Below, in pieces: positions 1 through 64,000 of a DNA stretch of 64,000 bases. The stretch comes from Cupriavidus taiwanensis (GTDB lineage: Bacteria; Pseudomonadota; Gammaproteobacteria; Burkholderiales; Burkholderiaceae): contig NZ_LT977070.1 in NCBI RefSeq assembly GCF_900250075.1, positions 2,832,894 to 2,896,893 of the forward strand. Direction: 5' to 3'. The notes beneath the pieces were generated by a model, which was not told the DNA's origin, ran no database searches, and saw nothing but the letters and a program-made list of their open reading frames with translations. The position numbers were made by a program, and so were the translations under genes. Every line of letters starts with the position of its first letter. The stretch's first letter is position 1.

Positions 1-888
1 CTTGTCGGGCAGGTCGCTGATGCCGAGCATGCGGTAGTTGTAGGCCAGCCGCCGCCCTCTGACGTCGCCCCCGTCCTTGCCGCTGCTCCAGTCCTGCACA
101 TAGCCGCGCGCACAGGTGTTCTGCACCGCCTGCGCGCGCTTGCTGGCGCTCAGGCTGTCGGGGTAATAGGCCGGATAGGCGGCGCGCAGGCCGGCCCAGT
201 TGGTATCGCCCGAGCCGCGCACGCTGATGCGGTTGGCCTGGAACGCCGGCCCCGAGTCGGTGTTGTCGGCCTTGTTCGAGAAGTTGCCGAACTCGTCGAT
301 GCCGATGCCGATATAGCCTCCCGCCACGCCGTCGTACGCGCCATTGACGTTCGAGCAGCTGTAGCCCAGGCTGCCGCCCAGCCCGCCCACGGTCGGGCTC
401 TTGCTGCCGTCGGCGAGGTAGAAGCTGATGCCGTCGGCGCCGGTGCCGCGCAGGTTGTCGCCGCCGTAGGTGACGGTGGAAAACGTGACCTGCAGCCCTT
501 CCTGCATGCCGAAGGTGAAGCGGGACACTACCGCGCCGGTCTGGTTGTCGCCGTTGGCGCCCTCGGCCGTATCGCCGTTGGTCAGCCGCAGCGCGCCGTA
601 GCCCGTTGCGTCCGGCACGCTGCCGCTGGCGCCCCCGACCAGCTTCGAGTTGCGGTCCCGGTAGTAGGTGAAGCTCGACGTGGCGCAGCCCGGAATCGAG
701 CCGGTGCCGTTGCCTGCGGTCAGGCACGCGCCATTCAGCGCCACCCAGTCGTAGGAGGACGCAGGCCCGTTCAGGTTGTCCTGGATCACCAGCGCATGCG
801 CCGGCCCAGCCAGCAACACGTTGGCGGCGGCGCTGACGGTGGCACTAACGGCGGCGGCAATGCCAGCAAGGCGTGGAGGTTGGCTCAT
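1..888 (-). CDS. pilY1: PilY1-type pilus tip adhesin, N-terminal part, with lectin-like domain (runs off the window)
   Basis: This is the N-terminal 296 residues of a PilY1-like type IV pilus tip/assembly protein; the rest lies beyond the left edge. ATG at 888 overlaps the pilX stop (TGA 890-888). A signal-peptide-like Ala-rich segment ends near residue 32 (GPAHA). Residues about 50-230 resemble an L-type (ConA-like) lectin fold: GADGISFYLADGS near 150, then a Gly-rich GGLGGSLGYS, then YIGIGIDEFGNF near 191-202, where acidic and Asn residues suggest a metal/sugar site. The classical C-terminal PilY1 propeller is outside the window, so the PilY1 call rests on synteny after fimT-pilV-pilW-pilX. 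The lectin domain is inferred from motif pattern only. It probably acts at the pilus tip or outer surface in adhesion. Confidence 0.8.
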   Translation of the reverse strand, partial: MSQPPRLAGIAAAVSATVSAAANVLLAGPAHALVIQDNLNGPASSYDWVALNGACLTAGNGTGSIPGCATSSFTYYRDRNSKLVGGASGSVPDATGYGALRLTNGDTAEGANGDNQTGAVVSRFTFGMQEGLQVTFSTVTYGGDNLRGTGADGISFYLADGSKSPTVGGLGGSLGYSCSNVNGAYDGVAGGYIGIGIDEFGNFSNKADNTDSGPAFQANRISVRGSGDTNWAGLRAAYPAYYPDSLSASKRAQAVQNTCARGYVQDWSSGKDGGDVRGRRLAYNYRMLGISDLPDK

Positions 889-1475
889 CACTCTTTCCCG
901 AGGTCCTTGGTGCCCGCGCCAAGCTGGTAGGTGCTCTGCACCACCGCGGCGGTGCCGTCGCTGCCGCCGTAGCCGGCGCCGGTCACGCGGAACAGCATCG
1001 ACAGGCCATCCGGCGACAGGCCCAGATAGTGGATGTAGAGGCTGGGCGCGCGCGCATAGTTGATGTCGGTGCCGTTCAGGCCCCCGGGGCTGCCGGCCGT
1101 CGCAAGGCGCATCGACGGCGGCAGGTAATCGGCCCGCGCCGGCGTCCACGGCAGGCTGGCCGGGTCCGCCAGCGCGTTGGCGCAGACCTGCAGGTTGGCC
1201 GGGTCGTTGGCGTCGATCACGCTGTTGCAGGCCGCGCCGGCGGAGCCGTTGCCCTGCCCCAGCCACCACTCGCCGTACTGCAGCGCGCCCTGCGCGGCCT
1301 CGAACGCGCGCTGCTTCTCGCGGGTGTTGCCGGCGATCTTCTCCTGCAGGCCGAAGCCGCGGAACATCGTCACCGACAGCAGCGACAGGATCAGCAGGAA
1401 CAGCAGGCCGATGATCAGGACATAGCCGCGCGGCGCGGCCCCGGCGCGCAAGCGGTCTGGCTGGGCGCGTGTCAT
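888..1475 (-). CDS. pilX: PilX-family minor pilin
   Basis: 195-residue minor pilin of the type IV pilus priming complex. The start at 1475 overlaps the pilW stop (ATGA), and its stop overlaps the pilY1 start. The class III leader ends in APRG before YVLIIGLLFLLIL, a hydrophobic helix of about 20 residues. Glu at +5 is missing, as is usual for PilX/GspK-type minor pilins. Residues about 45-60 (LQEKIAGNTREKQRAF) match the conserved post-helix PilX motif. It is expected to be processed by the prepilin peptidase and to sit at the pilus tip with PilV, PilW and PilY1. Confidence 0.85.
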   Translation of the reverse strand: MTRAQPDRLRAGAAPRGYVLIIGLLFLLILSLLSVTMFRGFGLQEKIAGNTREKQRAFEAAQGALQYGEWWLGQGNGSAGAACNSVIDANDPANLQVCANALADPASLPWTPARADYLPPSMRLATAGSPGGLNGTDINYARAPSLYIHYLGLSPDGLSMLFRVTGAGYGGSDGTAAVVQSTYQLGAGTKDLGKE

Positions 1476-2239
1476 GGGCGGTTCATCAGGCTGATGGTCT
1501 GGGTCCAGCCGAGCGTGGCCGGCTGGCCGGGCTGCCCTGCAAAGGGATTGGCAAAGGTCAGCGTCACGCGCGCGCTGCGCACCTGGCCCCACAGTGCGCC
1601 GGCGCTGACCGCGCTGGCGCTCAGGTAGGTGTCGACGTTGCCGCCGTTGCCGGTGTCGGTGCCGTAGCGCACCCGCAGCGCGGTGATGCCGCCGGCCAGC
1701 GGCACCGGCGCGCCGCCGTTGACCGCGCAGGTCAGCTCGTTGGCGGCATTGACCGCAAAGGTGTTGAGGTAGGCGACATTGGCGCCCGAGGTATTGGCCG
1801 CCCCCTGGCAGTTCATGATGCCGTCGCCGCTGGCGGTGACAAAGCGCGCCGTCAGCGTATCGCTGGCGCCGTCGGCACCGGACTGCCCGACGATGGCCTG
1901 CCCCGCGACGAAATCGCCGAAGGCGTTGCCCGCCAGCGCCGGCAGCGCGTCCGCCGCAACCTGGTTCAGCGGATCGGGAAAATACCCGGCCGATTGCACC
2001 GTATTGGTCAGCATCGTCATCACCAGGCGCTCGCTGTCCTGCAGCGCGGCCAGCCGCTCCTGGTCGCGCACGGTGCCGCGCAGGTTGAGGAACACCGTCA
2101 TCAGCGCCGCCAGCATGAACAGCGCGATCACCATGGCCACCAGCACCTCGACCAGCGAGACACCGGCCTGCGCGCATCGATACCTGCGGCGATGCATGCT
2201 GCGCGACATTGGGCGCGTAACTCGCAGGATCGCTCTCAT
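1472..2239 (-). CDS. pilW: PilW-family minor pilin
   Basis: 255-residue minor pilin. The leader peptide of about 27 residues ends at CAQAG, followed by VSLVEVLVAMVIALFML with the canonical Glu at +5. The helix is followed by RDQERLAALQDSERLV, typical of PilW, and a long globular C-terminal part with several Cys. The start at 2239 overlaps the pilV stop (ATGA). Met codons a few residues downstream (MSRSM) are alternative starts, but the coupling supports 2239. It probably joins PilV, PilX and FimT in the pseudopilus-like priming complex for pilus assembly. Confidence 0.86.
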   Translation of the reverse strand: MRAILRVTRPMSRSMHRRRYRCAQAGVSLVEVLVAMVIALFMLAALMTVFLNLRGTVRDQERLAALQDSERLVMTMLTNTVQSAGYFPDPLNQVAADALPALAGNAFGDFVAGQAIVGQSGADGASDTLTARFVTASGDGIMNCQGAANTSGANVAYLNTFAVNAANELTCAVNGGAPVPLAGGITALRVRYGTDTGNGGNVDTYLSASAVSAGALWGQVRSARVTLTFANPFAGQPGQPATLGWTQTISLMNRP

Positions 2240-2799
2240 GGCTGGACGTGCAGCGTCAGGCTTTGCGTGGCGGCCATGGCCGAGGTCTGCGCCGCGGTGG
2301 TCTGGTTGTAGGCCAGGTAGTGCTCGCTCCAGGTGGCGGTCAGGCTGCAGCGGATCGGGCGGCTGATGTCGTTGCTGCAGTTGACCGTGGCCGCATAGGT
2401 GGGAAAGTGTGCTGCCATGTCCGCGGCCCAGTGCTGCACGTCGTAGGCGGCCATCTGGATCGGCGTGCAGGCTACGCTGGCGCAGTCCGGCGCGGTGGCG
2501 CTGAGCGCGCCGGTGCTGTCGGTCACCGTCGCGCCGGACAGCGTGAATGTCTGCGGCGCCGTGCCGGCCGCCCAGAAGCCGCGGTTGCCGTGCATCGCCG
2601 CGGCCAGGCTTTCCAGTTGCAGCGCCACCAGCGAACGCCCGCGCGCAATCTGCGTATTGGCCAGCGCCGCCGCCTGCATCTTGGCCAGGCCGAGCAGTCC
2701 CACCGAGGTGATCACCAGCGTGATCAGCACCTCGATCAGCGAGAGTCCGCGCGCCATGCGGCGCCGGTGCAGGCTGCCGTCCCGTCCGGTCACTGGCAT
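2236..2799 (-). CDS. pilV: PilV-family minor pilin
   Basis: 187-residue type IV pilus minor pilin. A short basic leader ends MARG, followed by LSLIEVLITLVITSVGLLGL with Glu at +5, and then KMQAAALANTQIARGRSLV, the usual PilV continuation. The start at 2799 overlaps the fimT end by 10 bases; pilW begins in an ATGA overlap at its own end. The hydrophilic C-terminal part has paired Cys residues that could form disulfides in the periplasm. Confidence 0.86.
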   Translation of the reverse strand: MPVTGRDGSLHRRRMARGLSLIEVLITLVITSVGLLGLAKMQAAALANTQIARGRSLVALQLESLAAAMHGNRGFWAAGTAPQTFTLSGATVTDSTGALSATAPDCASVACTPIQMAAYDVQHWAADMAAHFPTYAATVNCSNDISRPIRCSLTATWSEHYLAYNQTTAAQTSAMAATQSLTLHVQP

Positions 2800-3350
2800 G
2801 CGCCCTCCCCGGCGCGCTGGATGGTCTGCCGGCCGGCAATATTGATGGCGATGCAGCGCGTGGCGTCGTCGGCCACCGGGCTGGTGCGCAGCGTCATCGT
2901 CAGCGCGCCGCCGGGCAGCACGGCGAAGCCGTCGCGGTTGTAGCTCAGGAAAGCCGCGCCGGCGGGCGTGGTGAAGGTGTCGGTGGCGGACCAGCCGGCG
3001 CGGTAGTGCAGCACCTCGTCGGCCGGCGGGGCCGCGTCCACCGTTCCCGACCCGTTGCGGTCGACGAACGCGATCCAGCCGCGCGCCCAGTTGCCGGCGC
3101 CCAGGCAGGCGCTGCCATTGGCGGACGGGCACACGCTGACCGGCAGGCCGCGCTTGACGGCCTCGCTGCGCGCGAGCTGCAGGGTGCCGACCATCGACTG
3201 GATCTCGCTGTCGACGCGGCTGGTGCGCAGCAGCGAGACGAACGAAGGCGTGCCGATCGCCGCCAGGATCGCCACCATCACCACCACCGCCATCAGCTCG
3301 ACCAGCGTCAGCCCGCGGCAGCGCCGGCGCAACGCGACCGGGCCGGGCAT
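2790..3350 (-). CDS. fimT: FimT/GspH-type minor pilin, first gene of the minus-strand minor-pilin operon
   Basis: FimT/GspH-family minor pilin, 186 residues from the ATG at 3350; an in-frame ATG at 3410 would give 206. The shorter form is chosen because it leaves a normal 13-residue basic leader (ending RRRCRG) before LTLVELMAVVVMVAILAAIG, with Glu at +5. Neither start has a strong Shine-Dalgarno. RVDSEIQSMVGTLQLARSEA after the helix is the GspH/FimT signature (usually ...ARSEAVKR). It is the promoter-proximal gene of fimT-pilV-pilW-pilX-pilY1. Confidence 0.83.
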   Translation of the reverse strand: MPGPVALRRRCRGLTLVELMAVVVMVAILAAIGTPSFVSLLRTSRVDSEIQSMVGTLQLARSEAVKRGLPVSVCPSANGSACLGAGNWARGWIAFVDRNGSGTVDAAPPADEVLHYRAGWSATDTFTTPAGAAFLSYNRDGFAVLPGGALTMTLRTSPVADDATRCIAINIAGRQTIQRAGEGACQ

Positions 3351-3882
3351 GGCCACATCGTGGTGAGAACGGGGAGGCGCGGTATCGCGAAGGCGAACCG
3401 TCGCCGGCATGTCAGCGCGCCGGCAGAGGTGCCGCCGCCGATGGACAAGGTACTGCCAGGATGACCCGATGCATGTTGACCCCCGATAAATGGCTTTGTT
3501 ATCTGGGCAGGCACTCCGCTCTGACGGCGGAAAGGCCAGCCCGCACCCGAATTCTTGTTCTATGCCTCGCTGCCGGCCGGGTGGCTGGCAACGGGATGCC
3601 GCAGATCGAACCGATCCGCGAACCGAATAGCGGAATCGCTACGACTTTGCAACACCCGCGATAGTGGGGAATTTGATAATTCCTGTCAATTGCATCGCGC
3701 AGCGTTTGGCGGCGAGCCGGCAACGCGTTGGGCCGCCGCAACTGACTGCGGGCAGGCGTCGCGATCGGGGCCGGCATGCCCGCGCTTAACACAATGGTGC
3801 GGATCTTCCCGCTTTACGTTTCGGCACGTTCGCGGCCGTGAGGGCTGGCTAATCTGGGCCCATCGCCTTCACCGCCCATGCC
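3351..3882. other. Intergenic region between two divergent minor-pilin operons
   Basis: About 530 bases separate the two divergently transcribed clusters and should contain both promoters. No convincing -35/-10 pair, RNA or small gene stands out. One GG-N9-GC arrangement near 3590-3603 recalls a sigma-54 site but has the wrong spacing. The open frames here look non-coding. Confidence 0.5.
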
Positions 3883-4203
3883 ATGTCCTCACCCGCAAAC
3901 CGGCGTCCTCCGCCGCCGCCAACTATCCCGCAACCCGGGCTCCAGCGCGCCTACGCGCTGATCGAGGCGCTTGGCGCCCTGTCGATCGTACTTGCCGGAC
4001 TGCTGCCGATGGCAGTGGTCGGCACCACCGGGCTGGGCTGGTTGCGCGAACTGGAGCGCCTGGCGCAGGCCACGCGCAGCGCGGCCGACGAAGCCGAGCT
4101 GGGCCGCTGTGCAGCGCCCCTGGCCACCGCGGTCGCCGGCATCATGCCGATGCCGGATGCCGGCAGCTGCCTGCCGGGCGGATCAACATGGGCGCGACCA
4201 TGA
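3883..4203 (+). CDS. Short PilV-like prepilin with non-canonical cleavage site
   Basis: 106-residue PilV-like protein opening the second minor-pilin operon. After a Pro-rich leader comes LQRA, then YALIEALGALSIVLAGLLPM, a hydrophobic helix with Glu at +5. The residue before the presumed cleavage point is Ala, not the near-invariant Gly. It is shorter than normal PilV (about 150-190), with only about 60 residues after the helix and two Cys. Its stop overlaps the next start (ATGA at 4200-4203), so it is translationally coupled. The PilV call rests on position and N-terminus. Confidence 0.65.
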   Translation: MSSPANRRPPPPPTIPQPGLQRAYALIEALGALSIVLAGLLPMAVVGTTGLGWLRELERLAQATRSAADEAELGRCAAPLATAVAGIMPMPDAGSCLPGGSTWARP

Positions 4204-5138
4204 GCCGGCTCATTGACGCCCGCAGCTCGCGGACCCGCACGCGCGGCTTCTCGCTGGTCGAATTGATGGTCGGCATGACGCTGGGCCTGATCGCCTCTGC
4301 CGCGGCCGGCGCCGCCTTCCTGAACGCGCACGCCGCCTACCTCGCCGCCACCGACCGCGTGCTGATCGAGGAACGCGGCCAGCGCGCGCTCGCCATTCTT
4401 GCCACGCTGCTGCGCCAGTCCGGCTGGCCGGGCGAGCCTGCGTCCGACATGGCCGGCACCGCCCTGCCCGCGGTCAGCGGCGCGGACAATTGCGGGCAAC
4501 CCGGCCTGGCGGCCGTGCCCGTCTGCGCAAGGGCCGCCATTGGCCAAAGCGACGCGCTGCTGGTCCGCTTCAGCGGCAGCGGCCGGTCGGCCGCGCCGGC
4601 GCAGCCGGACGACACCATGACCGATTGCAGCGGTTATCCGCTCGCGGCGCGCAAGGCCGGCGCCGCGGCGAGCGCCGGCTACGTCGCGGAGAACCTGCTC
4701 TATGTGGCGGCTGGCGCCGATGGCGTGCCGCAGCTGCTGTGCCGTTATCCGGCCCGCCGCAACGGCCTCGTCGACGGCAGCGGCTGGACCTCGGGCGCGC
4801 TGGTGCGCGGCGTGGAATCGCTGCAATTGCGCTTTGGCCTGGACATGGACCAGGACGGCCGCCCCGAGCGCTTCGAAACGGCCTCGGTAATGCCGCCGCC
4901 GGGCGATGCCGCGTGGCAACGCGTGGTGGCGGTTCAGATCGCCGTCGCGGTGCGGGGCGACCGGCCGGGTTCCGCCATGCCGGCCCAGGACAGCGGCAGT
5001 GACAGGCCGTCGCTGACAGGCACCGCGGCCGGAGACCTGTCATCCCCTTCGTCGGTGCCGGCCGGCACGGCGCGCCGCGTGTTCGCCGCCACGGTAAGGC
5101 TGCGCAATGCGCCCCGCTGCGAGGAGACGCTGTGCTAG
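4200..5138 (+). CDS. PilW-family minor pilin (second cluster)
   Basis: 312-residue PilW-like minor pilin. The start at 4200 is set by the ATGA overlap with the preceding gene; an ATG at 4188 is also in frame. The leader ends TRTRG, then FSLVELMVGMTLGLIASAAA with Glu at +5. Post-helix ERGQRALAILATLLRQSGWP is the PilW motif. The C-terminal part contains FGLDMDQDGRPERFE, close to the PilW pattern describing a Ca-like DxDxDG loop. Its last codons overlap the next gene, which starts at GTG 5132. Confidence 0.82.
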   Translation: MSRLIDARSSRTRTRGFSLVELMVGMTLGLIASAAAGAAFLNAHAAYLAATDRVLIEERGQRALAILATLLRQSGWPGEPASDMAGTALPAVSGADNCGQPGLAAVPVCARAAIGQSDALLVRFSGSGRSAAPAQPDDTMTDCSGYPLAARKAGAAASAGYVAENLLYVAAGADGVPQLLCRYPARRNGLVDGSGWTSGALVRGVESLQLRFGLDMDQDGRPERFETASVMPPPGDAAWQRVVAVQIAVAVRGDRPGSAMPAQDSGSDRPSLTGTAAGDLSSPSSVPAGTARRVFAATVRLRNAPRCEETLC

Positions 5139-5725
5139 CGCATTGCCCGGCACGCTCGCGCCACGCCGGCGCCATCACGCTGCTGCTGTGCGCCACCCTG
5201 CTGCTGATGGTGGTGCTGATCGCGGCCGCCACGCTGCAGATGCTGCTGGCCGGCCGGCAGCTTGCCGTCATGCAGCGCGAGCGCGAACTCGCCTTCCGCG
5301 CCGCCGAGGCGGCGCTGCGCGACGGCGAGGCCGAGCTGCTGGCAGCCGCCACATCGCCGGACACGCACGACCGCCTGGCGCTTTTGCCTGCGCCGGGTCG
5401 CTGCGGCAGCGGCCAGCAGGCGGGCGTCTGCCGGCCCGCGCTGGCCGGGCCTCCGGTGTGGCAGCCGTGGCTGCGGGTCGATGCCGACGTCGACGCCATC
5501 GGCGTGCCACTGGGCCGCTTTACCGGCGCTGCGCTGCCGGCCAACGCAGCCGCACAGGAGCCGCCGCGCTATGTCGCGGAAATTCTGGATGAAGCGCCGG
5601 CCGGCTACAGCGCGCCGGACCCCACTGTCGCAATCGCCCCGTGGCCGCGGATCCGTGTGACCGCGATCGGCTTCGGCCCCACGCGCGCCGTGCGCGCACT
5701 GTTGCAAAGCGTGATCCAGCCATGA
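5132..5725 (+). CDS. PilX-family minor pilin (second cluster)
   Basis: 197-residue PilX-like protein. The start is GTG at 5132, supported by GAGGAG at 5121-5126 and by overlap with the preceding stop (TAG 5136-5138). The prepilin-like leader ends SRHAG, then AITLLLCATLLLMVVLIAAA, again without Glu at +5 as expected for PilX. RERELAFRAAEAALRDGEAE after the helix matches the PilX pattern (EQxAFRAAEAALRxGE). The stop overlaps the next ATG. Confidence 0.82.
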   Translation: MLAHCPARSRHAGAITLLLCATLLLMVVLIAAATLQMLLAGRQLAVMQRERELAFRAAEAALRDGEAELLAAATSPDTHDRLALLPAPGRCGSGQQAGVCRPALAGPPVWQPWLRVDADVDAIGVPLGRFTGAALPANAAAQEPPRYVAEILDEAPAGYSAPDPTVAIAPWPRIRVTAIGFGPTRAVRALLQSVIQP

Positions 5726-7554
5726 CCCGCCTCGCCCGCTGCGCGCTCGTCTGCCTTGCCCTGATGCTTGTTCCCGCGTGCCATGCCGCCGGGTCCGAAG
5801 CGGGCCGGCTGCCGCTGGCCTACCGGAGCGCGAACGGCGCCTATCCGTGGACCGGGCGCTTGTTCGCCATCGGCTGGCAGGACCTGACGCAGGCGCCCTC
5901 GCCTGGCATGTGGGAGGCCGGCGACCACCTCGACCGTCGGACGGTGCCATCGCGACGGATATTCACCTACGCCGCGCCGGACGGCGCAACGGCACGCGCC
6001 ATGCCGCTGCAGTGGGATGCTGTCACCGAGGCCCCGCACATGGGCGACAGCGCATCGGTGGACTGGCTGCGCGGCGACAAGACCCGTGCCGACCTGCGCC
6101 CGCGCGATACCCGCCTGGGCAATGCGGCAGGCGCGCGCGTGCGGGTGGTGGCGCCGCCGGCCTGGTCGCCCGGCAAACCCGGCCACGCCGGCTTTCGTCT
6201 GCGCTACAGCCTGCGCCCGCACGTGGCCTGGCATGGCACTGTCGACGGCCTGCTGCACGCGTTCGATGCCGCGACCGGCGAAGAGCGTGCCGCTTACCTG
6301 CCGGGCGCGCTGCTGCCCTATGCCCTGGCCATGCCGGCCCCGGGCACACCGACGCTGCCACCGCCATGCCCGCGCCCGGAAGCGCAGGACGTCACCCTCC
6401 GCGGCGAATGGCGCACGGTGCTGCTGTGCGGCGTCCCGGCCAATGCCGCGGCCGGCAACCCCGCCGCAGTCTTCGCGCTTGACGTCACCGATCCCGACGG
6501 ACAGATGCCGTTCGTGCCGATCTGGGAGATCGCTGCGACCGACGCCTTGCCACTGGCCGCGCGCGGACCGGTACGCGCGGCCGGCATCCGTAGCCAGGAT
6601 GGGTTGCGCTGGTTCGCGGTGGTGATCGTCGATGCGGGCGCCAATGACGAAGCGGGTGTTGCCCGCGCCGGACTGGCGCTGCTGCCACTGGACAAGCCCG
6701 CCGGCGCCGCATGGGCCGGCCAGTACGCCATCCGCACCTTGCGCTTGCCGGAGCGTGATTGCCTCGACGCCCCCGCGGCGGGGCAGCTGGTGGCGGTCAG
6801 CGTGCTGTCCGATATGAGCGGTGCCGCGCTCGCTGCCTATGCCACCGACGATGCCGGCCAGCTCTGGCGCTTCGCGCTCGCCGACCTGCCGCCGGCCGGG
6901 GCAGGCCCTGCCGCGGCCTGCCTGTACCGGATGCAGGTGTCCGCCCGACCGGCCAGGGAAGAGGCGCCCGTATTGCTCGGATCCCCCACCGCGCCCGTGG
7001 TGATCTACGGCGCCGGCAACGAACTGGCCGCGGTGCCCGATGGCGCTGCCATACGCAGCGCCACGGCCCGCACGCCCCGGCAGGTCACGGTCCAGGTTGC
7101 GGACAACGGCCACATCCTGCGCGCGGCCCCCGACGGCACACAGGATCCCGGCTGGCGCCTGACCCTGCCCCATGCCGGCGAACAGCTGGTCCAGGTCGAG
7201 CCGGTCTTCCCCGGCTACCTGCTGTTCGTGACCCGCACGCCCGATGGCGCGCAGCGCAGCTACCTGGTGCTGGCGGCGACCGGGGAATCCGTCGTGCAGC
7301 GCAGCTCCGGCGAGCGCCTGCTGGTCGCCACCGGCCAGTTGCTGCCGCCCGGGGCCAGCGTGTTCGCGACCCGCACCGAATTGCCCGGCACGCCCGCTCA
7401 ACCGGGCGGCGCCGGACGCCAGGCCTTTGCCCTCTCAGTGTGGGCGGCGACGGGCAACGCCGTCACGCAGATCGCACAAACGCTGGCCACGCGCCGCACC
7501 GGACGCCTGCGCTGGCGCGAGATCGTCGGCCCGGCCAGGGAGGATGCGCCATGA
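5722..7554 (+). CDS. Short PilY1-like protein (propeller region only)
   Basis: 610-residue secreted PilY1 homologue. ATG 5722 overlaps the preceding stop (TGA 5723-5725). The signal peptide ends about residue 22 (PACHAAG). The PilY1 hallmark is visible as VDGLLHAFDAATGEERAAYL at about residues 174-193 and VFALDVTDPDG near 251-261, both from the C-terminal beta-propeller of PilY1. The usual N-terminal von Willebrand-like half is missing: the protein is little more than half normal length. No clear EF-hand-like Ca loop was recognised. It probably caps a second pilus tip complex. The stop overlaps the start of the pilE-like gene. Confidence 0.8.
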   Translation: MTRLARCALVCLALMLVPACHAAGSEAGRLPLAYRSANGAYPWTGRLFAIGWQDLTQAPSPGMWEAGDHLDRRTVPSRRIFTYAAPDGATARAMPLQWDAVTEAPHMGDSASVDWLRGDKTRADLRPRDTRLGNAAGARVRVVAPPAWSPGKPGHAGFRLRYSLRPHVAWHGTVDGLLHAFDAATGEERAAYLPGALLPYALAMPAPGTPTLPPPCPRPEAQDVTLRGEWRTVLLCGVPANAAAGNPAAVFALDVTDPDGQMPFVPIWEIAATDALPLAARGPVRAAGIRSQDGLRWFAVVIVDAGANDEAGVARAGLALLPLDKPAGAAWAGQYAIRTLRLPERDCLDAPAAGQLVAVSVLSDMSGAALAAYATDDAGQLWRFALADLPPAGAGPAAACLYRMQVSARPAREEAPVLLGSPTAPVVIYGAGNELAAVPDGAAIRSATARTPRQVTVQVADNGHILRAAPDGTQDPGWRLTLPHAGEQLVQVEPVFPGYLLFVTRTPDGAQRSYLVLAATGESVVQRSSGERLLVATGQLLPPGASVFATRTELPGTPAQPGGAGRQAFALSVWAATGNAVTQIAQTLATRRTGRLRWREIVGPAREDAP

Positions 7555-8009
7555 GGAGCCTGGCATCGGCCTGCCGGCGCAAGCGCGGCTTCAGCCTGAT
7601 CGAACTGGTGGCGGCGCTGGCCGTGATGGCCATCCTCGCGGCCATCGCCGTGCCCGCGTGGCACCGCCATCTGGCGCGAGGCTGGCGCGCGCAAGCCCGT
7701 GCCGCGCAGACCGGCGCGATGCTGCGGCTGGAGCGGCATGCGCTCGAAGCCATGACCTTTGCCGCCGCGCCAGGGTCCGACATGATTGCCGGCGAGTGGC
7801 CGCTGCGCGTGCCGGCCAATGGCCCGGTGCGCCACCTGGTAAGCGCCGGCGATTGCCCTCAAGCCGCGCTCGATACCTGTGTCGAACTCCGTGCCGTGCC
7901 GCAAGCCGCGGATCCCGAATGCGGGACGCTGATCCTGCGCAGCACCGGCCAGTGGCTGGCGCTTCCCGATGGCGCGGCGGTGCCGCAGCCTTTGCCGCAC
8001 CATTGCTGA
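7551..8009 (+). CDS. PilE-type minor pilin (second cluster)
   Basis: 152-residue type IV pilin-like protein. The start at 7551 overlaps the stop of the short pilY1 gene (ATGA). A 14-residue basic leader ends CRRKRG, then FSLIELVAALAVMAILAAIA with Glu at +5. The following segment VPAWHRHLARGWRAQARAAQ and two to four Cys in the C-terminal half fit the PilE/ComP minor pilins found at the end of pilVWXY1E operons. Confidence 0.82.
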   Translation: MRSLASACRRKRGFSLIELVAALAVMAILAAIAVPAWHRHLARGWRAQARAAQTGAMLRLERHALEAMTFAAAPGSDMIAGEWPLRVPANGPVRHLVSAGDCPQAALDTCVELRAVPQAADPECGTLILRSTGQWLALPDGAAVPQPLPHHC

Positions 8010-8016
8010 GGCGCGC

Positions 8017-8577
8017 ATGGACATGACATGGGATGCCGGCAGGCATCGACACACTGCCGGGCTGACGCTGGTCGAACTGGTCGCCGGCCTTGCCATTCTC
8101 GGCGTGTTCACGGCCGCGGCCTATCCGGTGTTCAGCGGCATGCTCGCGCGCCAGCAGGTCACGCTGGCCGCCGACCGGCTGGCGATGTCGCTGGCGCTGG
8201 CACGCGCCACCGCGCTGTCGCGCCGCGTCGAGGTGACGCTGCAGCCGCTGCCGGGCGAGTCCACGCTGAGTCCGGGCTGGCAGCTGGTGACGGCCGGCGC
8301 CGGCCCGGACCAGCCGGTGGTGCTGTCCGTGGTCGAGCCCGGCACGCCGTGCCTGTCCGTGGCCCTGCGGCAGACCGTGCGCGGCGCCAATGTGCTGAAA
8401 TTCCTGCCTGTGGGATACTCTCGTTCTGAGCAGGGCGGTTTCCAGGCCGCCACCTTTACGCTTGGCTGCCGTGGCGAGCAGCGGCAAGTCAGGCTGGGAG
8501 CGCAGGGACGTATCCGACTCTGCACTCCCGGCCGCGACGCCGACTGCGAGGCGGCGGAATCCCCCGAACCGCCATGA
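8017..8577 (+). CDS. FimT/GspH-type minor pilin (second cluster)
   Basis: 186-residue GspH/FimT pseudopilin. The start at 8017 lies 7 bases after pilE, with a second Met two codons later. The leader ends HRHTAG, then LTLVELVAGLAILGVFTAAA with Glu at +5. RLAMSLALARATALSRRVEV after the helix is the GspH-type segment. The C-terminal domain contains RTGRIRLC-like sequence (QGRIRLCTPG). It ends the second minor-pilin operon; ribD follows about 50 bases later. Confidence 0.82.
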   Translation: MDMTWDAGRHRHTAGLTLVELVAGLAILGVFTAAAYPVFSGMLARQQVTLAADRLAMSLALARATALSRRVEVTLQPLPGESTLSPGWQLVTAGAGPDQPVVLSVVEPGTPCLSVALRQTVRGANVLKFLPVGYSRSEQGGFQAATFTLGCRGEQRQVRLGAQGRIRLCTPGRDADCEAAESPEPP

Positions 8578-8628
8578 CCTGGCAGCCCTGCCACCCAATC
8601 TCAGCGCCAAGGCCCACCCGATCGCCGA

Positions 8629-9744
8629 ATGTTTTCCGATACCGACCACGCCGCCATGCAGCAGGCGCTCGCGCTCGCCGCGCGGGGCATGTTCAACACC
8701 ACGCCCAATCCGCGCGTCGGCTGCGTGCTGATCAAGGATGGCCAGGTCATCGGACAGGGCTTCACCCAGCCGGCCGGGCAGGACCATGCCGAGATCCAGG
8801 CGATGAAAGACGCGCTGTCGCGCGGGCTCGATCCGGCCGGCGCCACCGCCTATGTCACGCTGGAGCCGTGCAGCCATTTCGGCCGCACCCCGCCGTGCGC
8901 CGATGCACTGGTGCGCGCCGGCGTGGCGCGCGTGGTGGCGGCGATGGAAGACCCCAATCCGTCGGTCTCCGGGCGCGGCCTGCAGCGCCTGCGCGATGCC
9001 GGCATCGACGTGCGCTGCGGCCTGCTGGAAAAGGAGGCGCGCGACCTGAATATCGGCTTTGTCTCGCGCATGACGCGCGGGCTGCCGTGGGTGCGCGTCA
9101 AGGTGGCGGCATCGATGGATGGCGGCACGGCGCTCCATGACGGCACTAGCCAATGGATCACCGGCCAGGCCGCGCGTGACGACGGGCACGCCTGGCGCGC
9201 CCGCGCCTGCGCCATCCTGACCGGCATCGGCACCGTTCGCGACGACAATCCCGCGCTGACGGTGCGCGCCATCGCCACGCCGCGCCAGCCGCAGCGGGTG
9301 CTGGTCGATTCCCGCCTCGAAGTGCCACTCGACGCGCAGATCCTGACCCCGGACACCGGCGAGTTTGCCCGGCCCGTGCTGGTGTTCTGCGCGGTGGAAG
9401 ACCGCCAGCGCCAGCGCGCGCTGGAAGGCCGCGGCGCCGAAGTCGTGGTGCTGCCCAACCCGCACGGCAAGGTCGAGTTGCGCCGCATGCTGGAAGAACT
9501 CGGCCGGCGCGGCATCAACGAATTGCACGTAGAGGCGGGCTTCAAGCTCAACGGTTCGCTGGTGCGCGAGCACTGCGCCGACGAACTGCTGATCTACCTG
9601 GCGCCCAAGCTGCTCGGCGATGCCCAGGGCATGTTCAACCTGCCGCCGCTGGCGCGGCTGCAGGATGCCGAGCAGTTCCACTGGCATGAAGTCCGGCAGA
9701 TCGGCGACGACCTGCGGCTGATCGCCCGGCGCAACGACGCGTAA
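8629..9744 (+). CDS. ribD: Bifunctional riboflavin biosynthesis deaminase/reductase
   Basis: RibD, 371 residues. The N-terminal deaminase converts 2,5-diamino-6-ribosylamino-pyrimidinone 5-phosphate to the pyrimidinedione; the C-terminal reductase then reduces the ribose. Zinc-site residues are His53-Ala-Glu55 and PCSHFGRTPPC near 83-93. TPNPRVGCVL near 25-34 is the family N-terminal motif. The reductase part begins about residue 150 (PWVRVKVAASMDG) and ends with EAGFKLNGSLV and the LAPKLLGD motif. Length is normal for the family. It is the first rib gene of the group. Confidence 0.96.
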   Translation: MFSDTDHAAMQQALALAARGMFNTTPNPRVGCVLIKDGQVIGQGFTQPAGQDHAEIQAMKDALSRGLDPAGATAYVTLEPCSHFGRTPPCADALVRAGVARVVAAMEDPNPSVSGRGLQRLRDAGIDVRCGLLEKEARDLNIGFVSRMTRGLPWVRVKVAASMDGGTALHDGTSQWITGQAARDDGHAWRARACAILTGIGTVRDDNPALTVRAIATPRQPQRVLVDSRLEVPLDAQILTPDTGEFARPVLVFCAVEDRQRQRALEGRGAEVVVLPNPHGKVELRRMLEELGRRGINELHVEAGFKLNGSLVREHCADELLIYLAPKLLGDAQGMFNLPPLARLQDAEQFHWHEVRQIGDDLRLIARRNDA

Positions 9745-9805
9745 CGCCACCAGCGACGGCAGCCCATCCCGGGATTCCCCAAAACCTCAAGCACAAGACT
9801 CCACC

Positions 9806-10429
9806 ATGTTTACTGGCATTGTCGCGGCGGTCGGCCGCATTGAATCCGTGACCCCGCTCGGCGCCGCCGCCGACGCCGGCGTGCGCCTGCGCATCGCCGC
9901 GGGCGGGCTGGACCTGTCGGACGTCATCATCGGCGACAGCATCGCCATCCAGGGCGCCTGCATGACGGTGGTCGCCATGGCGCCCGACGCCTTCGACGTC
10001 GAGGTCTCGCGCGAATCGCTGGACAAGACCGTGGGCCTCGACCGCGCCGGCCGCGTCAACCTGGAGAAGGCGCTGCGCCTGGCCGACCGGCTCGGCGGCC
10101 ACCTGGTGTCGGGGCATGTCGACGGCCTGGGCGAAGTGGTGCATTTCGCGCCGGTGGGCGAGTCGCACGAGCTGCGCATCCGCGCCCCGCGCGAGCTGGC
10201 GCGCTACCTGGCCTACAAGGGCTCGGTGGTGGTCAACGGCGTGTCGCTGACCGTCAACCGCGTCACCGATGAAGCCGACGGCTGCGAGTTCTCGATCAAC
10301 CTGATTCCGCACACCGTCGAAGTGACCACGCTGCAGGAGCTCAAGCCCGGCGCGCGCGTGAACCTGGAGATCGACCTGATCGCGCGTTACGTGGAACGGA
10401 TGCTGTCGAGCACGCAGGCTCCCGCGTAA
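9806..10429 (+). CDS. ribE: Riboflavin synthase, alpha chain
   Basis: 207-residue riboflavin synthase, which dismutates two 6,7-dimethyl-8-ribityllumazines to riboflavin and the pyrimidinedione. It starts MFTGIVAAVG and has the two lumazine-binding repeats: about 1-95 (with NLEKALRLADRLGGHLVSGH at the junction) and 96-195 (with GSVVVNGVSLTVN). Cys in IQGACMTVV corresponds to the conserved first-repeat position. It lies 61 bases after ribD, probably in the same transcript. Confidence 0.96.
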   Translation: MFTGIVAAVGRIESVTPLGAAADAGVRLRIAAGGLDLSDVIIGDSIAIQGACMTVVAMAPDAFDVEVSRESLDKTVGLDRAGRVNLEKALRLADRLGGHLVSGHVDGLGEVVHFAPVGESHELRIRAPRELARYLAYKGSVVVNGVSLTVNRVTDEADGCEFSINLIPHTVEVTTLQELKPGARVNLEIDLIARYVERMLSSTQAPA

Positions 10430-10437
10430 GACGCACG

Positions 10438-10681
10438 CTAGCGGCCCTCGTCGGGCACGTTGTAAGCCTGGCGCAACTGGTCGGTGAAGGGCCGCAGCGC
10501 TTCCACGCACGCGGCGCTGTCGCCGCCTTCCATGGTCGACAGGCTCCAGTTGCAGCCGCTGGCATCCGGGGCGTGCCAGACAATATCGCCAAAGCAGGCG
10601 CCCTCGCACGCGGGCACCTTGGCCTGCTCTGCCCGGACCCATCGCGCGCAGTTCGGCCTTGTTCTTGATCTGTCTCGGCAT
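10438..10681 (-). pseudogene. Small conserved-looking gene broken by a +1 frameshift
   Basis: The minus strand has a good start (ATG 10681, GGGAG just upstream) giving MPRQIKNKAELRAM. It then runs out of frame because of a GGG at 10640-10638. Dropping one G restores VRAEQAKVPACEGACFGDIV and continues through GCNWSLSTMEGGDSAACVEA to a TAG at 10438, about 80 residues in all. The product would be a small cytoplasmic Cys-containing protein with no function I recognise. The ribE stop is 9 bases away and convergent. Either the gene is truly broken or the base is a sequencing error. Confidence 0.6.
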
Positions 10682-11071
10682 GGCTGTCTCCCTGGATAAT
10701 GCAAACGTGCGGACGCGCCCCACGGTGTGGCGCGCAGTCCGGCGAACACTTCAGATCCGCCCTGGTGCAGCTTACGCTACCGCCCCTTGCTGGTGGCAAG
10801 TTTTCTCGCCGCTAGGCCTATGTTGTAAGTGAACTGGGAGGGGCGACGCGGTACGCCTAGAATGAAAGGGCTGTGCCGATGGCTGGTCTGGCCCACGGCG
10901 CACCCCCCGCATTTCGCATTTCGCATTTCGCTTTTCCCTCGCCTACGCCTTATCGGACGCTGCCGCCTGGCGATCGCGTCCTGCTCACTGGCGTTTCCAT
11001 ACATCCGCCACGCCGCGCAATCGCGCCGTGACCGCCGCGCCGCTTGCGCCCGGCGACCAGGAGGATCTCGC
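10682..11071. other. Intergenic region with a 7-bp triplicate repeat
   Basis: No convincing gene. It contains three tandem copies of atttcgc at 10911-10931 and a GC-rich tract. It may carry the promoter of the frameshifted gene (left, minus) and of the small plus-strand genes (right). Confidence 0.45.
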
Positions 11072-11359
11072 ATGCCCGCGCCTGCTTCCCGAATGACTTA
11101 CCGCTGGATTGCGGCGATGCCGCGGCTGCAGCCGCCGCGCCATGCCGCACGCGCGCCGCATCACATGGGCCTGCTGCGGCTCAGTTCGACGCCGCTGCGG
11201 CGCGCGGTCACGCTGCTGATCGACTGGGATCGCGCCGTCGGCAACGGCTGGCCGCGCCTGCAGCCGCCGTCATTGCCGTTGTGGCGCTTCAGGCCGTTCA
11301 AGCGCCCCGCCGCGCGGCGGTATGCCGGCTTTCCGTGGTGCCATGGCCGGACCGACTGA
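11072..11359 (+). CDS. Small hypothetical protein
   Basis: 95 codons from an ATG placed 7 bases after a perfect AGGAGG (11059-11064). The product is very basic and rich in Arg, Pro and Trp (LLIDWDRAVGNGWPRLQPP is its least biased stretch), with no membrane segment or recognisable domain. The strong ribosome-binding site argues for translation; the Arg/Pro-biased composition argues for caution, since such frames arise by chance in GC-rich DNA. Confidence 0.35.
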   Translation: MPAPASRMTYRWIAAMPRLQPPRHAARAPHHMGLLRLSSTPLRRAVTLLIDWDRAVGNGWPRLQPPSLPLWRFRPFKRPAARRYAGFPWCHGRTD

Positions 11360-11434
11360 AACGCTGAAACGCAGCGTACCGCCATCCCGCCATCCATCGC
11401 GCGTTGCACACGCGCCAACCAAGCCGGAACCAGC

Positions 11435-11686
11435 ATGGACGAAAGCTTCTTCTATCAGCACTGCCACGTGGTCGTAACGCTGGCCGAGGTGACCTTCGGC
11501 AAATGGGAATGGTCGTATGCGCTCGATGCGCACGCCAGGTTCCACCGGCCCAACGCCGGCTTCCCCACCCGCGAGCTCGCGCTGGCTGACGCCACGCGCG
11601 CTGCCCGGACCCGCATCGCCAGGACTTCGCGCCTGCGCACCCCTGCCGCCGCGGCGGACTGGACGCCGCTGGCCGAAGCCGCGTAA
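11435..11686 (+). CDS. Small hypothetical protein
   Basis: 83 residues. The first 45 (FFYQHCHVVVTLAEVTFGKW) look like a compact beta-rich domain, and NAGFPTRELALADATRAART like a helix. No family recognised. It follows the previous small gene by about 75 bases and precedes ribBA by about 300. The codon pattern and amino-acid mix look more like real protein than neighbouring chance frames. Confidence 0.5.
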   Translation: MDESFFYQHCHVVVTLAEVTFGKWEWSYALDAHARFHRPNAGFPTRELALADATRAARTRIARTSRLRTPAAAADWTPLAEAA

Positions 11687-11990
11687 GGCAAGATACCGGC
11701 AGCGCATACGACCACGCGTCGCAGCCGCCACGCGCCTGGCTCCAGCGCCCTTCCCCGGATTCCCCCTTCCCCACACGCCACGCCAGCCGGCGCACTTTCC
11801 GCTGCCGCGGCCTCCCGCGTAGGCTGCCTTGGCGTACAATAGCCGGCTTGACTGGGCAACCTGCCGGGCGTATATGGCCCGGCCGGCCCGGCCCGAAGCC
11901 CCGCCTCAGTCCGGCCGCTTTCCACCGCGGCCATGGTTCCTACCACAGCCATTCGCCTGATTTCCGCCCCAACCTGCCGTTCAGCACGCC
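11687..11990 (+). promoter_or_regulatory. Leader of ribBA: possible -10 box, no FMN riboswitch seen
   Basis: About 300 bases upstream of ribBA. TACAAT at 11835-11840 could be a -10 box, giving a 5' leader of about 145 bases, but no good -35 is present at the right distance. The leader is GC-rich with several short inverted repeats. The conserved FMN-aptamer segments (the GGGTGAAATTCCC and ACCGGCGGT types) are absent, although such leaders often carry the element in this position. Confidence 0.4.
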
Positions 11991-13100
11991 ATGACAATCG
12001 CCCGTACCGAAGACATCATTGCCGACATTCGCGCCGGCCGCATGGTCATCCTTGTCGACGAGGAAGACCGCGAGAATGAGGGCGACCTGGTCCTGGCTGC
12101 CGATTTCGTCACGCCGGAGGCGATCAACTTCATGGCCAAGCATGGCCGCGGCCTGATCTGCCTGACGCTGACCGCCGAGCGCTGCCGCCAGCTCGACCTG
12201 CATCCGATGGTAAGCCGCAACGGCACCCAGCACGGCACCAACTTCACCGTCTCGATCGAAGCTGCCGAGGGCGTGACCACCGGCATTTCCGCCGCCGACC
12301 GCGCCCGCACCGTGCAGGCTGCCGTCGCCCGTGACGCCAAGCCGGCCGACCTGGTCCAGCCCGGCCATATCTTCCCGCTGACGGCCCAGCCCGGCGGCGT
12401 GCTGATCCGCGCCGGCCATACCGAGGCCGGCTGCGACCTGGGCGCGCTGGCCGGGCTGACGCCGGCGGCGGTGATCTGCGAGATCATGAAGGACGACGGC
12501 ACCATGGCGCGCCTGCCCGACCTGGTCGAGTTCGCGCAGGAGCATGACCTGAAGATCGGCACCATCGCCGACCTGATCCACTACCGCAGCCGCACCGAGA
12601 GCATTATCGAGCGCGTCGGCGAGCGTGCCATGCAAACCCCGTACGGCACCTTCCACAGCATCGCCTACCGTGACAAGCCGACCGGCCAGGCCCACCTAGC
12701 GCTGGTCAAGGGCCAGCCCACGCCGGAACAGGAAACGCTGGTGCGCGTGCACGAGCCGTTCTCGGTGCTCGACCTGCTGGAAGTGAAATGCACCACGCAC
12801 TCGTGGAGCATCCCGGCGGCGATGCAGGCCATCGCCGAGGCCGACAAGGGCGTGATCGTGCTGCTGAACTGCGGCGACACCGTCGAACAGCTGTTCACGC
12901 AGTTCAGCGCGCTCGACGCGCCGCAGTCGCGTCCGCGCCGCAAGCCGGACCTGCGCACCTATGGCATGGGCGCGCAGATCCTGAAGGATGTCGGCGTCGG
13001 CAAGATGCGCGTGCTGGCCGCCAGGCAGCGCATGCCCAGCATGACCGGCTTCGACCTGGAAGTGACCGGCTACCAGCCGATGAGCGGCCAGGCCGACTGA
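11991..13100 (+). CDS. ribBA: 3,4-dihydroxy-2-butanone-4-phosphate synthase with degenerate GTP cyclohydrolase II domain
   Basis: 369 residues. The N-terminal DHBP synthase (about 1-205) is intact: [16 protein letters not shown] near 24-39 holds the Mg-binding acids, and [14 protein letters not shown] near 138-151 the substrate region. It makes dihydroxybutanone phosphate from ribulose 5-phosphate. The C-terminal half (about 210-369) is GCH II-like in outline but lacks the zinc Cys motif (C-x2-GDxFgSxRCDC); that region reads [20 protein letters not shown]. It is therefore probably RibB with an inactive or regulatory GCH II-like domain (the RibBX arrangement known in proteobacteria), and GTP cyclohydrolase II is expected elsewhere. 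Confidence 0.92.
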
Positions 13101-13185
13101 GCCGGCCCCAGGACCGAGCCATCCCCAATACCCGGGCCGCGGCGCATGCCGCCGCGGCCCTCCCGAAAAACTGGAGAATTGAACA

Positions 13186-13686
13186 ATGGATCACGGCTTC
13201 TACCCCAGCAACCTCGACGGTGAAGGCCTGCGCATCGGCATCGTGCAGGCGCGCTTCAACGAGCCGGTCTGCGCCGAACTGCTCGAGGCCTGCGTAGCCG
13301 AGCTGGAAAAGCTTGGCGTCGAGGGCGAAGACACCCTGGTGGTAACCGTTCCGGGCGCACTGGAAGTCCCGCTGGCACTGCAGAAGATGTGCGAGAGCGG
13401 TCAGTTCGACGCGCTGGTCGCGCTGGGCGCCGTGGTGCGCGGCGAGACCTATCACTTCGAGCTGGTCTCGAACGAGTCGGGCGCGGGCATCACCCGCGTC
13501 GGCCTGGACTTCAACGTGCCGATCGCCAATGGCATCCTGACCGTCGACACCGACGAGCAGGCCCATGCCCGCACCCGCGAAAAGGGCCGCGACTGCGCGC
13601 GCGCCGCGGTGGAGATGGCCAACCTGGTGGCGGCGCTCGATTCGCTGCGCGGCCAGGAAGACGAAGACGAGGACGATGATGAGTGA
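13186..13686 (+). CDS. ribH: 6,7-dimethyl-8-ribityllumazine synthase
   Basis: 166-residue lumazine synthase condensing dihydroxybutanone phosphate with the ribitylamino-pyrimidinedione. Family motifs: [53 protein letters not shown] (active-site His) and [16 protein letters not shown]. An acidic tail (EDEDEDDDE) follows the core fold. TGGAGA lies 12 bases before the ATG. Its last 8 bases overlap nusB, so the two are translationally coupled. Confidence 0.96.
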
Positions 13687-14197
13687 TACCTCGAACACGC
13701 CGGACAACGACGCCGGCAAGGCGGCCGGGGGCAAGCCCGGCGCGGCCCGCACCGAAGCCAAGGCGCCGCCCAAGAGCGCGCGCCGCCGCTCGCGCGAACT
13801 GGCCCTGCAGGGCCTGTACCAGTGGCTGCTGAACCGCAACGACATCGGCGCGATCCAGGCCCACCTGCACGACGCCCAGGGCTTCAACAAGGCCGACCGC
13901 GAGCACTTCGACGCGCTGCTCAATGGCGCCGTGCGCGAAGAGGCACGCCTGACCGCCGCCTTCGAGCCATTCCTGGACCGCTCCGTCGACGAACTGTCGC
14001 CGGTCGAGCGCGCCGCCCTGCTGGTCGGCAGCTACGAGCTGGTGCACTGCCTGGACATCCCGTACAAGGTCGTCATCAACGAAGCCGTCGAGCTGACCAA
14101 GACTTTCGGCGGCGTCGAGGGCTACAAGTACGTCAACGGCGTGCTGGACAAGCTTGCGGCCCAGGTACGCGCCGCGGAAGTGGCTGCGCGCCGCTAA
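13679..14197 (+). CDS. nusB: Transcription antitermination factor NusB
   Basis: 172 residues from the ATG at 13679; an adjacent in-frame ATG lies at 13676. A low-complexity basic extension of about 35 residues precedes the conserved fold ([20 protein letters not shown]). The second half has [20 protein letters not shown] and [20 protein letters not shown], both diagnostic. It binds BoxA RNA with S10 in rRNA antitermination. It is followed by an intrinsic terminator. Confidence 0.95.
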
Positions 14198-14257
14198 GCC
14201 ACCCCGCGGCTGCGCCGTGCCGTCGCGCTGGCCCTGGCGCCAGCGGCGATGAAGACG

Positions 14258-14280
14258 ACACCCGCCGCGGCGGGTGTTTT
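14258..14280 (+). terminator. Intrinsic terminator after nusB
   Basis: ACACCCGCC (14258-14266) pairs perfectly with GGCGGGTGT (14269-14277), with a GC dinucleotide left between the arms; a TTTT tract ends at 14280. It ends the rib-nusB transcript. Confidence 0.8.
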
Positions 14281-14331
14281 CATTCCCACCGACCCTTTTT
14301 GCTGAACGGGCCCCTGCCCGCCCGGAACACC

Positions 14332-15513
14332 ATGGACTTGCAGCACCTGGCCACCGCCTCCCGCCTCGCCAATATCGACGCCTTCCATGTGATGGAGCTG
14401 GCCAAGCAGGCCGCCGCGCTGGAGCGCGCCGGCCGCCATATCGTGCACATGGGCATCGGCGAGCCGGACTTCACCGCCGCCGAGCCGGTGGTGCGCGCCG
14501 CCGAAGCGGCGATGCGCCGCGGCGTCACGCAGTACACCGGGGCGCTGGGCATCCATCCGCTGCGCGAGGCCATCGCCGGCTATTACCAGACCGCCTACGG
14601 CCTGGACATCCCGGCGCGGCGCGTGATCGTCACCGCCGGCGCTTCCGGGGCGCTACTGCTGGCGTGCGCGGTGCTGGTCGAGATCGGCGCCGAAGTGCTG
14701 ATGCCGGACCCTAGCTACCCGTGCAACCGCCACTTCGTCGCCGCCTTCGACGGCGTCGCGCGCATGATCCCGAGCGGCCCGGCCGAGCGCTTCCAGCTGA
14801 CCGCCGCGCAGGTCGAGACCCACTGGGGCGAGCAGACCCGCGGCGTGCTGCTGGCCTCGCCGTCCAACCCGACCGGCACCTCGATCCTGCGCGACGAACT
14901 CGCGCGGATCCTGCAGGCGGTGCGCGCGCGTAACGGCTTCGCCATCCTGGACGAGATCTACCAGGGCCTGTCCTACGATGCCCCGCCGGTGTCGGCGCTG
15001 AGCCTGGACCCGAACGTGGTCACGGTGAACAGCTTCTCGAAGTACTTCAACATGACCGGCTGGCGCCTGGGCTGGCTGGTGGTGCCGGAGGCGCTGGTCG
15101 AGGCCTTCGAGAAGGTCGCGCAGAACCTGTTCATCTGCGCCTCGGCGGTGGCGCAGTACGCCGCGCTGGCGTGCTTCACGCCCGAGGCGCTGGCCATCTA
15201 CGACGAGCGCAAGGCCGAATTCCGCCGCCGCCGCGACCTGATCGTGCCGGCACTGGAGTCGCTCGGCCTGCGCGTGCCGGTGCGCCCCGACGGCGCCTTC
15301 TATGTGTATGCGGACTGCCGCGGCGTCAACCACCCGGCCGCCGGCGACGCCGACCGCCTGACGCAGGCCATGCTGCACGACGCGGGCGTGGTGATGGTGC
15401 CGGGGCAGGACTTCGGCCCGCATACGGCCCGGGACTACATCCGGATCTCGTATGCGACCTCGCGCGAGAATATCGAGGAGGCGATGGCGCGGCTGGGCCA
15501 ACTGTTCCGCTGA
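14332..15513 (+). CDS. PLP-dependent class I/II aminotransferase
   Basis: 393-residue fold-type I aminotransferase. Motifs: HMGIGEPDFTAAEPVV near 39-54, PSNPTGTSI for the PLP phosphate/Asn site, ILDEIYQGLSYD with the PLP-contacting Asp and Tyr, NSFSKYFNMTGWRLGW with Schiff-base Lys237, and a C-terminal YIRISYATS with the carboxylate-binding Arg. It resembles the aspartate/alanine/valine aminotransferase group that follows nusB in many betaproteobacteria; the specific amino donor cannot be read from sequence. The ATG at 14332 leaves a short gap after the terminator. Confidence 0.9.
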   Translation: MDLQHLATASRLANIDAFHVMELAKQAAALERAGRHIVHMGIGEPDFTAAEPVVRAAEAAMRRGVTQYTGALGIHPLREAIAGYYQTAYGLDIPARRVIVTAGASGALLLACAVLVEIGAEVLMPDPSYPCNRHFVAAFDGVARMIPSGPAERFQLTAAQVETHWGEQTRGVLLASPSNPTGTSILRDELARILQAVRARNGFAILDEIYQGLSYDAPPVSALSLDPNVVTVNSFSKYFNMTGWRLGWLVVPEALVEAFEKVAQNLFICASAVAQYAALACFTPEALAIYDERKAEFRRRRDLIVPALESLGLRVPVRPDGAFYVYADCRGVNHPAAGDADRLTQAMLHDAGVVMVPGQDFGPHTARDYIRISYATSRENIEEAMARLGQLFR

Positions 15514-15545
15514 CCGCACCCCTGCCGCTGCGGCGGCAGACCAAC

Positions 15546-15571
15546 AAAAAAGCACCCCGCGGGGTGCTTTT
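15546..15571. terminator. Bidirectional intrinsic terminator between convergent genes
   Basis: AGCACCCCGCGGGGTGCT is a perfect 18-base palindrome (15551-15568) flanked by A5 on the left and T4 on the right. It therefore works in both directions, for the aminotransferase (plus) and the lytic transglycosylase (minus). Confidence 0.85.
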
Positions 15572-15596
15572 CTTCTGGGCGATGCCGGGGCCAGGC

Positions 15597-16742
15597 TCAG
15601 GCGTTGTGCGGCCCGTTATTGGCTTCCAGCTTCTCGGTCGGTGCATGCTCGACCGGCGCCTTGTCCTCGGCGGCCGGCTTGTCGGCATTGGCCGGCGCGC
15701 TGCGCACGCCGATCAGCTGGCGCAGGCGGGCACGCTCGGCCAGCACCTTGGCGCCGTAGCCTCCGTCGGTGGCCGTGGTGGCGCCGACGTAGTACTTCAG
15801 GCCACCCTCGAGCGAGCCGGCGCGGGCGATGCAGTCCTTGAGCACCAGCGCGCCGATCTTGATGTTGGCGTACGGGTTCAGGGCGGCGGACACGCCGCCG
15901 ACGGCTTCGTACTTGTCCTGGTGGACCTTGGTCATGACCTGCATCAGGCCCTGCGCCCCCACGCCGCTTTCGGCGTACGGGTTGAAGCTGGACTCGATCG
16001 CGATCACGCCCAGGATCAGCAGCGGGTCAATGCCGACCTCGCGCCCGGTCAGGTAGGCCGCCTTGACCAGCTGCGCGGTGGCCTGGGCCGCCACGCGGTA
16101 CTTGCGGGCGATATAGTCCGCCACGGCGGCCTGCTCGCGCGCGCTGCCCAGCGTGGCGCCGGTGCTGCGGGCGTCCATCGCCACGCGCGTCACCGGGATC
16201 CGCGCGGCCAGGTGCGCAACCGACGGCACCTTGGTATTGGCCGCCAGGCTCCATTCGTCGACGCCCGACACGGTCGGCAGGCCGAGCTTGCCACCGCGGC
16301 CAGTGCCATAGCCGAACTTGGCCGCCGCGACGTCCGCCGTGCCCGGCGGGACGGCGCCGGATACGGCCGGGCTGTTGGCAGCATTGGCAGCATTGGCAGC
16401 ATTGGCAGCATTGGCAGCATTGGCGGCAGTGCCGGCATGCGCGGGCGCTGCCACGGCAGCGCTCACCAGCACCGCCGGCGCCTCGTCACCGGCCAGCAAG
16501 GCGGCCAGCGTGGTGCGCCACTCCTGGCTCACCGACAGCGACACCGCCGAAACCACCGCCATCACGCCCAGGCTGTTCAGGGCGTACTTCAGCGTCGTGC
16601 GGCCACCGCGCAAGGCGCGGCCCGCGACCGGATGCGCAAGACGGACCTGCAATGCCCGACTCACTCCGGGTACCGGCTGTCGGAGGCGGACCTGCAGGGC
16701 CCGCCCGATGCCGGGAAGATGAAGGGTTTTCCAACCGCTCAT
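15597..16742 (-). CDS. Lytic murein transglycosylase (SLT/MltE-like), inner-membrane anchored
   Basis: 381 residues. ATG 16742 is chosen because GGAGG sits 5 bases upstream; the frame is open further upstream but has no such site. One membrane segment lies near residues 45-70 (LGVMAVVSAVSLSV). An Ala/Asn-rich linker (about 100-125) is encoded by a 9-bp tandem repeat. The SLT domain spans about 225-345, with catalytic Glu in AIESSFNPYAESGVGAQGLM followed by the family Q-G-L-M-Q-V-M and LNPYANIKIGALVL. An acidic, Pro/Ala-rich tail follows. It is predicted to cleave peptidoglycan in the periplasm; no neighbour suggests a specific partner. Confidence 0.88.
   Translation of the reverse strand: MSGWKTLHLPGIGRALQVRLRQPVPGVSRALQVRLAHPVAGRALRGGRTTLKYALNSLGVMAVVSAVSLSVSQEWRTTLAALLAGDEAPAVLVSAAVAAPAHAGTAANAANAANAANAANAANSPAVSGAVPPGTADVAAAKFGYGTGRGGKLGLPTVSGVDEWSLAANTKVPSVAHLAARIPVTRVAMDARSTGATLGSAREQAAVADYIARKYRVAAQATAQLVKAAYLTGREVGIDPLLILGVIAIESSFNPYAESGVGAQGLMQVMTKVHQDKYEAVGGVSAALNPYANIKIGALVLKDCIARAGSLEGGLKYYVGATTATDGGYGAKVLAERARLRQLIGVRSAPANADKPAAEDKAPVEHAPTEKLEANNGPHNA
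16375..16428 (-). repeat. 9-bp tandem repeat (ttggcagca) inside the lytic transglycosylase gene
   Basis: Five perfect copies of ttggcagca (16375-16419) and one variant copy ttggcggca (16420-16428). In the coding strand these read as Ala-Ala-Asn units in the linker between the membrane helix and the SLT domain. Because the unit is 9 bases, slippage changes linker length by three residues without breaking the frame. Confidence 0.9.
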
Positions 16743-17390
16743 GCTTACCTCCATCCGTTGCCCGCTTCGCGTGCCCGACTGCGGCATGCGCCCGATCTCA
16801 ACGTACTCAAGTAAGGATGCCGCGCCGTCTAGCAGTGACGACCAAGCACCTGTTGGCAGGGCGCTCCCCATGCGCCCAACTGGAAACAGGCCACGCCCTG
16901 GGGGGGCGCTACCTGCCACGACTTAACTCTCTACACTCCGGCAAGTCGCCGGAGGCGACCGGTCGCCCGCCATGCGCGCGGGTCTATGACCATCGGTCCT
17001 TGCTGGAGGGACTTTCTGGCACGTTGTTTTAATGTGCACCCCTTGACACAGGGAGAAAATCCATGTTGCGACGCAACACTCCAGGGAGCAGACCGGATTG
17101 TAGGAACGGTGTTATATCCCGTCAAGAATAAAAATTCTGTAATTCACTACTTTCAGTTATTTGTAACAAGGCAGTTTTGGTCGACCCGGCATCACTCGGA
17201 TGCCCGCAAACGCAGGCGTAGCCTTGGCTCGCCACGTTACGGCCCGCCCCGGGGCGGGCAAAAAACTTACAATTTCCGCGGCACCGGCTGGACGATTTTT
17301 TTGCCGCCGCCCCGAGGAATGTGTATCGTCACCGACCTGACTGCCGCCTCCTGGATCCGGTGCGAATTCCGCACCACAACAGAATTCACC
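16743..17390 (+). other. Long non-coding leader region upstream of ubiD
   Basis: About 650 bases with no convincing full-length gene. It has an unusually AT-rich patch at about 17100-17170 inside GC-rich surroundings. A perfect 18-base palindrome lies at 17242-17259, but its T-run is on the wrong side for a terminator. A 22-codon frame at 17063-17131 has GGGAG 7 bases before its ATG. Promoters for ubiD (plus) and the lytic transglycosylase (minus) should lie here, but I cannot place them. Confidence 0.4.
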
Positions 17391-18917
17391 ATGCAATACA
17401 AAGACTTGCGCGATTTCATCGGCCAGCTCGAAGGGCTCGGCGAGCTGCGGCGCATCGCCCGCCCGGTATCGCCCAACCTGGAAATGACCGAAATCTGCGA
17501 CCGCCTGCTGCGCGCCGGCGGTCCCGCGGTCGTCTTCGAGCAACCTGCGGGCGCTCCCCATGGCGACATCTATAGCGTGCCGGTGCTGGCCAATCTGTTC
17601 GGCACGACACGCAGAGTCGCATTTGGCATGGGCGCCGAATCGATGGAAGACCTGCGCGACATCGGCCGGGTGCTGTCGGCGCTGAAGGAACCCGAGCCGC
17701 CGCGCGGGCTGCGCGAGGCCGGCAAGCTGTTCACGCTGGCCAAGTCGGTGTGGGACATGGCGCCCAAGCGCGTCAGCGGCCCGGCCTGCCAGGAGGTGGT
17801 CTGGGAAGGCAACGATGTCGACCTGGCGCGCCTGCCGATCCAGACCTGCTGGCCCGGCGACGCCGCCCCGCTGATCACCTGGGGCCTGGTGGTGACCAAG
17901 GGCCCGCACAAGAAGCGCCAGAACCTGGGCATCTACCGCCAGCAGGTGATCGGCCGCAACCAGGTCATCATGCGCTGGCTGGCGCACCGCGGCGGCGCGC
18001 TCGACTTCCGCGAGCATGCGCTGGCCAACCCCGGCAAGCCGTTCCCGATCGCGGTGGCGCTGGGCGCCGACCCGGCCACCATCCTGGGCGCGGTGACGCC
18101 GGTGCCGGATACGCTGTCCGAATACCAGTTCGCCGGGCTGCTGCGCGGCAGCCGCACCGCGCTGGCGGGCTGCCTGACCCCGACGCTGTCCGAACTGAGC
18201 GTGCCGGCCTCGGCCGAGATTGTGCTGGAAGGCCATATCCAGCCCGATCCCAATCACCCGTCCGGCTACCAGCACGCGCTCGAGGGCCCGTTCGGCGACC
18301 ACACCGGCTATTACAACGAGCAGGACTGGTTCCCGGTCTTCACCATCGACCGCATCACCATGCGGCGCGACCCGATCTACCACTCCACCTACACCGGCAA
18401 GCCGCCCGACGAGCCGGCCGTGCTGGGCGTGGCGCTGAACGAAGTGTTCGTGCCGCTGCTGCAGAAGCAGTTCCCGGAGATCACCGACTTCTACCTGCCG
18501 CCCGAGGGCTGCAGCTACCGCATGGCGCTGGTGCGCATGAAGAAGCAGTACGCCGGCCATGCCAAGCGCGTGATGTTCGGCGTGTGGAGCTTCCTGCGGC
18601 AGTTCATGTATACGAAGTTCATCGTGGTGGTCGACGACGATGTCGACGTGCGCGACTGGAAGGAGGTGATCTGGGCCATCACCACCCGCGTCGATCCCAG
18701 CCGCGACACGGTGCTGGTCGACAACACCCCGATCGACTACCTCGACTTCGCCTCGCCGGTGTCGGGCCTGGGCTCCAAGATGGGCATCGATGCCACCGAC
18801 AAGTGGCCAGGCGAGACCACGCGCGAATGGGGCACCCCGATCGCCATGGATGCCGCGGTCAAGGCGAAGGTCGACACCCTGTGGGAAACGCTGTTCGAAC
18901 GTCCCGCCGGCCGATGA
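17391..18917 (+). CDS. ubiD: UbiD-family decarboxylase (3-octaprenyl-4-hydroxybenzoate decarboxylase)
   Basis: 508 residues, normal for UbiD. It removes the carboxyl group of the polyprenyl-4-hydroxybenzoate intermediate in ubiquinone synthesis, using prenylated FMN supplied by UbiX. It starts [14 protein letters not shown] and carries the prFMN/metal region [31 protein letters not shown] with catalytic-region acids, and the C-terminal [18 protein letters not shown]. The ATG at 17391 is preceded by AGAATTCACC rather than a strong Shine-Dalgarno. No ubiX is in view. Confidence 0.93.
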
Positions 18918-19047
18918 TGGCAGCGGGCACGCGCCTGCGCCCAACCGCCGTTATCATGTCACGCTGATGCCGGGCGCCCGCGACAGGCGCCCGCAACCTA
19001 CCCTCGCACCATCCGATGCCCGCGGCAGACGGGCCCAAGGAGGAGAC

Positions 19048-21072
19048 ATGACCACCGCCGCCCCGCTCGCCGAAGGCAACCTGATGTGGACGCCGTCCGA
19101 GGCGTTCCGCGACCGCAGCCAGATCGCGCAGTTCATGCGCTGGCTGCGCGCCGAACGCGGCCTGGCCTTCGACGACTACGACGGCCTGTGGCAGTGGTCC
19201 GTCACCGAGCTCGAAGCCTTCTGGGATGCCGTGCGCGCCTACTTCGACGTGCGCTTCGACACCCCGGCCAGGCAAGTGCTGGACCGGCGGACCATGCCGG
19301 GCGCGCGCTGGTTCGAAGGGGCCACCCTGAACTACGTGCAGCAGGTGTTCCGCCACGCCGGCAGCGGCAGCGCCCGCCAGCGCACCGCCATCCGCCATGC
19401 CGGCGAGGCCCAGCCGCTGGCCGATATCAGCTGGCACGCGCTCGAGGCGCAGGTCGCCTCGCTCGCGCATGCGCTGCGCCGGATGGGCGTGCAGCGCGGC
19501 GACCGCGTCGCCGGCTATCTGCCCAATATCCCTGCCACCGTGGTCGCCTTCCTGGCCACCGCCAGCCTGGGCGCGGTCTGGTCCGGCTGCGCGCCGGACA
19601 TGGGCCAGGTGGCGGTGGTCGACCGCTTCCGCCAGATCGAGCCAAAAGTGCTGATCGCGGTCGACGGCTACCGCTACGGCGGCAAGGCCTACGACCGCGC
19701 GCCGGTGCTGGCCGAGCTGGTCGCCGCCCTGCCCTCGCTGACCGACCTGGTGCTGGTGCCGCAAACCGGCAGCGGCGCCGCGACGCCCGCCGGCGTGCGC
19801 GTCCACGCCTGGCACGACGTGCTGGCGCACGACGTGCCGCTGGCGATCGAACCCGTGCCGTTCGACCATCCGCTGTGGATCGTCTATTCCTCCGGCACCA
19901 CCGGCATGCCCAAGCCGATCGTGCACGGCCACGGCGGCATCGTCATCGAGCAGCTCAAGCTGATGGCTTTCCACAACAACCTGGGCCCGGACGACGTGTT
20001 CCACTGGTACAGCAGCAGTGGCTGGATCATGTGGAACGCGCAGGTGGCGGGGCTGCTGCTGGGCACCACCATCGCGCTCTACGACGGCAACCCGGCCTGG
20101 CCCGACGCGGGCGTGCTGTGGCGCTTTGTCGACGATGCCGGCGTAACCCTGTTTGGCGCCGGCGCCGCGTTCTTCACCAACTGCATGAAGGCCGGCATCG
20201 AGCCCGCGCGCATCGCCGACGTGTCGCGCCTGCGCGGGCTGGGCTCGACCGGCTCGCCGCTGCCGGTCGAGGCCTACGACTGGATCTACCGCCATGTGCG
20301 CGAAGACATCTGGCTGGTGCCGATGTCGGGCGGCACCGACTTCGCCGGCTCGTTCGTCGCCGGCTGCCCGCTGCTGCCGGTCTATTCCGGCGAGATGCAA
20401 TGCCGCTGCCTGGGCGCGAAGGTGGAAGCCTTCGACGACCACGGCCAGCCGCTGGTCGACGCGGTCGGCGAACTGGTCTGCACCGAGCCGATGCCGTCGA
20501 TGCCGCTCTACCTGTGGGGTGACACCGACGGCAAGCGCTACCGCGACAGCTATTTCGACACCTATCCCGGCGCCTGGCGGCACGGCGACTGGATCAAGAT
20601 CACCAGACGCGGCGGCGCGGTGATCTACGGGCGGTCGGACGCCACCATCAACCGCCACGGCATCCGCATGGGCACCAGCGAGCTGTACCGCGTGGTCGAA
20701 GACCTGCCCGAGGTGCTGGACAGCATGGTGGTCGACCTCGAATACCTGGGCCGCGAATCATATATGCCGCTGTTCGTGGTGCTGCGCGAAGGCATGGTGC
20801 TGGACGACGCCTTGCGCGACACCCTGCGCGCGCGCATCCGCAGCGCGCTGTCGTCGCGCCATGTGCCCAACGAGATCGTGCAGGCGCCCGGCGTGCCGCG
20901 CACGCTGTCGGGCAAGAAGATGGAGGTGCCGATCAAGAAGCTGCTGCTGGGCCATGCGCCGCAAGGCATCGCCAACCGCGACGCCATGGCCAACCCCGAC
21001 ACGCTCGACTGGTACTTCGACTACGCCGCGCGCTTCCTCAAGGCCCGCCAGGCCGAGCCGGCCGCGAACTGA
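19048..21072 (+). CDS. Acetoacetyl-CoA synthetase
   Basis: 674-residue adenylate-forming acyl-CoA ligase of the acetoacetyl-CoA synthetase type, activating acetoacetate with ATP and CoA. AAGGAGGAGAC directly precedes the ATG. It has an N-terminal ACAS_N-like part (about 30-90), the AMP-binding P-loop YSSGTTGMPKPIVHGHGG near 280-297, the adenine/acid motif SGGTDFAGSF, and C-terminal GRSDATINRHGIRMGTSELY plus RTLSGKKMEVPIKKLL with the catalytic Lys. In polyhydroxybutyrate-making bacteria this enzyme recycles ketone bodies; that role is inferred. Confidence 0.9.
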   Translation: MTTAAPLAEGNLMWTPSEAFRDRSQIAQFMRWLRAERGLAFDDYDGLWQWSVTELEAFWDAVRAYFDVRFDTPARQVLDRRTMPGARWFEGATLNYVQQVFRHAGSGSARQRTAIRHAGEAQPLADISWHALEAQVASLAHALRRMGVQRGDRVAGYLPNIPATVVAFLATASLGAVWSGCAPDMGQVAVVDRFRQIEPKVLIAVDGYRYGGKAYDRAPVLAELVAALPSLTDLVLVPQTGSGAATPAGVRVHAWHDVLAHDVPLAIEPVPFDHPLWIVYSSGTTGMPKPIVHGHGGIVIEQLKLMAFHNNLGPDDVFHWYSSSGWIMWNAQVAGLLLGTTIALYDGNPAWPDAGVLWRFVDDAGVTLFGAGAAFFTNCMKAGIEPARIADVSRLRGLGSTGSPLPVEAYDWIYRHVREDIWLVPMSGGTDFAGSFVAGCPLLPVYSGEMQCRCLGAKVEAFDDHGQPLVDAVGELVCTEPMPSMPLYLWGDTDGKRYRDSYFDTYPGAWRHGDWIKITRRGGAVIYGRSDATINRHGIRMGTSELYRVVEDLPEVLDSMVVDLEYLGRESYMPLFVVLREGMVLDDALRDTLRARIRSALSSRHVPNEIVQAPGVPRTLSGKKMEVPIKKLLLGHAPQGIANRDAMANPDTLDWYFDYAARFLKARQAEPAAN

Positions 21073-21097
21073 GCGCCATGCCCTGATCTCTCCCCCC

Positions 21098-22000
21098 ATG
21101 CACAACCTGCCAACCGAAGACTTCCAGGGCCAGCCGCTGGTGCGCATCGGCCAGGCCGACAACTACCTGCTGCTGGCGCCGCAATTCGGGGCGCGGCTGG
21201 TCCGCTGGGTGCACCGCGGCCAGGACCTGCTGTACTGGCCCGACGCCGCCGACTGGAGCCGGCCGGCCAAGATCCGCGGCGGCAACCCGCTGCTGTTCCC
21301 GTTCATCGGCCGGCATTTTGTCGACGGCAATCCGGGGCAATGGCGTGACGGACAAGGGACGGTCCATACCTTGTCGCAACACGGCTTTGCGCGCGACCTG
21401 CCCTTCGCCGTCAGCGCCATCGACCCGCTGGCTGCCATCACGATGACGCTGCGCGACAGCGAGGCGACGCGCGCCGGCTATCCGTTTGCCTTCGTGTTCG
21501 ATGTGGTCTACACCTTGCTGCCCGACGGCCTGGAGGTGGCGCTGCGCACCACCAACACCGGCACGCAGCGCCTGCCCTGTTATCCCGGCCACCACTTCTA
21601 TTTCGCCCTGTCCCACGCGCAGCGCGCCGCGGCTTCGCTGGCGCTGCCCGACACGGAGCGCAAGCGTCAGTTGCCGGATGGCAGCCCGGGACCGGCAGAG
21701 TCTGGCGAGTCGACCTACCAGCTCGACGATCCACGGCTGCAGGACACCTTCCACGCCTTCCGCGGCAGTCCCTCGGCGCAACTGGCCATGCCCGGCCGCC
21801 GTATCGGCTTCGAGCTCGACCTGCCCGGCAGCACGCCCTGGCATGCCGTGACCACGTGGTCAGAGACCGAGACCTCGGACTTCTATTGCGTGGAACCGTG
21901 GGTGGGCCTGCCGGATGCCATCCACCACGGCCAGGGATTGCGCTGGATCGAGCCAGGGCAATCGGAAAGCGCGGTGTGCCGGCTGCGTGTGACTGGCTGA
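21098..22000 (+). CDS. Aldose 1-epimerase family protein
   Basis: 300-residue galactose mutarotase-like beta-sandwich protein. RGGNPLLFPFIGRH and CYPGHHFYFAL carry the His/Arg residues of the sugar-phosphate-binding site, and DFYCVEPWVGLPDAIHHG holds the catalytic Glu region. The sequence is nearer the YeaD/aldose-epimerase-like group than GalM proper. It follows acetoacetyl-CoA synthetase by 25 bases; its substrate is uncertain. It is convergent with the next minus-strand gene. Confidence 0.82.
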   Translation: MHNLPTEDFQGQPLVRIGQADNYLLLAPQFGARLVRWVHRGQDLLYWPDAADWSRPAKIRGGNPLLFPFIGRHFVDGNPGQWRDGQGTVHTLSQHGFARDLPFAVSAIDPLAAITMTLRDSEATRAGYPFAFVFDVVYTLLPDGLEVALRTTNTGTQRLPCYPGHHFYFALSHAQRAAASLALPDTERKRQLPDGSPGPAESGESTYQLDDPRLQDTFHAFRGSPSAQLAMPGRRIGFELDLPGSTPWHAVTTWSETETSDFYCVEPWVGLPDAIHHGQGLRWIEPGQSESAVCRLRVTG

Positions 22001-22014
22001 TTCCTGCCAGCCGC

Positions 22015-22392
22015 TCAGTGCTCGAAATCCAGCCCGCCGATCAGGATCCGCGGATCGGCCTGCGACAGCGAGCGGAAATCGATGCCGCGCGGCTCCTGCC
22101 ACGCCCGCAGCTTGGCCGGCAGCGCCGCCAGGTAGCCGGCAAAGCGCGCCTCGCCGCCCGCGGCGAACAGCCGCTGCACCTCCAGCCCGTCCCAGGCCAG
22201 CGTGATATCGAGCGCATACGGATGACGGCGCAGCTCCGGCGGGCCTTCTGCCGTCATGCGCAGGCGCGGCGGCATCCCGGCGCCATCGGCAGGCAGCGGC
22301 TGGAGTTGCAAGCGCCGGTGCTGCTGGCCGATCGCATCGGCGATGCGCGGCAGGCATTCGGCTTCGAAGCGGGCGAAGAAGTCAGTGGTCAA
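22015..22392 (-). CDS. Hypothetical protein
   Basis: 125 residues, soluble, with no recognised domain. The central part (HPYALDITLAWDGLEVQRLF) looks like beta strands and the C-terminus is ILIGGLDFEH. Composition and codon use are consistent with a real gene, and it fills the gap between the convergent epimerase and the KTSC gene. No function proposed. Confidence 0.65.
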   Translation of the reverse strand: MTTDFFARFEAECLPRIADAIGQQHRRLQLQPLPADGAGMPPRLRMTAEGPPELRRHPYALDITLAWDGLEVQRLFAAGGEARFAGYLAALPAKLRAWQEPRGIDFRSLSQADPRILIGGLDFEH

Positions 22393-22536
22393 GGTGGGGG
22401 GTATCCTGACATTGCGGGAGGGCGCCGGCGCTTGCGGTCCTGTGCGCCGGCTTGCCAGCCACTATACGCCGCGCGTCGCCGGCCGCGGCAAGCCAGTCCA
22501 GTAAGCCAGTCCAAACACGGCCCATCATTGGCAGCT

Positions 22537-22761
22537 ATGCAGCCCTATCGGAATCTCAGCGGCAAATCGGGAGTGGTCGCCTACGAACTCGGCCCGGAAC
22601 ATATCCGGATCCGCTTCGACAACGGCCACGTCTACACCTATGACTACCGCAGGCCCGGCCGCCGTCATGTCGAACAGATGAAGCGCCTCGCCACGGCGGG
22701 ACGCGGCCTGTGCAGCTATATCAGCCAGGAGGTCGGCAAGGACTTCGCGTACAAGGCCTGA
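22537..22761 (+). CDS. KTSC-domain small protein
   Basis: 74 residues forming essentially one KTSC domain: GVVAYELGPEHIRIRFDNGH, then VYTYDYRRPGRRHVEQMKRL and GRGLCSYISQEVGKDFAYKA. These small domains occur alone or fused to other proteins; their function is not established. The ATG at 22537 is preceded by CATTGGCAGCT, with no strong Shine-Dalgarno. It lies about 70 bases before tRNA-Gly. Confidence 0.75.
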   Translation: MQPYRNLSGKSGVVAYELGPEHIRIRFDNGHVYTYDYRRPGRRHVEQMKRLATAGRGLCSYISQEVGKDFAYKA

Positions 22762-22829
22762 GGCGCCGAATGCGCCCCATCGGCCACTCGCTTGCATCCC
22801 CCCGGGATCCCGCATAGAATCGCGGGTTC

Positions 22830-22904
22830 GCGGGCGTCGTATAATGGCTATTACCTTAGCTTCCCAAGCTAAAGACGTGGGTTCGATTCCCATCGCCCGC
22901 TCCA
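22830..22904 (+). tRNA. tRNA-Gly, anticodon CCC
   Basis: Acceptor GCGGGCG (22830-22836) pairs with CGCCCGC (22894-22900), followed by T and an encoded CCA (22902-22904). The D-arm has AATGGCTATTACC. The anticodon stem TTAGC/GCTAA encloses loop TTCCCAA, so the anticodon is CCC, reading GGG. The T-arm is TGGGT-TCGATTC-CCATC. All stems pair. Confidence 0.97.
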
Positions 22905-22918
22905 CTTCCAGTCGAGAC

Positions 22919-22964
22919 AAGCCGCCTTTGCCACCGTTACGGTGATCCGCCCGGCGGCTTTTTT
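22919..22964 (+). terminator. Intrinsic terminator after tRNA-Gly
   Basis: AAGCCGCC (22919-22926) pairs with GGCGGCTT (22953-22960), followed by a T run to 22964. A second helix, CACCG-TTA-CGGTG (22932-22944), sits inside the loop. Confidence 0.8.
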
Positions 22965-22970
22965 GTTGCC

Positions 22971-23756
22971 ATGCTTCCCCAAGACCACAGCACCGGGCCG
23001 GCCGACGACGCCGAGCCGGCAGACCGCGCCGCCGTGCCAGCGTCCGCCCCCTCTCCAGCCGATCCTGAAGGCGTTGCGCATCCGCGCCGCATCCGTTCGT
23101 TCGTGCGCCGCGCTGGCCGGACCTCGACCGGGCAGCAACGCGCCATCGACGAGGTCGGGCCGCGCATGATGGTGCCGTACGCAGCGCAGCCGCTGGACTG
23201 GGAGGCGACCTTTGGCCGCCAGGCGCCGTCGATCCTGGAGATCGGCTTCGGCATGGGCGAGACCACCGCGCATATCGCCGGCCTGCGGCCGCAGGACAAC
23301 TTCCTCGGCTGCGAGGTGCATGAACCGGGCGTGGGCGCGCTGCTCAAGCTGATCAATGAGCGCGGCCTGTCCAATGTGCGGATCCTCCAGCACGATGCGG
23401 TGGAGGTGATCGCGCATATGCTGACCGACAACAGCCTCGACGGCGTGCATATCTACTTTCCGGATCCGTGGCACAAGAAGCGCCACAACAAGCGCCGGCT
23501 GGTGCAGCCACCGCTGGTGAAGCTGCTGGCCGCGCGCCTGAAGCCGGGCGGCTATATCCACTGCGCGACCGACTGGGAAGAGTACGCGCACCAGATGGTT
23601 GAAGTGCTGTCGGCCGAGCCGCTGCTGGAGAACACCTCGGCGGCGCCGGACGGTTTTGCCGAGCGGCCGGACTACCGGCCCGTGACCAAGTTCGAGCGGC
23701 GCGGCGTGCGGCTCGGGCATGGCGTGTGGGACGTGGTGTTCCGCAAGCGCGCCTGA
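22971..23756 (+). CDS. trmB: tRNA (guanine-N7)-methyltransferase
   Basis: 261-residue TrmB, which makes m7G46 in tRNA. A Pro/Ala-rich N-terminal extension of about 45 residues precedes the fold. The SAM motif [11 protein letters not shown] starts near residue 88, and [19 protein letters not shown] is the family signature. The start lies 7 bases after the tRNA-Gly terminator, so the ATG at 22971 may be a little upstream of the true start; an ATG just before MMVPYAAQ is far too late. Confidence 0.94.
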
Positions 23757-23776
23757 GCGCAGCGGCGCGCAAACAA

Positions 23777-23806
23777 AAAAAAGCGTGGCATCTGCCACGC
23801 TTTTTT
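23777..23806. terminator. Bidirectional terminator between trmB and uppP
   Basis: GCGTGGCA-TC-TGCCACGC with A6 before and T6 after (23777-23806). The symmetrical arrangement serves both convergent genes. Confidence 0.9.
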
Positions 23807-23827
23807 GTTGCCGGCTGCCCAGCCGCG

Positions 23828-24709
23828 TCAGGCGTGCCAGGACACCAGGCCGGTGTAAGCGGTCAGCAGCACCACGATGCCGAAGGCGATGCGGTACCAC
23901 GCGAACGGCTTGAAATCGTGCGTGGCGACGAAACGCAGCAGCCAGCGCACGCACAAAAAGGCCGACAGGAAGGCAAAGACGAAGCCGACCGCGAAGATGC
24001 CGAGATCGTCGCCGTTCAGCAGCGCGCGCGCCTTGTACAGTTCGTAGACCGTGGCGCCGAAGATCACCGGGATCGCCAGGAAGAACGAGAACTCGGTGGC
24101 GACCTGCCGCGACAGCCCGAACAGCATGCCGCCGATGATGGTGGCGCCCGAGCGCGAGGTGCCCGGCACCAGCGCGAAGCACTGCGCCAGCCCCACCTTG
24201 AGCGCGTCGCGCCAGTTCAGGTCGTCGACCGACTCGATGCGCGGCGCGCCGGCCTTGGCGGCTTCCAGCAATGCATTGCCCTGCGGATGCGAGACCGTGC
24301 CGCGGCGCGCATCGCGCCATTCGGCCAGCAGGATCACCACGCCGCCGACGATAAAGGCCAGCGCCACCGAGATCGGGTTGAACAGGTGGGCCTTGATCCA
24401 TTTACCGAAGATAAACGCCAGCACGATCGCCGGCACCGAGGCGATCACCACGTTGGCGGCAAAGCGCTGCGACAGCGGGTCGTCGCGCAGGCCGCGCACC
24501 ACCTTGCCGATGCGCGCGCGGAATTCCCAGCACACCGCCAGGATGGCGCCGAACTGGATCACGATCTCGAAGATCTTGCCCTTTTCGTCGTTGAAGTCGA
24601 GCAGCTGGCCGGCCAGGATCAGGTGGCCCGTGCTCGAAATGGGAAGAAACTCGGTCAGGCCTTCGACGATGCCGAGGATCACGGCCTTCAGCGCTAGTGC
24701 GATTTCCAT
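23828..24709 (-). CDS. uppP: Undecaprenyl-diphosphatase
   Basis: 293-residue integral membrane BacA/UppP, dephosphorylating undecaprenyl diphosphate to recycle the lipid carrier for peptidoglycan and surface glycans. [17 protein letters not shown] near 16-32 and [16 protein letters not shown] near 195-210 are the two conserved catalytic segments (Glu, Ser and Arg). About seven to eight hydrophobic helices. The name BacA reflects bacitracin resistance on overexpression. Same strand as the lipoprotein gene upstream. Confidence 0.95.
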
Positions 24710-24787
24710 GCGGAACGAAAGAGACGTAGTCGCGGGCGTTGTCCGGCCTGGTGCCGGACCGCCTGCATTGTTGTTCGATGCGCCCGG

Positions 24788-25348
24788 TCAGGGGCGGTTG
24801 ATCTTGACGTTGATGCCGTCGGGCAAAACGGTGATTGTACCGGGCTCGACGTGCGTGCCGGCAATGCGCAGCTGGTCTTCGCGGAAGGTATAGAGAGGAT
24901 AGCCCTGCAGCAGCTGCTCGGCCAGGATGCCGCCCAGCGCATTGAGCTGGCGCGAGAACTGCGCGGGCATGCCCTGCACGTCGAAGCGCTTCACCTCCGG
25001 ATCCTGCAGCACCACCGAGCGGGTGGGCTCGTCATAGCGCAGTCCGCTGTCCAGCGCAAAGCGGCCGCTCAGGGCCTGGCTGAAGAACAGCTTGTTGTCG
25101 ATGGTCGCGTCGAACTGCACGTTGACGCGGTTGCGCACGGAGTCCAGCGTCAGCTGCGGGTTGGTCAGCTGGATGTCGAACAACTCCATGTAGCGCTTGT
25201 TGAACGGGAACTTGCGTTCCAGCGCCGCCTGCAACTGGCTTTGCGAAAACGTGTATTCGCTGCGGAAGGCGCCGCAGGCGGCCAGCCCCACCGCCAGCGT
25301 GGCCGCGGCGGCGGCGGCGAGCCAGCGCCGTCGGGAAGTCCGGATCAT
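24788..25348 (-). CDS. DUF1439-family lipoprotein
   Basis: 186 residues with a lipobox near residue 25 (VGLAACG), so predicted to be a periplasm-facing lipoprotein. The mature part (YTFSQSQLQAALERKFPFNK) and repeated LDSxxNRVNVQFDAT-type strands fit the DUF1439/YceB-like fold seen in envelope proteins. Function unknown. It lies 78 bases before uppP on the same strand. Confidence 0.82.
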   Translation of the reverse strand: MIRTSRRRWLAAAAAATLAVGLAACGAFRSEYTFSQSQLQAALERKFPFNKRYMELFDIQLTNPQLTLDSVRNRVNVQFDATIDNKLFFSQALSGRFALDSGLRYDEPTRSVVLQDPEVKRFDVQGMPAQFSRQLNALGGILAEQLLQGYPLYTFREDQLRIAGTHVEPGTITVLPDGINVKINRP

Positions 25349-25406
25349 ATTGCCTCCGATTGCGGAACATCAGGAATGAATGCCAGGCGCCATGCCACCG
25401 GACGGC

Positions 25407-25691
25407 TCAGGCGTGCGCTGGCGGCGCGGTCAGGGTCTCGAGCCGGGTCAGCCATTGCAGCGCCGCTTCGCGCGAATCGCCGCACATCTCGGCCGACGGC
25501 TTCAGGCCACCGCAGAACGCGGGCCGGTCCGGGCGCCCGAACACCGCGCAGCGCATGTCAGGCAGCAACTGCGCGCACGGCACGCCCGCCGGCTTGCCGC
25601 CCGGCATGCCCGGCAGCGGCGAGGCGATCGACGGCGCGATACAGCACGCGCCGCAGCCCGCGCGACAGGAAAGGTCTGACCGGCAACTCAT
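25407..25691 (-). CDS. YkgJ-family zinc/iron-chelating cysteine-cluster protein
   Basis: 94 residues with the cysteine pattern of the YkgJ/CxxCxxCC family: CRAGCGACC near 9-17, then [14 protein letters not shown] and [13 protein letters not shown]. The second group falls where the family binds metal, probably one iron or zinc. The start at 25691 follows a GTG/ATG pair ([10 protein letters not shown]); the first Met of the motif is chosen. Confidence 0.8.
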
Positions 25692-25881
25692 GACGATGGT
25701 TCGGGATCGGCGGCCGCCGAGGCTGCCAGCACAAAGGCGACATTGTGCCCGAAGGGCCGCGGGCCTCCTGTAAGAAAAGGAAAACGCCGTAAGCGCGGTC
25801 GCAGGTGACAAGCAGATCCGTGCACTTAACATCACAAGACGGGGACGGGTTGTGGCGGCCTGGCCTGTTGCATGCCCGTGC

Positions 25882-25910
25882 TTGACCCTCTGGGGGGCCT
25901 CATCTACATT
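25882..25910 (+). promoter_or_regulatory. Likely sigma-70 promoter of the tetR-family gene
   Basis: TTGACC (25882-25887, 5/6 to consensus) and TACATT (25905-25910, 4/6) with exactly 17 bases between them. Transcription would begin near 25917, which rules out upstream in-frame starts such as 25872. Confidence 0.6.
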
Positions 25911-25920
25911 ACTGACCCAC

Positions 25921-25933
25921 AAGTTATTAACTT
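25921..25933. promoter_or_regulatory. Candidate operator AAGTTA-T-TAACTT
   Basis: Perfect 6+1+6 inverted repeat directly after the predicted transcription start of the TetR-family gene, the usual place for an autoregulatory TetR site. Inference from position and symmetry. Confidence 0.5.
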
Positions 25934-25976
25934 TTTCGACGCGCCACTCGTGCCCCGAAGTCTTCGCAAGCCCGCC

Positions 25977-26774
25977 GTGACCAAGCCACCCACCGATCCG
26001 CACAAGGACGCCGACAGCCCGCGCTGGAGCCGGCGCAAGGCGGCGCGGCCGCAGGAACTGGTGGCGGCGGCGCTGGACCTGTTCGTCGAGCGCGGCTATG
26101 CCGCCACGCGGCTGGAAGACGTGGCCGCCGCGGCCGGCGTGTCCAAGGGCACGGTGTACCTGTACTTCGCCAACAAGGAAGAACTGTTCAAGTCGGTGGT
26201 GCGCGAGAACCTGGTGCCGGCACTGGCGCGCGGCGCCGACCTGGTCGATGCCTACCAGGGCAGCACGCCGGAGCTGCTGCGCGAACTGCTGCGCGGCTGG
26301 TGGGGCCTGATCGGCGCCACGCCGGTGGCGGGGCTGACCAAGCTGATCATGGCGGAGTCGGCAAATTTCCCGGACATCGCGCGCTTCTATAACCAGGAAG
26401 TGATGGTGCCGGGCGACGAGCTGTTCGCCAAGGTGCTGGCACGCGGCGTGGCGCGCGGCGAGTTCCGCGCGCTGCCGGCCAACCCCACCACCACGCTGAT
26501 CTGCGCGCCGCTGGTATTCCTGATGATGTGGCAGCGCGCGCTGCGGGCCACCGCCGAGAAGGACATCGACCCCGAGGCCTTCCTCGATGGCCTGCTCGAT
26601 ACGCTGCTGTTCGGGCTGACCGCCGGCGAAGCCCGCGACCGCCCGCTGCCGCCGCAGCACGGCCCCTATATCTGGGAAGTGATCCGCGACGAGATGCTGG
26701 CGCAACGCGCCGCCGCGATGGCCGCCGACGCCACGCCCGCCCCTGCCGCGTCCCGACCCGGCACCCCGACATGA
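25977..26774 (+). CDS. TetR-family transcriptional regulator
   Basis: 265 residues from GTG 25977; a GTG at 25950 is also possible. The start is placed after the likely promoter/operator. Arg/Lys-rich N-terminus, then the helix-turn-helix: [40 protein letters not shown] and [12 protein letters not shown] (residues about 24-75). The C-terminal ligand/dimer domain is helical, of the AcrR-like type, with [18 protein letters not shown]. The product probably represses itself and perhaps the downstream genes, including the small secreted protein and pcm-tolC. Its ligand is unknown. Confidence 0.87.
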
Positions 26775-26911
26775 AGCGCAAGACCCTGCCGATCACCGCC
26801 GCTTGCCTGGCGCTGGCGCTGAGCGCCACGCCGAAAGCGCAAGCGCAGGCCTTGACGGGCCGGCCTTCGGCAGCGGAACGCCCGGCCCCGGTGGAGGCCA
26901 GCGCGGAATGA
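26771..26911 (+). CDS. Small predicted secreted protein
   Basis: 46 residues from ATG 26771, overlapping the tetR stop (ATGA). It has a clean signal peptide ([20 protein letters not shown], cleavage near AQA) followed by only about 20 Ala/Pro-rich residues. Coupled translation supports it; the tiny mature part gives no function. Confidence 0.45.
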
Positions 26912-27024
26912 GCCCGCAGGCGCCCGCAAGGTTAAAATAACGGGTTTGATAAGACTGTCCGGCCGTGGCACCGCGCGGCCGGCGCACAGACCGACAGCGG
27001 TTGGCATTGGTAAGGAATGGCAAG

Positions 27025-27678
27025 ATGGATCTCGAAAAAGCCCGATTCAACATGATCGAACAGCAAATCCGCCCGTGGGACGTGCTGGACCAGGAAATCC
27101 TGGACCTGCTGGCGGTGGTCAAGCGGGAGCAGTTCGTCCCGTCCGCCTACGCCTCGCTGGCGTTCGTCGACATGGAGATTCCGCTGCCCGCCGGGCAGAA
27201 CATGCTGGCCCCGCGCGTCGAAGCCCGCATCCTGCAGGACCTGGCCGTGCGCAAGCATGAGACCGTGCTGGAAATCGGCGCCGGTTCCGGCTACATGGCC
27301 GCGCTGCTGGCCAACCGCGCCCGCCACGTGCTGACCGTCGACATCGTGCCCGAGCTGGTGGAGCTGGCCCGCACCAACCTGGCCAACGCCGGCGTGACCA
27401 ACGTCGAGGTCGCCGAAGGCAATGCCGCCGACGGCTGGGCCGCCGCCGCGCCCTACGACGTGATCTGCATTTCCGGCTCGCTGCCGGCGATCCCGCCGTC
27501 GATCCTGGCGCAGGTGAAGGTGGGCGGGCGCATCGCCGCGTTCGTCGGCGAACTGCCGGTGATGGAAGCGCGCCTGGTCACGCGCGTATCCGAGACCGAG
27601 TACCAGGTCGTCAACCTGTTCGAGACCGCGGTCAAGCCCCTGCAGGGCGCGGCCCGGCCGTCGCAATTCCAGTTCTGA
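27025..27678 (+). CDS. pcm: Protein-L-isoaspartate O-methyltransferase
   Basis: 217-residue PCMT-family SAM-dependent methyltransferase, repairing isoaspartyl residues. Starts MDLEKARFNMIEQQIRPWDV. SAM motif ETVLEIGAGSGYMAALLA near residues 80-97, then VLTVDIVPELVEL. The usual QPxM/T substrate loop is altered around AGQNMLAPRVEA. It is shorter and more divergent than E. coli Pcm, so a related demethylase/methyltransferase role is possible. It is followed 12 bases later by the rhodanese. Confidence 0.82.
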   Translation: MDLEKARFNMIEQQIRPWDVLDQEILDLLAVVKREQFVPSAYASLAFVDMEIPLPAGQNMLAPRVEARILQDLAVRKHETVLEIGAGSGYMAALLANRARHVLTVDIVPELVELARTNLANAGVTNVEVAEGNAADGWAAAAPYDVICISGSLPAIPPSILAQVKVGGRIAAFVGELPVMEARLVTRVSETEYQVVNLFETAVKPLQGAARPSQFQF

Positions 27679-27690
27679 GGACGTACCGCC

Positions 27691-28014
27691 ATGCAGGTCA
27701 TCCAAGCGACCGAACTGGCCCAGTGGCTGGCCGACGCCAGCCGCGCCAGGCCGGTCCTGCTCGACGTGCGTGAAGGCTGGGAGGTGCAGACCTGCGCCCT
27801 GCCCGGCATCACCCACATCCCGATGCGCGACATCCCGGCGCGCGCAGCCGAACTCGACGAAGACGCCGACATCGTCTGCATCTGCCATCACGGCGCACGC
27901 AGCATGCAGGTGGCGGCCTACCTCGAGCGCCAGGGCTTCGGCAAGGTCTACAACCTGACCGGCGGCGTCGACGCCTGGGCCAGCCAGGTCGACCCCGCCA
28001 TGCCGAAGTACTGA
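27691..28014 (+). CDS. Rhodanese-domain protein
   Basis: 107 residues, a single rhodanese domain. LLDVREGWEVQTCALPGITH is the N-terminal motif and CICHHGARSM holds the active-site Cys (residue 65) in a persulfide loop. NLTGGVDAWASQVDPAMPKY ends the fold. It probably transfers sulfane sulfur or acts as a phosphatase-like binding module; it lies between pcm and tolC. Confidence 0.88.
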   Translation: MQVIQATELAQWLADASRARPVLLDVREGWEVQTCALPGITHIPMRDIPARAAELDEDADIVCICHHGARSMQVAAYLERQGFGKVYNLTGGVDAWASQVDPAMPKY

Positions 28015-28088
28015 CGCGGCAGCCAGCAGCAACACGAAGAAGAAACGACTGTCGGCCGCGGCACCCGCCGCGCCCACCTGGAGGTGTC

Positions 28089-29621
28089 ATGACGTTTGCG
28101 CCCAACGCCCAGCCCGGAGCGATCCGGACGCGCCTGGCGATCGCGGTTTCCCTGCTGGGCCCGCTGCTGGCCCCGCTGCTGGCCCTGATGCCCGCGGCGC
28201 CGGCCAGCGCGGCCGACCTGCTGCAGGTCTACCGCGATGCGCAAGCCAATGACGCCCAGTTCGCCAGCGCGCGCGCCCAGCTGCTGGCCACGCGCGAGAA
28301 GCTGCCCCAGGGCCGCGCCGGCCTGCTGCCGCAAGTGGTGGGTACCGCGGGCGCCAACCGCACCAAGCTCGACCAGACCGCGTCGCTGCCGATCGGCGGC
28401 GCACCCAGCGCCTCCGGCACGCGCTTCTTCAACAACAACAACTGGCAGCTGCAGCTGAGCCAGCCGCTGTTCCGCTGGGACCGCTGGGAAACCTACAAGC
28501 AGGGCGAGCTGGCCGCGCAGGCGGGCGAAGTCACCTTCCACCAGGCCGAGCTCGACCTGATCACGCGCAGTGCGCAGGCCTACTTCGACGTGCTGGCCGC
28601 GCAAGACAACCTCTACCTGGCGCGCGCGCAGAAGAAGGCCATCTCCGAGCAGCTGGAACAGGCCAGGCGCAATTTCGAGGTCGGCACCGCCACCATCGTC
28701 GATGCCAACGACGCCCAGGCCCGCTTCGACCTGGCGACCTCGACCGAGATCGCCGCGCAGAGCGACCTGGAGATCAAGCGCGCCACGCTGCAGCAGATCA
28801 CCGGCAAGCCCGTCGACGAACTGATGGGCCTGCGCGCCGAAGCGCCAATCCCCGGACCCCAGCCGCCCGACGTCAACGCCTGGGCGGCGCAGGCCGAGAC
28901 CAGCAACCTGCAGGTGAACCTGGCCAGCTACAACCTCGAGACCGCGCAGCGCGAGACCAACAAGGCCAAGGCCGGGCACCTGCCGTCGGTGGACCTGGTG
29001 GCCTCGTACGGCTTCAACAACCAGACCGGCAGCGCCACGCAGGCGATCTCGACGCACTACAACGCGTCGCAGATCGGCGTGCAGCTGACCCTGCCGATCT
29101 TCGCCGGCGGCCAGATCCAGTCGCGCGTGCGCGAGACCCTGGCGCTGGCCGACAAGGCCGCCAGTGACCTCGAGTTCGCCCGCCGCACTGCCGCCCAGAC
29201 CGCACGCCAGACCTACTCCGGCGTCTCCAACGGCCTGGCCCAGGTCAAGGCGCTGGAGGCGGCCGAGCGCTCCGCCACCAGCGCGGTGGAATCCAACCAG
29301 CTCGGCTATGAGGTGGGCGTGCGCATCAATATCGACGTGCTGAACGCCGAAGCGCAGCTGTTTTCCACCCGCCGCGACCTGGCCAAGGCGCGCTACGACA
29401 CCATCATGAACGGCCTGCGCCTGAAGGCTTCCACCGGGGTACTGCAGGAAGAGGACGTGGTGCAGATCAACACCCTGCTGACCTCATCGCCGGGCGCGCT
29501 GTACAAACTTCCGGTGCCGGCACAGGCGGGCGCGAAGGTGCCGGCAAACCCGCGGGCGTCGTCGGCCGAGCGCCGCGGCACGCGGCGCGAAGCCACGCCC
29601 GCGGGCACGCCGCGCTCGTGA
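28089..29621 (+). CDS. tolC: TolC-family outer-membrane channel protein
   Basis: 510 residues with signal peptide ending PASAA near residue 38, then DLLQVYRDAQANDAQFASAR, the classical TolC N-terminus. Two outer-membrane-efflux repeats of alpha-helical hairpins and beta strands follow (LPQGRAGLLPQVVG; RRNFEVGTATIVDANDAQAR; GYEVGVRINIDVLNAEAQLF). The Pro/Ala/Arg-rich C-terminal tail of about 45 residues is dispensable in relatives. It is the outer-membrane exit duct for tripartite efflux and type I secretion; no pump genes are adjacent. GGAGGTGTC precedes the ATG. Confidence 0.93.
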   Translation: MTFAPNAQPGAIRTRLAIAVSLLGPLLAPLLALMPAAPASAADLLQVYRDAQANDAQFASARAQLLATREKLPQGRAGLLPQVVGTAGANRTKLDQTASLPIGGAPSASGTRFFNNNNWQLQLSQPLFRWDRWETYKQGELAAQAGEVTFHQAELDLITRSAQAYFDVLAAQDNLYLARAQKKAISEQLEQARRNFEVGTATIVDANDAQARFDLATSTEIAAQSDLEIKRATLQQITGKPVDELMGLRAEAPIPGPQPPDVNAWAAQAETSNLQVNLASYNLETAQRETNKAKAGHLPSVDLVASYGFNNQTGSATQAISTHYNASQIGVQLTLPIFAGGQIQSRVRETLALADKAASDLEFARRTAAQTARQTYSGVSNGLAQVKALEAAERSATSAVESNQLGYEVGVRINIDVLNAEAQLFSTRRDLAKARYDTIMNGLRLKASTGVLQEEDVVQINTLLTSSPGALYKLPVPAQAGAKVPANPRASSAERRGTRREATPAGTPRS

Positions 29622-29639
29622 TCCTCCGCTTGGTGCGCC

Positions 29640-30446
29640 TTACTGCGCGCGCGTGCGGGACTCCACCTTCAGCAACTGCCAGCGGATCGCCGACGCATCC
29701 GCCGGCGGGTTCGGCACCTGGTATTCGCGCACGCGCAGCCGGTAGGCCACGCCCGGCTCGAAATCCAGCCCCTCGATCGGCCCATACCAGAGCTGCCACG
29801 GCGCATCAGGCGACTCGCGCCAGCGGTAGCACGTCATCTTGCCGACGCCCGTGCACTCCACACGCTGCGAGTCGATATAGACGGTCTTCTCCACGCCCGC
29901 GGCTTCCACGCGCGCACCACGCTTGCCCACGCCCTCGCGCTCGACGAACTGCAGCAGGTCGCCGTCCACGGTCTTCCAGATGATCTGCCGGCCGGTACTG
30001 GCCGCCGACGGCTGCGTGCCCACGGTGGCAAACGGCGTCTGCATTGCCTTCAGCAGCGCCGACTCCAGCGCCATGCGCGGCGGCGGGCAAGCCATGCGCG
30101 TGCCGGCGATGCGATCGAAGCGGATGCCGGTCTCGGTCTTGCCATAGCTGCCGGTAAAGCGATTGCAGCCGCTGGTGCCGCTGACCGTGCCCTGCGCGGC
30201 ATCGATGCCCTCGTTGAACTCGAAAATGATCGGCTGGCCATTGTCGCCGTGCGGGATCTCGCGCAGCGAGCCGTCAGGCTGCTGCCAGCGCACCAGTTCC
30301 CAGCGGCTCGGTCCCGACGGCTGGGTCTGGTTCAGGTTGGTGCCGGCCGAGGGAAGATTGGGCGCGGTCCCGGTGGTGCAGGCGCCGAGCATGGCGGCGA
30401 CCAGCACGGCGGCCGCCAAGGGGATCGGGCGATTACGGCTATCCAT
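29640..30446 (-). CDS. META/DUF4377-domain lipoprotein
   Basis: 268 residues with a lipobox at about residue 23 (AMLGACTTG). It has one META-like domain (about 45-140: RWELVRWQQPDGSLREIPHG, TVSGTSGCNRFTGSYGKT) and a C-terminal DUF4377-like part (about 175-260: TVYIDSQRVECTGVGKMTCY, WQLWYGPIEGLDFEPGVAYR). It resembles HslJ-type heat/antibiotic-stress lipoproteins. Convergent with tolC, 18 bases apart. Confidence 0.85.
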   Translation of the reverse strand: MDSRNRPIPLAAAVLVAAMLGACTTGTAPNLPSAGTNLNQTQPSGPSRWELVRWQQPDGSLREIPHGDNGQPIIFEFNEGIDAAQGTVSGTSGCNRFTGSYGKTETGIRFDRIAGTRMACPPPRMALESALLKAMQTPFATVGTQPSAASTGRQIIWKTVDGDLLQFVEREGVGKRGARVEAAGVEKTVYIDSQRVECTGVGKMTCYRWRESPDAPWQLWYGPIEGLDFEPGVAYRLRVREYQVPNPPADASAIRWQLLKVESRTRAQ

Positions 30447-30802
30447 AAGAGCTCCTGTTGCGGGGCTGCCCCAAGGGCGCCCGTAGCGATGTCATCGATG
30501 GCTGTGACAAGCAGCATGCCGGAAAGTGCACCCCGGCTATAGACCTTCAGTTTAGCAAGTCGATCCGGCAAGACCTCTTGAAGCGCCTGAGCCTCCACAT
30601 ACATCCTGTAACGGGTCGACACGCTCGGCCGGCTAGGATGCGGAACTCCTGGAAATGCCACCGTGGCCATCCGATATAATCGCTTCGCCCCGAGCCGCAA
30701 TGCCGGCGCCGGGCACCGCTCCTCAGGAGACGGCGACAATAATAAGACGGACGGAACGGCAGGCATCTCCCATGCACTACCTTCCTCCGGAAACCTTTCT
30801 CC
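30447..30802. other. Intergenic region with a possible promoter for the glycan cluster
   Basis: About 350 bases between the lipoprotein gene and the ligase. TATAAT at 30675-30680 is a perfect -10, but no -35 hexamer lies 16-18 bases upstream, so it would be an activator-dependent or weak promoter. No gene or RNA recognised. Confidence 0.45.
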
Positions 30803-32092
30803 ATGCTCTTGATGACGAGATTGCAAGGGTCCCTACCGTTGGGGATCGACAAAGCTCTGTACCTGAGCGCCTGTGTTGTCCTGGCTGCGTTTCCCGCGCT
30901 GATGTTCGTCAAACCGTCGCTCAGCAACACCTGCTACGGGCTGTTGCTGGGGTGGAGCGCCATCGCCCTGGCTGCCGGCGGCCGCGCCGCCCTGGCCGAG
31001 TATGGCTGCATCCTGCGCCGGTACTGGCCGTTCATGCTGGCCATGGCGGCGCTGCCGCTCGCCGTGCTGCTCCAGCAACTGCTGACCGGCGCCGATGACC
31101 CGCATGTGCCCTATCTTTACCTGCGTTTTGCGCTGTTCATCGTTCTGGTCGCTGGCATGCTGCGCCTGGGCCGACGCGGCATGCAGAGCATCCAGTGGGG
31201 CTTCGTCGCCTGTGCGCTGATAGCCGCCTTGTGGCTGCACGAAGTGGCCGCAGCAGGCCGCCCCAGCCATGTCGGCTTCTCCAATGTCATTCCCTTCGGC
31301 AACCTCGCCCTGCTTACCGGCATGCTCGCCGTGATCTCGATCGGTTGGAACCGCCCCGGCGATCACTGGCTGGCCGGCCTGAAACTGCTGGCCGGCTTCG
31401 CGGGCCTGTATGCCTCATACATGAGCGGCACCCGTGGCGGATGGCTGGCGATTCCGGTGCTGGCGCTGATTGCGCTGGCCGCCTCGCGCCGGTTGACGCG
31501 GCTGCACAAGGCGGGGGTGCTGGTGGGGCTGGCCGGGCTGATGGCGCTGGGGTGGTTCAGCAGCGCGATGGTGCAGCAGAGGACGGCTGCGGTTGTATCT
31601 GAACTGTCTCAATTTGTTCAGCATGTAACGTCGGACACTTCGATCGGAGTTCGCCTTCAGCTCTGGCGCGCGTCGCTTGAACTGTTCCAGGCGCAACCCT
31701 GGACCGGCGTCGGACCGGAACACTTCGAAACGACCCTGCAGACCCTTGCCACTCAGCATGTGATTACGCCGCTGGCGGCGACCATGCCGCATTCTCACAA
31801 TGAACTGCTGCATGCCGCCGCGACGCTCGGCATTCCCGGATTGCTGGCGATCCTTGCGTTGTACCTTGTGCCCGCCGTCTTCTTCCTGCGCCACCTGCGC
31901 GGAACCGACCGCGGCACCCGGGTCGCCAGCGCCATGGGCCTGGCGCTGTGCTGCGGCTTCATGGTGTTCGGGCTGACCGAAGTCATGTTCGCCACGACGC
32001 TGGTCAATGCCTTCTATAGCCTGGTCATGGCGTTTTGCTTTGCCTACGTCGTCGCGCGCCAAAGCAAACTGCCGGCACCGGCAACGCCTTGA
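30803..32092 (+). CDS. O-antigen ligase-like (Wzy/WaaL superfamily) membrane protein
   Basis: 429 residues with about 11-12 hydrophobic helices. PHSHNELLHAAATLGIPGLL near 330-349 is the Wzy_C signature: the His in the large periplasmic loop is followed by Asn-Glu. ARG in SYMSGTRGGWLAIP fits the Arg-rich loop of the family. It is either the O-antigen ligase or a polymerase; the two cannot be separated by sequence. Position near waaA/waaC favours ligase. Confidence 0.78.
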   Translation: MLLMTRLQGSLPLGIDKALYLSACVVLAAFPALMFVKPSLSNTCYGLLLGWSAIALAAGGRAALAEYGCILRRYWPFMLAMAALPLAVLLQQLLTGADDPHVPYLYLRFALFIVLVAGMLRLGRRGMQSIQWGFVACALIAALWLHEVAAAGRPSHVGFSNVIPFGNLALLTGMLAVISIGWNRPGDHWLAGLKLLAGFAGLYASYMSGTRGGWLAIPVLALIALAASRRLTRLHKAGVLVGLAGLMALGWFSSAMVQQRTAAVVSELSQFVQHVTSDTSIGVRLQLWRASLELFQAQPWTGVGPEHFETTLQTLATQHVITPLAATMPHSHNELLHAAATLGIPGLLAILALYLVPAVFFLRHLRGTDRGTRVASAMGLALCCGFMVFGLTEVMFATTLVNAFYSLVMAFCFAYVVARQSKLPAPATP

Positions 32093-33180
32093 ACCCGGAC
32101 TCGAGGCGCCATATCTGCTTCCTGACCGGCACCCTGAATGCGATGGCCGGCGCGGAGCGGATGACCGCCACCATCGCCAACGCGCTGGCTGCGCTGGGAC
32201 ACCGCGTCACCATCCTTAGCCTTTGGGACAGGTCCAGCCAGTTTCCATTGCACCCCGAGGTGCGCCATGAAGCGGTGTTCGCGCAACGCCCTTCGTTCAA
32301 GCGCGCCTATTTCGCCACCGTTGCCGGCATCCGCCGGCACTGCATTGCGCATCGCATCGATGTGCTGGTGCAGGTGGACCCCATGCTGGAACTGTTCGTG
32401 CTGCCTGCCACGCTCGGCCTTGGCCTGCACCATATCGCCTGGGAGCACTGTCACTTCGACCAGGACCTCGGCAAGCCCGCACGCAAGCTGGCGCGTCGGC
32501 TGGCGGCGCGGTTCTGCCGCCAGGTGGTGGTACTGACGGAGCGCGACCGCAGCCGGTGGCTGGAAGCCCTGCGGCCGCGCAGCGAGGTCGTGTGCCTGCC
32601 GAACCCGCTGCCGTTTGCATTGCCGGATGCGCCGGCCACACGCGCGCAAAGGACGGTGCTGGCCATGGGGCGGCTGGTCCCGGCCAAGGGTTTCGATGTG
32701 CTGCTGCGCGCCTGGAAGATCGTGGCGGCACAGGCGCCGCAATGGCAGTTGCTGATACATGGCGAAGGCGAGGAGCGCCCCGCCCTGGCGGCATTGATCC
32801 GGGAACTGGGGCTGGAAGACAGCGCCAGCCTGCCCGGCATCTGCCATGACCCCGTGCAAACCTATGGCAGTGCCTCGGTGTTCTGCCTGAGTTCGCGCTA
32901 TGAGGGCTTCGGGCTGGTGCTGATCGAAGCGATGGCCTTCGGGCTGCCGATCGTATCGACCGATTGCGAGACCGGCCCGCGCGAATTGCTGGATCCGGAT
33001 CGGGACGCGCTGGTGGTTGCCCCCGACGACCCCAATGCCTTGGCCCAGGCGCTGCTAGCCGTGATCCGCCAACCGGAACTGGCGGCAAGGCTCGGCGCCA
33101 GCGGTCGCCAGAAGGCCAGCCGGTTTGCGCTGGAACACATCGCGCAACAGTGGGACGCCCTGGTCAGGGCGCCGAGCTAA
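32089..33180 (+). CDS. GT4-family glycosyltransferase
   Basis: 363 residues from TTG 32089 (coupled TTGA overlap with the ligase stop). An ATG at 32035 in frame would add 18 residues but lies inside the ligase gene. GT-B fold: N-terminal FLTGTLNAMAGAERMTATIA, then the retaining GT4 motif AMGRLVPAKGFDVLLRAW and the Glu motif SRYEGFGLVLIEAMAFGLPI (EGFGLxxxEA). It transfers a nucleotide sugar to a core or O-polysaccharide acceptor; donor unknown. Confidence 0.83.
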   Translation: MNPDSRRHICFLTGTLNAMAGAERMTATIANALAALGHRVTILSLWDRSSQFPLHPEVRHEAVFAQRPSFKRAYFATVAGIRRHCIAHRIDVLVQVDPMLELFVLPATLGLGLHHIAWEHCHFDQDLGKPARKLARRLAARFCRQVVVLTERDRSRWLEALRPRSEVVCLPNPLPFALPDAPATRAQRTVLAMGRLVPAKGFDVLLRAWKIVAAQAPQWQLLIHGEGEERPALAALIRELGLEDSASLPGICHDPVQTYGSASVFCLSSRYEGFGLVLIEAMAFGLPIVSTDCETGPRELLDPDRDALVVAPDDPNALAQALLAVIRQPELAARLGASGRQKASRFALEHIAQQWDALVRAPS

Positions 33181-33187
33181 TCTTCAG

Positions 33188-34477
33188 TCAGCCTTCCAAC
33201 GTTGGTGCAACGGCCGCCAGGGTGCGCACCGTGGCGCCGCGATGCAGGCCCGAAAAAGTCTGCGCATGCGCACGCATCTCAGCCAGGCGCGCCGGATCTG
33301 CCAGCACGCTGGCCGCGGTACGCATCAGCACGTCGGCATTGTCGACACGCAGGCACGCGCCCGCGGCAATTGCATCCTCGGTCGCCTGCGCAAAGTTGAA
33401 GGTGTGCGGCCCGATCAGCACCGGGGTGCCGACAGCGCAGGCTTCGATCAGGTTCTGCCCGCCCAGTGGCAACAAGCTGCCACCGATAAACGCCAGGTCC
33501 GACGCGGCAAAGTACATGGCCATCTCGCCCATCGAATCGCCCAGCACGATGTCGGCCGTCAGGGGCGACCGCACGCGATCGAGATCCAGATTGCTGCGGC
33601 GTTCGACCGAAAACCCGGTCCGCGCCGCCATCGCGGCCACTTCATCGAAACGCTGCGGGTGGCGCGGAATCAGCAGCAGCGCCGGCCGGGGCACGCCTGG
33701 CGCCAGGGACTCCCAGCGCGAGAAGGCGTCGAGCAGCATCGCCTCTTCGCCCTCGCGGGTACTGGCCGCCGCCAGCACCGCGCGCGCGCCGAAGGCCTGG
33801 CGCAGCTGCCCGCCCAGCGCCACGCCGGCCGGCGCGGGCTGCATGTCGAACTTGAGGTTGCCGGTGATCTGCACCGCCGGCACGCCCAGTGCGCGAAAGC
33901 GTTCGGCATCGCCCGCCGTCTGTGCCAGCACGCCGGCAAAGTCGCGGTACATCGACGCCGCGGCGCGACCGAAGCGGGCCGTGCGCCGGTAGCTGCGCGG
34001 CGACAAGCGGGCGTTGACGAGGTACAGCGGCACGCCCGCCTTGCGCGCGCCATGGACCAAGTTCGGCCACACCTCGGTCTCCATCAGCATGCCCACCTGC
34101 GGCCGGAAATATCGCATGAACCGCCGCACCAGCCACGGCAGGTCGTACGGCAGGTAGCACTGGACCACGCGCGGCTCCTTGCCGAACAACTGCGCGCCGG
34201 TCTGGCGGCCGGTTGGCGTCATGTGCGTCAGCAGCAGGCGGTGATGGGGATGCGCGGCCAGCAGCGCCTCGACCAGCGGCTGGGCGGCGCGGGTCTCGCC
34301 CACCGACACGGCGTGGACCCATAGCCACGGCCCAGGCTTCGGCAGGCCGCCATAGGCACCGAGGCGTTCGCCGACATGCTGCAGGTAGCCCGGCTCCTTG
34401 CGCGCGCGCCAGGCCAGGCGCAGCAGCGCCAGCGGCAGCACCGCCACCCATAACAAGCTGTACAGGAGACGCAACAT
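33188..34477 (-). CDS. waaA: 3-deoxy-D-manno-octulosonic acid (Kdo) transferase
   Basis: 429 residues from the ATG at 34477, which overlaps the waaC stop (ATGA). An in-frame ATG at 34504 would add 9 residues. WaaA adds Kdo to lipid IVA. An N-terminal membrane anchor (about 5-25) precedes HAVSVGETRAAQPLVEALL with catalytic Glu61. METEVWPNL and the C-terminal GSLLPLGGQNLIEACAVGTP complete the family picture. Second half GNLKFDMQP, and AAASTREGEE for CMP-Kdo. Confidence 0.95.
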   Translation of the reverse strand: MLRLLYSLLWVAVLPLALLRLAWRARKEPGYLQHVGERLGAYGGLPKPGPWLWVHAVSVGETRAAQPLVEALLAAHPHHRLLLTHMTPTGRQTGAQLFGKEPRVVQCYLPYDLPWLVRRFMRYFRPQVGMLMETEVWPNLVHGARKAGVPLYLVNARLSPRSYRRTARFGRAAASMYRDFAGVLAQTAGDAERFRALGVPAVQITGNLKFDMQPAPAGVALGGQLRQAFGARAVLAAASTREGEEAMLLDAFSRWESLAPGVPRPALLLIPRHPQRFDEVAAMAARTGFSVERRSNLDLDRVRSPLTADIVLGDSMGEMAMYFAASDLAFIGGSLLPLGGQNLIEACAVGTPVLIGPHTFNFAQATEDAIAAGACLRVDNADVLMRTAASVLADPARLAEMRAHAQTFSGLHRGATVRTLAAVAPTLEG

Positions 34478-35583
34478 CAGGCAGCCACTCCGCGCACGCG
34501 GCACGCCGCCTCGTAGACTTCATCGACCGACGGCACCACGCCGTCGTCGCCGACATTGGCAATGCGTTCCGACCAGTAGCCTTCGGTCTTCCAGCGCCAG
34601 GTGGCGGTATAGATTTCCACGGTGGGCCGGCACAGCGCCGCGGCGATATGGACCAGTCCGGTATCTACGCCGATCACGACTTCGGCGCGATTGATCAGGC
34701 CAAAGCCCTGCATCACGGAAAAGCGCGGCAACACCTTGGCCCGTGGCACGCCCGCAGCAATGGCTTCGGCAGCCTGGCGTTCCTTGTCATTGCCCCATGG
34801 CAACAGCATCACCAGGCCTTCTTGATTCAGACGCTCGCCCAACGCGTGCCAGTTCTGCAGCGCCCACTTCTTGCGCGCCCCCGCGGTCGCATGGAAGCAC
34901 ACGGCATAGCGCGCCGGCAAATCCGCCCATAGCGGATCGTCGACGGACAGCGTCCGCGCGGCCTCTCCGAAAAACAACGGCGGCTCCGCCGGCGCGGTCC
35001 CGGTCAGCGCTGCGCCGAGCAAGCGCGAGCGCCGCACCGAATGGGTCTGGCGCGGCACGGCCACGGGCTCGGTATAGAGCAGCCGCGCCGCCGGTTCATA
35101 GCCCGAGCCCTGCGTCGCGTTGCCAAGCCCGATGATGGGCGCGCTCGGCGCGCGTGCGGCAACGCGCGCCACCACCGCAGTCTTGAGCAAGCCCTGGCTT
35201 TCGATCACGGCGTCATAGCGTTCCTGGCGCAAGGCGTCGCGCACCGCGCCGATCTCGCGCCAGGTGCCGCCCTGCAGCAGGCGCTTGCGCCAGCGCCGCA
35301 GCGCAAACGGGATCACGCGGCGCACCTCGGGCAGCAGGCGTACCAGCTCAACGTAGCCTTCTTCGACAACCCAGTCGATCTCGGCGCCCGGCCAGCGCGC
35401 GCGCAAGTCGTGCACCAGCGGCATGTTGTGCACCACATCGCCGAGCGACGATACCTTGACCAGCAGGATGCGCGGCCGCTCCGGCAGCGCAAAAGGCACC
35501 GCGGCCGGCATGGGCTGCGCCACACCGGCCGCGTCAGACGATGCCGCAGGCACCGTCGCGCCCTCAGAACGGGAGCTGAGCAT
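34477..35583 (-). CDS. waaC: LPS heptosyltransferase I
   Basis: 368 residues. GT9 family: ILLVKVSSLGDVVHNMPLVH near 39-58, GADP/ADP-heptose region FHATAGARKKWALQNWHALG near 230-250, and VIGVDTGLVHIAAALCRPTV with the family Asp/His. It adds the first heptose to Kdo in the inner core. A non-conserved tail of about 35 residues precedes the fold. It overlaps the mutase gene by 20 bases and waaA by the ATGA. Confidence 0.93.
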   Translation of the reverse strand: MLSSRSEGATVPAASSDAAGVAQPMPAAVPFALPERPRILLVKVSSLGDVVHNMPLVHDLRARWPGAEIDWVVEEGYVELVRLLPEVRRVIPFALRRWRKRLLQGGTWREIGAVRDALRQERYDAVIESQGLLKTAVVARVAARAPSAPIIGLGNATQGSGYEPAARLLYTEPVAVPRQTHSVRRSRLLGAALTGTAPAEPPLFFGEAARTLSVDDPLWADLPARYAVCFHATAGARKKWALQNWHALGERLNQEGLVMLLPWGNDKERQAAEAIAAGVPRAKVLPRFSVMQGFGLINRAEVVIGVDTGLVHIAAALCRPTVEIYTATWRWKTEGYWSERIANVGDDGVVPSVDEVYEAACRVRGVAA

Positions 35584-36949
35584 CCGGCTTCTCGGCGAGG
35601 ATCACGCGCTTGAACTCTGCCTGGATGCGCGCCAGCGCGGCGTCGTTGTCGGCTTCGAAACGCATCACCACCACCGGCGTGGTATTGGACGGACGCGCCA
35701 GGCCAAAGCCGTCGGCATATTCCACCCGCACGCCGTCGATGGTGATCACTTCGCGCGCGCCCTCGAACCTGGCGTTGGCGCGGATCTTGTCGAGCAGCGT
35801 GAAGGGCTCGCCCTCGGCGCACTTCAGCTGCAGCTCAGGGGTGTTGTTGGCGTTCGGCAGCGCGTTCAGCACGGCGCTGGGATCGGCATGGCGCGACAGG
35901 ATTTCCAGCAGCCGCGCGCCGGTGTACAGGCCATCGTCAAAACCGTACCAGCGGTCCTTGAAGAAGACATGGCCGCTCATTTCACCGGCGATCGGCGCGC
36001 CGGTTTCCTTCAGCTTGGCCTTCACCAGCGAATGCCCGGTCTTCCACATCAGCGGCTCACCGCCGTGCTGGCGGATCCACGGCGCCAGCTTGCCGGTGCA
36101 CTTGACGTCGTAGATCACCTGCGCACCGGGATTGCGCGACAGGATTTCCTCGGCGAACAGCATCAGCTGGCGGTCCGGGAAAATCACCTGTCCGTCCTTG
36201 GTCACCACGCCCAGGCGGTCGCCGTCGCCATCGAAGGCCAGGCCCAGCTCGCAGTCGGTCTCGCGCAGGGTCTTCATCAGGTCCTGCAGGTTTTCGATAT
36301 GCGCGGGATCGGGATGGTGGTTGGGGAAGTTGCCGTCGACCTCGCAGAACAGCTCGACCACTTCACAGCCCAGGCCGCGGAACAGATCGCCGACAAAGGC
36401 ACCGGCCACGCCATTGCCGGCATCGAGTGCAATCTTCATCGGGCGGGACAGCTTGACGTCGCCCAGGATCCGATCGAGATACTTCGCGCGCACATCGACT
36501 TCCTTGTACGCGCCTGCGCCCTGGGTGAAAGCGCCGGCCTCGATGCGCTTGCGCAGGTCCTGGATCTGCTCGCCGTAGATGGCCCGGCCCGCCAGCACCA
36601 TCTTGAAGCCGTTGTAGTCGGGCGGGTTATGGCTGCCGGTGACCATGATGCCCGAGGTGGGGCGCACGCCGTCGATTTCGATATTGGTTGCGAAATAGAC
36701 CATCGGCGTCGCCACCATGCCAAGGTCCAGCACGTCCAGCCCGGTGGCGCGCAGGCCCTCGACCAGGCCACCGATCAGGTCCGGGCCGGACAGCCGGCCG
36801 TCACGGCCGACGGCGATGGAAGTCTCGCCAAGCTCCACGGCGGCGGAGCCGAACGACAAGCCGATCTGGCGCGCGACGTCGCGGGTGAGCGTTTTGCCCA
36901 CGATGCCGCGAATGTCATAGGCTTTGAAGATGGAAGGATCGATTTGCAT
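35564..36949 (-). CDS. Phosphomannomutase/phosphoglucomutase
   Basis: 461 residues, alpha-D-phosphohexomutase superfamily. Phosphoserine Ser106 lies in GIMVTGSHNPPDYNG, the Mg loop DGDGDR is at 240-245, GEMSGHVFFKDRWYGFDDGL is the sugar-binding loop, and RPSNTTPVVVMRFEAD the phosphate-binding C-terminus. It converts hexose-6-P to hexose-1-P for mannose or glucose nucleotide sugars of LPS/exopolysaccharide (AlgC/ManB type). It is the first gene of mutase-waaC-waaA, with a 20-base overlap into waaC. Confidence 0.92.
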   Translation of the reverse strand: MQIDPSIFKAYDIRGIVGKTLTRDVARQIGLSFGSAAVELGETSIAVGRDGRLSGPDLIGGLVEGLRATGLDVLDLGMVATPMVYFATNIEIDGVRPTSGIMVTGSHNPPDYNGFKMVLAGRAIYGEQIQDLRKRIEAGAFTQGAGAYKEVDVRAKYLDRILGDVKLSRPMKIALDAGNGVAGAFVGDLFRGLGCEVVELFCEVDGNFPNHHPDPAHIENLQDLMKTLRETDCELGLAFDGDGDRLGVVTKDGQVIFPDRQLMLFAEEILSRNPGAQVIYDVKCTGKLAPWIRQHGGEPLMWKTGHSLVKAKLKETGAPIAGEMSGHVFFKDRWYGFDDGLYTGARLLEILSRHADPSAVLNALPNANNTPELQLKCAEGEPFTLLDKIRANARFEGAREVITIDGVRVEYADGFGLARPSNTTPVVVMRFEADNDAALARIQAEFKRVILAEKPDAQLPF

Positions 36950-37051
36950 GTAGGGTCCTGAGTTGCTTGTCGTCCGCGCCACACCTTGCCAGCAGGCCGA
37001 TGCGGCGCCCCAAAGGCAGCTATTTTGCCGGATTGCGGCGGGCCCGGGCGG

Positions 37052-37057
37052 TATAAT
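37052..37057 (+). promoter_or_regulatory. -10 box (TATAAT) upstream of the second glycosyltransferase
   Basis: A perfect TATAAT lies 136 bases before the TTG start at 37193, in the divergent gap from the mutase gene. No -35 hexamer is recognisable at 16-18 bases, so it is a partial promoter call. Confidence 0.35.
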
Positions 37058-37192
37058 CGCCGCATTATCACGGATGGACACAATTTTCGGAGTCTGTCCT
37101 ACATCCGGCGGTGCCCTGCCCAGCGCTCAGGGGTAGTTTGTCCTGCCGCGGCACCCGCGGCGGACCCGATCCGTCACGAAACGTACACAGCC

Positions 37193-38335
37193 TTGAAGCC
37201 ATCCGCGCAACCGTCGCCCCGACCTCGCATTGCCTACCTGATCACCAATGCGGAGATCGGCGGCGCGCAGTCGCATGTCGCCGACCTGCTGCGGTCGACG
37301 GCCGGCAAGGCGGATACCGTGCTGCTGGCGGGCGGCGAAGGCCCCCTCTTCGAGATCGCCGCACGCACCGGCGCGCAGACCATCCGGCTGACACGGCTGG
37401 ACAATGCCCTGTCGCCCTGGCGCGCCCTCCATGCCTTGCGTGAACTGGCCGGGGCATTGAAACACGCCGCGCCGGACCTGATCCATGCCCACAGCGCCAA
37501 GGCAGGCGCCCTGGGCCGCATCGCCGGACTGTTACTCGGCATACCCGTGGTATATACCGTCCACGGCTTTGCCTTCAAGGCCGAAGCCCCACCCCGCCAG
37601 CGCCTGGCCGCGCGCGTGGCGGAATGGCTGCTGGCACCGCTGGCCGCGCGCATGATCTGCGTCGCGCAAGCGGAACGACAACTGGCCCGATCGCTTCCGC
37701 TTCCCGCCGAACGCATCTCGGTCATTCCCAACGGCATCCCCGATACACCTCATCGCGCCGACCCGCAAGCCCCCCTGCGAAGGATTGTGATGGTCGCGCG
37801 CTTTGCCGCGCCCAAGCGCCAGGACGCGGCGATCCGCGCGTTCGCGCGCGCAGGGCTGGAGTCGTGCGTACTGACCCTGGTCGGAGACGGCCCGCAGCGG
37901 CACGCCATGCAGCAGCTGGCGCAACAGCTGGCACCGGGGCGCGTGGAGTTTCCCGGCAACGTCACCGAAGTACCGGCGCTGCTGGCTTCGGCGCAGGCCT
38001 TTGTGCTGGCGTCGGACCACGAAGGCTTTCCGCTGTCCGTGCTCGAGGCGATGCGTGCCGGACTGCCTGTGGTCGCCTCAAACCTGCTTGGCATTCGTGA
38101 ACAGATCGAAGACAACCGGCACGGCCTGCTGGTCGATCACGATGACGAGCATGCGTTCGCCGCAGCGCTGCGCCGCCTTGCCGACGACAGCTCCCTGCGT
38201 GCGGCGCTTGGCCACGGCGCGCGCCAGCGCTGGGAGCAATGCTATGGCCTGGAACGCATGACCGACGCCACCTGGTCCGTCTACCGCGACGCCCTCGCCC
38301 AAACGCCCCGCACCGCGCGGGTGCCGACGTCATGA
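37193..38335 (+). CDS. GT4-family glycosyltransferase
   Basis: 380 residues from TTG 37193, the only plausible in-frame start after the -10 box; an earlier ATG lies at 36986. GT-B fold: YLITNAEIGGAQSHVADLLR and VYTVHGFAFKAEAP in the N-terminal domain, VARFAAPKRQDAAIRAFARA for nucleotide binding, and SDHEGFPLSVLEAMRAGLPV as the catalytic E-x7-E. Coupled (ATGA) to the sugar-phosphate transferase at 38332. Confidence 0.8.
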   Translation: MKPSAQPSPRPRIAYLITNAEIGGAQSHVADLLRSTAGKADTVLLAGGEGPLFEIAARTGAQTIRLTRLDNALSPWRALHALRELAGALKHAAPDLIHAHSAKAGALGRIAGLLLGIPVVYTVHGFAFKAEAPPRQRLAARVAEWLLAPLAARMICVAQAERQLARSLPLPAERISVIPNGIPDTPHRADPQAPLRRIVMVARFAAPKRQDAAIRAFARAGLESCVLTLVGDGPQRHAMQQLAQQLAPGRVEFPGNVTEVPALLASAQAFVLASDHEGFPLSVLEAMRAGLPVVASNLLGIREQIEDNRHGLLVDHDDEHAFAAALRRLADDSSLRAALGHGARQRWEQCYGLERMTDATWSVYRDALAQTPRTARVPTS

Positions 38336-39651
38336 CCATCAAGGCCGACAGCATGCGGCACCGCGCCCTGCGCATGCGCACCGGCGGCTCGGAGACCGTG
38401 CGCCGCGTCAGCCGGATGGTGGCCTGGGCGGTGCTCGGCCTGGCGCTGTTCGCGCTCAGCGCGGTCGGCGCCGAAATGGCCCACCGCGCCGGCATCGTGA
38501 CCTACGTGTTCACGCGCACCCTGCTATGGTCCGTCGTGCCGTACTTGGTCGCGTTCATGCTGCTGCATCGCTCGCTGCACCTGCCAGCGATGGAAGGCAA
38601 CAGCCTGGCCGGACTTGCCGCGACGCTGCCGTTCTGCGGCCTGCTCTTCGTGTTTGCCGCCTTCCATATCGAATACTCGCGCGGCGCGCTGCTGCTGTCC
38701 TACCTGATCACACTGGCGTGGCTCTGGACCGGCTATCGACGCTTCGTGCAGAACTACGTGCCGCTGTTCGGCTATACCGATCCGGCTACGCTGGCGCAGC
38801 TGGACGCCATCCTCGCCATGCCCGGCGCCGCGGCGCCGGCCCGCATCCGCTTTGAACCGGTGGGATCGCTGGAGGACGCCAGGCACTTCGACGGCCTGAT
38901 GGTAGAGCGCAGCGCCACCGGCGACCCCGAACGCACGCGGCTGCTCGCGCATTACAAGATGAGCCATGTCCGCATGTACTCGGTCGAGCGCGTCGGCGAA
39001 ATGCTGACCGGCCGCGTCGGCCTGGCGCATATCGACGAGAACTTCCTGGACGACTACGCCGCGCACTACCTCTATGGCTACCTGAAGCGCGCGATCGATA
39101 TCGTGGCCGTCGCCTGCCTGGCACCGCTGGCCGTGCCGCTGGGACTCGCCGTCGCACTCGCCATCCGATTCGAAACGGCTGGCGGCGCCATCTTCCGGCA
39201 AGAACGCGTGGGCCTGTTCGGCAAGCCCTTCGTCATGCTCAAGTTCCGCAGCATGGGCGTCGACGCCAGCGCGCCCGCCCTGTTCGCGGCACGCCGCGAT
39301 CCGCGCGTGACGCGGGTCGGGCGCATTATCCGCAAGTACCGCCTGGACGAGATTCCGCAGCTGTGGAACGTGCTGCTCGGGCATATGAGCCTGATCGGCC
39401 CGCGGCCGGAGCAGGCGCCCATGGTCGACCGGTTTTCCGAGACCATCCCCTATTACCCGTACCGGCACCTGGTGCGGCCCGGCCTCTCCGGCTGGGCGCA
39501 GGTGCAGCAGGGTTATGCCGGCAGCCATGAAGAGACTGTGACCAAGCTCAGCTATGACTTGTATTACGTCAAGCATTGTTCGCTGGCACTGGACCTGCTG
39601 ATCGGGGTGAAGACGCTCAGGACCCTCGCGACCGGTTACGGAGCCCGCTGA
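38332..39651 (+). CDS. Undecaprenyl-phosphate sugar phosphotransferase (WbaP/WcaJ-like)
   Basis: 439 residues. Four N-terminal hydrophobic helices (about 25-140) and a soluble linker precede the bacterial-sugar-transferase domain (about 245-439): an amphipathic helix RAIDIVAVACLAPLAVPLG, then FRSMGVDA, RKYRLDEIPQLWNVLLGHM with the catalytic Asp-Glu, SLIGPRPEQ, and RPGLSGWAQVQ. It starts repeat-unit assembly by moving a sugar-1-phosphate to undecaprenyl phosphate. Start at the ATGA overlap. The sugar (Gal or Glc) is not determined. Confidence 0.88.
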   Translation: MTIKADSMRHRALRMRTGGSETVRRVSRMVAWAVLGLALFALSAVGAEMAHRAGIVTYVFTRTLLWSVVPYLVAFMLLHRSLHLPAMEGNSLAGLAATLPFCGLLFVFAAFHIEYSRGALLLSYLITLAWLWTGYRRFVQNYVPLFGYTDPATLAQLDAILAMPGAAAPARIRFEPVGSLEDARHFDGLMVERSATGDPERTRLLAHYKMSHVRMYSVERVGEMLTGRVGLAHIDENFLDDYAAHYLYGYLKRAIDIVAVACLAPLAVPLGLAVALAIRFETAGGAIFRQERVGLFGKPFVMLKFRSMGVDASAPALFAARRDPRVTRVGRIIRKYRLDEIPQLWNVLLGHMSLIGPRPEQAPMVDRFSETIPYYPYRHLVRPGLSGWAQVQQGYAGSHEETVTKLSYDLYYVKHCSLALDLLIGVKTLRTLATGYGAR

Positions 39652-40784
39652 TGGGCAGCGTCGACGAGACTGCCGCGCCGGCGCCATTGCGCATCCTTGT
39701 CATCACCACGGGCCTCAAGCTGGGCGGCGCCGAGCAGCAGATCGCGGCGCTGGCGCGCGCCTTCCTGGCACTGGGCAACGAGGTCGCCATCCTCAGCCTT
39801 ACGCGGGGGCAGGAGATCGACTTGCCTGCCGCCATCCACGTCACCGAACTGGACATGCGCAAGACCCCGCTGTCGATGCTGGCGGCCCTGCGCAAGGCCC
39901 GGCTGCTCGTGCAGCAATGGCGCCCGGATGTTATCCACGCCCATATGGTCCACGCCAATCTGTTCGCACGGGTACTGTCCAGGATGGGACGCATGCCGCC
40001 AGTCATCTGCTCGGCGCACAGCGCACGCGAAGGCGGCCGCCTGCGCGCCCTCGCCTACCGCGTCACGGACCGCTGGTGCGCCCTGACGACCCACGTCAGC
40101 GACGCCGGCCGCCTGGCGATGGTGGCCAGCGGCGCCGTGCCGGACGGGCGCGTGATCGTGATGCCGAACGGCATCGATACCGGCCGCTTTCGCCCGGACC
40201 AGGCTTCGCGCGAACAGACCCGGCGCAACCTCGGCCTGGGGCCCGACGACCGGCTAGTGCTCAACGTCGGCAGGCTGGTACCAGAGAAGGACCAGGCCAT
40301 GCTGATAGATGCCTTCGCCGAGGTCAGCCGCGACTTGCCCCGGGCGCGGCTCATGATTGCCGGAGATGGCCCATTGCGCGATGCGCTCACGAACCAGGTC
40401 GCCCGGCATGGGCTGAATCATGCCGTACTGTTGGCCGGCGCCCGTAACGACATCCCGGAGCTGCTGCGCGCCGCCGATGTCTTCGTGCTGTCTTCGCGCA
40501 TCGAAGGCATGCCGCTGGCGGTGGGCGAAGCGCTGGCCAGCGGGCTGCCGGTCGTGGCGACCGCCGCGGCCGGCGTATCCGAACTGGCGGGAGACACCGC
40601 CACGCTGACACCCACTGGAAATCCCCAGGCGCTGGCGAGCGCCTTGCGCAACGCCATCGCAGGCCTGCCCGGCACCGAAACCGAACGCGACCGTCGCCGC
40701 CAGCGGATCGTCGGCCATTTCGACGTGAATGGTGTGGCGCGGCAATGGCTGGCGCAATACCGTAGCCTGAGGAAGCAACCCTGA
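39651..40784 (+). CDS. GT4-family glycosyltransferase
   Basis: 377 residues. ATG 39651 overlaps the preceding stop (TGA 39649-39651). GT-B: VITTGLKLGGAEQQIAALAR, DVIHAHMVHANLFARVLSR, donor domain VGRLVPEKDQAMLIDAFAEV and SSRIEGMPLAVGEALASGLP. Similar to capsule/exopolysaccharide Wca/Wek transferases; sugar unknown. It is immediately followed (TGATG) by the flippase. Confidence 0.85.
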   Translation: MGSVDETAAPAPLRILVITTGLKLGGAEQQIAALARAFLALGNEVAILSLTRGQEIDLPAAIHVTELDMRKTPLSMLAALRKARLLVQQWRPDVIHAHMVHANLFARVLSRMGRMPPVICSAHSAREGGRLRALAYRVTDRWCALTTHVSDAGRLAMVASGAVPDGRVIVMPNGIDTGRFRPDQASREQTRRNLGLGPDDRLVLNVGRLVPEKDQAMLIDAFAEVSRDLPRARLMIAGDGPLRDALTNQVARHGLNHAVLLAGARNDIPELLRAADVFVLSSRIEGMPLAVGEALASGLPVVATAAAGVSELAGDTATLTPTGNPQALASALRNAIAGLPGTETERDRRRQRIVGHFDVNGVARQWLAQYRSLRKQP

Positions 40785-42034
40785 TGCGCCGCAAAGTCGC
40801 GGGCAACCTGCTCTGGCTGCTGGCCGACCGTGGCTTGCAGGTGGTCGTGGGCATCGGCGTGGTGGCCATGCTGGCGCGGGCGCTGGGTACGGAGGGGTTC
40901 GCGCATTTCCAGTATGCGCAGTCGCTGGTGTTTATTGCGGCGTCGATACCGTTGATTTGCTCGGCGGAGGTGGTGGTGCCGCGGTTGGTGGCCCGGGCGG
41001 CTCCTGAAGCCGCACACGCACTGCTCGCCCATGCCTTTGCGATCCGCATGATCGCAGGGATCGTCGGCTACGCACTTATGTGTGCCTACCTTGCGTTCAC
41101 ACAACAGCCGGCAGACACGTGGATACCTGCAGCCATCCTAGGCACAGCCATCATGCTGCGCGAACCGTTCGGCGTGGTCATCGCGTGGATGCAGGCGCGT
41201 ACGCATAACCGGCCGAACGTGGTCTTCAACCTCATTGCAATGGCTGCGAAGGTCGCTCTGATTGGCGCCCTGTTCTTTACTGGTGTCAATTTGGTGCCTG
41301 CGTATGCGACCGCCTTTGCCATCGAACCGCTGATTGCCGCTGCGTTGTTGGCCTGGTACTACTTGTCACGCGCGCCGCGTACCGTACTAACCCGGGACGC
41401 GTCGCTGACCCGCGACCTGGTACGTGATGGGACGCTGTTCTGGGTGAGCTTTATGCTGATGGTGTGTGCCCGGCGTGCCGACCAGTTGATTCTCAAGCCG
41501 CTTGTGCCGCTAGCGGAACTGGGGGCGTATGCGGCGACGATGCAAGTGCTGGATAACTTTACGACTGTCGCTACGATCCTGGCGGCCGGGGTTGCGCCCA
41601 TGTATGTGTTCAGTCAGCCATCGGTCGGGGCGGCACGGCGGAATGTGCTACGCGTAACCGGAGGTATGATTGCCGTCGGGCTTTGCGGGGCAATCCTCCT
41701 GGCACTTTGTGCGGAATGGGTGGTTCAGTTGCTGTATGGGCAGGCGTTCAGCGAAACGGTCGGGCTGCTGCGGCTGGCAGCCCTGGCATCGACGCTGGTC
41801 TTTGCGGATGTTGGATTGAGTTTATTCCCGGTGTATTTACGTAAGCCGCGGTGGGTGGCGGTGAAGTGGACATTGGTGCTGGCTACAACGGTTGTCGTCG
41901 ACTTCATTGCAGTACCGAGTCTCGGTACGCGCGGGGCCGTCCTTGGCTATGCGGTGGGTAACGCCGTGGCATTGGTCTTTGGCTTAGCCTTGTTGCTTCG
42001 CACCAGGACTGCGACAGCTGTTGCCTCTGCGTGA
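40784..42034 (+). CDS. Wzx-type polysaccharide flippase
   Basis: 416 residues, about 12 hydrophobic helices, MATE-like MOP superfamily. It starts LLWLLADRGLQVVVGIGVVA with the Wzx polysaccharide-synthase N-terminal pattern. VSFMLMVCARRADQLILKPL and QVLDNFTTVATILAAGVAPM fit the family centre. It moves the lipid-linked repeat unit to the periplasm. It ends the GC-rich glycan block before the SymE/IS5 junction. Confidence 0.82.
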   Translation: MRRKVAGNLLWLLADRGLQVVVGIGVVAMLARALGTEGFAHFQYAQSLVFIAASIPLICSAEVVVPRLVARAAPEAAHALLAHAFAIRMIAGIVGYALMCAYLAFTQQPADTWIPAAILGTAIMLREPFGVVIAWMQARTHNRPNVVFNLIAMAAKVALIGALFFTGVNLVPAYATAFAIEPLIAAALLAWYYLSRAPRTVLTRDASLTRDLVRDGTLFWVSFMLMVCARRADQLILKPLVPLAELGAYAATMQVLDNFTTVATILAAGVAPMYVFSQPSVGAARRNVLRVTGGMIAVGLCGAILLALCAEWVVQLLYGQAFSETVGLLRLAALASTLVFADVGLSLFPVYLRKPRWVAVKWTLVLATTVVVDFIAVPSLGTRGAVLGYAVGNAVALVFGLALLLRTRTATAVASA

Positions 42035-42196
42035 GCGAATCCTTTTCTTGCATGACTCCATTCCTGCCAGCGCAGTTCTGGGGATTCTGAGAGTCGTCTC
42101 ATTCCCCCAACTATCCTTGCCGCGTAGCGTTGCCAGTGGTGCTGACCACACCTCTCACGGCGACTAAGTTGCACTCGGCAGTCGAAGGTACATAGC

Positions 42197-42331
42197 GGCC
42201 AAAGCTCCACTTTGGCCGGGTAGTGCGCATTGATACAAGACCCGAAAGGGAAAAAATGCGGGCCGTCTGTGAGCGGTGGTCAAAGTACCCGGCCGCCCCT
42301 TGACCAGGGGCGAAGTGAAATCTCACAGGAG
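42197..42331 (+). promoter_or_regulatory. Structured leader of the SymE-like gene with competing hairpins
   Basis: The leader contains GGCCAAAG (42197-42204) with CTTTGGCC (42210-42217), 8 perfect base pairs. CTGTGAG (42267-42273) pairs with CTCACAG (42322-42328), partly covering the AGGAG ribosome site at 42327-42331. Inside lie two mutually exclusive 7-bp helices: CGCCCCT/AGGGGCG (42294-42300 with 42306-42312) and TGGTCAA/TTGACCA (42277-42283 with 42300-42306). Such a leader can sequester translation, as expected for a toxin gene under RNA control. No SymR-like antisense promoter could be identified. Confidence 0.5.
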
Positions 42332-42337
42332 TTAGCT

Positions 42338-42553
42338 ATGACGGAGCAATCTGCTTGTACTCAGGTGCGCACACTCACGACTGGACGCACTTTTTTTCCG
42401 GTTCTACCTGCCAGCAGTAATGGCTTTAGCGGCCTACGGGCCGTACCTTGGATTCGATTGAAGGGTGTTTGGTTGGAAGAGGCTGGTTTCGCGGTTGGGA
42501 AATCGGTGAAAGTTGAGATACGACAGGGGCAAGTGATTATTTCTGCGGCCTAG
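42338..42553 (+). CDS. SymE-like toxin (type I toxin-antitoxin family)
   Basis: 71 residues. ATG 42338 follows AGGAG by 6 bases. The C-terminal VPWIRLKGVWLEEAGFAVGK and VKVEIRQGQVIISAA match the SymE/AbrB-like fold (family consensus PxIRLKGxWLxxAGF). SymE of E. coli is an RNA-cleaving or nucleoid-associated toxin controlled by the antisense RNA SymR and LexA. Here no LexA box was seen, and the protein is shorter than SymE (about 110). Next to IS5 debris in an accessory region. Confidence 0.72.
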   Translation: MTEQSACTQVRTLTTGRTFFPVLPASSNGFSGLRAVPWIRLKGVWLEEAGFAVGKSVKVEIRQGQVIISAA

Positions 42554-42559
42554 ATCGGC

Positions 42560-43175
42560 TAACAAAAACCCCTCGACGAATCTGCAGCAGATGACAGCGC
42601 ACGCGGCTTGAACACAGCGAGGTGGATATCGAGGCGCCGTCGAAGCGAATTCGCAGTTTACCGAACTCGGCAAGCTAAGCAAGCCTGCGTTCGACAACCC
42701 AACGATGCTTGCCGACGGGATCGTTCTCCTCGATGCTGCGTCTTGCAATTTGTGGGTTAATGCCCCTTCACGCGGATGCCGACGACACCGCGTGAAACCA
42801 CCCCCCTTCCGGCGTCGGCCTTGTCGGGGCGGCTGCACGGCCGGCCAGGAAACTTGGGCACTGCGGGTAGGGCATCAACCAGGGGTTTCGAGGATCACCG
42901 AGTCGTGCCAATTAGCACCGCTCATCGCCAGCCCCAAGGAAAATCCGCGCCAGTCTAAGACGAGATGGCGCTTGGTGTCGAGCTTGCCGACCCGTACGTG
43001 CCAAAATCACGGCCGCGCCGCATCCTACCTCAAAGCCTGCTTGCGTCGACCGTTTTTTGACCCTGCACTGGCCACCGACTCGTCTGTTCCAACAGGTGGC
43101 CATGGTAGCAATGTGCCGCTGAGTGCCCTTTGCGCCCCTCAGGACAGGCACGTTCTCGAAACCGGGCTTTCATGA
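42560..43175 (-). pseudogene. Remnant of an IS5-family transposase
   Basis: Reading the minus strand with several frame changes gives pieces in the order of an IS5-family (IS427/IS1031-like) transposase: KTVDASRL (about 43050), KRHLVLDWRGFSLGLAMSGA (about 42970-42910), ILETLVDALPAVPKFPGRPC, and RRSIEENDPVGKHRWVVERR with RLAxLAEFGKLRIRF (about 42740-42630). The DDE catalytic framework (the final Glu lies in VER) is partly visible, but stops and frameshifts break it. No terminal inverted repeats were found. Edges are approximate. Confidence 0.65.
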
Positions 43176-43339
43176 CTCCCATCCACCACAAGTAGCTCTC
43201 ATGATCACTTCAGCCCGCTGCTTTTCGGCGGCTAAAAGGATGACCTACCCCATCCCCGTGAACTAAACTGGTACTTTTTTGGCCAGAAGCAACAGCCCCG
43301 GCCGGGCTGATGGCAAGTGATTTGTAGAGGGCGTTACCC

Positions 43340-43756
43340 ATGAAGTTGTTTCTAGGCTTTCTTTTGATTTCGGGCGTGGGTTGGCTCCTCGATATGGTGT
43401 CTTACGCCGCCTTGTCTCAACTCGTAGGAGTGGCGCCGGCTTATGCAAACTTCATCTCCTCAATGGTTGGTGTGACCTACGTCTGGATTATCGCGCTCAA
43501 CAGACTTTTCGATCGACGAGAGTATGGCAAGTCAATTTACCTACCTATCTATTGGGGCTACCAGGGGGCGTCCATCCTTGCTTACTCGGCATTGATCTCC
43601 ATCGTTGGAGCCTCCACTGTTAACTCCAGAATTGGTGATGTCCTTGGGGCTCCTCATGATCTTGTTGCAAAAATAATCATCACCGGCCCTAATTTATTAA
43701 CCAATTTTATTTTTATGACTATTTTGACCAGGTTCATGAAACCCGGCGATCAATAA
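43340..43756 (+). CDS. GtrA-family membrane protein
   Basis: 138 residues, four hydrophobic helices: FLGFLLISGVGWLLDMVSYA, YANFISSMVGVTYVWIIALN, GASILAYSALISIVGAST and NLLTNFIFMTILTRF. GtrA proteins help flip a bactoprenol-linked sugar in O-antigen glucosylation or arabinose transfer. It opens an AT-rich cassette; the downstream GT2 and membrane protein at 48068 are candidate partners. Confidence 0.82.
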   Translation: MKLFLGFLLISGVGWLLDMVSYAALSQLVGVAPAYANFISSMVGVTYVWIIALNRLFDRREYGKSIYLPIYWGYQGASILAYSALISIVGASTVNSRIGDVLGAPHDLVAKIIITGPNLLTNFIFMTILTRFMKPGDQ

Positions 43757-43767
43757 CCGCACCTGCT

Positions 43768-44574
43768 ATGAAACCAAAAATCCTCGTCTTTATCCCGGCC
43801 TATAGATGCGAGGCACAAGTCCGCCGCGTCATCGAGCAATTCGATGCCCGCGTACAGCAATGGATTGATACCGTGATGGTCGTCGACAATCAGTCGCCCG
43901 ACCAGACTTTGGAAGTGGCAATTGAACGTGGCAAAGCAGTGCTAACCAACTGCAATTTCGTTGCCTGGCATAACGAGAACAACTATGGGCTGGGCGGTTC
44001 CCACAAGGCAGCGTTCCGCTATGCAATCGAACAGGGTTTCGATTATCTCGTGGTACTGCACGGGGACGACCAAGCCGACATCCATGACCTGATTCCTCAA
44101 CTCGAAGCTGGCGCACACTTGCAAGTCGACTGCCTGCTCGGCGCACGGTTCATGCGCGGCAGTCAACTCAAGGGTTATTCGTGGTTCCGCACTTTCGGCA
44201 ACCGGGTGTACAACGGACTGTTCTCGCTGGTGACACAACGCGCCATTTATGATCTAGGTTCAGGTCTGAATTTGTATCGCCTGAAGACCTTCCGTGAATT
44301 CCACTTGAAGACTTTCCCGGATGATCTGACCTTCAACTATGTGATGCTGCTGGCGAGCTATTACCGCAAGCAAAAAGTGCGTTTCTTCCCTATTTCCTGG
44401 CGCGAAGAAGACCAGCGTTCCAATGTCAAACTTGTCCGTCAAGCATTCAAGGTGCTTGGACTCCTTGCAGGATACGCCTTGAAGCGCGGCAAATTTGTGA
44501 GCAGCGACCTGCGCGCGCATGCCTTTGAAACTTACACAGGCCAAATTCGCTACCGCCGCGACAAACAGTTCTGA
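43768..44574 (+). CDS. GT2-family glycosyltransferase (polyprenyl-phosphate-sugar synthase type)
   Basis: 268 residues. GT-A fold: ILVFIPAYRCEAQVRRVIEQ, VMVVDNQSPDQTLEVAIERG, NENNYGLGGSHKAAFRYAIE, and a DxD-type VVLHGDDQADIHDLIPQL. Close in type to dolichyl/bactoprenyl-phosphate sugar transferases, but it lacks the C-terminal two-helix anchor of GtrB. It is followed by a membrane protein 10 bases later. Confidence 0.85.
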   Translation: MKPKILVFIPAYRCEAQVRRVIEQFDARVQQWIDTVMVVDNQSPDQTLEVAIERGKAVLTNCNFVAWHNENNYGLGGSHKAAFRYAIEQGFDYLVVLHGDDQADIHDLIPQLEAGAHLQVDCLLGARFMRGSQLKGYSWFRTFGNRVYNGLFSLVTQRAIYDLGSGLNLYRLKTFREFHLKTFPDDLTFNYVMLLASYYRKQKVRFFPISWREEDQRSNVKLVRQAFKVLGLLAGYALKRGKFVSSDLRAHAFETYTGQIRYRRDKQF

Positions 44575-44584
44575 CGGGCCGGGT

Positions 44585-45454
44585 ATGAGAAAAAGCTTGC
44601 GTATTTATCTAACATTACTATTGGCGGTCGTCATTGGGTGGTTTTGGTGGAGTGCTCCCGCCATGGCCGACCTCGGCCGGGTCACGCACTGGTCGGGCTT
44701 GCTTGGTATCACGGCGCTGTATCTTTGCTCGCATGTTTTGCGGATGCTCCGCCTGGTCTTGCTGACGCTCGACAAACGCAACAACGCTTTTTCTCTTGTC
44801 TCGGCGCATGCCCTGACCGCCTTGCCAAGCAGCTTCTTACCGTTCAAGCTCGGAGAGATCTTGCGCTTGGCCGCGTTCTTCCACGTATTTGACACTCGCC
44901 AGAAAGCAATTGCAGTCTGGCTAGCTGAACGTTTTGGTGACGTACTAGTCATCACTATCTTCATTTTTGGCCTTTACCTCCTCGACATCAAAGTGCCGCC
45001 TGGCATGCGCACCGTTTTCATCATCTTCGTGCTGGCAAGCGGGATCGGTCTGCTCGGATTGTTCGCGGTAGCAAAAGCATTTGTCTACCTCAACCGCCAT
45101 TTGGTGCTTACCAGCCTGTCGCGGCGCGGTCTGGTGCTTCTGCGCACCAGCCATGTCCTGCGCGGCCTCGAAACAAGCATCCACAGGTCAATCGAGGGGC
45201 GTGTCTCTGGTTTCCTGCTCCTGTCTGTGTTGATCTGGTTCTTCGAGATAATGGCCCTATCGCTCTTTATCAACTTGCTTGCTATCGGCGAACCCGATTT
45301 TGCGGAACTGTTTGCTTCCGGCCTGCTGGCAAGCCTACATAGCGGCAGCCGGAACGCTTATGGCATTTACCAGTCCCTTGCCCTTGTTGTGCTGACTATC
45401 GTATTCCTCCTGGCAGTATGGCTTGCAGCGCGCTTCAAAATCACGAGAATTTGA
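44585..45454 (+). CDS. Lysylphosphatidylglycerol synthase-type transmembrane protein (UPF0104/AglD-like)
   Basis: 289 residues with about seven to eight hydrophobic helices. The conserved motif RMLRLVLL and ALPSSFLPFKLGEILRLAAF near 75-97 (FxPxxxGEhxR) is typical of the MprF-N/UPF0104 family, which flips or moves lipid-linked groups. ATG 44585. Its stop precedes the next gene's GTG by one base. Function in the cassette is probably transfer or flipping of a modified glycolipid. Confidence 0.7.
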   Translation: MRKSLRIYLTLLLAVVIGWFWWSAPAMADLGRVTHWSGLLGITALYLCSHVLRMLRLVLLTLDKRNNAFSLVSAHALTALPSSFLPFKLGEILRLAAFFHVFDTRQKAIAVWLAERFGDVLVITIFIFGLYLLDIKVPPGMRTVFIIFVLASGIGLLGLFAVAKAFVYLNRHLVLTSLSRRGLVLLRTSHVLRGLETSIHRSIEGRVSGFLLLSVLIWFFEIMALSLFINLLAIGEPDFAELFASGLLASLHSGSRNAYGIYQSLALVVLTIVFLLAVWLAARFKITRI

Positions 45455-45455
45455 C

Positions 45456-46922
45456 GTGACAGACATCCATTCCAAACTTCTCCTCATCGTCGACGATCGC
45501 GAGTTCACAAGCGGTGAAGTGCGCAGCCTAGTTGGCGTCCGCCGCTTTGGCGACATCATCTTCAAGCGTCGCCCGATGTTCGAACATTTTCGGGAAGCCC
45601 TGCCGGCATGGGCCAAACAGCGCTTGATCCGCCTGCAAAGCGATGCCGACCTTGCAGCATTGCGCTCGAACCTGGAAACCTGCTGTGAAGATACCGCGGC
45701 CTGTGTGATAGCGGGCCGATCCGGCTTTGCCAGAGCCGATTTGCTCACTCAGCTGGTTGAACGTCTGCCATACGCCGAAGAGAACTTTACCGATACTCTG
45801 TACAAGCCTCTCCTAGTATTTTGGCGTAACGCCCATGACCTGGTTGACCAATGGCCTGAATTCGTGTCTTCGCCATTGCATACGTGGGAGCAGTCCTGGC
45901 AACGCAGCCAACGCCTGCAGTCCCTACAGCCGCTCGACTTGGGGAAAATCCGCGATTTCCTATCATTCAGCAGCGGCTCGACCACAACGCGGCACTTTAA
46001 CGAAGTGCTGATCGATGCTTATTACTATACAAAGAGTTCACGCGATAAGCGCAAGATGCAGGCCGAGTACTCGTTCTATAGCCTGGTCCCAGAGCGCATG
46101 CGGCCATGGCTAATTGAGTCCTTTGATTTCAAGGACGAGGGTGAACGTGCCTCATACAAAATGCTGCGTTATTATCTGGCAGACTCCGCGCTTCAATGGG
46201 TGCACGGAGCATTCGAGCCGGATACCTTTGCGCCTTTTGTCGAACGGCTGCTGTTCTTTATTTCGGACCGGCCAAAACAGGCTTGCAACAAAGAGCAGTC
46301 CGCCGCGTTGGCAAAGGATCTATTCGTCACCAAGCTGGAAAGGCGGGTCAAGGAATTCCTGGCGATGGCAGAGGGTAAAAGGATCAACCAGTTGGCATCC
46401 AGCGCAACGCCGAAGCTTGACCTTACCGATCTGCTTAGCCGCTACCTGAAGCTCTTCAAGCGCTTCGAAAAAGCATTCTCATTCGATTACCGCGTGGTGG
46501 GCCACGGCGACCCATGCTTCTCGAACATCCTGTATGACCAGCAGCGTTATCTGCTCAAATTGATCGACCCCAAAGGCGCCTTGACGGAAGAAGAGCTCTG
46601 GACGCACCCGCTGTACGATCTGTGCAAGATCTCGCACAGCGTGCTGGGTGACTACGATTTCATCAACAACGGCCTCTACAAAGTAGATTTCGCGGACAAC
46701 AACGATCTGGGGCTGAGCTTCAGGCACACCAACCACGCAGATCTGAAGCCCATTTTTGTCAAACAGGTGAAAGCTATGGGCCACGATGTTCGCATTATGC
46801 GCCTGGGCGAGGCTTCTTTATTCTTATCGATGCTGCCGTTGCACATCGATTATCCAAACAAGGTGCTCGCCTTTATGCTGAACGCGCGCCAAATACTCGA
46901 TGAGATTGAAAGTGAACAATAA
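45456..46922 (+). CDS. APH/choline-kinase-like phosphotransferase
   Basis: 488 residues from GTG 45456, one base past the preceding stop; an ATG at 45423 lies inside the upstream gene. Domain in the second half: VVGHGDPCFSNILYDQQRYL is the Brenner/catalytic loop (H-G-D-x4-N) and LIDPKGALTEEELW the DxG-equivalent (IDPKG). The first 300 residues are unlike any family I recognise, with NTP-binding pieces not obvious. It probably phosphorylates a small alcohol or sugar. It overlaps the HAD gene by 23 bases. Confidence 0.72.
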   Translation: MTDIHSKLLLIVDDREFTSGEVRSLVGVRRFGDIIFKRRPMFEHFREALPAWAKQRLIRLQSDADLAALRSNLETCCEDTAACVIAGRSGFARADLLTQLVERLPYAEENFTDTLYKPLLVFWRNAHDLVDQWPEFVSSPLHTWEQSWQRSQRLQSLQPLDLGKIRDFLSFSSGSTTTRHFNEVLIDAYYYTKSSRDKRKMQAEYSFYSLVPERMRPWLIESFDFKDEGERASYKMLRYYLADSALQWVHGAFEPDTFAPFVERLLFFISDRPKQACNKEQSAALAKDLFVTKLERRVKEFLAMAEGKRINQLASSATPKLDLTDLLSRYLKLFKRFEKAFSFDYRVVGHGDPCFSNILYDQQRYLLKLIDPKGALTEEELWTHPLYDLCKISHSVLGDYDFINNGLYKVDFADNNDLGLSFRHTNHADLKPIFVKQVKAMGHDVRIMRLGEASLFLSMLPLHIDYPNKVLAFMLNARQILDEIESEQ

Positions 46923-47310
46923 AATTGAAGAAGTTGACGGCACATTGGTAGTCGATATCGACGGCACGCTCTGCGGCATCAAGACATCTGACCAGTCCTA
47001 TACGGATCTGGTACCGCGGCAGGATATGCTGCTCAAGTTGGCAGAATACCAGCAAAAGGGCTACCGGATCTTGCTATTTACGTCGCGAAACATGAACACA
47101 TACAAGAACAACCTGGGTCAAATCAACAAGCACACCGCGCCGGTATTGCTCGAGTGGTTGGCAAAGTGGCAAGTTCCTTACGACGAGATCCTGTTCGGAA
47201 AACCCTGGCCAAGGAAACACGGTTTTTATATCGACGACCGCTCGGTTCGTCCAGACGAATTTCTGCGTTTAAGCGAGGAAGAAATTCACAAATTGCTTGG
47301 ACAGGAATAG
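46900..47310 (+). CDS. HAD-superfamily capsule phosphatase (EcbF/BcbF-like)
   Basis: 136 residues. ATG 46900; GTG 46912 is an alternative start. HAD motif 1 is LVVDIDGTLCGI with the nucleophile Asp and acid Asp two later; FTSRNMNTYKNNLGQINKHT and VPYDEILFGKPWPRKHGFYI fit the EcbF/BcbF capsule phosphatases described in Pasteurella and Actinobacillus clusters. DDRSVRPDEF holds the Mg-binding acids. It probably dephosphorylates an intermediate made by the upstream kinase or releases a sugar. Confidence 0.8.
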   Translation: MRLKVNNKIEEVDGTLVVDIDGTLCGIKTSDQSYTDLVPRQDMLLKLAEYQQKGYRILLFTSRNMNTYKNNLGQINKHTAPVLLEWLAKWQVPYDEILFGKPWPRKHGFYIDDRSVRPDEFLRLSEEEIHKLLGQE

Positions 47311-47319
47311 GAAGATCAC

Positions 47320-48063
47320 ATGTCGCTTAACGTAGTCATCACCATGGCAGGACGTGGCTCGCGATTCTACGACGCCGGGTATAAAGTCCCAAAATACGAA
47401 ATCCTGGCGCACGAACGCAGCCTGTTCGACTGGTCCGTACTTTCTCTGAAAAACTTCCTGACACCAGACAGCCGGGTCATCTTCGTTTGCCTCGACGAGA
47501 ACAAGTCATCGGAATTTGTCCTGCGCCGGATCAAGGCGCTTGGTCTTACCGATGTCCACATCGTCGAGCTCAAGGAGCTCACCGATGGCCAGGCCACGAG
47601 CGCTTATTTGTCGCGCGATCTGTGGAATCCTGAGTGGCCACTTCTGATTTACAACATCGATACATACGTGAGACCTCAGGCGCTCCACCCGGCCGATATT
47701 CGCCCTGGCTCTGATGGATGGGTGCCTTGCTTCCAGGTCCCTGGCGATCACTGGAGCTTTGTCAAGCTGGGTGACGATGGCTGGGCTGTCGATCTCGCCG
47801 AAAAACAGCGTATCTCCGGCAATGCTTCGATCGGCTTGTATTGGTTTCGCCGTGCTGGCCGATATGTAGAGCTCTATGACCGATTCTTCAACGACCCAAA
47901 GAACCTCGTCGGTGGAGAAAAATATATTGCGCCGCTCTACCGGCAATTGCTTGCCGAAGGCGGTAGGGTGTCCTTATCGGACTTGCCTCTGTCCGAAGTT
48001 CATGTGCTTGGGACGCCCGCTGAGCTAGACCGGTTTCTTCAGCTACCCGTGCGAGAGCTGTAA
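47320..48063 (+). CDS. Compact nucleotidyltransferase (NTP-transferase fold)
   Basis: 247 residues. N-terminal VVITMAGRGSRFYDAGYKVP is the nucleotide-binding loop (LAAGxGxR type, here MAGRGSRF); LLIYNIDTYVRPQALH holds an Asp in the metal/substrate region; EKYIAPLYRQLLAEGGRV in the C-terminal part. It is shorter than RmlA (about 290) and resembles the cytidylyl/nucleotidyl transferases next to EcbF-like phosphatases. The donor (CTP, TTP or UTP) is not known. Confidence 0.75.
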   Translation: MSLNVVITMAGRGSRFYDAGYKVPKYEILAHERSLFDWSVLSLKNFLTPDSRVIFVCLDENKSSEFVLRRIKALGLTDVHIVELKELTDGQATSAYLSRDLWNPEWPLLIYNIDTYVRPQALHPADIRPGSDGWVPCFQVPGDHWSFVKLGDDGWAVDLAEKQRISGNASIGLYWFRRAGRYVELYDRFFNDPKNLVGGEKYIAPLYRQLLAEGGRVSLSDLPLSEVHVLGTPAELDRFLQLPVREL

Positions 48064-48067
48064 GATT

Positions 48068-49651
48068 ATGAAAAGCAAAACGGATGGATGCCCCGCCCGC
48101 TGGAAGCATATTGCGGCGCTTTTTTGCTCCTTATTCGTCTCGCTGCTTATCCTGATGCATTCTGCGGATTGGTGGGGTCTGAACCAAAAGCCCAACTGGT
48201 CGGGTTATAAGTTGCTGATGCTGCGTATGGCGGGTAGTGCTCTGCTGTCCTTCGTCGCCTCTACCTTGGTGTTCTGGATGCGCGGATCCAGTACCCGGGC
48301 CCAACTTTATTTTGCTGGCTGGTTCGCTTTATGCATGCTGCTCTTTCTGGCGTCGTGGCCCGGCTATTTGATGTCCGACTCCGTGGCCACTCTCAATTAT
48401 GCACTCGAGCAGCCGATGGTGTTATGGCTCGGATTTTTTACGCCATTTCTTTTCTCCGCCATCCTGCAGGTGTTTCCCGACGTCTCGGCAATCACTTTCA
48501 TACAGCTGACGATTGTTGCGGCAGTCTTCGCCTACGCTACCGAGGTGATCACGCTCGTCACGGGAAATAGGAAATATGCATTAGCTTTTTTTGTACTCAT
48601 CACGATCAAGCCTTCCATTTTATTCAATATAGCACTGCTTTCGCGTGATACGCTGTTCAGCGTGATTGTGGTGTGGGCAGCAGCGTTTATCGTGAAGCTC
48701 TCGTATGAAAAGACCATCGCAGCACCAGCCGTGCTGACGGCCGGGCTCCTTGCAGGCTTGCTCGTCGCGCTGCGAGGGGACGGATGGTTTGTCCTGCTGC
48801 CGTTCCTGTTTTCTTTTGCCGCGATTTCGAAGAAGTTCAAAGATTCCGCTGTGGTTTCAACCGCCGCATTGGCCGTAGTCGTTTTGTTTGCCTGGGTTTT
48901 CCCTAAGACGTTCGGTTACCGTGGCAATGAGTTCCACTATAAGGTGGCGAACACAATCAATCCGGTCGGGTATGTCTTGCAGAGTAGATTCCACACCGAT
49001 GCAGGCAATAACAAGGCTGCAATAGGAGCCGTGCTCAATATCGACAAACTAGCCGCCATCCAGACTCCTTATGAAATTCCTTACTGGTGGAGCAGCGGTG
49101 CTGCCGATGTTGAAAAGGCGAAGCCCGAAGCCCTCGATGGCTATCTGAGCCATGTATATGGCTTCCTCAAAGAGAATGCAGGAATTTTCTTGGCAGGCCG
49201 CGTCGAAACCTTCCTGACGTCTACGGGCTTTACCGGAGCAGGGTTTAAGATCATCGACATGTACCGCGAGGGCTGGCCGGTTTCGGCTCCTCCACCCCAG
49301 TCCGTGAATATTGATCCGAGCCGAGGCCGGCCTTTCCCGACGCTGACTGATAGCCTGCAAAGGTATTTTGCCTACTCGGTCGTGTATGATCCATCGCTGC
49401 GCTCGGGCTCTGCACTGTTCTGGAACTTCCTGCCCTCGCTTGCGGTCATTTTGATTGCCTTGCTGACCCGCCTGTCGGATCCGGGCCTTCGCCTGGCAGC
49501 CGTCATCGTACTTGCAAGGGTACCTATTGTATTTCTGGCAGCCCCGGCGTCGCAGTTTAAGTATTACCTATCGGTGGAGATGTGCGGGGCATTCTTTCTG
49601 TTGCTGTTGATTGCCGCCGGAAAGCAGCGCTTCCTCGCAAAGGGCGCTTAG
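48068..49651 (+). CDS. Multi-span membrane protein, probable GT-C-type transferase or GtrC-like
   Basis: 527 residues, about 10-11 hydrophobic helices and a large periplasmic C-terminal loop (about 300-430). LLFLASWPGYLMSDSVATLN near 93-112 has the acidic D in a first loop, the usual place of the GT-C catalytic Asp. No close named family recognised. With GtrA and GT2 in the cassette it may be the polymer-modifying enzyme. Its stop ends the plus-strand cassette. Confidence 0.65.
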   Translation: MKSKTDGCPARWKHIAALFCSLFVSLLILMHSADWWGLNQKPNWSGYKLLMLRMAGSALLSFVASTLVFWMRGSSTRAQLYFAGWFALCMLLFLASWPGYLMSDSVATLNYALEQPMVLWLGFFTPFLFSAILQVFPDVSAITFIQLTIVAAVFAYATEVITLVTGNRKYALAFFVLITIKPSILFNIALLSRDTLFSVIVVWAAAFIVKLSYEKTIAAPAVLTAGLLAGLLVALRGDGWFVLLPFLFSFAAISKKFKDSAVVSTAALAVVVLFAWVFPKTFGYRGNEFHYKVANTINPVGYVLQSRFHTDAGNNKAAIGAVLNIDKLAAIQTPYEIPYWWSSGAADVEKAKPEALDGYLSHVYGFLKENAGIFLAGRVETFLTSTGFTGAGFKIIDMYREGWPVSAPPPQSVNIDPSRGRPFPTLTDSLQRYFAYSVVYDPSLRSGSALFWNFLPSLAVILIALLTRLSDPGLRLAAVIVLARVPIVFLAAPASQFKYYLSVEMCGAFFLLLLIAAGKQRFLAKGA

Positions 49652-49989
49652 GGCGCGCACTATGCGGCACCAGACTGGAGCCGCATCCTGTGCTATTGGG
49701 CGAAACATCCAGAAGAAGTCGGGCGCGTGCTCATCGGGAAGTCGAAACACTCCCGGAAAAGGAATCAGATTCCTTATGGGAGTTCTCCATCACCGCGACT
49801 CTCCCCTTGGCCTTGCCACGCTTGGCTTCGTGGCATTCTGTGGAACCGACGAGCTGGTCGGCCCTCCGACTGCGGTCTTCCAGCCCGATCGAAGACCAAG
49901 AAAAGGCAAGGCCAAGCGCTCCAACCGCTATCTAAAGGAAAGTTTCGTCGTGCCGCAGGCGGCCACGTTCAAGCAATCGTGACACGGGT
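49652..49989. other. Non-coding gap before the IS66 remnant
   Basis: About 340 bases with no intact gene. One frame gives HYAAPDWSRILCYWAKHPEE, which looks protein-like but stops soon; it may be another old fragment. No promoter or RNA recognised. Confidence 0.35.
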
Positions 49990-50340
49990 ATCCGACACGC
50001 TCACTGGTAGAAGTTCCGCGAGTACATGGGCCCGAATCCGAATCTTGTGTCGAGGTGGCGGCGAGATCAGAAGCGAGCTGCAACGTCCTCATCCGAGCCG
50101 GTCGAATTATTACCGCCCGTTGAGATCGCATCGGCTCCAATGCCAGAGCCGATCGGATCATCCGAGCTCATCATCGAATATCGTGGCTAGCATGGGTGTT
50201 TCGAAGGCAAGCCCGAGTCTGATGTCCGGTACCTTGTGCGGACGTTGGCTGGGACCAGAACCGTGCTGGAGCAGGAATAGTTCAGCGGCCACGAGTTTGT
50301 CTTCGTAGCCGACCTACCTAAGACCGGCGTGTCATATAAG
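49990..50340 (+). pseudogene. Degraded IS66-family element fragments (TnpA/TnpB parts)
   Basis: In one plus-strand frame the sequence reads GPNPNLVSRWRRDQKR, then ELLPPVEIASAPMPEPIGSS and ELIIEYRG, like the DNA-binding end and the tail of an IS66 TnpA. Further on, RTVLEQE-stop-FSGHEFVFVADL resembles the IS66 TnpB motif TVLEQDPFSGHVFVF. The genes are broken and fused by deletion. It lies exactly at the convergence of the plus- and minus-strand glycan blocks. Boundaries approximate. Confidence 0.55.
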
Positions 50341-50442
50341 TCTTCAAATCCCTCTTCAGCAAATGCCATCATTACGGAGCTTCTTTTCTCAGTCGCAGTT
50401 CCGCTCGTTGCTATGGCTGCAATGGAACCAATCGCGCCAAAA

Positions 50443-52116
50443 TCAGGACCTACGTGGGCCACCACGCCGAAGCTTAGAGAGAAAACGCCCGGCGGCCGCC
50501 CGGGCCCCAGGAGATATAGGGATACGCCTGCCTATGCGCTGTGCGACGCCGTAGAGACCGACTTGACCGCCAGAATCAAAATGCCCATGTCGAAGATAGC
50601 GCGCAACCGCTCGTGGAAGCCGCGTATATCGCCACGAGCGACTTTGAAGAATCCTCTCCAAGTCGTCACGACAGCTTTTGCCCTGCTCGTCACTTGTGAG
50701 CAGACGGGCTTCCACCGCCTGAACTCTGGCCACCACAACTTCGACACGGTGCCGCTGGGTATGAGCTTCGTGACCCACTTCGGTTAGCTGCACTGTTAAA
50801 GCACGTATGCGTGCTTCCGCATCAAATAGCCGATTTTCAACCAGTTGAGTTTGACCAATCTGCCAATGATTCCTCTCTTCGAGAGTGGGGAGTCCTTTGA
50901 AGAAGAAGGCGGACGGAGCCACAGCACCTGGATCGACGTCAAAGACGACATCGTTTCTCATGGATGGAGCTTGAAGCAGACAGCGGTTCAGTTGCTCCAA
51001 CCACTCTTCCCGTTTCTCCAAATTAAAGCTATGGTCTGCCAGCGATGGCTGCCGTAGAAAGGCATCTAAATCTTGATGCACCTGCACCGATCGGGATTTC
51101 TGATCATAATAACTATTTCTGCTCCACAACCAACAGGGAATGCCGGAGAGCTGAAGCCAAAGAGCAACGTGATAGGAAGAAGAACAGCCAACCTCCCCTC
51201 CCAAAGTCAGATTAAGATCACGACTGAAACAATGGTAGGCCAACGGAGCTAGTTCGACAACCCGATAGTCAATGAAGGGGAAAGACGGACCGAGTCGTTT
51301 AATTGATTCGCGCGAATCTTTAACTTCGTAGCGTGGATCCGCAAACGCTTGAAATACTGTAACACCTTGCTTTGCTGCGAGAGAGGAAACAAGCCTTTCC
51401 AAATCTTTGCTGACCACATGCAAGTCATTATCGTCTGATACATAGTCGGATGTATTCAGATGCAGAAGCAGACCAGCCCCTCTTTTCATTTGAGTGCTGT
51501 CGGACAATATCTGTAGCGCCTCAGTTGCATCATCGAAAGAGAATGCCGGCTGAAAACCTGCTTGATTCAGACCTTGACGAGAAAGCTCATCCCTAACACC
51601 AAAAATGGCCGGTTTAAAATCTCGAACATGTCTAAATACCCGCTTCTCATACGGAGAAGTGATCTGCTGCCCCGACACCAAATAGGTAATACCCGGAAGC
51701 CGACTTAGGAAGTGCTCTACGACACCGAGAACAAAATCTCCCCACTTTTCATTCAAAAACCCTCCTCCGTAAAGTTGAACAGCGGCGGGATTACGGATCA
51801 TTTCGAGTGGTTTCAAGGCGAGATCATTAGCCTCGAAACTCAATGGATTTTCGGAAACGAAGATTACTGCATCAGCGCCATAAGCCCGTCGCGCCCACTC
51901 CGGAAAATCTCGAAAACCGATAGAATTGGCGGCGAGAACCGAAACAACTGAGAAGCGGCTTGAATGCTTGCAAATACGGATGCTATTCAAATGTTGCAGA
52001 ATATCTCCGAAATTACCATACCCAAAATCACTACCAACAAGAATTAGCTTTTCGCTATTGTCAGTAAGGACCGCTTGACTCGCTTCGTCCGCATAAAGAT
52101 AAAGCCGCTTGGTCAT
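50443..52116 (-). CDS. Polysaccharide pyruvyl transferase family protein with C-terminal coiled coil
   Basis: 557 residues. SDFGYGNFGDILQHLNSIRI (about 29-48) and VQLYGGGFLNEKWGDFVLGV (about 112-131) fit the PS_pyruv_trans fold; TLGGEVGCSSSYHVALWLQL and FIDYRVVELAPLAYHCFSRD fit its C-terminal part. Residues about 430-500 (VENRLFDAEARIRALTVQLT and onward) look like a coiled coil, followed by a basic tail. It may add pyruvyl groups, or be a glycosyltransferase-like relative. Last gene of the minus-strand cluster. Confidence 0.72.
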   Translation of the reverse strand: MTKRLYLYADEASQAVLTDNSEKLILVGSDFGYGNFGDILQHLNSIRICKHSSRFSVVSVLAANSIGFRDFPEWARRAYGADAVIFVSENPLSFEANDLALKPLEMIRNPAAVQLYGGGFLNEKWGDFVLGVVEHFLSRLPGITYLVSGQQITSPYEKRVFRHVRDFKPAIFGVRDELSRQGLNQAGFQPAFSFDDATEALQILSDSTQMKRGAGLLLHLNTSDYVSDDNDLHVVSKDLERLVSSLAAKQGVTVFQAFADPRYEVKDSRESIKRLGPSFPFIDYRVVELAPLAYHCFSRDLNLTLGGEVGCSSSYHVALWLQLSGIPCWLWSRNSYYDQKSRSVQVHQDLDAFLRQPSLADHSFNLEKREEWLEQLNRCLLQAPSMRNDVVFDVDPGAVAPSAFFFKGLPTLEERNHWQIGQTQLVENRLFDAEARIRALTVQLTEVGHEAHTQRHRVEVVVARVQAVEARLLTSDEQGKSCRDDLERILQSRSWRYTRLPRAVARYLRHGHFDSGGQVGLYGVAQRIGRRIPISPGARAAAGRFLSKLRRGGPRRS

Positions 52117-52138
52117 AACTTAATACTTTTAAAGCGAA

Positions 52139-54244
52139 TTAAAGGGAGAACACAGCAGCGACCTGCTTCCTGAACGTATCCCGACCATGTCGGTCATGGA
52201 TAAGGCGATATCCATTTGCCGCGATTGTGGACGTGCGCTGCCAGTTCGAGTACATGTGATGAAGAGCAGCCACATACGCAGACACCAACGCCTCATCATC
52301 TGCAACATTCGGAACGAGAAATCCAGTTTCTCCATCGATTACCAACTCCGAAATACCTCCCACGTCGGGCGCTACCACTGGCAATCCAGCACCCATGGCT
52401 TCAAGGAGAATATTAGGAAGGCCATCAAAAGCTGTTGTATAAAGAAAGCCGTCTATATTTTCGAGAGATATAGCATCGAATCCATCAAAGCCACCGCGGT
52501 ATTTAACACCCGGCACGTTGAACAATACCTCTCTATTTATATCCGGATTCAAATTTCCGCAAACATCAATTTGAAAATTCGGATAATTCTCGCGCATGGC
52601 CTTGACAATCCTACCAATCAATTCCGGCCGCTTCTCAGGGGAGATACGTGAAGCCCAAAGCAGTCGATAGGAGGGTTCGGCGGAAATTTGATTTCGATGT
52701 CGCTTTTCACACCTTGAATAAATAGTTCGAAACTTCTTCTCGTATAAACCAACACGCAAAAGATCGCTTTTGCAAATTGCATTGCAATCTGTCACAAACA
52801 GGTCTATTTCATTCAGATTTCGCCGCAGAAAACCCACCCCATCAGCACCGGTTAACCGATGGCCATTCCATTGATAGTTCCCATCGGCAAATCGATAGTA
52901 GACGATCTTGAAGTGAGATGACAGCACAGACCGATAGCGATCTATCAGTCGATGCGCAAACCAACTCGATTTAACATGCATGCGGGCACCCGGTTCGGAC
53001 ACCCCCAACAATAGGCGGAGCGTCATTGCATCCCGATCGGCGTCGTTAAGCATTGGGAAGAAATTGAAGATATCCAGAAGCACGGCCTGCTCCGGCAAAC
53101 GGCTAGTCCATTCATGCTTGTTCGCCGCCTCACCTGTGAGAACAAGCACACGATTTGTCGATTTCGCCGCTTGAAGTTCATCGAGAACTTGGAGGATATA
53201 TTTTTCGGCGCCTCCAGGCTTTAACCAGGGCAGCAGCACCACTTCATGAAATTTCCGATGGCCAGTCAGCCGGTATGCTTGCTCCAATTGGAAACCCCAA
53301 TGAGCCGGACTCCATGGAATCGGGCAGTAGCTATCGGCAGTTTCAATACGCCGTGGCTCGACCTCTGGGTCCAACACAGCAGCATCCATGATATACCCTC
53401 GCATTTGCTCTGTCGCGAGCAACTCTCGAGTAAAATTTCTCTGAAAAATTTCCTGCCGATTGCGTATGAATCCCGGCCAATCATTATTTCCTTTCCTCGC
53501 ATCCTCCATCTTTTGGCAATACCGCTGGGGCTCGAACAAGGTTGAATGAGGGATTGTTTTGGCCGAAACTGCATTCGCTTGGCGTAACAGACTATTGTTT
53601 CTTTGTCGGTAGAAGAAAACCGTATTTGGGGCAGTCTTAAAGCTAAAGCCCAGATCAAAGAGCCGGGCATTTAAATCCCAATCCTCATAGGCGAAACCAG
53701 CGGTCACCTTAAGATCCACATAGCGAAGCGTCTCAAAGATTGATCGCCTGACAAATATTCGGGACACGAAAGGATGTTGATAAGCAAAGTCTGCCGGGGT
53801 AAGCCATTCACTCCCAAAATAACGCACCACGTGAAATTGCTCGCCGAAGGCAACTAAATACTCGACGAAGACCGCAACGTTGTCATCACCATGCGCACGA
53901 GCTGTTTCAAGAAGGGAAACAATGGCATTACTTGAAACGAGATCATCCCCATCAGCCGTCCATATGTAATCGCCCCTGGCTTGTTCGATACCCAAGTTTC
54001 TGGCTGGACCTAAGGAGCCGACATCGATTTCAATTGGCTTAATGTAATCGAACCCTTCCAACGGAGTCTCTCGGAACACCTGCAGTGTTGCTTCATCGGC
54101 CCGATCAAAGACAGCAACCAACTCAACACTCAAACCTGCACGCGCTGCCTCCGTGGCGCAAGCCGACAATGAAAGCAGAGTAGGCCTCAAATAAAGCGCT
54201 TCGCGGTGCATATTAAGCACCACACTGACATCGATCTTCTTCAT
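52139..54244 (-). CDS. Two-domain GT2-GT4 glycosyltransferase
   Basis: 701 residues. GT2 part about 1-240: VSVVLNMHREALYLRPTLLS and IWTADGDDLVSSNAIVSLLE (DxD). GT4 part about 340-700: LPWLKPGGAEKYILQVLDEL, LWASRISPEKRPELIGRIVK, and YTTAFDGLPNILLEAMGAGL with PVVAPDVGGISELVIDGETG. Such fusions can build alternating linkages in O-polysaccharide. Downstream of the WecA-like gene by 200 bases. Confidence 0.85.
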   Translation of the reverse strand: MKKIDVSVVLNMHREALYLRPTLLSLSACATEAARAGLSVELVAVFDRADEATLQVFRETPLEGFDYIKPIEIDVGSLGPARNLGIEQARGDYIWTADGDDLVSSNAIVSLLETARAHGDDNVAVFVEYLVAFGEQFHVVRYFGSEWLTPADFAYQHPFVSRIFVRRSIFETLRYVDLKVTAGFAYEDWDLNARLFDLGFSFKTAPNTVFFYRQRNNSLLRQANAVSAKTIPHSTLFEPQRYCQKMEDARKGNNDWPGFIRNRQEIFQRNFTRELLATEQMRGYIMDAAVLDPEVEPRRIETADSYCPIPWSPAHWGFQLEQAYRLTGHRKFHEVVLLPWLKPGGAEKYILQVLDELQAAKSTNRVLVLTGEAANKHEWTSRLPEQAVLLDIFNFFPMLNDADRDAMTLRLLLGVSEPGARMHVKSSWFAHRLIDRYRSVLSSHFKIVYYRFADGNYQWNGHRLTGADGVGFLRRNLNEIDLFVTDCNAICKSDLLRVGLYEKKFRTIYSRCEKRHRNQISAEPSYRLLWASRISPEKRPELIGRIVKAMRENYPNFQIDVCGNLNPDINREVLFNVPGVKYRGGFDGFDAISLENIDGFLYTTAFDGLPNILLEAMGAGLPVVAPDVGGISELVIDGETGFLVPNVADDEALVSAYVAALHHMYSNWQRTSTIAANGYRLIHDRHGRDTFRKQVAAVFSL

Positions 54245-54444
54245 TGGATAATTGCCCGATGGGTATTTGAAATTTGATCCGGCAAGCTTTCCGTCACCGG
54301 GGTAGTGTTACCGCCCTTCGTGATATTGCGGAAAGCTATAGCTCCAGTACTTCAGCGATATTCTCGATAACAAGCTAGCTGTTGTACTACCACTCCAACT
54401 CAAGTAAGAATTCGCCTTATCAACGGATACGTATAAAGATATCC

Positions 54445-55527
54445 TTAACCTCTACGTGTGCGCGTCAAAAGTCGACGGCCCACTCTAATGAAGCGCCATG
54501 CATTTCGCATAACGAGTAGGTGCAGACCAGTCACGCCGAGGAAGAGTAAAAATAATACCTGTTCAGAGACGCCACTCTTCCAGCCGACCACTCCAATTAA
54601 GCCCAGAAATGCATTGGCTGCGAGTATGAGCAGAACAATGGCATCCTGCCCAATACCCAATCGGAGCAAGACATGGTGAAGGTGAGTGCGGTCTGCCGCA
54701 AGCGGGTTTCTTCGCTTTATCGTGCGCCGAATCACGACAACCAGTAGATCGATGAGAATGAAGCCCAGAATCCATAGCATTACCACCGGCGGAACATTGG
54801 TGCCACCGGGGTTGTATCGCTTCTGCGAAAGCTCGGTCGCGAACCAAACGATTGCAAAGCCCAACATCAGACTTCCGGAATCCCCCAAGAATACCTTCAT
54901 GTGGCCTCGAAAGGGGTTCCGAAGATTGAACACAAGGAATCCGGCAATCGCACCGCAGAAAATGACGCACACGCGCTGAGCAGGAGCGTTACCAACTTCA
55001 CCGGCCAGATACGCAAACCATGCAAGTATGATTAGCGCAAGTCCACCTGCTAGTCCGTCTAGGCCATCACACATGTTCATTGCATTGATCACGGAGACCA
55101 CAGCAAACAAAGTCAGTGGTATGCCCCAGTTGGCTAGCTCAATTTCCCGACGTCCGAACAGATCGCCTAAGGATTCGAGATAGACATTTCCCCATGATGT
55201 CATCAAAATAGCAGCAAACAACTGCGCGCCGAGTTTTGTGACCGGGCTCATCCCATACAGGTCATCCACCCAGCCAACCAACGCAAGCACGGTAACGCCA
55301 CCAAGCAGCGCGATATAATATCCTTGAGTTCGCAGAAACAGGTGGCAACCGACCCAGACTCCAATAGTCACGGCAATGCCCCCCACTAGGGGAATCGCAC
55401 CTTCGTGACGCTTACGTGCGTCTGGCCTGTCCAGTAGCCCCCCTGCGACAGCCACTGGTCTTAATAGCAGCACTGCTGTAGCTGCCACTAGAAAGGCCGT
55501 CACAGGAACCCAAAAGAAATCAAACAT
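54445..55527 (-). CDS. WecA/MraY-family polyprenyl-phosphate GlcNAc/HexNAc-1-phosphate transferase
   Basis: 360 residues with about 10-11 membrane helices. LLDRPDARKRHEGAIPLVGG (about 31-50) is the first cytoplasmic loop with the DxRK/H motif; LVGWVDDLYGMSP has the DD pair; INAMNMCDGLDGLAGGLALI carries the NxxNxxDGxDG motif; MKVFLGDSGSLMLGFA is the next; DRTHLHHVLLRLGIGQ is the HxHH loop. WecA-like, initiating a polysaccharide on undecaprenyl phosphate, here apparently for the ABC-transporter route. Confidence 0.92.
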   Translation of the reverse strand: MFDFFWVPVTAFLVAATAVLLLRPVAVAGGLLDRPDARKRHEGAIPLVGGIAVTIGVWVGCHLFLRTQGYYIALLGGVTVLALVGWVDDLYGMSPVTKLGAQLFAAILMTSWGNVYLESLGDLFGRREIELANWGIPLTLFAVVSVINAMNMCDGLDGLAGGLALIILAWFAYLAGEVGNAPAQRVCVIFCGAIAGFLVFNLRNPFRGHMKVFLGDSGSLMLGFAIVWFATELSQKRYNPGGTNVPPVVMLWILGFILIDLLVVVIRRTIKRRNPLAADRTHLHHVLLRLGIGQDAIVLLILAANAFLGLIGVVGWKSGVSEQVLFLLFLGVTGLHLLVMRNAWRFIRVGRRLLTRTRRG

Positions 55528-55542
55528 TGCGTATATATCGTT

Positions 55543-56325
55543 TCAATAAGAAGACGCTTTGGCACGACGGTATTGCCAATAGGGTTTCGACGTAAATAGC
55601 ATAATCATGCTTTTGACGTGCCAGATAAGGTATCGCAGTTTCTTACGACTATCACGACGCGCCTCATGGCATACCACAATATTTCCTACTCGTGTAACAG
55701 ACCAGTTTTTGAGCCATACACGCAAGCATATATCTACATCTTCGCAATACATGTGATAGCGCTTCTCATCAAATCCCTGCAGCTTTCCGAAGACTTCGGA
55801 ATCAAAAACCAAAAACATTCCCGCTGCCCAATCAACCTTTACCAATCCTTCGGTCGGGTAGTCGGTCCGAAGCTTTTGCCCACGGGTTCGCATCAAAATT
55901 CGTCGGAACAGTTGGGTTAGCGTTGGCAGCATCCTAACACTGTCCTCTGCCACCCCATCCGGGCCAACGATGCGGGGGACAGCCACTCCTGGGTGCGCTA
56001 TCAGGGCGGAAATGAGCCCCGGAAACGGATCGTCGGCTAACCTCACATCCGGATTCAATACACAAAAATACGGAGTCAGGCAAAAATGGAATGCGCGATT
56101 GTGGTTTGCGCCGAAACCCAACTGCACGTCATTTGCCACGTACTCATCGGCAATGTCCTTCACATCATTGGAATGCACCGCACCCGGTTGCGAGGGAACA
56201 TTCTCTGTAACGATTATCCGTACGGCTTCACGGTTGACCAAATTGCGAAGTTGCGTCAAGAGTGGAAGAATGATTTCCCTCTGCCCATGACTAACGACCG
56301 AGATCGTAACCATTGCGTGTATCAT
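55543..56325 (-). CDS. GT2-family glycosyltransferase (rhamnosyltransferase-like)
   Basis: 260 residues. The start at 56325 is fixed by the ATGA overlap with the upstream gene's stop; a longer frame begins at 56403 but is unlikely. Motifs ISVVSHGQREIILPLLTQL, GFGANHNRAFHFCLTPYF, a DxD-like CVLNPDVRL, and KRYHMYCEDVDICLRVWL (the acidic E-D-V-D site). Type WbbL-like; donor could be dTDP-rhamnose, given rfb genes nearby. Lies 15 bases before the WecA-like gene. Confidence 0.84.
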   Translation of the reverse strand: MIHAMVTISVVSHGQREIILPLLTQLRNLVNREAVRIIVTENVPSQPGAVHSNDVKDIADEYVANDVQLGFGANHNRAFHFCLTPYFCVLNPDVRLADDPFPGLISALIAHPGVAVPRIVGPDGVAEDSVRMLPTLTQLFRRILMRTRGQKLRTDYPTEGLVKVDWAAGMFLVFDSEVFGKLQGFDEKRYHMYCEDVDICLRVWLKNWSVTRVGNIVVCHEARRDSRKKLRYLIWHVKSMIMLFTSKPYWQYRRAKASSY

Positions 56326-58337
56326 GAATCGACAGTCGACGGGAGTTTCTGCATGGCGGCTACCGGAGCGGACTCCGCAACGCGGCCATGATGACCTGCA
56401 CAAGTGTCAGTATCTCGCCCATCAACAAGAATGTCGCTCCATGTATATCCCACCAAAGCTGCCCAGCTAATCGGATTTTTCCAAATAATTCTGTCAAAAT
56501 ACGAATTAAACTCTCGCAGGAATCCCACTGCAGCCGGTGAATAGTCCTCTCCTAGCTCAAAAACGCAGCGGCATCCCTCGCGCCACGCCTGCTTCAACTG
56601 GTCGGTGTGAAGCGCTTGACCATCCTGCTGAAAGTGGCAAACTCTCCCGGACGCTGAACTTCCCTCAAGGCCTGGAGACAGCCATTTTTCTTGGTATGAG
56701 CGGCGCAGGATGTTTGTATTTCTCATCTGTCGGACCGAATCGCTGCGCGTGACAGAGCCCGCGTGAATCCGGTGCCGGTACAGAGGCGCATTAACATAGC
56801 GAAGCGTGCCGGATTCCGTCAATTTCAAGGCAAGTTCCCAATCTTGAATACCAGAGAACTCGCCGCCAGTCCCGCCAACGCGGAGGTAAGTATCCCGCTT
56901 TATCACCTTGAGATGGGATGCGACCATGCCGTCAAGAAGATCACTGGAAATATCCCGATTGGGCGCCGGTCGGATGCTCTCGTAGCCACCGTAAACTGCG
57001 TGCCGCAGGATTTTTCCATCTTCATCTACATCCCATCTATCAGTAAAGAAGTAATCAACCGCTTGAGCCTTCCGAATCTCCGCTGCAAGCTTGCTCAAAG
57101 CGCCGTCTGCCAGCTCATCATCACAATCCAGAAATGCTATGTACTTACCCCGTGCCAGCCGCACGGCTTCGTTCTGGTTCTCCGAGATACCACGATTCAC
57201 AGACCTGCGTATTACTTTAAACCTGTCTGACCATCCCGTCAGCCGGTCCAATAGTAGCCCGATTCTTGGATCTGAGGATGCATCGTCAACACAGATAACT
57301 TCGAGAGAAACGTCCCCTTGCTTCGCAATTGAACCGAGGCACTTTCCGAGAAATCGATAGTGATTATAGATGGGAACGACAACCGAAATCAGTGGTGCTA
57401 TCGTAGCATCGTCCAGCACTTTCAAATCCGCAATCAAAGCGTCCGGATCGACGAACTCTGCCTCCGCCGCCGTTGTAATCGCAGATTGGACAGTTTGATT
57501 CATTGCCCGCGATTCACGAACCTCGTGCTGGTACGCCTTCTGCTGCTGGTAAAATTCGGCATGCCAGGACACTGCGGAGTCCAGAAAAGCCGGGTGAGAA
57601 TTTATTGGCAGGAATTCGCGAATCTTACTGGCGGCACGTAACCAGCTATCGGCCATGCGCAGATAAGATCTGCGCATACTTGCGCTGTGCTGACGATAGA
57701 TCGCACCTCGCATAGGAAGATATGCCAACTTTGCATTTCTCACCTTAAGCAAGCACCAGAACACCCAGTCTTCTTTTGCCCGCATACTCTCGTCAAATGA
57801 CGAAGACGAAAGCACGGCTTTACGGAAAAGACCACAGTGAATTGGAATCGAAAGTCCACGCTCCCATTCATAAAGAAAATCTTCGAGTTGAAACAACGAT
57901 GTGGAAATTTGGCTTTCAGGCGCACTGAATGTCATGCGCCATTCATCGCACAACAGGAAGTTCGTGATTGAGACATCCAACAAAGGGCTGACCGCAAAGT
58001 GATCTAACTGGGCGCAGATTTTCCCCGGTGCAAGAAGATCGTCGGCGTCGAGAAATTGGATAAAGTCCCCACGCGCCGCTGCAATACCGACATTTCTAGC
58101 GCTGGATAGGCCGCCGTTTTCTTTTCGAAGAATCCTTAGCCGTGCTCGGCGCGTACGAACTGCATCAAACGCCGAGATTGTTCGAGCATCGGTGCTGCCG
58201 TCATCCACAACAATGATCTCTAATTCGCCGTCGTAGGCTGCCTCACAGGAATCAACCGCGTCCTGAAGATATCCTCCCTGGTTATAGCAAGGAATGATGA
58301 CAGAGACCGCCGGTAATTTTTTGTCATCAGCTTTCAT
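56322..58337 (-). CDS. Tandem GT2-GT2 glycosyltransferase
   Basis: 671 residues. First GT2 domain about 1-220: VSVIIPCYNQGGYLQDAVDS, IIVVDDGSTDARTISAFDAV, FIQFLDADDLLAPGKICAQL. Second about 310-540: ISVVVPIYNHYRFLGKCLGS, VICVDDASSDPRIGLLLDRL, YIAFLDCDDELADGALSKLA. Each has a DxD. Two catalytic domains on one chain could add a disaccharide. The C-terminal 120 residues are less conserved. It overlaps the upstream GT4 gene by 11 bases. Confidence 0.87.
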   Translation of the reverse strand: MKADDKKLPAVSVIIPCYNQGGYLQDAVDSCEAAYDGELEIIVVDDGSTDARTISAFDAVRTRRARLRILRKENGGLSSARNVGIAAARGDFIQFLDADDLLAPGKICAQLDHFAVSPLLDVSITNFLLCDEWRMTFSAPESQISTSLFQLEDFLYEWERGLSIPIHCGLFRKAVLSSSSFDESMRAKEDWVFWCLLKVRNAKLAYLPMRGAIYRQHSASMRRSYLRMADSWLRAASKIREFLPINSHPAFLDSAVSWHAEFYQQQKAYQHEVRESRAMNQTVQSAITTAAEAEFVDPDALIADLKVLDDATIAPLISVVVPIYNHYRFLGKCLGSIAKQGDVSLEVICVDDASSDPRIGLLLDRLTGWSDRFKVIRRSVNRGISENQNEAVRLARGKYIAFLDCDDELADGALSKLAAEIRKAQAVDYFFTDRWDVDEDGKILRHAVYGGYESIRPAPNRDISSDLLDGMVASHLKVIKRDTYLRVGGTGGEFSGIQDWELALKLTESGTLRYVNAPLYRHRIHAGSVTRSDSVRQMRNTNILRRSYQEKWLSPGLEGSSASGRVCHFQQDGQALHTDQLKQAWREGCRCVFELGEDYSPAAVGFLREFNSYFDRIIWKNPISWAALVGYTWSDILVDGRDTDTCAGHHGRVAESAPVAAMQKLPSTVDS

Positions 58338-59757
58338 CTTTCAATTCAACCCCTTCAACTCTTGCCTGTCCGAGGTAGCCGGGGACCTCTCGCAAGGAAC
58401 GACTAAACGCTGACCATGTGTGCCGTTGTTCGATGAGATCGATCAGACACAGGGCACGCTTTTGGGCATCAGGTCGATTCCCAGCAATCGCGGACAGGGC
58501 GCTAACATAATCATGCACAGTCGCTCGTGCGGGCACAAGAAAGCCGGTACGGTCAGAGATCAGCTCACTTACTCCTCCAACGTCAGGCGCTACAATGGGT
58601 ATGCCAAGCGAGCCCATCTCCAGTAGCATGTTAGGCATCCCCTCCCACTTGGAGGTAAACATGAAGACATCACAGGCGCTCTTTTCCACCAGCTCTGCGG
58701 GATCTGAAAAGCTCCCTCCATAATAAAGATTCTTGATTTTTGGCAAATTCGGCATCTCACCAACTACACTTTCACCAAACACGAGGAAATCGTAGTCGGG
58801 GCACTGAGCTGCCGTGTCAAAAAGAAGATCAATCCGCTTCTCTGGATCTAGACGACCGGCCCAGAGCACCCTAAGACGTTTACCTTGCGCAATTGCCGAC
58901 ATAGCATCAATACGCTCACGTGCTTGTTTAACCCAATCGCCGTGCGCGACGCGGCACGCATTGTAGACGACGGACATCTTGTGATCCGAAGAGCGTAAAG
59001 CGAAAGTGGACTGAGCATCTCGCAAGAAACGAGCATTATCGCTCAGAAGGCCGTGCAAAGAATCTGCTGCATCGCGTAAGTAATACTCAGCATAGCCAAT
59101 ACGCTTATTATCATTTCCCATGAACTGAAATGCGAAAATACTGCCATATAGTCGCATTTCCTTTGCTAGCCTTCCTCCTTGAGCAATAATAGCTTGCCAA
59201 CCAAGATCGCTGTTGATGACATGAAAGATCTGCGGGCGCACGCATAGCAGCCATTTACAAAGAAAATCCACTCGTGCGTTCGTCAATAAATCCGTCGGCA
59301 AATATTTTGCCAGATCGATAACGTAAACGTGCGCTGGTATTTCGATACCATCGGAAACTAAGCTTCGGTCGGTAAGAATAATGCCAACGCTTGACCTCGG
59401 CATATCTTCATTGATGGCTTTCGCGAAATGGATTGCCGTCCGTTCTGCGCCGCCTGCTCCCAAAAAGGGTAACGCTATGAGATGAGTCATAGGGCCGTAT
59501 TGGCGGCAATGTACCGCTAGGTCCCTAATCAATGCAAGCTCAGCCTCATTTAACCGCTCCTGTTGATCAGGTCCAGAATTCAGCTGCTTTCTTGTCTCCA
59601 GCAGGCGGCGGAAAAGTTCGCCGTTGGTAACCGACTCATTCAGTGCCTTCAATACCGGTGCGATTGCATCTCTCATCTTCCACTTAACATGCAAAGGCAC
59701 CGGCATCCGATGATACGTGTATCTTGCCAGTCTCAACAGTTGTTTAGAAAGCTGCAT
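58327..59757 (-). CDS. GT4-family glycosyltransferase
   Basis: 476 residues. An N-terminal extension of about 85 residues is followed by the GT-B fold: LPFLGAGGAERTAIHFAKAI, WAGRLDPEKRIDLLFDTAAQ, FTSKWEGMPNMLLEMGSLGI with PIVAPDVGGVSELISDRTGF. This resembles the GT4 half of the 52139-54244 protein (GGAExxxx, APDVGGxSEL), suggesting common descent. It lies between wzt and the GT2-GT2 gene. Confidence 0.83.
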   Translation of the reverse strand: MQLSKQLLRLARYTYHRMPVPLHVKWKMRDAIAPVLKALNESVTNGELFRRLLETRKQLNSGPDQQERLNEAELALIRDLAVHCRQYGPMTHLIALPFLGAGGAERTAIHFAKAINEDMPRSSVGIILTDRSLVSDGIEIPAHVYVIDLAKYLPTDLLTNARVDFLCKWLLCVRPQIFHVINSDLGWQAIIAQGGRLAKEMRLYGSIFAFQFMGNDNKRIGYAEYYLRDAADSLHGLLSDNARFLRDAQSTFALRSSDHKMSVVYNACRVAHGDWVKQARERIDAMSAIAQGKRLRVLWAGRLDPEKRIDLLFDTAAQCPDYDFLVFGESVVGEMPNLPKIKNLYYGGSFSDPAELVEKSACDVFMFTSKWEGMPNMLLEMGSLGIPIVAPDVGGVSELISDRTGFLVPARATVHDYVSALSAIAGNRPDAQKRALCLIDLIEQRHTWSAFSRSLREVPGYLGQARVEGVELKDES

Positions 59758-59828
59758 ACATTTCCTTGCCGTGAGTTATCCGAGACCAATATGCATCAAC
59801 TCCAATGGTGAGCCGACAGCTGGTCTAG

Positions 59829-60569
59829 TTAGGAAAAATAAGCAGCGCAAACGGCTTCGGCACCTCCATCCATGCGAACCTTCCCGTGCTCCAGCCAGAT
59901 CGCACGATTACATGTATGCTGCACTAATTCTCGTGAATGACTGGCAATTACCAGGATGTTGGTTGCCTGAACTAGTTCTTTCATCCTCGACTCGGCCTTA
60001 TGCCGGAACCCTTCGTCTCCGACGGAAAGCCATTCATCCATTAGCAGAATCTCAGGACGCACGATCGTTGAGACTGAAAATGCCAAGCGAAGATGCATAC
60101 CGCTCGAATAGGTTCGCAATGGCATATCAACAAAATCACCCAATTCCGAAAAATCGATAATTTCATCAACACGCTGATTTATCTGCGTGCGTGACATGCC
60201 GAGCAACCCACCGCGAAGATAGATATTTTCCCTACCAGTGGCCTCCGGATCGATACCCAACGAAATATCAATCAAGGACCCAATTTCTCCGTGAATACGC
60301 GCTGAACCAGATGAGGGCACGTAGACGCCGCTTAAAAGCCGAAGCAATGTACTTTTGCCCGCACCGTTATGCCCGAGCAAACCCACCCGGTCGCCATCTT
60401 TAAGACTAAAGGTCAATCCCTCCAGTGCTCTAACAACGACCCTACCATTGGGATCAGCACCCAACTGCCCACCAGTGGCAACCTGAATAAGCCGCTTTTT
60501 TAATGACCTTCCGCTTGCATTGTAAATGGGAAAGTCAACAGACACGTCCTCAAATTTGACAGAAGCCAT
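59829..60569 (-). CDS. wzt: ABC transporter ATP-binding subunit for O-polysaccharide export (Wzt-like, short form)
   Basis: 246 residues. Walker A GHNGAGKST at 66-74; signature YSSGMHLRLAFSVST; Walker B EILLMDEWLSVGD. This Wzt/KpsT-type signature deviates from LSGGQ, as usual in the family. It ends soon after the ATPase core and lacks the C-terminal carbohydrate-binding domain of larger Wzt, so it probably exports without chain-end recognition. Partner permease wzm lies 19 bases upstream. Confidence 0.9.
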   Translation of the reverse strand: MASVKFEDVSVDFPIYNASGRSLKKRLIQVATGGQLGADPNGRVVVRALEGLTFSLKDGDRVGLLGHNGAGKSTLLRLLSGVYVPSSGSARIHGEIGSLIDISLGIDPEATGRENIYLRGGLLGMSRTQINQRVDEIIDFSELGDFVDMPLRTYSSGMHLRLAFSVSTIVRPEILLMDEWLSVGDEGFRHKAESRMKELVQATNILVIASHSRELVQHTCNRAIWLEHGKVRMDGGAEAVCAAYFS

Positions 60570-60588
60570 AATCTATCTCTTTCCACCC

Positions 60589-61392
60589 TCAGAGCCAAAA
60601 TGCGATACGATGTTTGTAACGGCCATAAATCATAAGCGCCACCATCCATCCAGCAATACCCAGCCCCAGGGATACCCCCCAGTTCCATGAAGTTGGCAGG
60701 TTACCAAGCAGGGGAGAGCGGACGATCTCGATCAAATGAAATACTGGATTCAGGTCCAATAAATATAGTGCCACGCGCCCCTCGAGGTGGTTGGGCATCC
60801 ACATGATAGGCGTGATGTAAAAGACAACTTGAAGTACGCTGGCAACAATTTGGGGGAGATCCCGATACCGTGCACACAAGATACCCAAGAGCAGGGCAAC
60901 CCATGCCAGATTGACAATCAGAAGAACGAGTCCTGGAATGGCAATAAATGCCGTCACACTCAATGGCTTCCCCACTGCCAATAATACTATTGGATAAATG
61001 ACGACATTATGCGCGAAAATTATAACATTCCGCCAAATCATGCGGAGCATATGAACAAACAAGGGAATTGGAAGTTGCCTGATAACTCCCTCTGCCGCGA
61101 TAAATCCCGTACATCCTTCGTTTGCAACAGAAGAAATAAATGCCCACAGCACCATTCCAACAGTCAGGTAGGGAAGAAACTCCTGCAAGGGAGATTTGAA
61201 TATCTGACCGAAAACCACCCCGATAGTGGCGATCATCACCCCCATGCTAATGGTAAGCCAAAACGGACCGAGGGCTGACCTTCGATAACGTTGGCGAACA
61301 TCTTGCCAGCCAAGCATACCAACAAGTGAATAGCGTCCTGCAGCCGCAAGAATGTCCGACAAAGCCGAAATTACCGATCCCTTACCCATCAT
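60589..61392 (-). CDS. wzm: ABC transporter permease for O-polysaccharide export (Wzm-like)
   Basis: 267 residues with about six hydrophobic helices. ABC-2 type: GWQDVRQRYRRSALGPFWLT near 27-46 is the conserved N-terminal amphipathic motif (R-Y-(R/K)xSxLGPxW), and VVFYITPIMWMPNHLEGRVA the second half. It forms the channel with Wzt to move undecaprenyl-linked glycan across the inner membrane. It lies downstream of rfbC. Confidence 0.91.
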   Translation of the reverse strand: MMGKGSVISALSDILAAAGRYSLVGMLGWQDVRQRYRRSALGPFWLTISMGVMIATIGVVFGQIFKSPLQEFLPYLTVGMVLWAFISSVANEGCTGFIAAEGVIRQLPIPLFVHMLRMIWRNVIIFAHNVVIYPIVLLAVGKPLSVTAFIAIPGLVLLIVNLAWVALLLGILCARYRDLPQIVASVLQVVFYITPIMWMPNHLEGRVALYLLDLNPVFHLIEIVRSPLLGNLPTSWNWGVSLGLGIAGWMVALMIYGRYKHRIAFWL

Positions 61393-61441
61393 AGAACACC
61401 AAATGACATGAAGATCATACTATTCCAGTTATAAGATGTTG

Positions 61442-61996
61442 TTATCTATAAAACTCATCAATCTCGGCCAGACGTCGCCCATTTCCATCCTTGTACGCAA
61501 GGATGGGAGGCTCCATTATCGGCCACCCGATATTCAAATCCGGGTCATTCCACAAAAGGCTTCGCTCATGCTCCGGATACCAATAGTCAGTTGTCTTGTA
61601 TAGAAATTCCGCAACTCCGGAAAGAACGACGAAGCCATGCGCGAAACCCTCCGGTATCCAAAGCTGCTTCTTGTTATCGGCAGTCAGCGTCACACCGACC
61701 CATCTTCCGAAAGTGGATGATGATTGACGCAGATCCACTGCCACATCAAAAACTGCGCCAGCCACCACGCGCACCAGTTTTCCTTGTGGGTGTTGAATCT
61801 GGTAATGAAGACCACGCAACACGTTGTACGCAGAACGCGAATGATTGTCCTGAACAAAGTCCCGCTTCAAGCCAGTGGCTTGTTCAAAGTCGCACGCGTT
61901 AAAGCTTTCAAAAAAAAAGCCACGCTCATCGCCAAAAACCTTTGGCTCGAGGATGAGCACATCCGGAATGGCAGTTGGAATAACAGTGAGGCTCAT
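61442..61996 (-). CDS. rfbC: dTDP-4-dehydrorhamnose 3,5-epimerase
   Basis: 184 residues from ATG 61996. RmlC cupin: PKVFGDERGFFFESFNACDF, DNHSRSAYNVLRGLHYQIQH with the catalytic His, GKLVRVVAGAVFDVAVDLRQ, and KKQLWIPEGFAHGFVVLSG. Third dTDP-L-rhamnose enzyme. It lies 17 bases after rfbA; a longer upstream frame is rejected. Confidence 0.96.
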   Translation of the reverse strand: MSLTVIPTAIPDVLILEPKVFGDERGFFFESFNACDFEQATGLKRDFVQDNHSRSAYNVLRGLHYQIQHPQGKLVRVVAGAVFDVAVDLRQSSSTFGRWVGVTLTADNKKQLWIPEGFAHGFVVLSGVAEFLYKTTDYWYPEHERSLLWNDPDLNIGWPIMEPPILAYKDGNGRRLAEIDEFYR

Positions 61997-62013
61997 GGCA
62001 GTTACGTTCAACC

Positions 62014-62892
62014 TTACTTTACGGCTTCCGTTACGATCCGCTGCAAATATTGGCCGTAGGCATTCTTGGCAAGGGGCCTTGCAAGGGCTATCACCTGTTC
62101 CGCGCTGATCCACCTACTCCGATATGCAATCTCTTCTGGACAAGCGACCATCAATCCCTGTCGGTTTTGGAGAGTGGCAATAAAGCTCGCTGCTTCCAGC
62201 AACGAGTCATGGGTCCCCGTATCGAGCCACGCGTAGCCTCGCCCCATGATCTCCACGTCCAATTGCGCAGCGTCCAAATAACGCTTATTGACGTCGGTGA
62301 TCTCGAGCTCGCCACGCGCGGAAGGCTTGATATCGGCGGCAATATCGCAGACTTGGTTGTCGTAGAAATACAAGCCGGTCACTGCATAGTGGGAACGCGG
62401 CTCTGCCGGCTTCTCCTCTAAGGACAGCGCGCGAAAATCGGTATCGAACTCCACCACGCCATAGCGCTCTGGATCATGCACGTGGTACGCGAAAACTGTT
62501 GCACCTTCCTTCTGCTCGGCAGAGCGAGTCAACTGGCTAACCAGATCGTGACCATGGAAGATGTTATCTCCCAGAATTAACGTCGAGGGATCATTGCCGA
62601 TGAACTCTCGGCCAATGATGAATGCCTGCGCCAACCCATCCGGCGACGGCTGTACCGCATACTGCAGGTTGATACCCCACTTGCTGCCGTCACCGAGCAT
62701 GTCAAAAAAACGCGGCGTATCTTCCGGCGTGGAAATAATCAGAATGTCCCTAATCCCCGCCAGCATCAGCGTCGACAGCGGATAGTAGATCATCGGCTTG
62801 TCATACACCGGCAGTAATTGCTTGGAGACCGATCGCGTGATCGGATAGAGCCGGGTGCCGGAGCCACCGGCCAAGATGATGCCCTTGCGCAT
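62014..62892 (-). CDS. rfbA: Glucose-1-phosphate thymidylyltransferase
   Basis: 292 residues from ATG 62892, chosen over 62937 as it begins at the family N-terminus. Rml[58 protein letters not shown], and [20 protein letters not shown]. First step of dTDP-rhamnose synthesis. It is followed 10 bases upstream (transcriptionally before) by rfbD. Confidence 0.97.
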
Positions 62893-62902
62893 AGCCACTC
62901 GC

Positions 62903-64000
<1,098 letters not shown>

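Follow-up and report, generated by a model that had tools for sequence, protein, structure and literature searches.

The window analyzed here, a stretch of 64,000 nucleotides from Cupriavidus taiwanensis (contig NZ_LT977070.1), carries seven tightly packed genes, all on the + strand between positions 43340 and 49651, that probably encode a Gtr-type cassette for decorating a glycan in the periplasm with a sugar supplied by a donor pathway of its own. The cassette recurs over several phyla and is not peculiar to this genome. Three of its enzymes, a kinase, a HAD phosphatase, and a nucleotidyltransferase (NTase), referred to here as the trio, appear to share ancestry with the enzymes of phage DNA arabinosylation. 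We consider the cassette a variant of Gtr-type decoration with a private donor module, not a system of a new kind.

Genes of the cassette

The seven packed genes of the preliminary description were borne out by the open reading frame (ORF) and domain listings, and two starts were corrected, that of the UPF0104 gene to an ATG at 44585 (the ORF opens at 44519) and that of the kinase gene to a GTG at 45456 (the ORF opens at 45423). The genes are as follows:

43340..43756, + strand: GtrA/DPMS-TM membrane protein, 138 aa, about 4 transmembrane (TM) segments by hydropathy count (PF04138, E 2.2e-6, above the cutoff)
43768..44574, + strand: family 2 glycosyltransferase (GT2), 268 aa, no TM segment (PF00535; profile matches to DPMS and ArnC)
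44585..45454, + strand: UPF0104/LPG_synthase_TM protein, about 289 aa, about 6 TM segments (PF03706, E 1.9e-8)
45456..46922, + strand: APH-fold sugar kinase, 488 aa, GTG start, with an N-terminal alpha/beta domain of about 165 residues
46900..47310, + strand: HAD phosphatase, EcbF/BcbF-like, 136 aa (TIGR01689, 1XPJ, phrog_1238)
47320..48063, + strand: compact sugar NTase, 247 aa (4EVW, phrog_3980)
48068..49651, + strand: polytopic transferase of predicted GT-C fold, 527 aa, about 12 TM segments

The GtrA, GT2, and LPG_synthase_TM domains exceed the Pfam cutoffs, and no Pfam family was found for the kinase, the NTase, or the final membrane protein. Upstream of 42 kb, the GC content is mostly 0.65 to 0.70; in the cassette it is 0.52 to 0.56, and downstream it is likewise low, ca. 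0.47 to 0.56 up to 62 kb.

The GT2 is a putative polyprenyl-phosphate glycosyltransferase, since its profile (A7) matched DPMS (5mlz, E 3.1e-10, positions 7 to 147) and ArnC (9hwj, E 2.7e-6), and its HGDDQ motif is invariant in 21 aligned rows. The GtrA protein is a putative flippase or anchor for the polyprenyl-phosphate sugar, and the UPF0104 protein a putative flippase of lipid-linked sugar. The model of the last protein, of middling quality and with Foldseek matches that are weak when taken alone, aligns to ALG12, ArnT, Pmt, EmbB, AftB, and AftA. GtrA, the DPMS/ArnC-like GT2, and the GT-C fold speak for a dedicated glycan-decoration cassette with probable periplasmic attachment, as had been proposed before.

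Recurrence across phyla

An alignment-based scan of genome contigs recovered 291 kinase relatives among 350 candidate stretches, while an earlier scan of genome contigs had returned none. The best 80 of the 291 were kept, and with L002, L003, L121, and L122 they make up a set of 84 loci. It should be noted that these loci were chosen by their likeness to the window kinase, so the counts describe that kinase subfamily only. The co-occurrence of the families, which the preliminary description had put forward as a check, was found for five of them (GT2, UPF0104, kinase, HAD, and NTase, all within 8 kb) at 63 of the 84 loci, 33 of them in Bacillota, 23 in Pseudomonadota, 2 in Saccharibacteria, 2 without an assigned phylum, and 3 not listed by phylum; the sole Gemmatimonadota locus of the set lacks the HAD. 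A UPF0104 gene is found no more than 1.5 kb from the kinase at 82 of the 84 loci, a GT2 within 3 kb at 76, and a HAD within 0.5 kb at 68, with no HAD found at 13. The NTase is present within 8 kb at 71 loci and absent from that distance at 13, of which 7 have enough room and 6 are truncated. GtrA was found within 5 kb at only 45 loci and a homologue of the window GT-C protein at 28; some polytopic protein of at least 380 aa lies within 5.5 kb at 64 of 83, a figure that has no background control. At four cassette loci (L028, L062, L068, and L075), the HAD and the NTase are fused.

The distribution within the group of the host is patchy, with matches in 2 of 99 genomes besides that of the window, and phylum-wide 29 of 398 match at E 0.001 or better, a count that includes the genome of the window and many weak matches. 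E. coli chromosomes gave no DNA match to positions 45456 to 48060 (distant mode). Triads of HAD, kinase, and NTase genes without GT2 or UPF0104 were found in capsule loci on E. coli, Citrobacter, and Phaeobacter plasmids and in further genomes, among them at L124, an LPS-core locus. The trio of these capsule and lipopolysaccharide (LPS)-core triads is homologous to that of the cassette and runs in the order HAD-kinase-NTase; unlike the cassette, they have no adjoining GT2, UPF0104, or GtrA gene, and their kinases lie elsewhere in the tree.

The preliminary description knew of no pathway with this exact set, and our literature search found no paper on it either, although the query for EcbF/BcbF was swamped by unrelated meanings and is weak evidence of absence; the one paper that a search turned up, PMC9246714, appears to concern a different cluster. 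The cassette is real, widespread, and, as far as literature searches can tell, undescribed.

Kinship with phage arabinose genes

By tblastn, 44 phage records contain a relative of the kinase. In Acinetobacter phage Berthold, a gene for arabinose-5-phosphate isomerase is followed by those for the NTase-kinase and the HAD, then by a thymidylate-synthase-like gene and finally by genes for thymidylate kinase and DNA glucosyltransferases; RB69 carries the same module (ORF055c, isomerase; ORF053c/052c, NTase-kinase; ORF051c, HAD). PMC6024577 reports that arabinose was shown in RB69 DNA and proposes the genes of the module for the arabinose precursor; PMC13390438 describes the phage arabinose precursor pathway as uncharacterized.

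All three proteins of the window trio fall in PHROGs families of Berthold proteins (phrog_4098, phrog_1238, and phrog_3980). The similarity to the RB69-type module extends to profiles for the kinase and the HAD and to structure for the kinase. The window kinase matches phrog_4098 (E 2.1e-13), and the cassette kinase profile matches RB69 ORF052c (E 9.7e-15). In a viral structure library, the top matches of the kinase were phage NTP-transferase-kinases (E 7.8e-18), with RB69 ORF052c in seventh place (E 2.5e-10). The HAD matches phrog_1238, the family of the Berthold HAD (E 6.7e-20), and its cassette profile matches RB69 ORF051c (E 3.2e-14); D19, D21, K101, D112, and D113 are invariant in 26 aligned rows that include RB69 and Berthold. 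It also matches the EcbF-BcbF model TIGR01689 (137.4 bits, E 2.4e-40, under the curated cutoff of 162) and 1XPJ (E 1.6e-40). The RB69 HAD is labeled "phosphoheptose isomerase" in records.

The NTase matches 4EVW (E 1.2e-33, or 1.7e-90 by profile), which, like 1XPJ, is a Vibrio cholerae protein of solved structure, and the window NTase residues G11, R15, P24-K25, and N112-T115 are invariant in 29 rows. Several records label it "glycosyltransferase family 2 protein." The cassette NTase profile matched neither RB69 ORF053c nor the NTase part of the Berthold protein, and the apparent link between them runs through phrog_3980 only (E 1.7e-38 for the window and 9.2e-8 for Berthold). These matches suggest that the cassette trio and the phage DNA-arabinosylation enzymes have a common ancestry. 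The organization differs: in the RB69-type module the NTase and the kinase form one protein and the isomerase is adjacent, whereas the cassette has separate genes and no isomerase, a diverged kinase N terminus, and membrane partners.

In a quick tree (no bootstrap, midpoint root, long branches flagged), the 40 rows of cassette-set kinases form one side of a branch with an SH-aLRT of 99, apart from the triads and the phages. The cassette label was assigned by locus set; three of the 40 rows, L043, L047, and L057, have no GT2 at a distance of up to 3 kb, and L057 lacks a UPF0104 gene as well. For the triad kinases, profile comparison backs an N terminus that is an NTase remnant, with a probability of 89 to the divergent triads and of 99.4 between the latter and the phages, and L131 matches NTP_transf_3. 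For the cassette kinase, the same kind of comparison gave no NTase match for the N terminus (probability 0.0 to 0.1), and a sequence search of PDB chains with profile A3 gave no match; a full-length viral structure match (475 columns, TM 0.59) hints that this domain, too, may be an NTase remnant. The VIA rows for the kinase cover residues 170 to 488, so the N-terminal domain lies outside them.

Candidate pathway and its sugar

By analogy with Gtr systems, the most economical reading is that a sugar from a donor pathway of the cassette's own would be loaded onto a lipid, flipped, and transferred in the periplasm. The genes, folds, catalytic motifs, conserved neighborhood, and phage kinship described above come from the sequence data, whereas the individual reactions, their order, and the sugar are inferred. 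The substrate would be a common sugar phosphate with the phosphate on the terminal carbon. The kinase and the HAD phosphatase would shift the phosphate to the anomeric carbon, in either order (compare the heptose pathway), and the NTase would then add a nucleotide to give an NDP-sugar. From this donor, the GT2 would load the sugar onto polyprenyl phosphate. The roles of GtrA and the UPF0104 protein may be to anchor the GT2, to flip the lipid-linked sugar, or both. On the outer side of the membrane, the GT-C protein would transfer the sugar to a surface polysaccharide.

An ORF for an isomerase with the SIS domain was found neither at the 84 loci nor at L121 to L140, and the same queries detected it in distant fusions. 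Among 43 carrier genomes, many of them drafts of unstated completeness, a KpsF-type match of at least 85 bits is missing in 34 and present in 9, with 7 above the curated cutoff (the phage isomerases score 96 to 113 on this model). GmhA is above the curated cutoff in none of the 43 and reaches at least 160 bits in 6. The heptose (GmhA/HldE/GmhB) route was rejected, GmhA being missing in most carriers. This scarcity, an argument weakened by the draft genomes, means that neither D-arabinose 5-phosphate nor heptose 7-phosphate looks like the general substrate, and a universal sugar phosphate seems to fit better. Our best guess is a sugar without an ordinary phosphomutase route, for which a pentofuranose is the likeliest identity, with somewhat less than an even chance; ribose 5-phosphate would be the universal source, with arabinose where an isomerase exists. 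Spelled out in full, a polyprenyl-phosphate-linked pentofuranose (ribose or arabinose) would arise from a pentose 5-phosphate via an NDP-pentose, without PRPP or DprE-type epimerization, through one cassette found over several phyla and a trio with phage-shared ancestry. This more specific proposal is tentative and less likely than not.

A stricter version, in which the trio makes NDP-D-arabinose from D-arabinose 5-phosphate and the glycan receives D-arabinofuranose via polyprenyl-phosphate arabinose, is unlikely. It draws on the RB69 and Berthold kin that adjoin an arabinose-5-phosphate isomerase, and on the relatives of the Berthold protein: among 120 listed, 13 have an isomerase (SIS) domain fused with the kinase. 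A HAD is present as well in 12 of these 13, and an NTP_transferase domain likewise in 12. These fusions also speak for the main reading, although their HAD is of the HAD_2/beta-PGM type, unlike the EcbF type of the cassette. The GT-C fold matches to EmbB, AftB, and AftA are also in its favor, though they do not rank above ALG12 or ArnT. So is the KdsD-type isomerase above the cutoff in the four Burkholderiales-type, one Bartonella, and one Hyphomonas genomes tested, although KDO would call for it there anyway. Against it stand the few KpsF-type matches and the lack of an isomerase at the loci given above. Six of the nine carriers with a KpsF-type match are Gram-negatives that require the enzyme for KDO.

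Fructose or another ketose is a rather improbable identity for the sugar, and the specific rival in which the trio makes an activated ketose, e.g., NDP-fructose from fructose 6-phosphate, is decidedly unlikely. Fructose 6-phosphate requires no isomerase, and D-fructose is found in the core of Vibrio cholerae, the source of the solved relatives 1XPJ and 4EVW. At L124, an LPS-core locus of the WaaA/WavE type, the HAD-kinase-NTase triad is flanked by two WavE genes (PF07507) and by ORFs that on visual inspection look like KdtA, KdkA, and WaaF. However, the literature search gave neither a nucleotide-activated fructose pathway of this kind nor a paper tying wav genes to fructose, and on the phage side the evidence favors a pentose.

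A phosphocholine-like (Lic) system, in which the kinase would act on a small alcohol, the NTase would make a CDP-alcohol, and the phosphoalcohol would be placed on the glycan, is very improbable and was rejected as the best reading: LicABC(D) likewise has an APH-fold kinase and a nucleotidyltransferase, but those of the cassette appear to belong to other families, none of the seven proteins matches a LicD (as noted before), LicB, or CDP-alcohol transferase, LicA is tied with many APH kinases, a DPMS/ArnC-like GT2 finds no place in such a pathway, and the sequence kin of the trio are sugar-linked phage and fusion proteins. Of the phospho-linked or nucleotide-activated substituent first envisaged, the second option is more likely, since the grouping of the trio with RB69-type enzymes tied to arabinose makes an NDP-sugar the likelier product; the LicA-like kinase and the phospho-linked small alcohol did not hold up.

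The pathway proposed here, with its NDP-sugar donor, can be compared with two further known systems. In GtrABC-type O-antigen glucosylation, GtrA works with a GT2 acting on polyprenyl phosphate and with a polytopic transferase of the GT-C type. The cassette likewise unites GtrA, a putative polyprenyl-phosphate GT2, and a polytopic GT-C-type protein, but its GT2 has no TM segment, and it has an extra UPF0104 protein and its own kinase-HAD-NTase donor module; GtrABC transfers glucose, and there is no sign of glucose for the cassette. In mycobacteria, a UbiA-type transferase and DprE1/2 start from PRPP to make the lipid-linked sugar decaprenyl-phosphoryl-arabinose, and the GtrA protein is Rv3789. 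The analogy lies in GtrA, a lipid-linked pentose donor, and GT-C arabinosyltransferases; the cassette would instead use the NDP-sugar trio and the GT2.

The cassette would give an operon-level function to kinase and NTase families that lack a Pfam name, and it would correct the misleading record names of the NTase and the RB69 HAD. It ties the decoration of bacterial surface glycans to the arabinosylation of phage DNA. The cassette enzymes are soluble, compact, and separate, so that the activated sugar can be addressed by ordinary in vitro assay, and because the trio appears to share ancestry with the phage arabinosylation enzymes, the bacterial enzymes could reveal the phage arabinose precursor, if the pentofuranose reading is true.

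Surroundings of the cassette

The seven-gene cassette (43340-49651, + strand) is flanked in the window by the following features:

42214-42302, + strand, sRNA-Xcc1 (RF02221; 78.4 bits), ca. 1 kb upstream of the cassette
50443-63817, - strand (opposite to the cassette), polysaccharide cluster of low GC content, from a reading of the ORFs

By the same reading, the cluster contains glycosyltransferases, a WecA/MraY-like gene, an ABC exporter pair and rml genes. Its glycan is a possible acceptor for the cassette.

Variants in cellular and plasmid loci

Among the loci retrieved for kinase relatives (L-numbers, with local coordinates), that of Galacturonibacter (L049, 12515-15494) has the cassette HAD and nucleotidyltransferase (NTase) separated by CotH kinase, VTC and DUF4956 genes, and a comparably sized gap occurs in several further Bacillota loci. 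At L134 (5297-8830), a distant kinase relative has in its vicinity a protein closely homologous to the cassette GT2 (346 bits), as well as genes for a cupin and an AroE-like protein. In an E. coli ST131 plasmid, the HAD-kinase-NTase triad is adjoined by Stealth and CDP-glycerol glycerophosphotransferase-family genes (L088, 5000-7750).

Phage modules and single-chain proteins

RB69 ORF051c (L091, 3709-4095; phrog_1238, the family of the cassette HAD), a HAD phosphatase, is annotated as "phosphoheptose isomerase," and the copy of Acinetobacter phage Berthold (L086, 7029-7409) as "polynucleotide kinase." Enterococcus phage 9183 has both the HAD and an NTase-kinase (L085, 5021-6996); no isomerase was found close to them in this neighborhood. 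Among the listed relatives of the Berthold NTase-kinase, P0329-P0354 are natural one-chain proteins of ca. 900 amino acids, with the domain order HAD, arabinose-5-phosphate-isomerase-like SIS, nucleotidyltransferase and kinase. Each such chain seemingly represents an entire NDP-pentose pathway in one protein.
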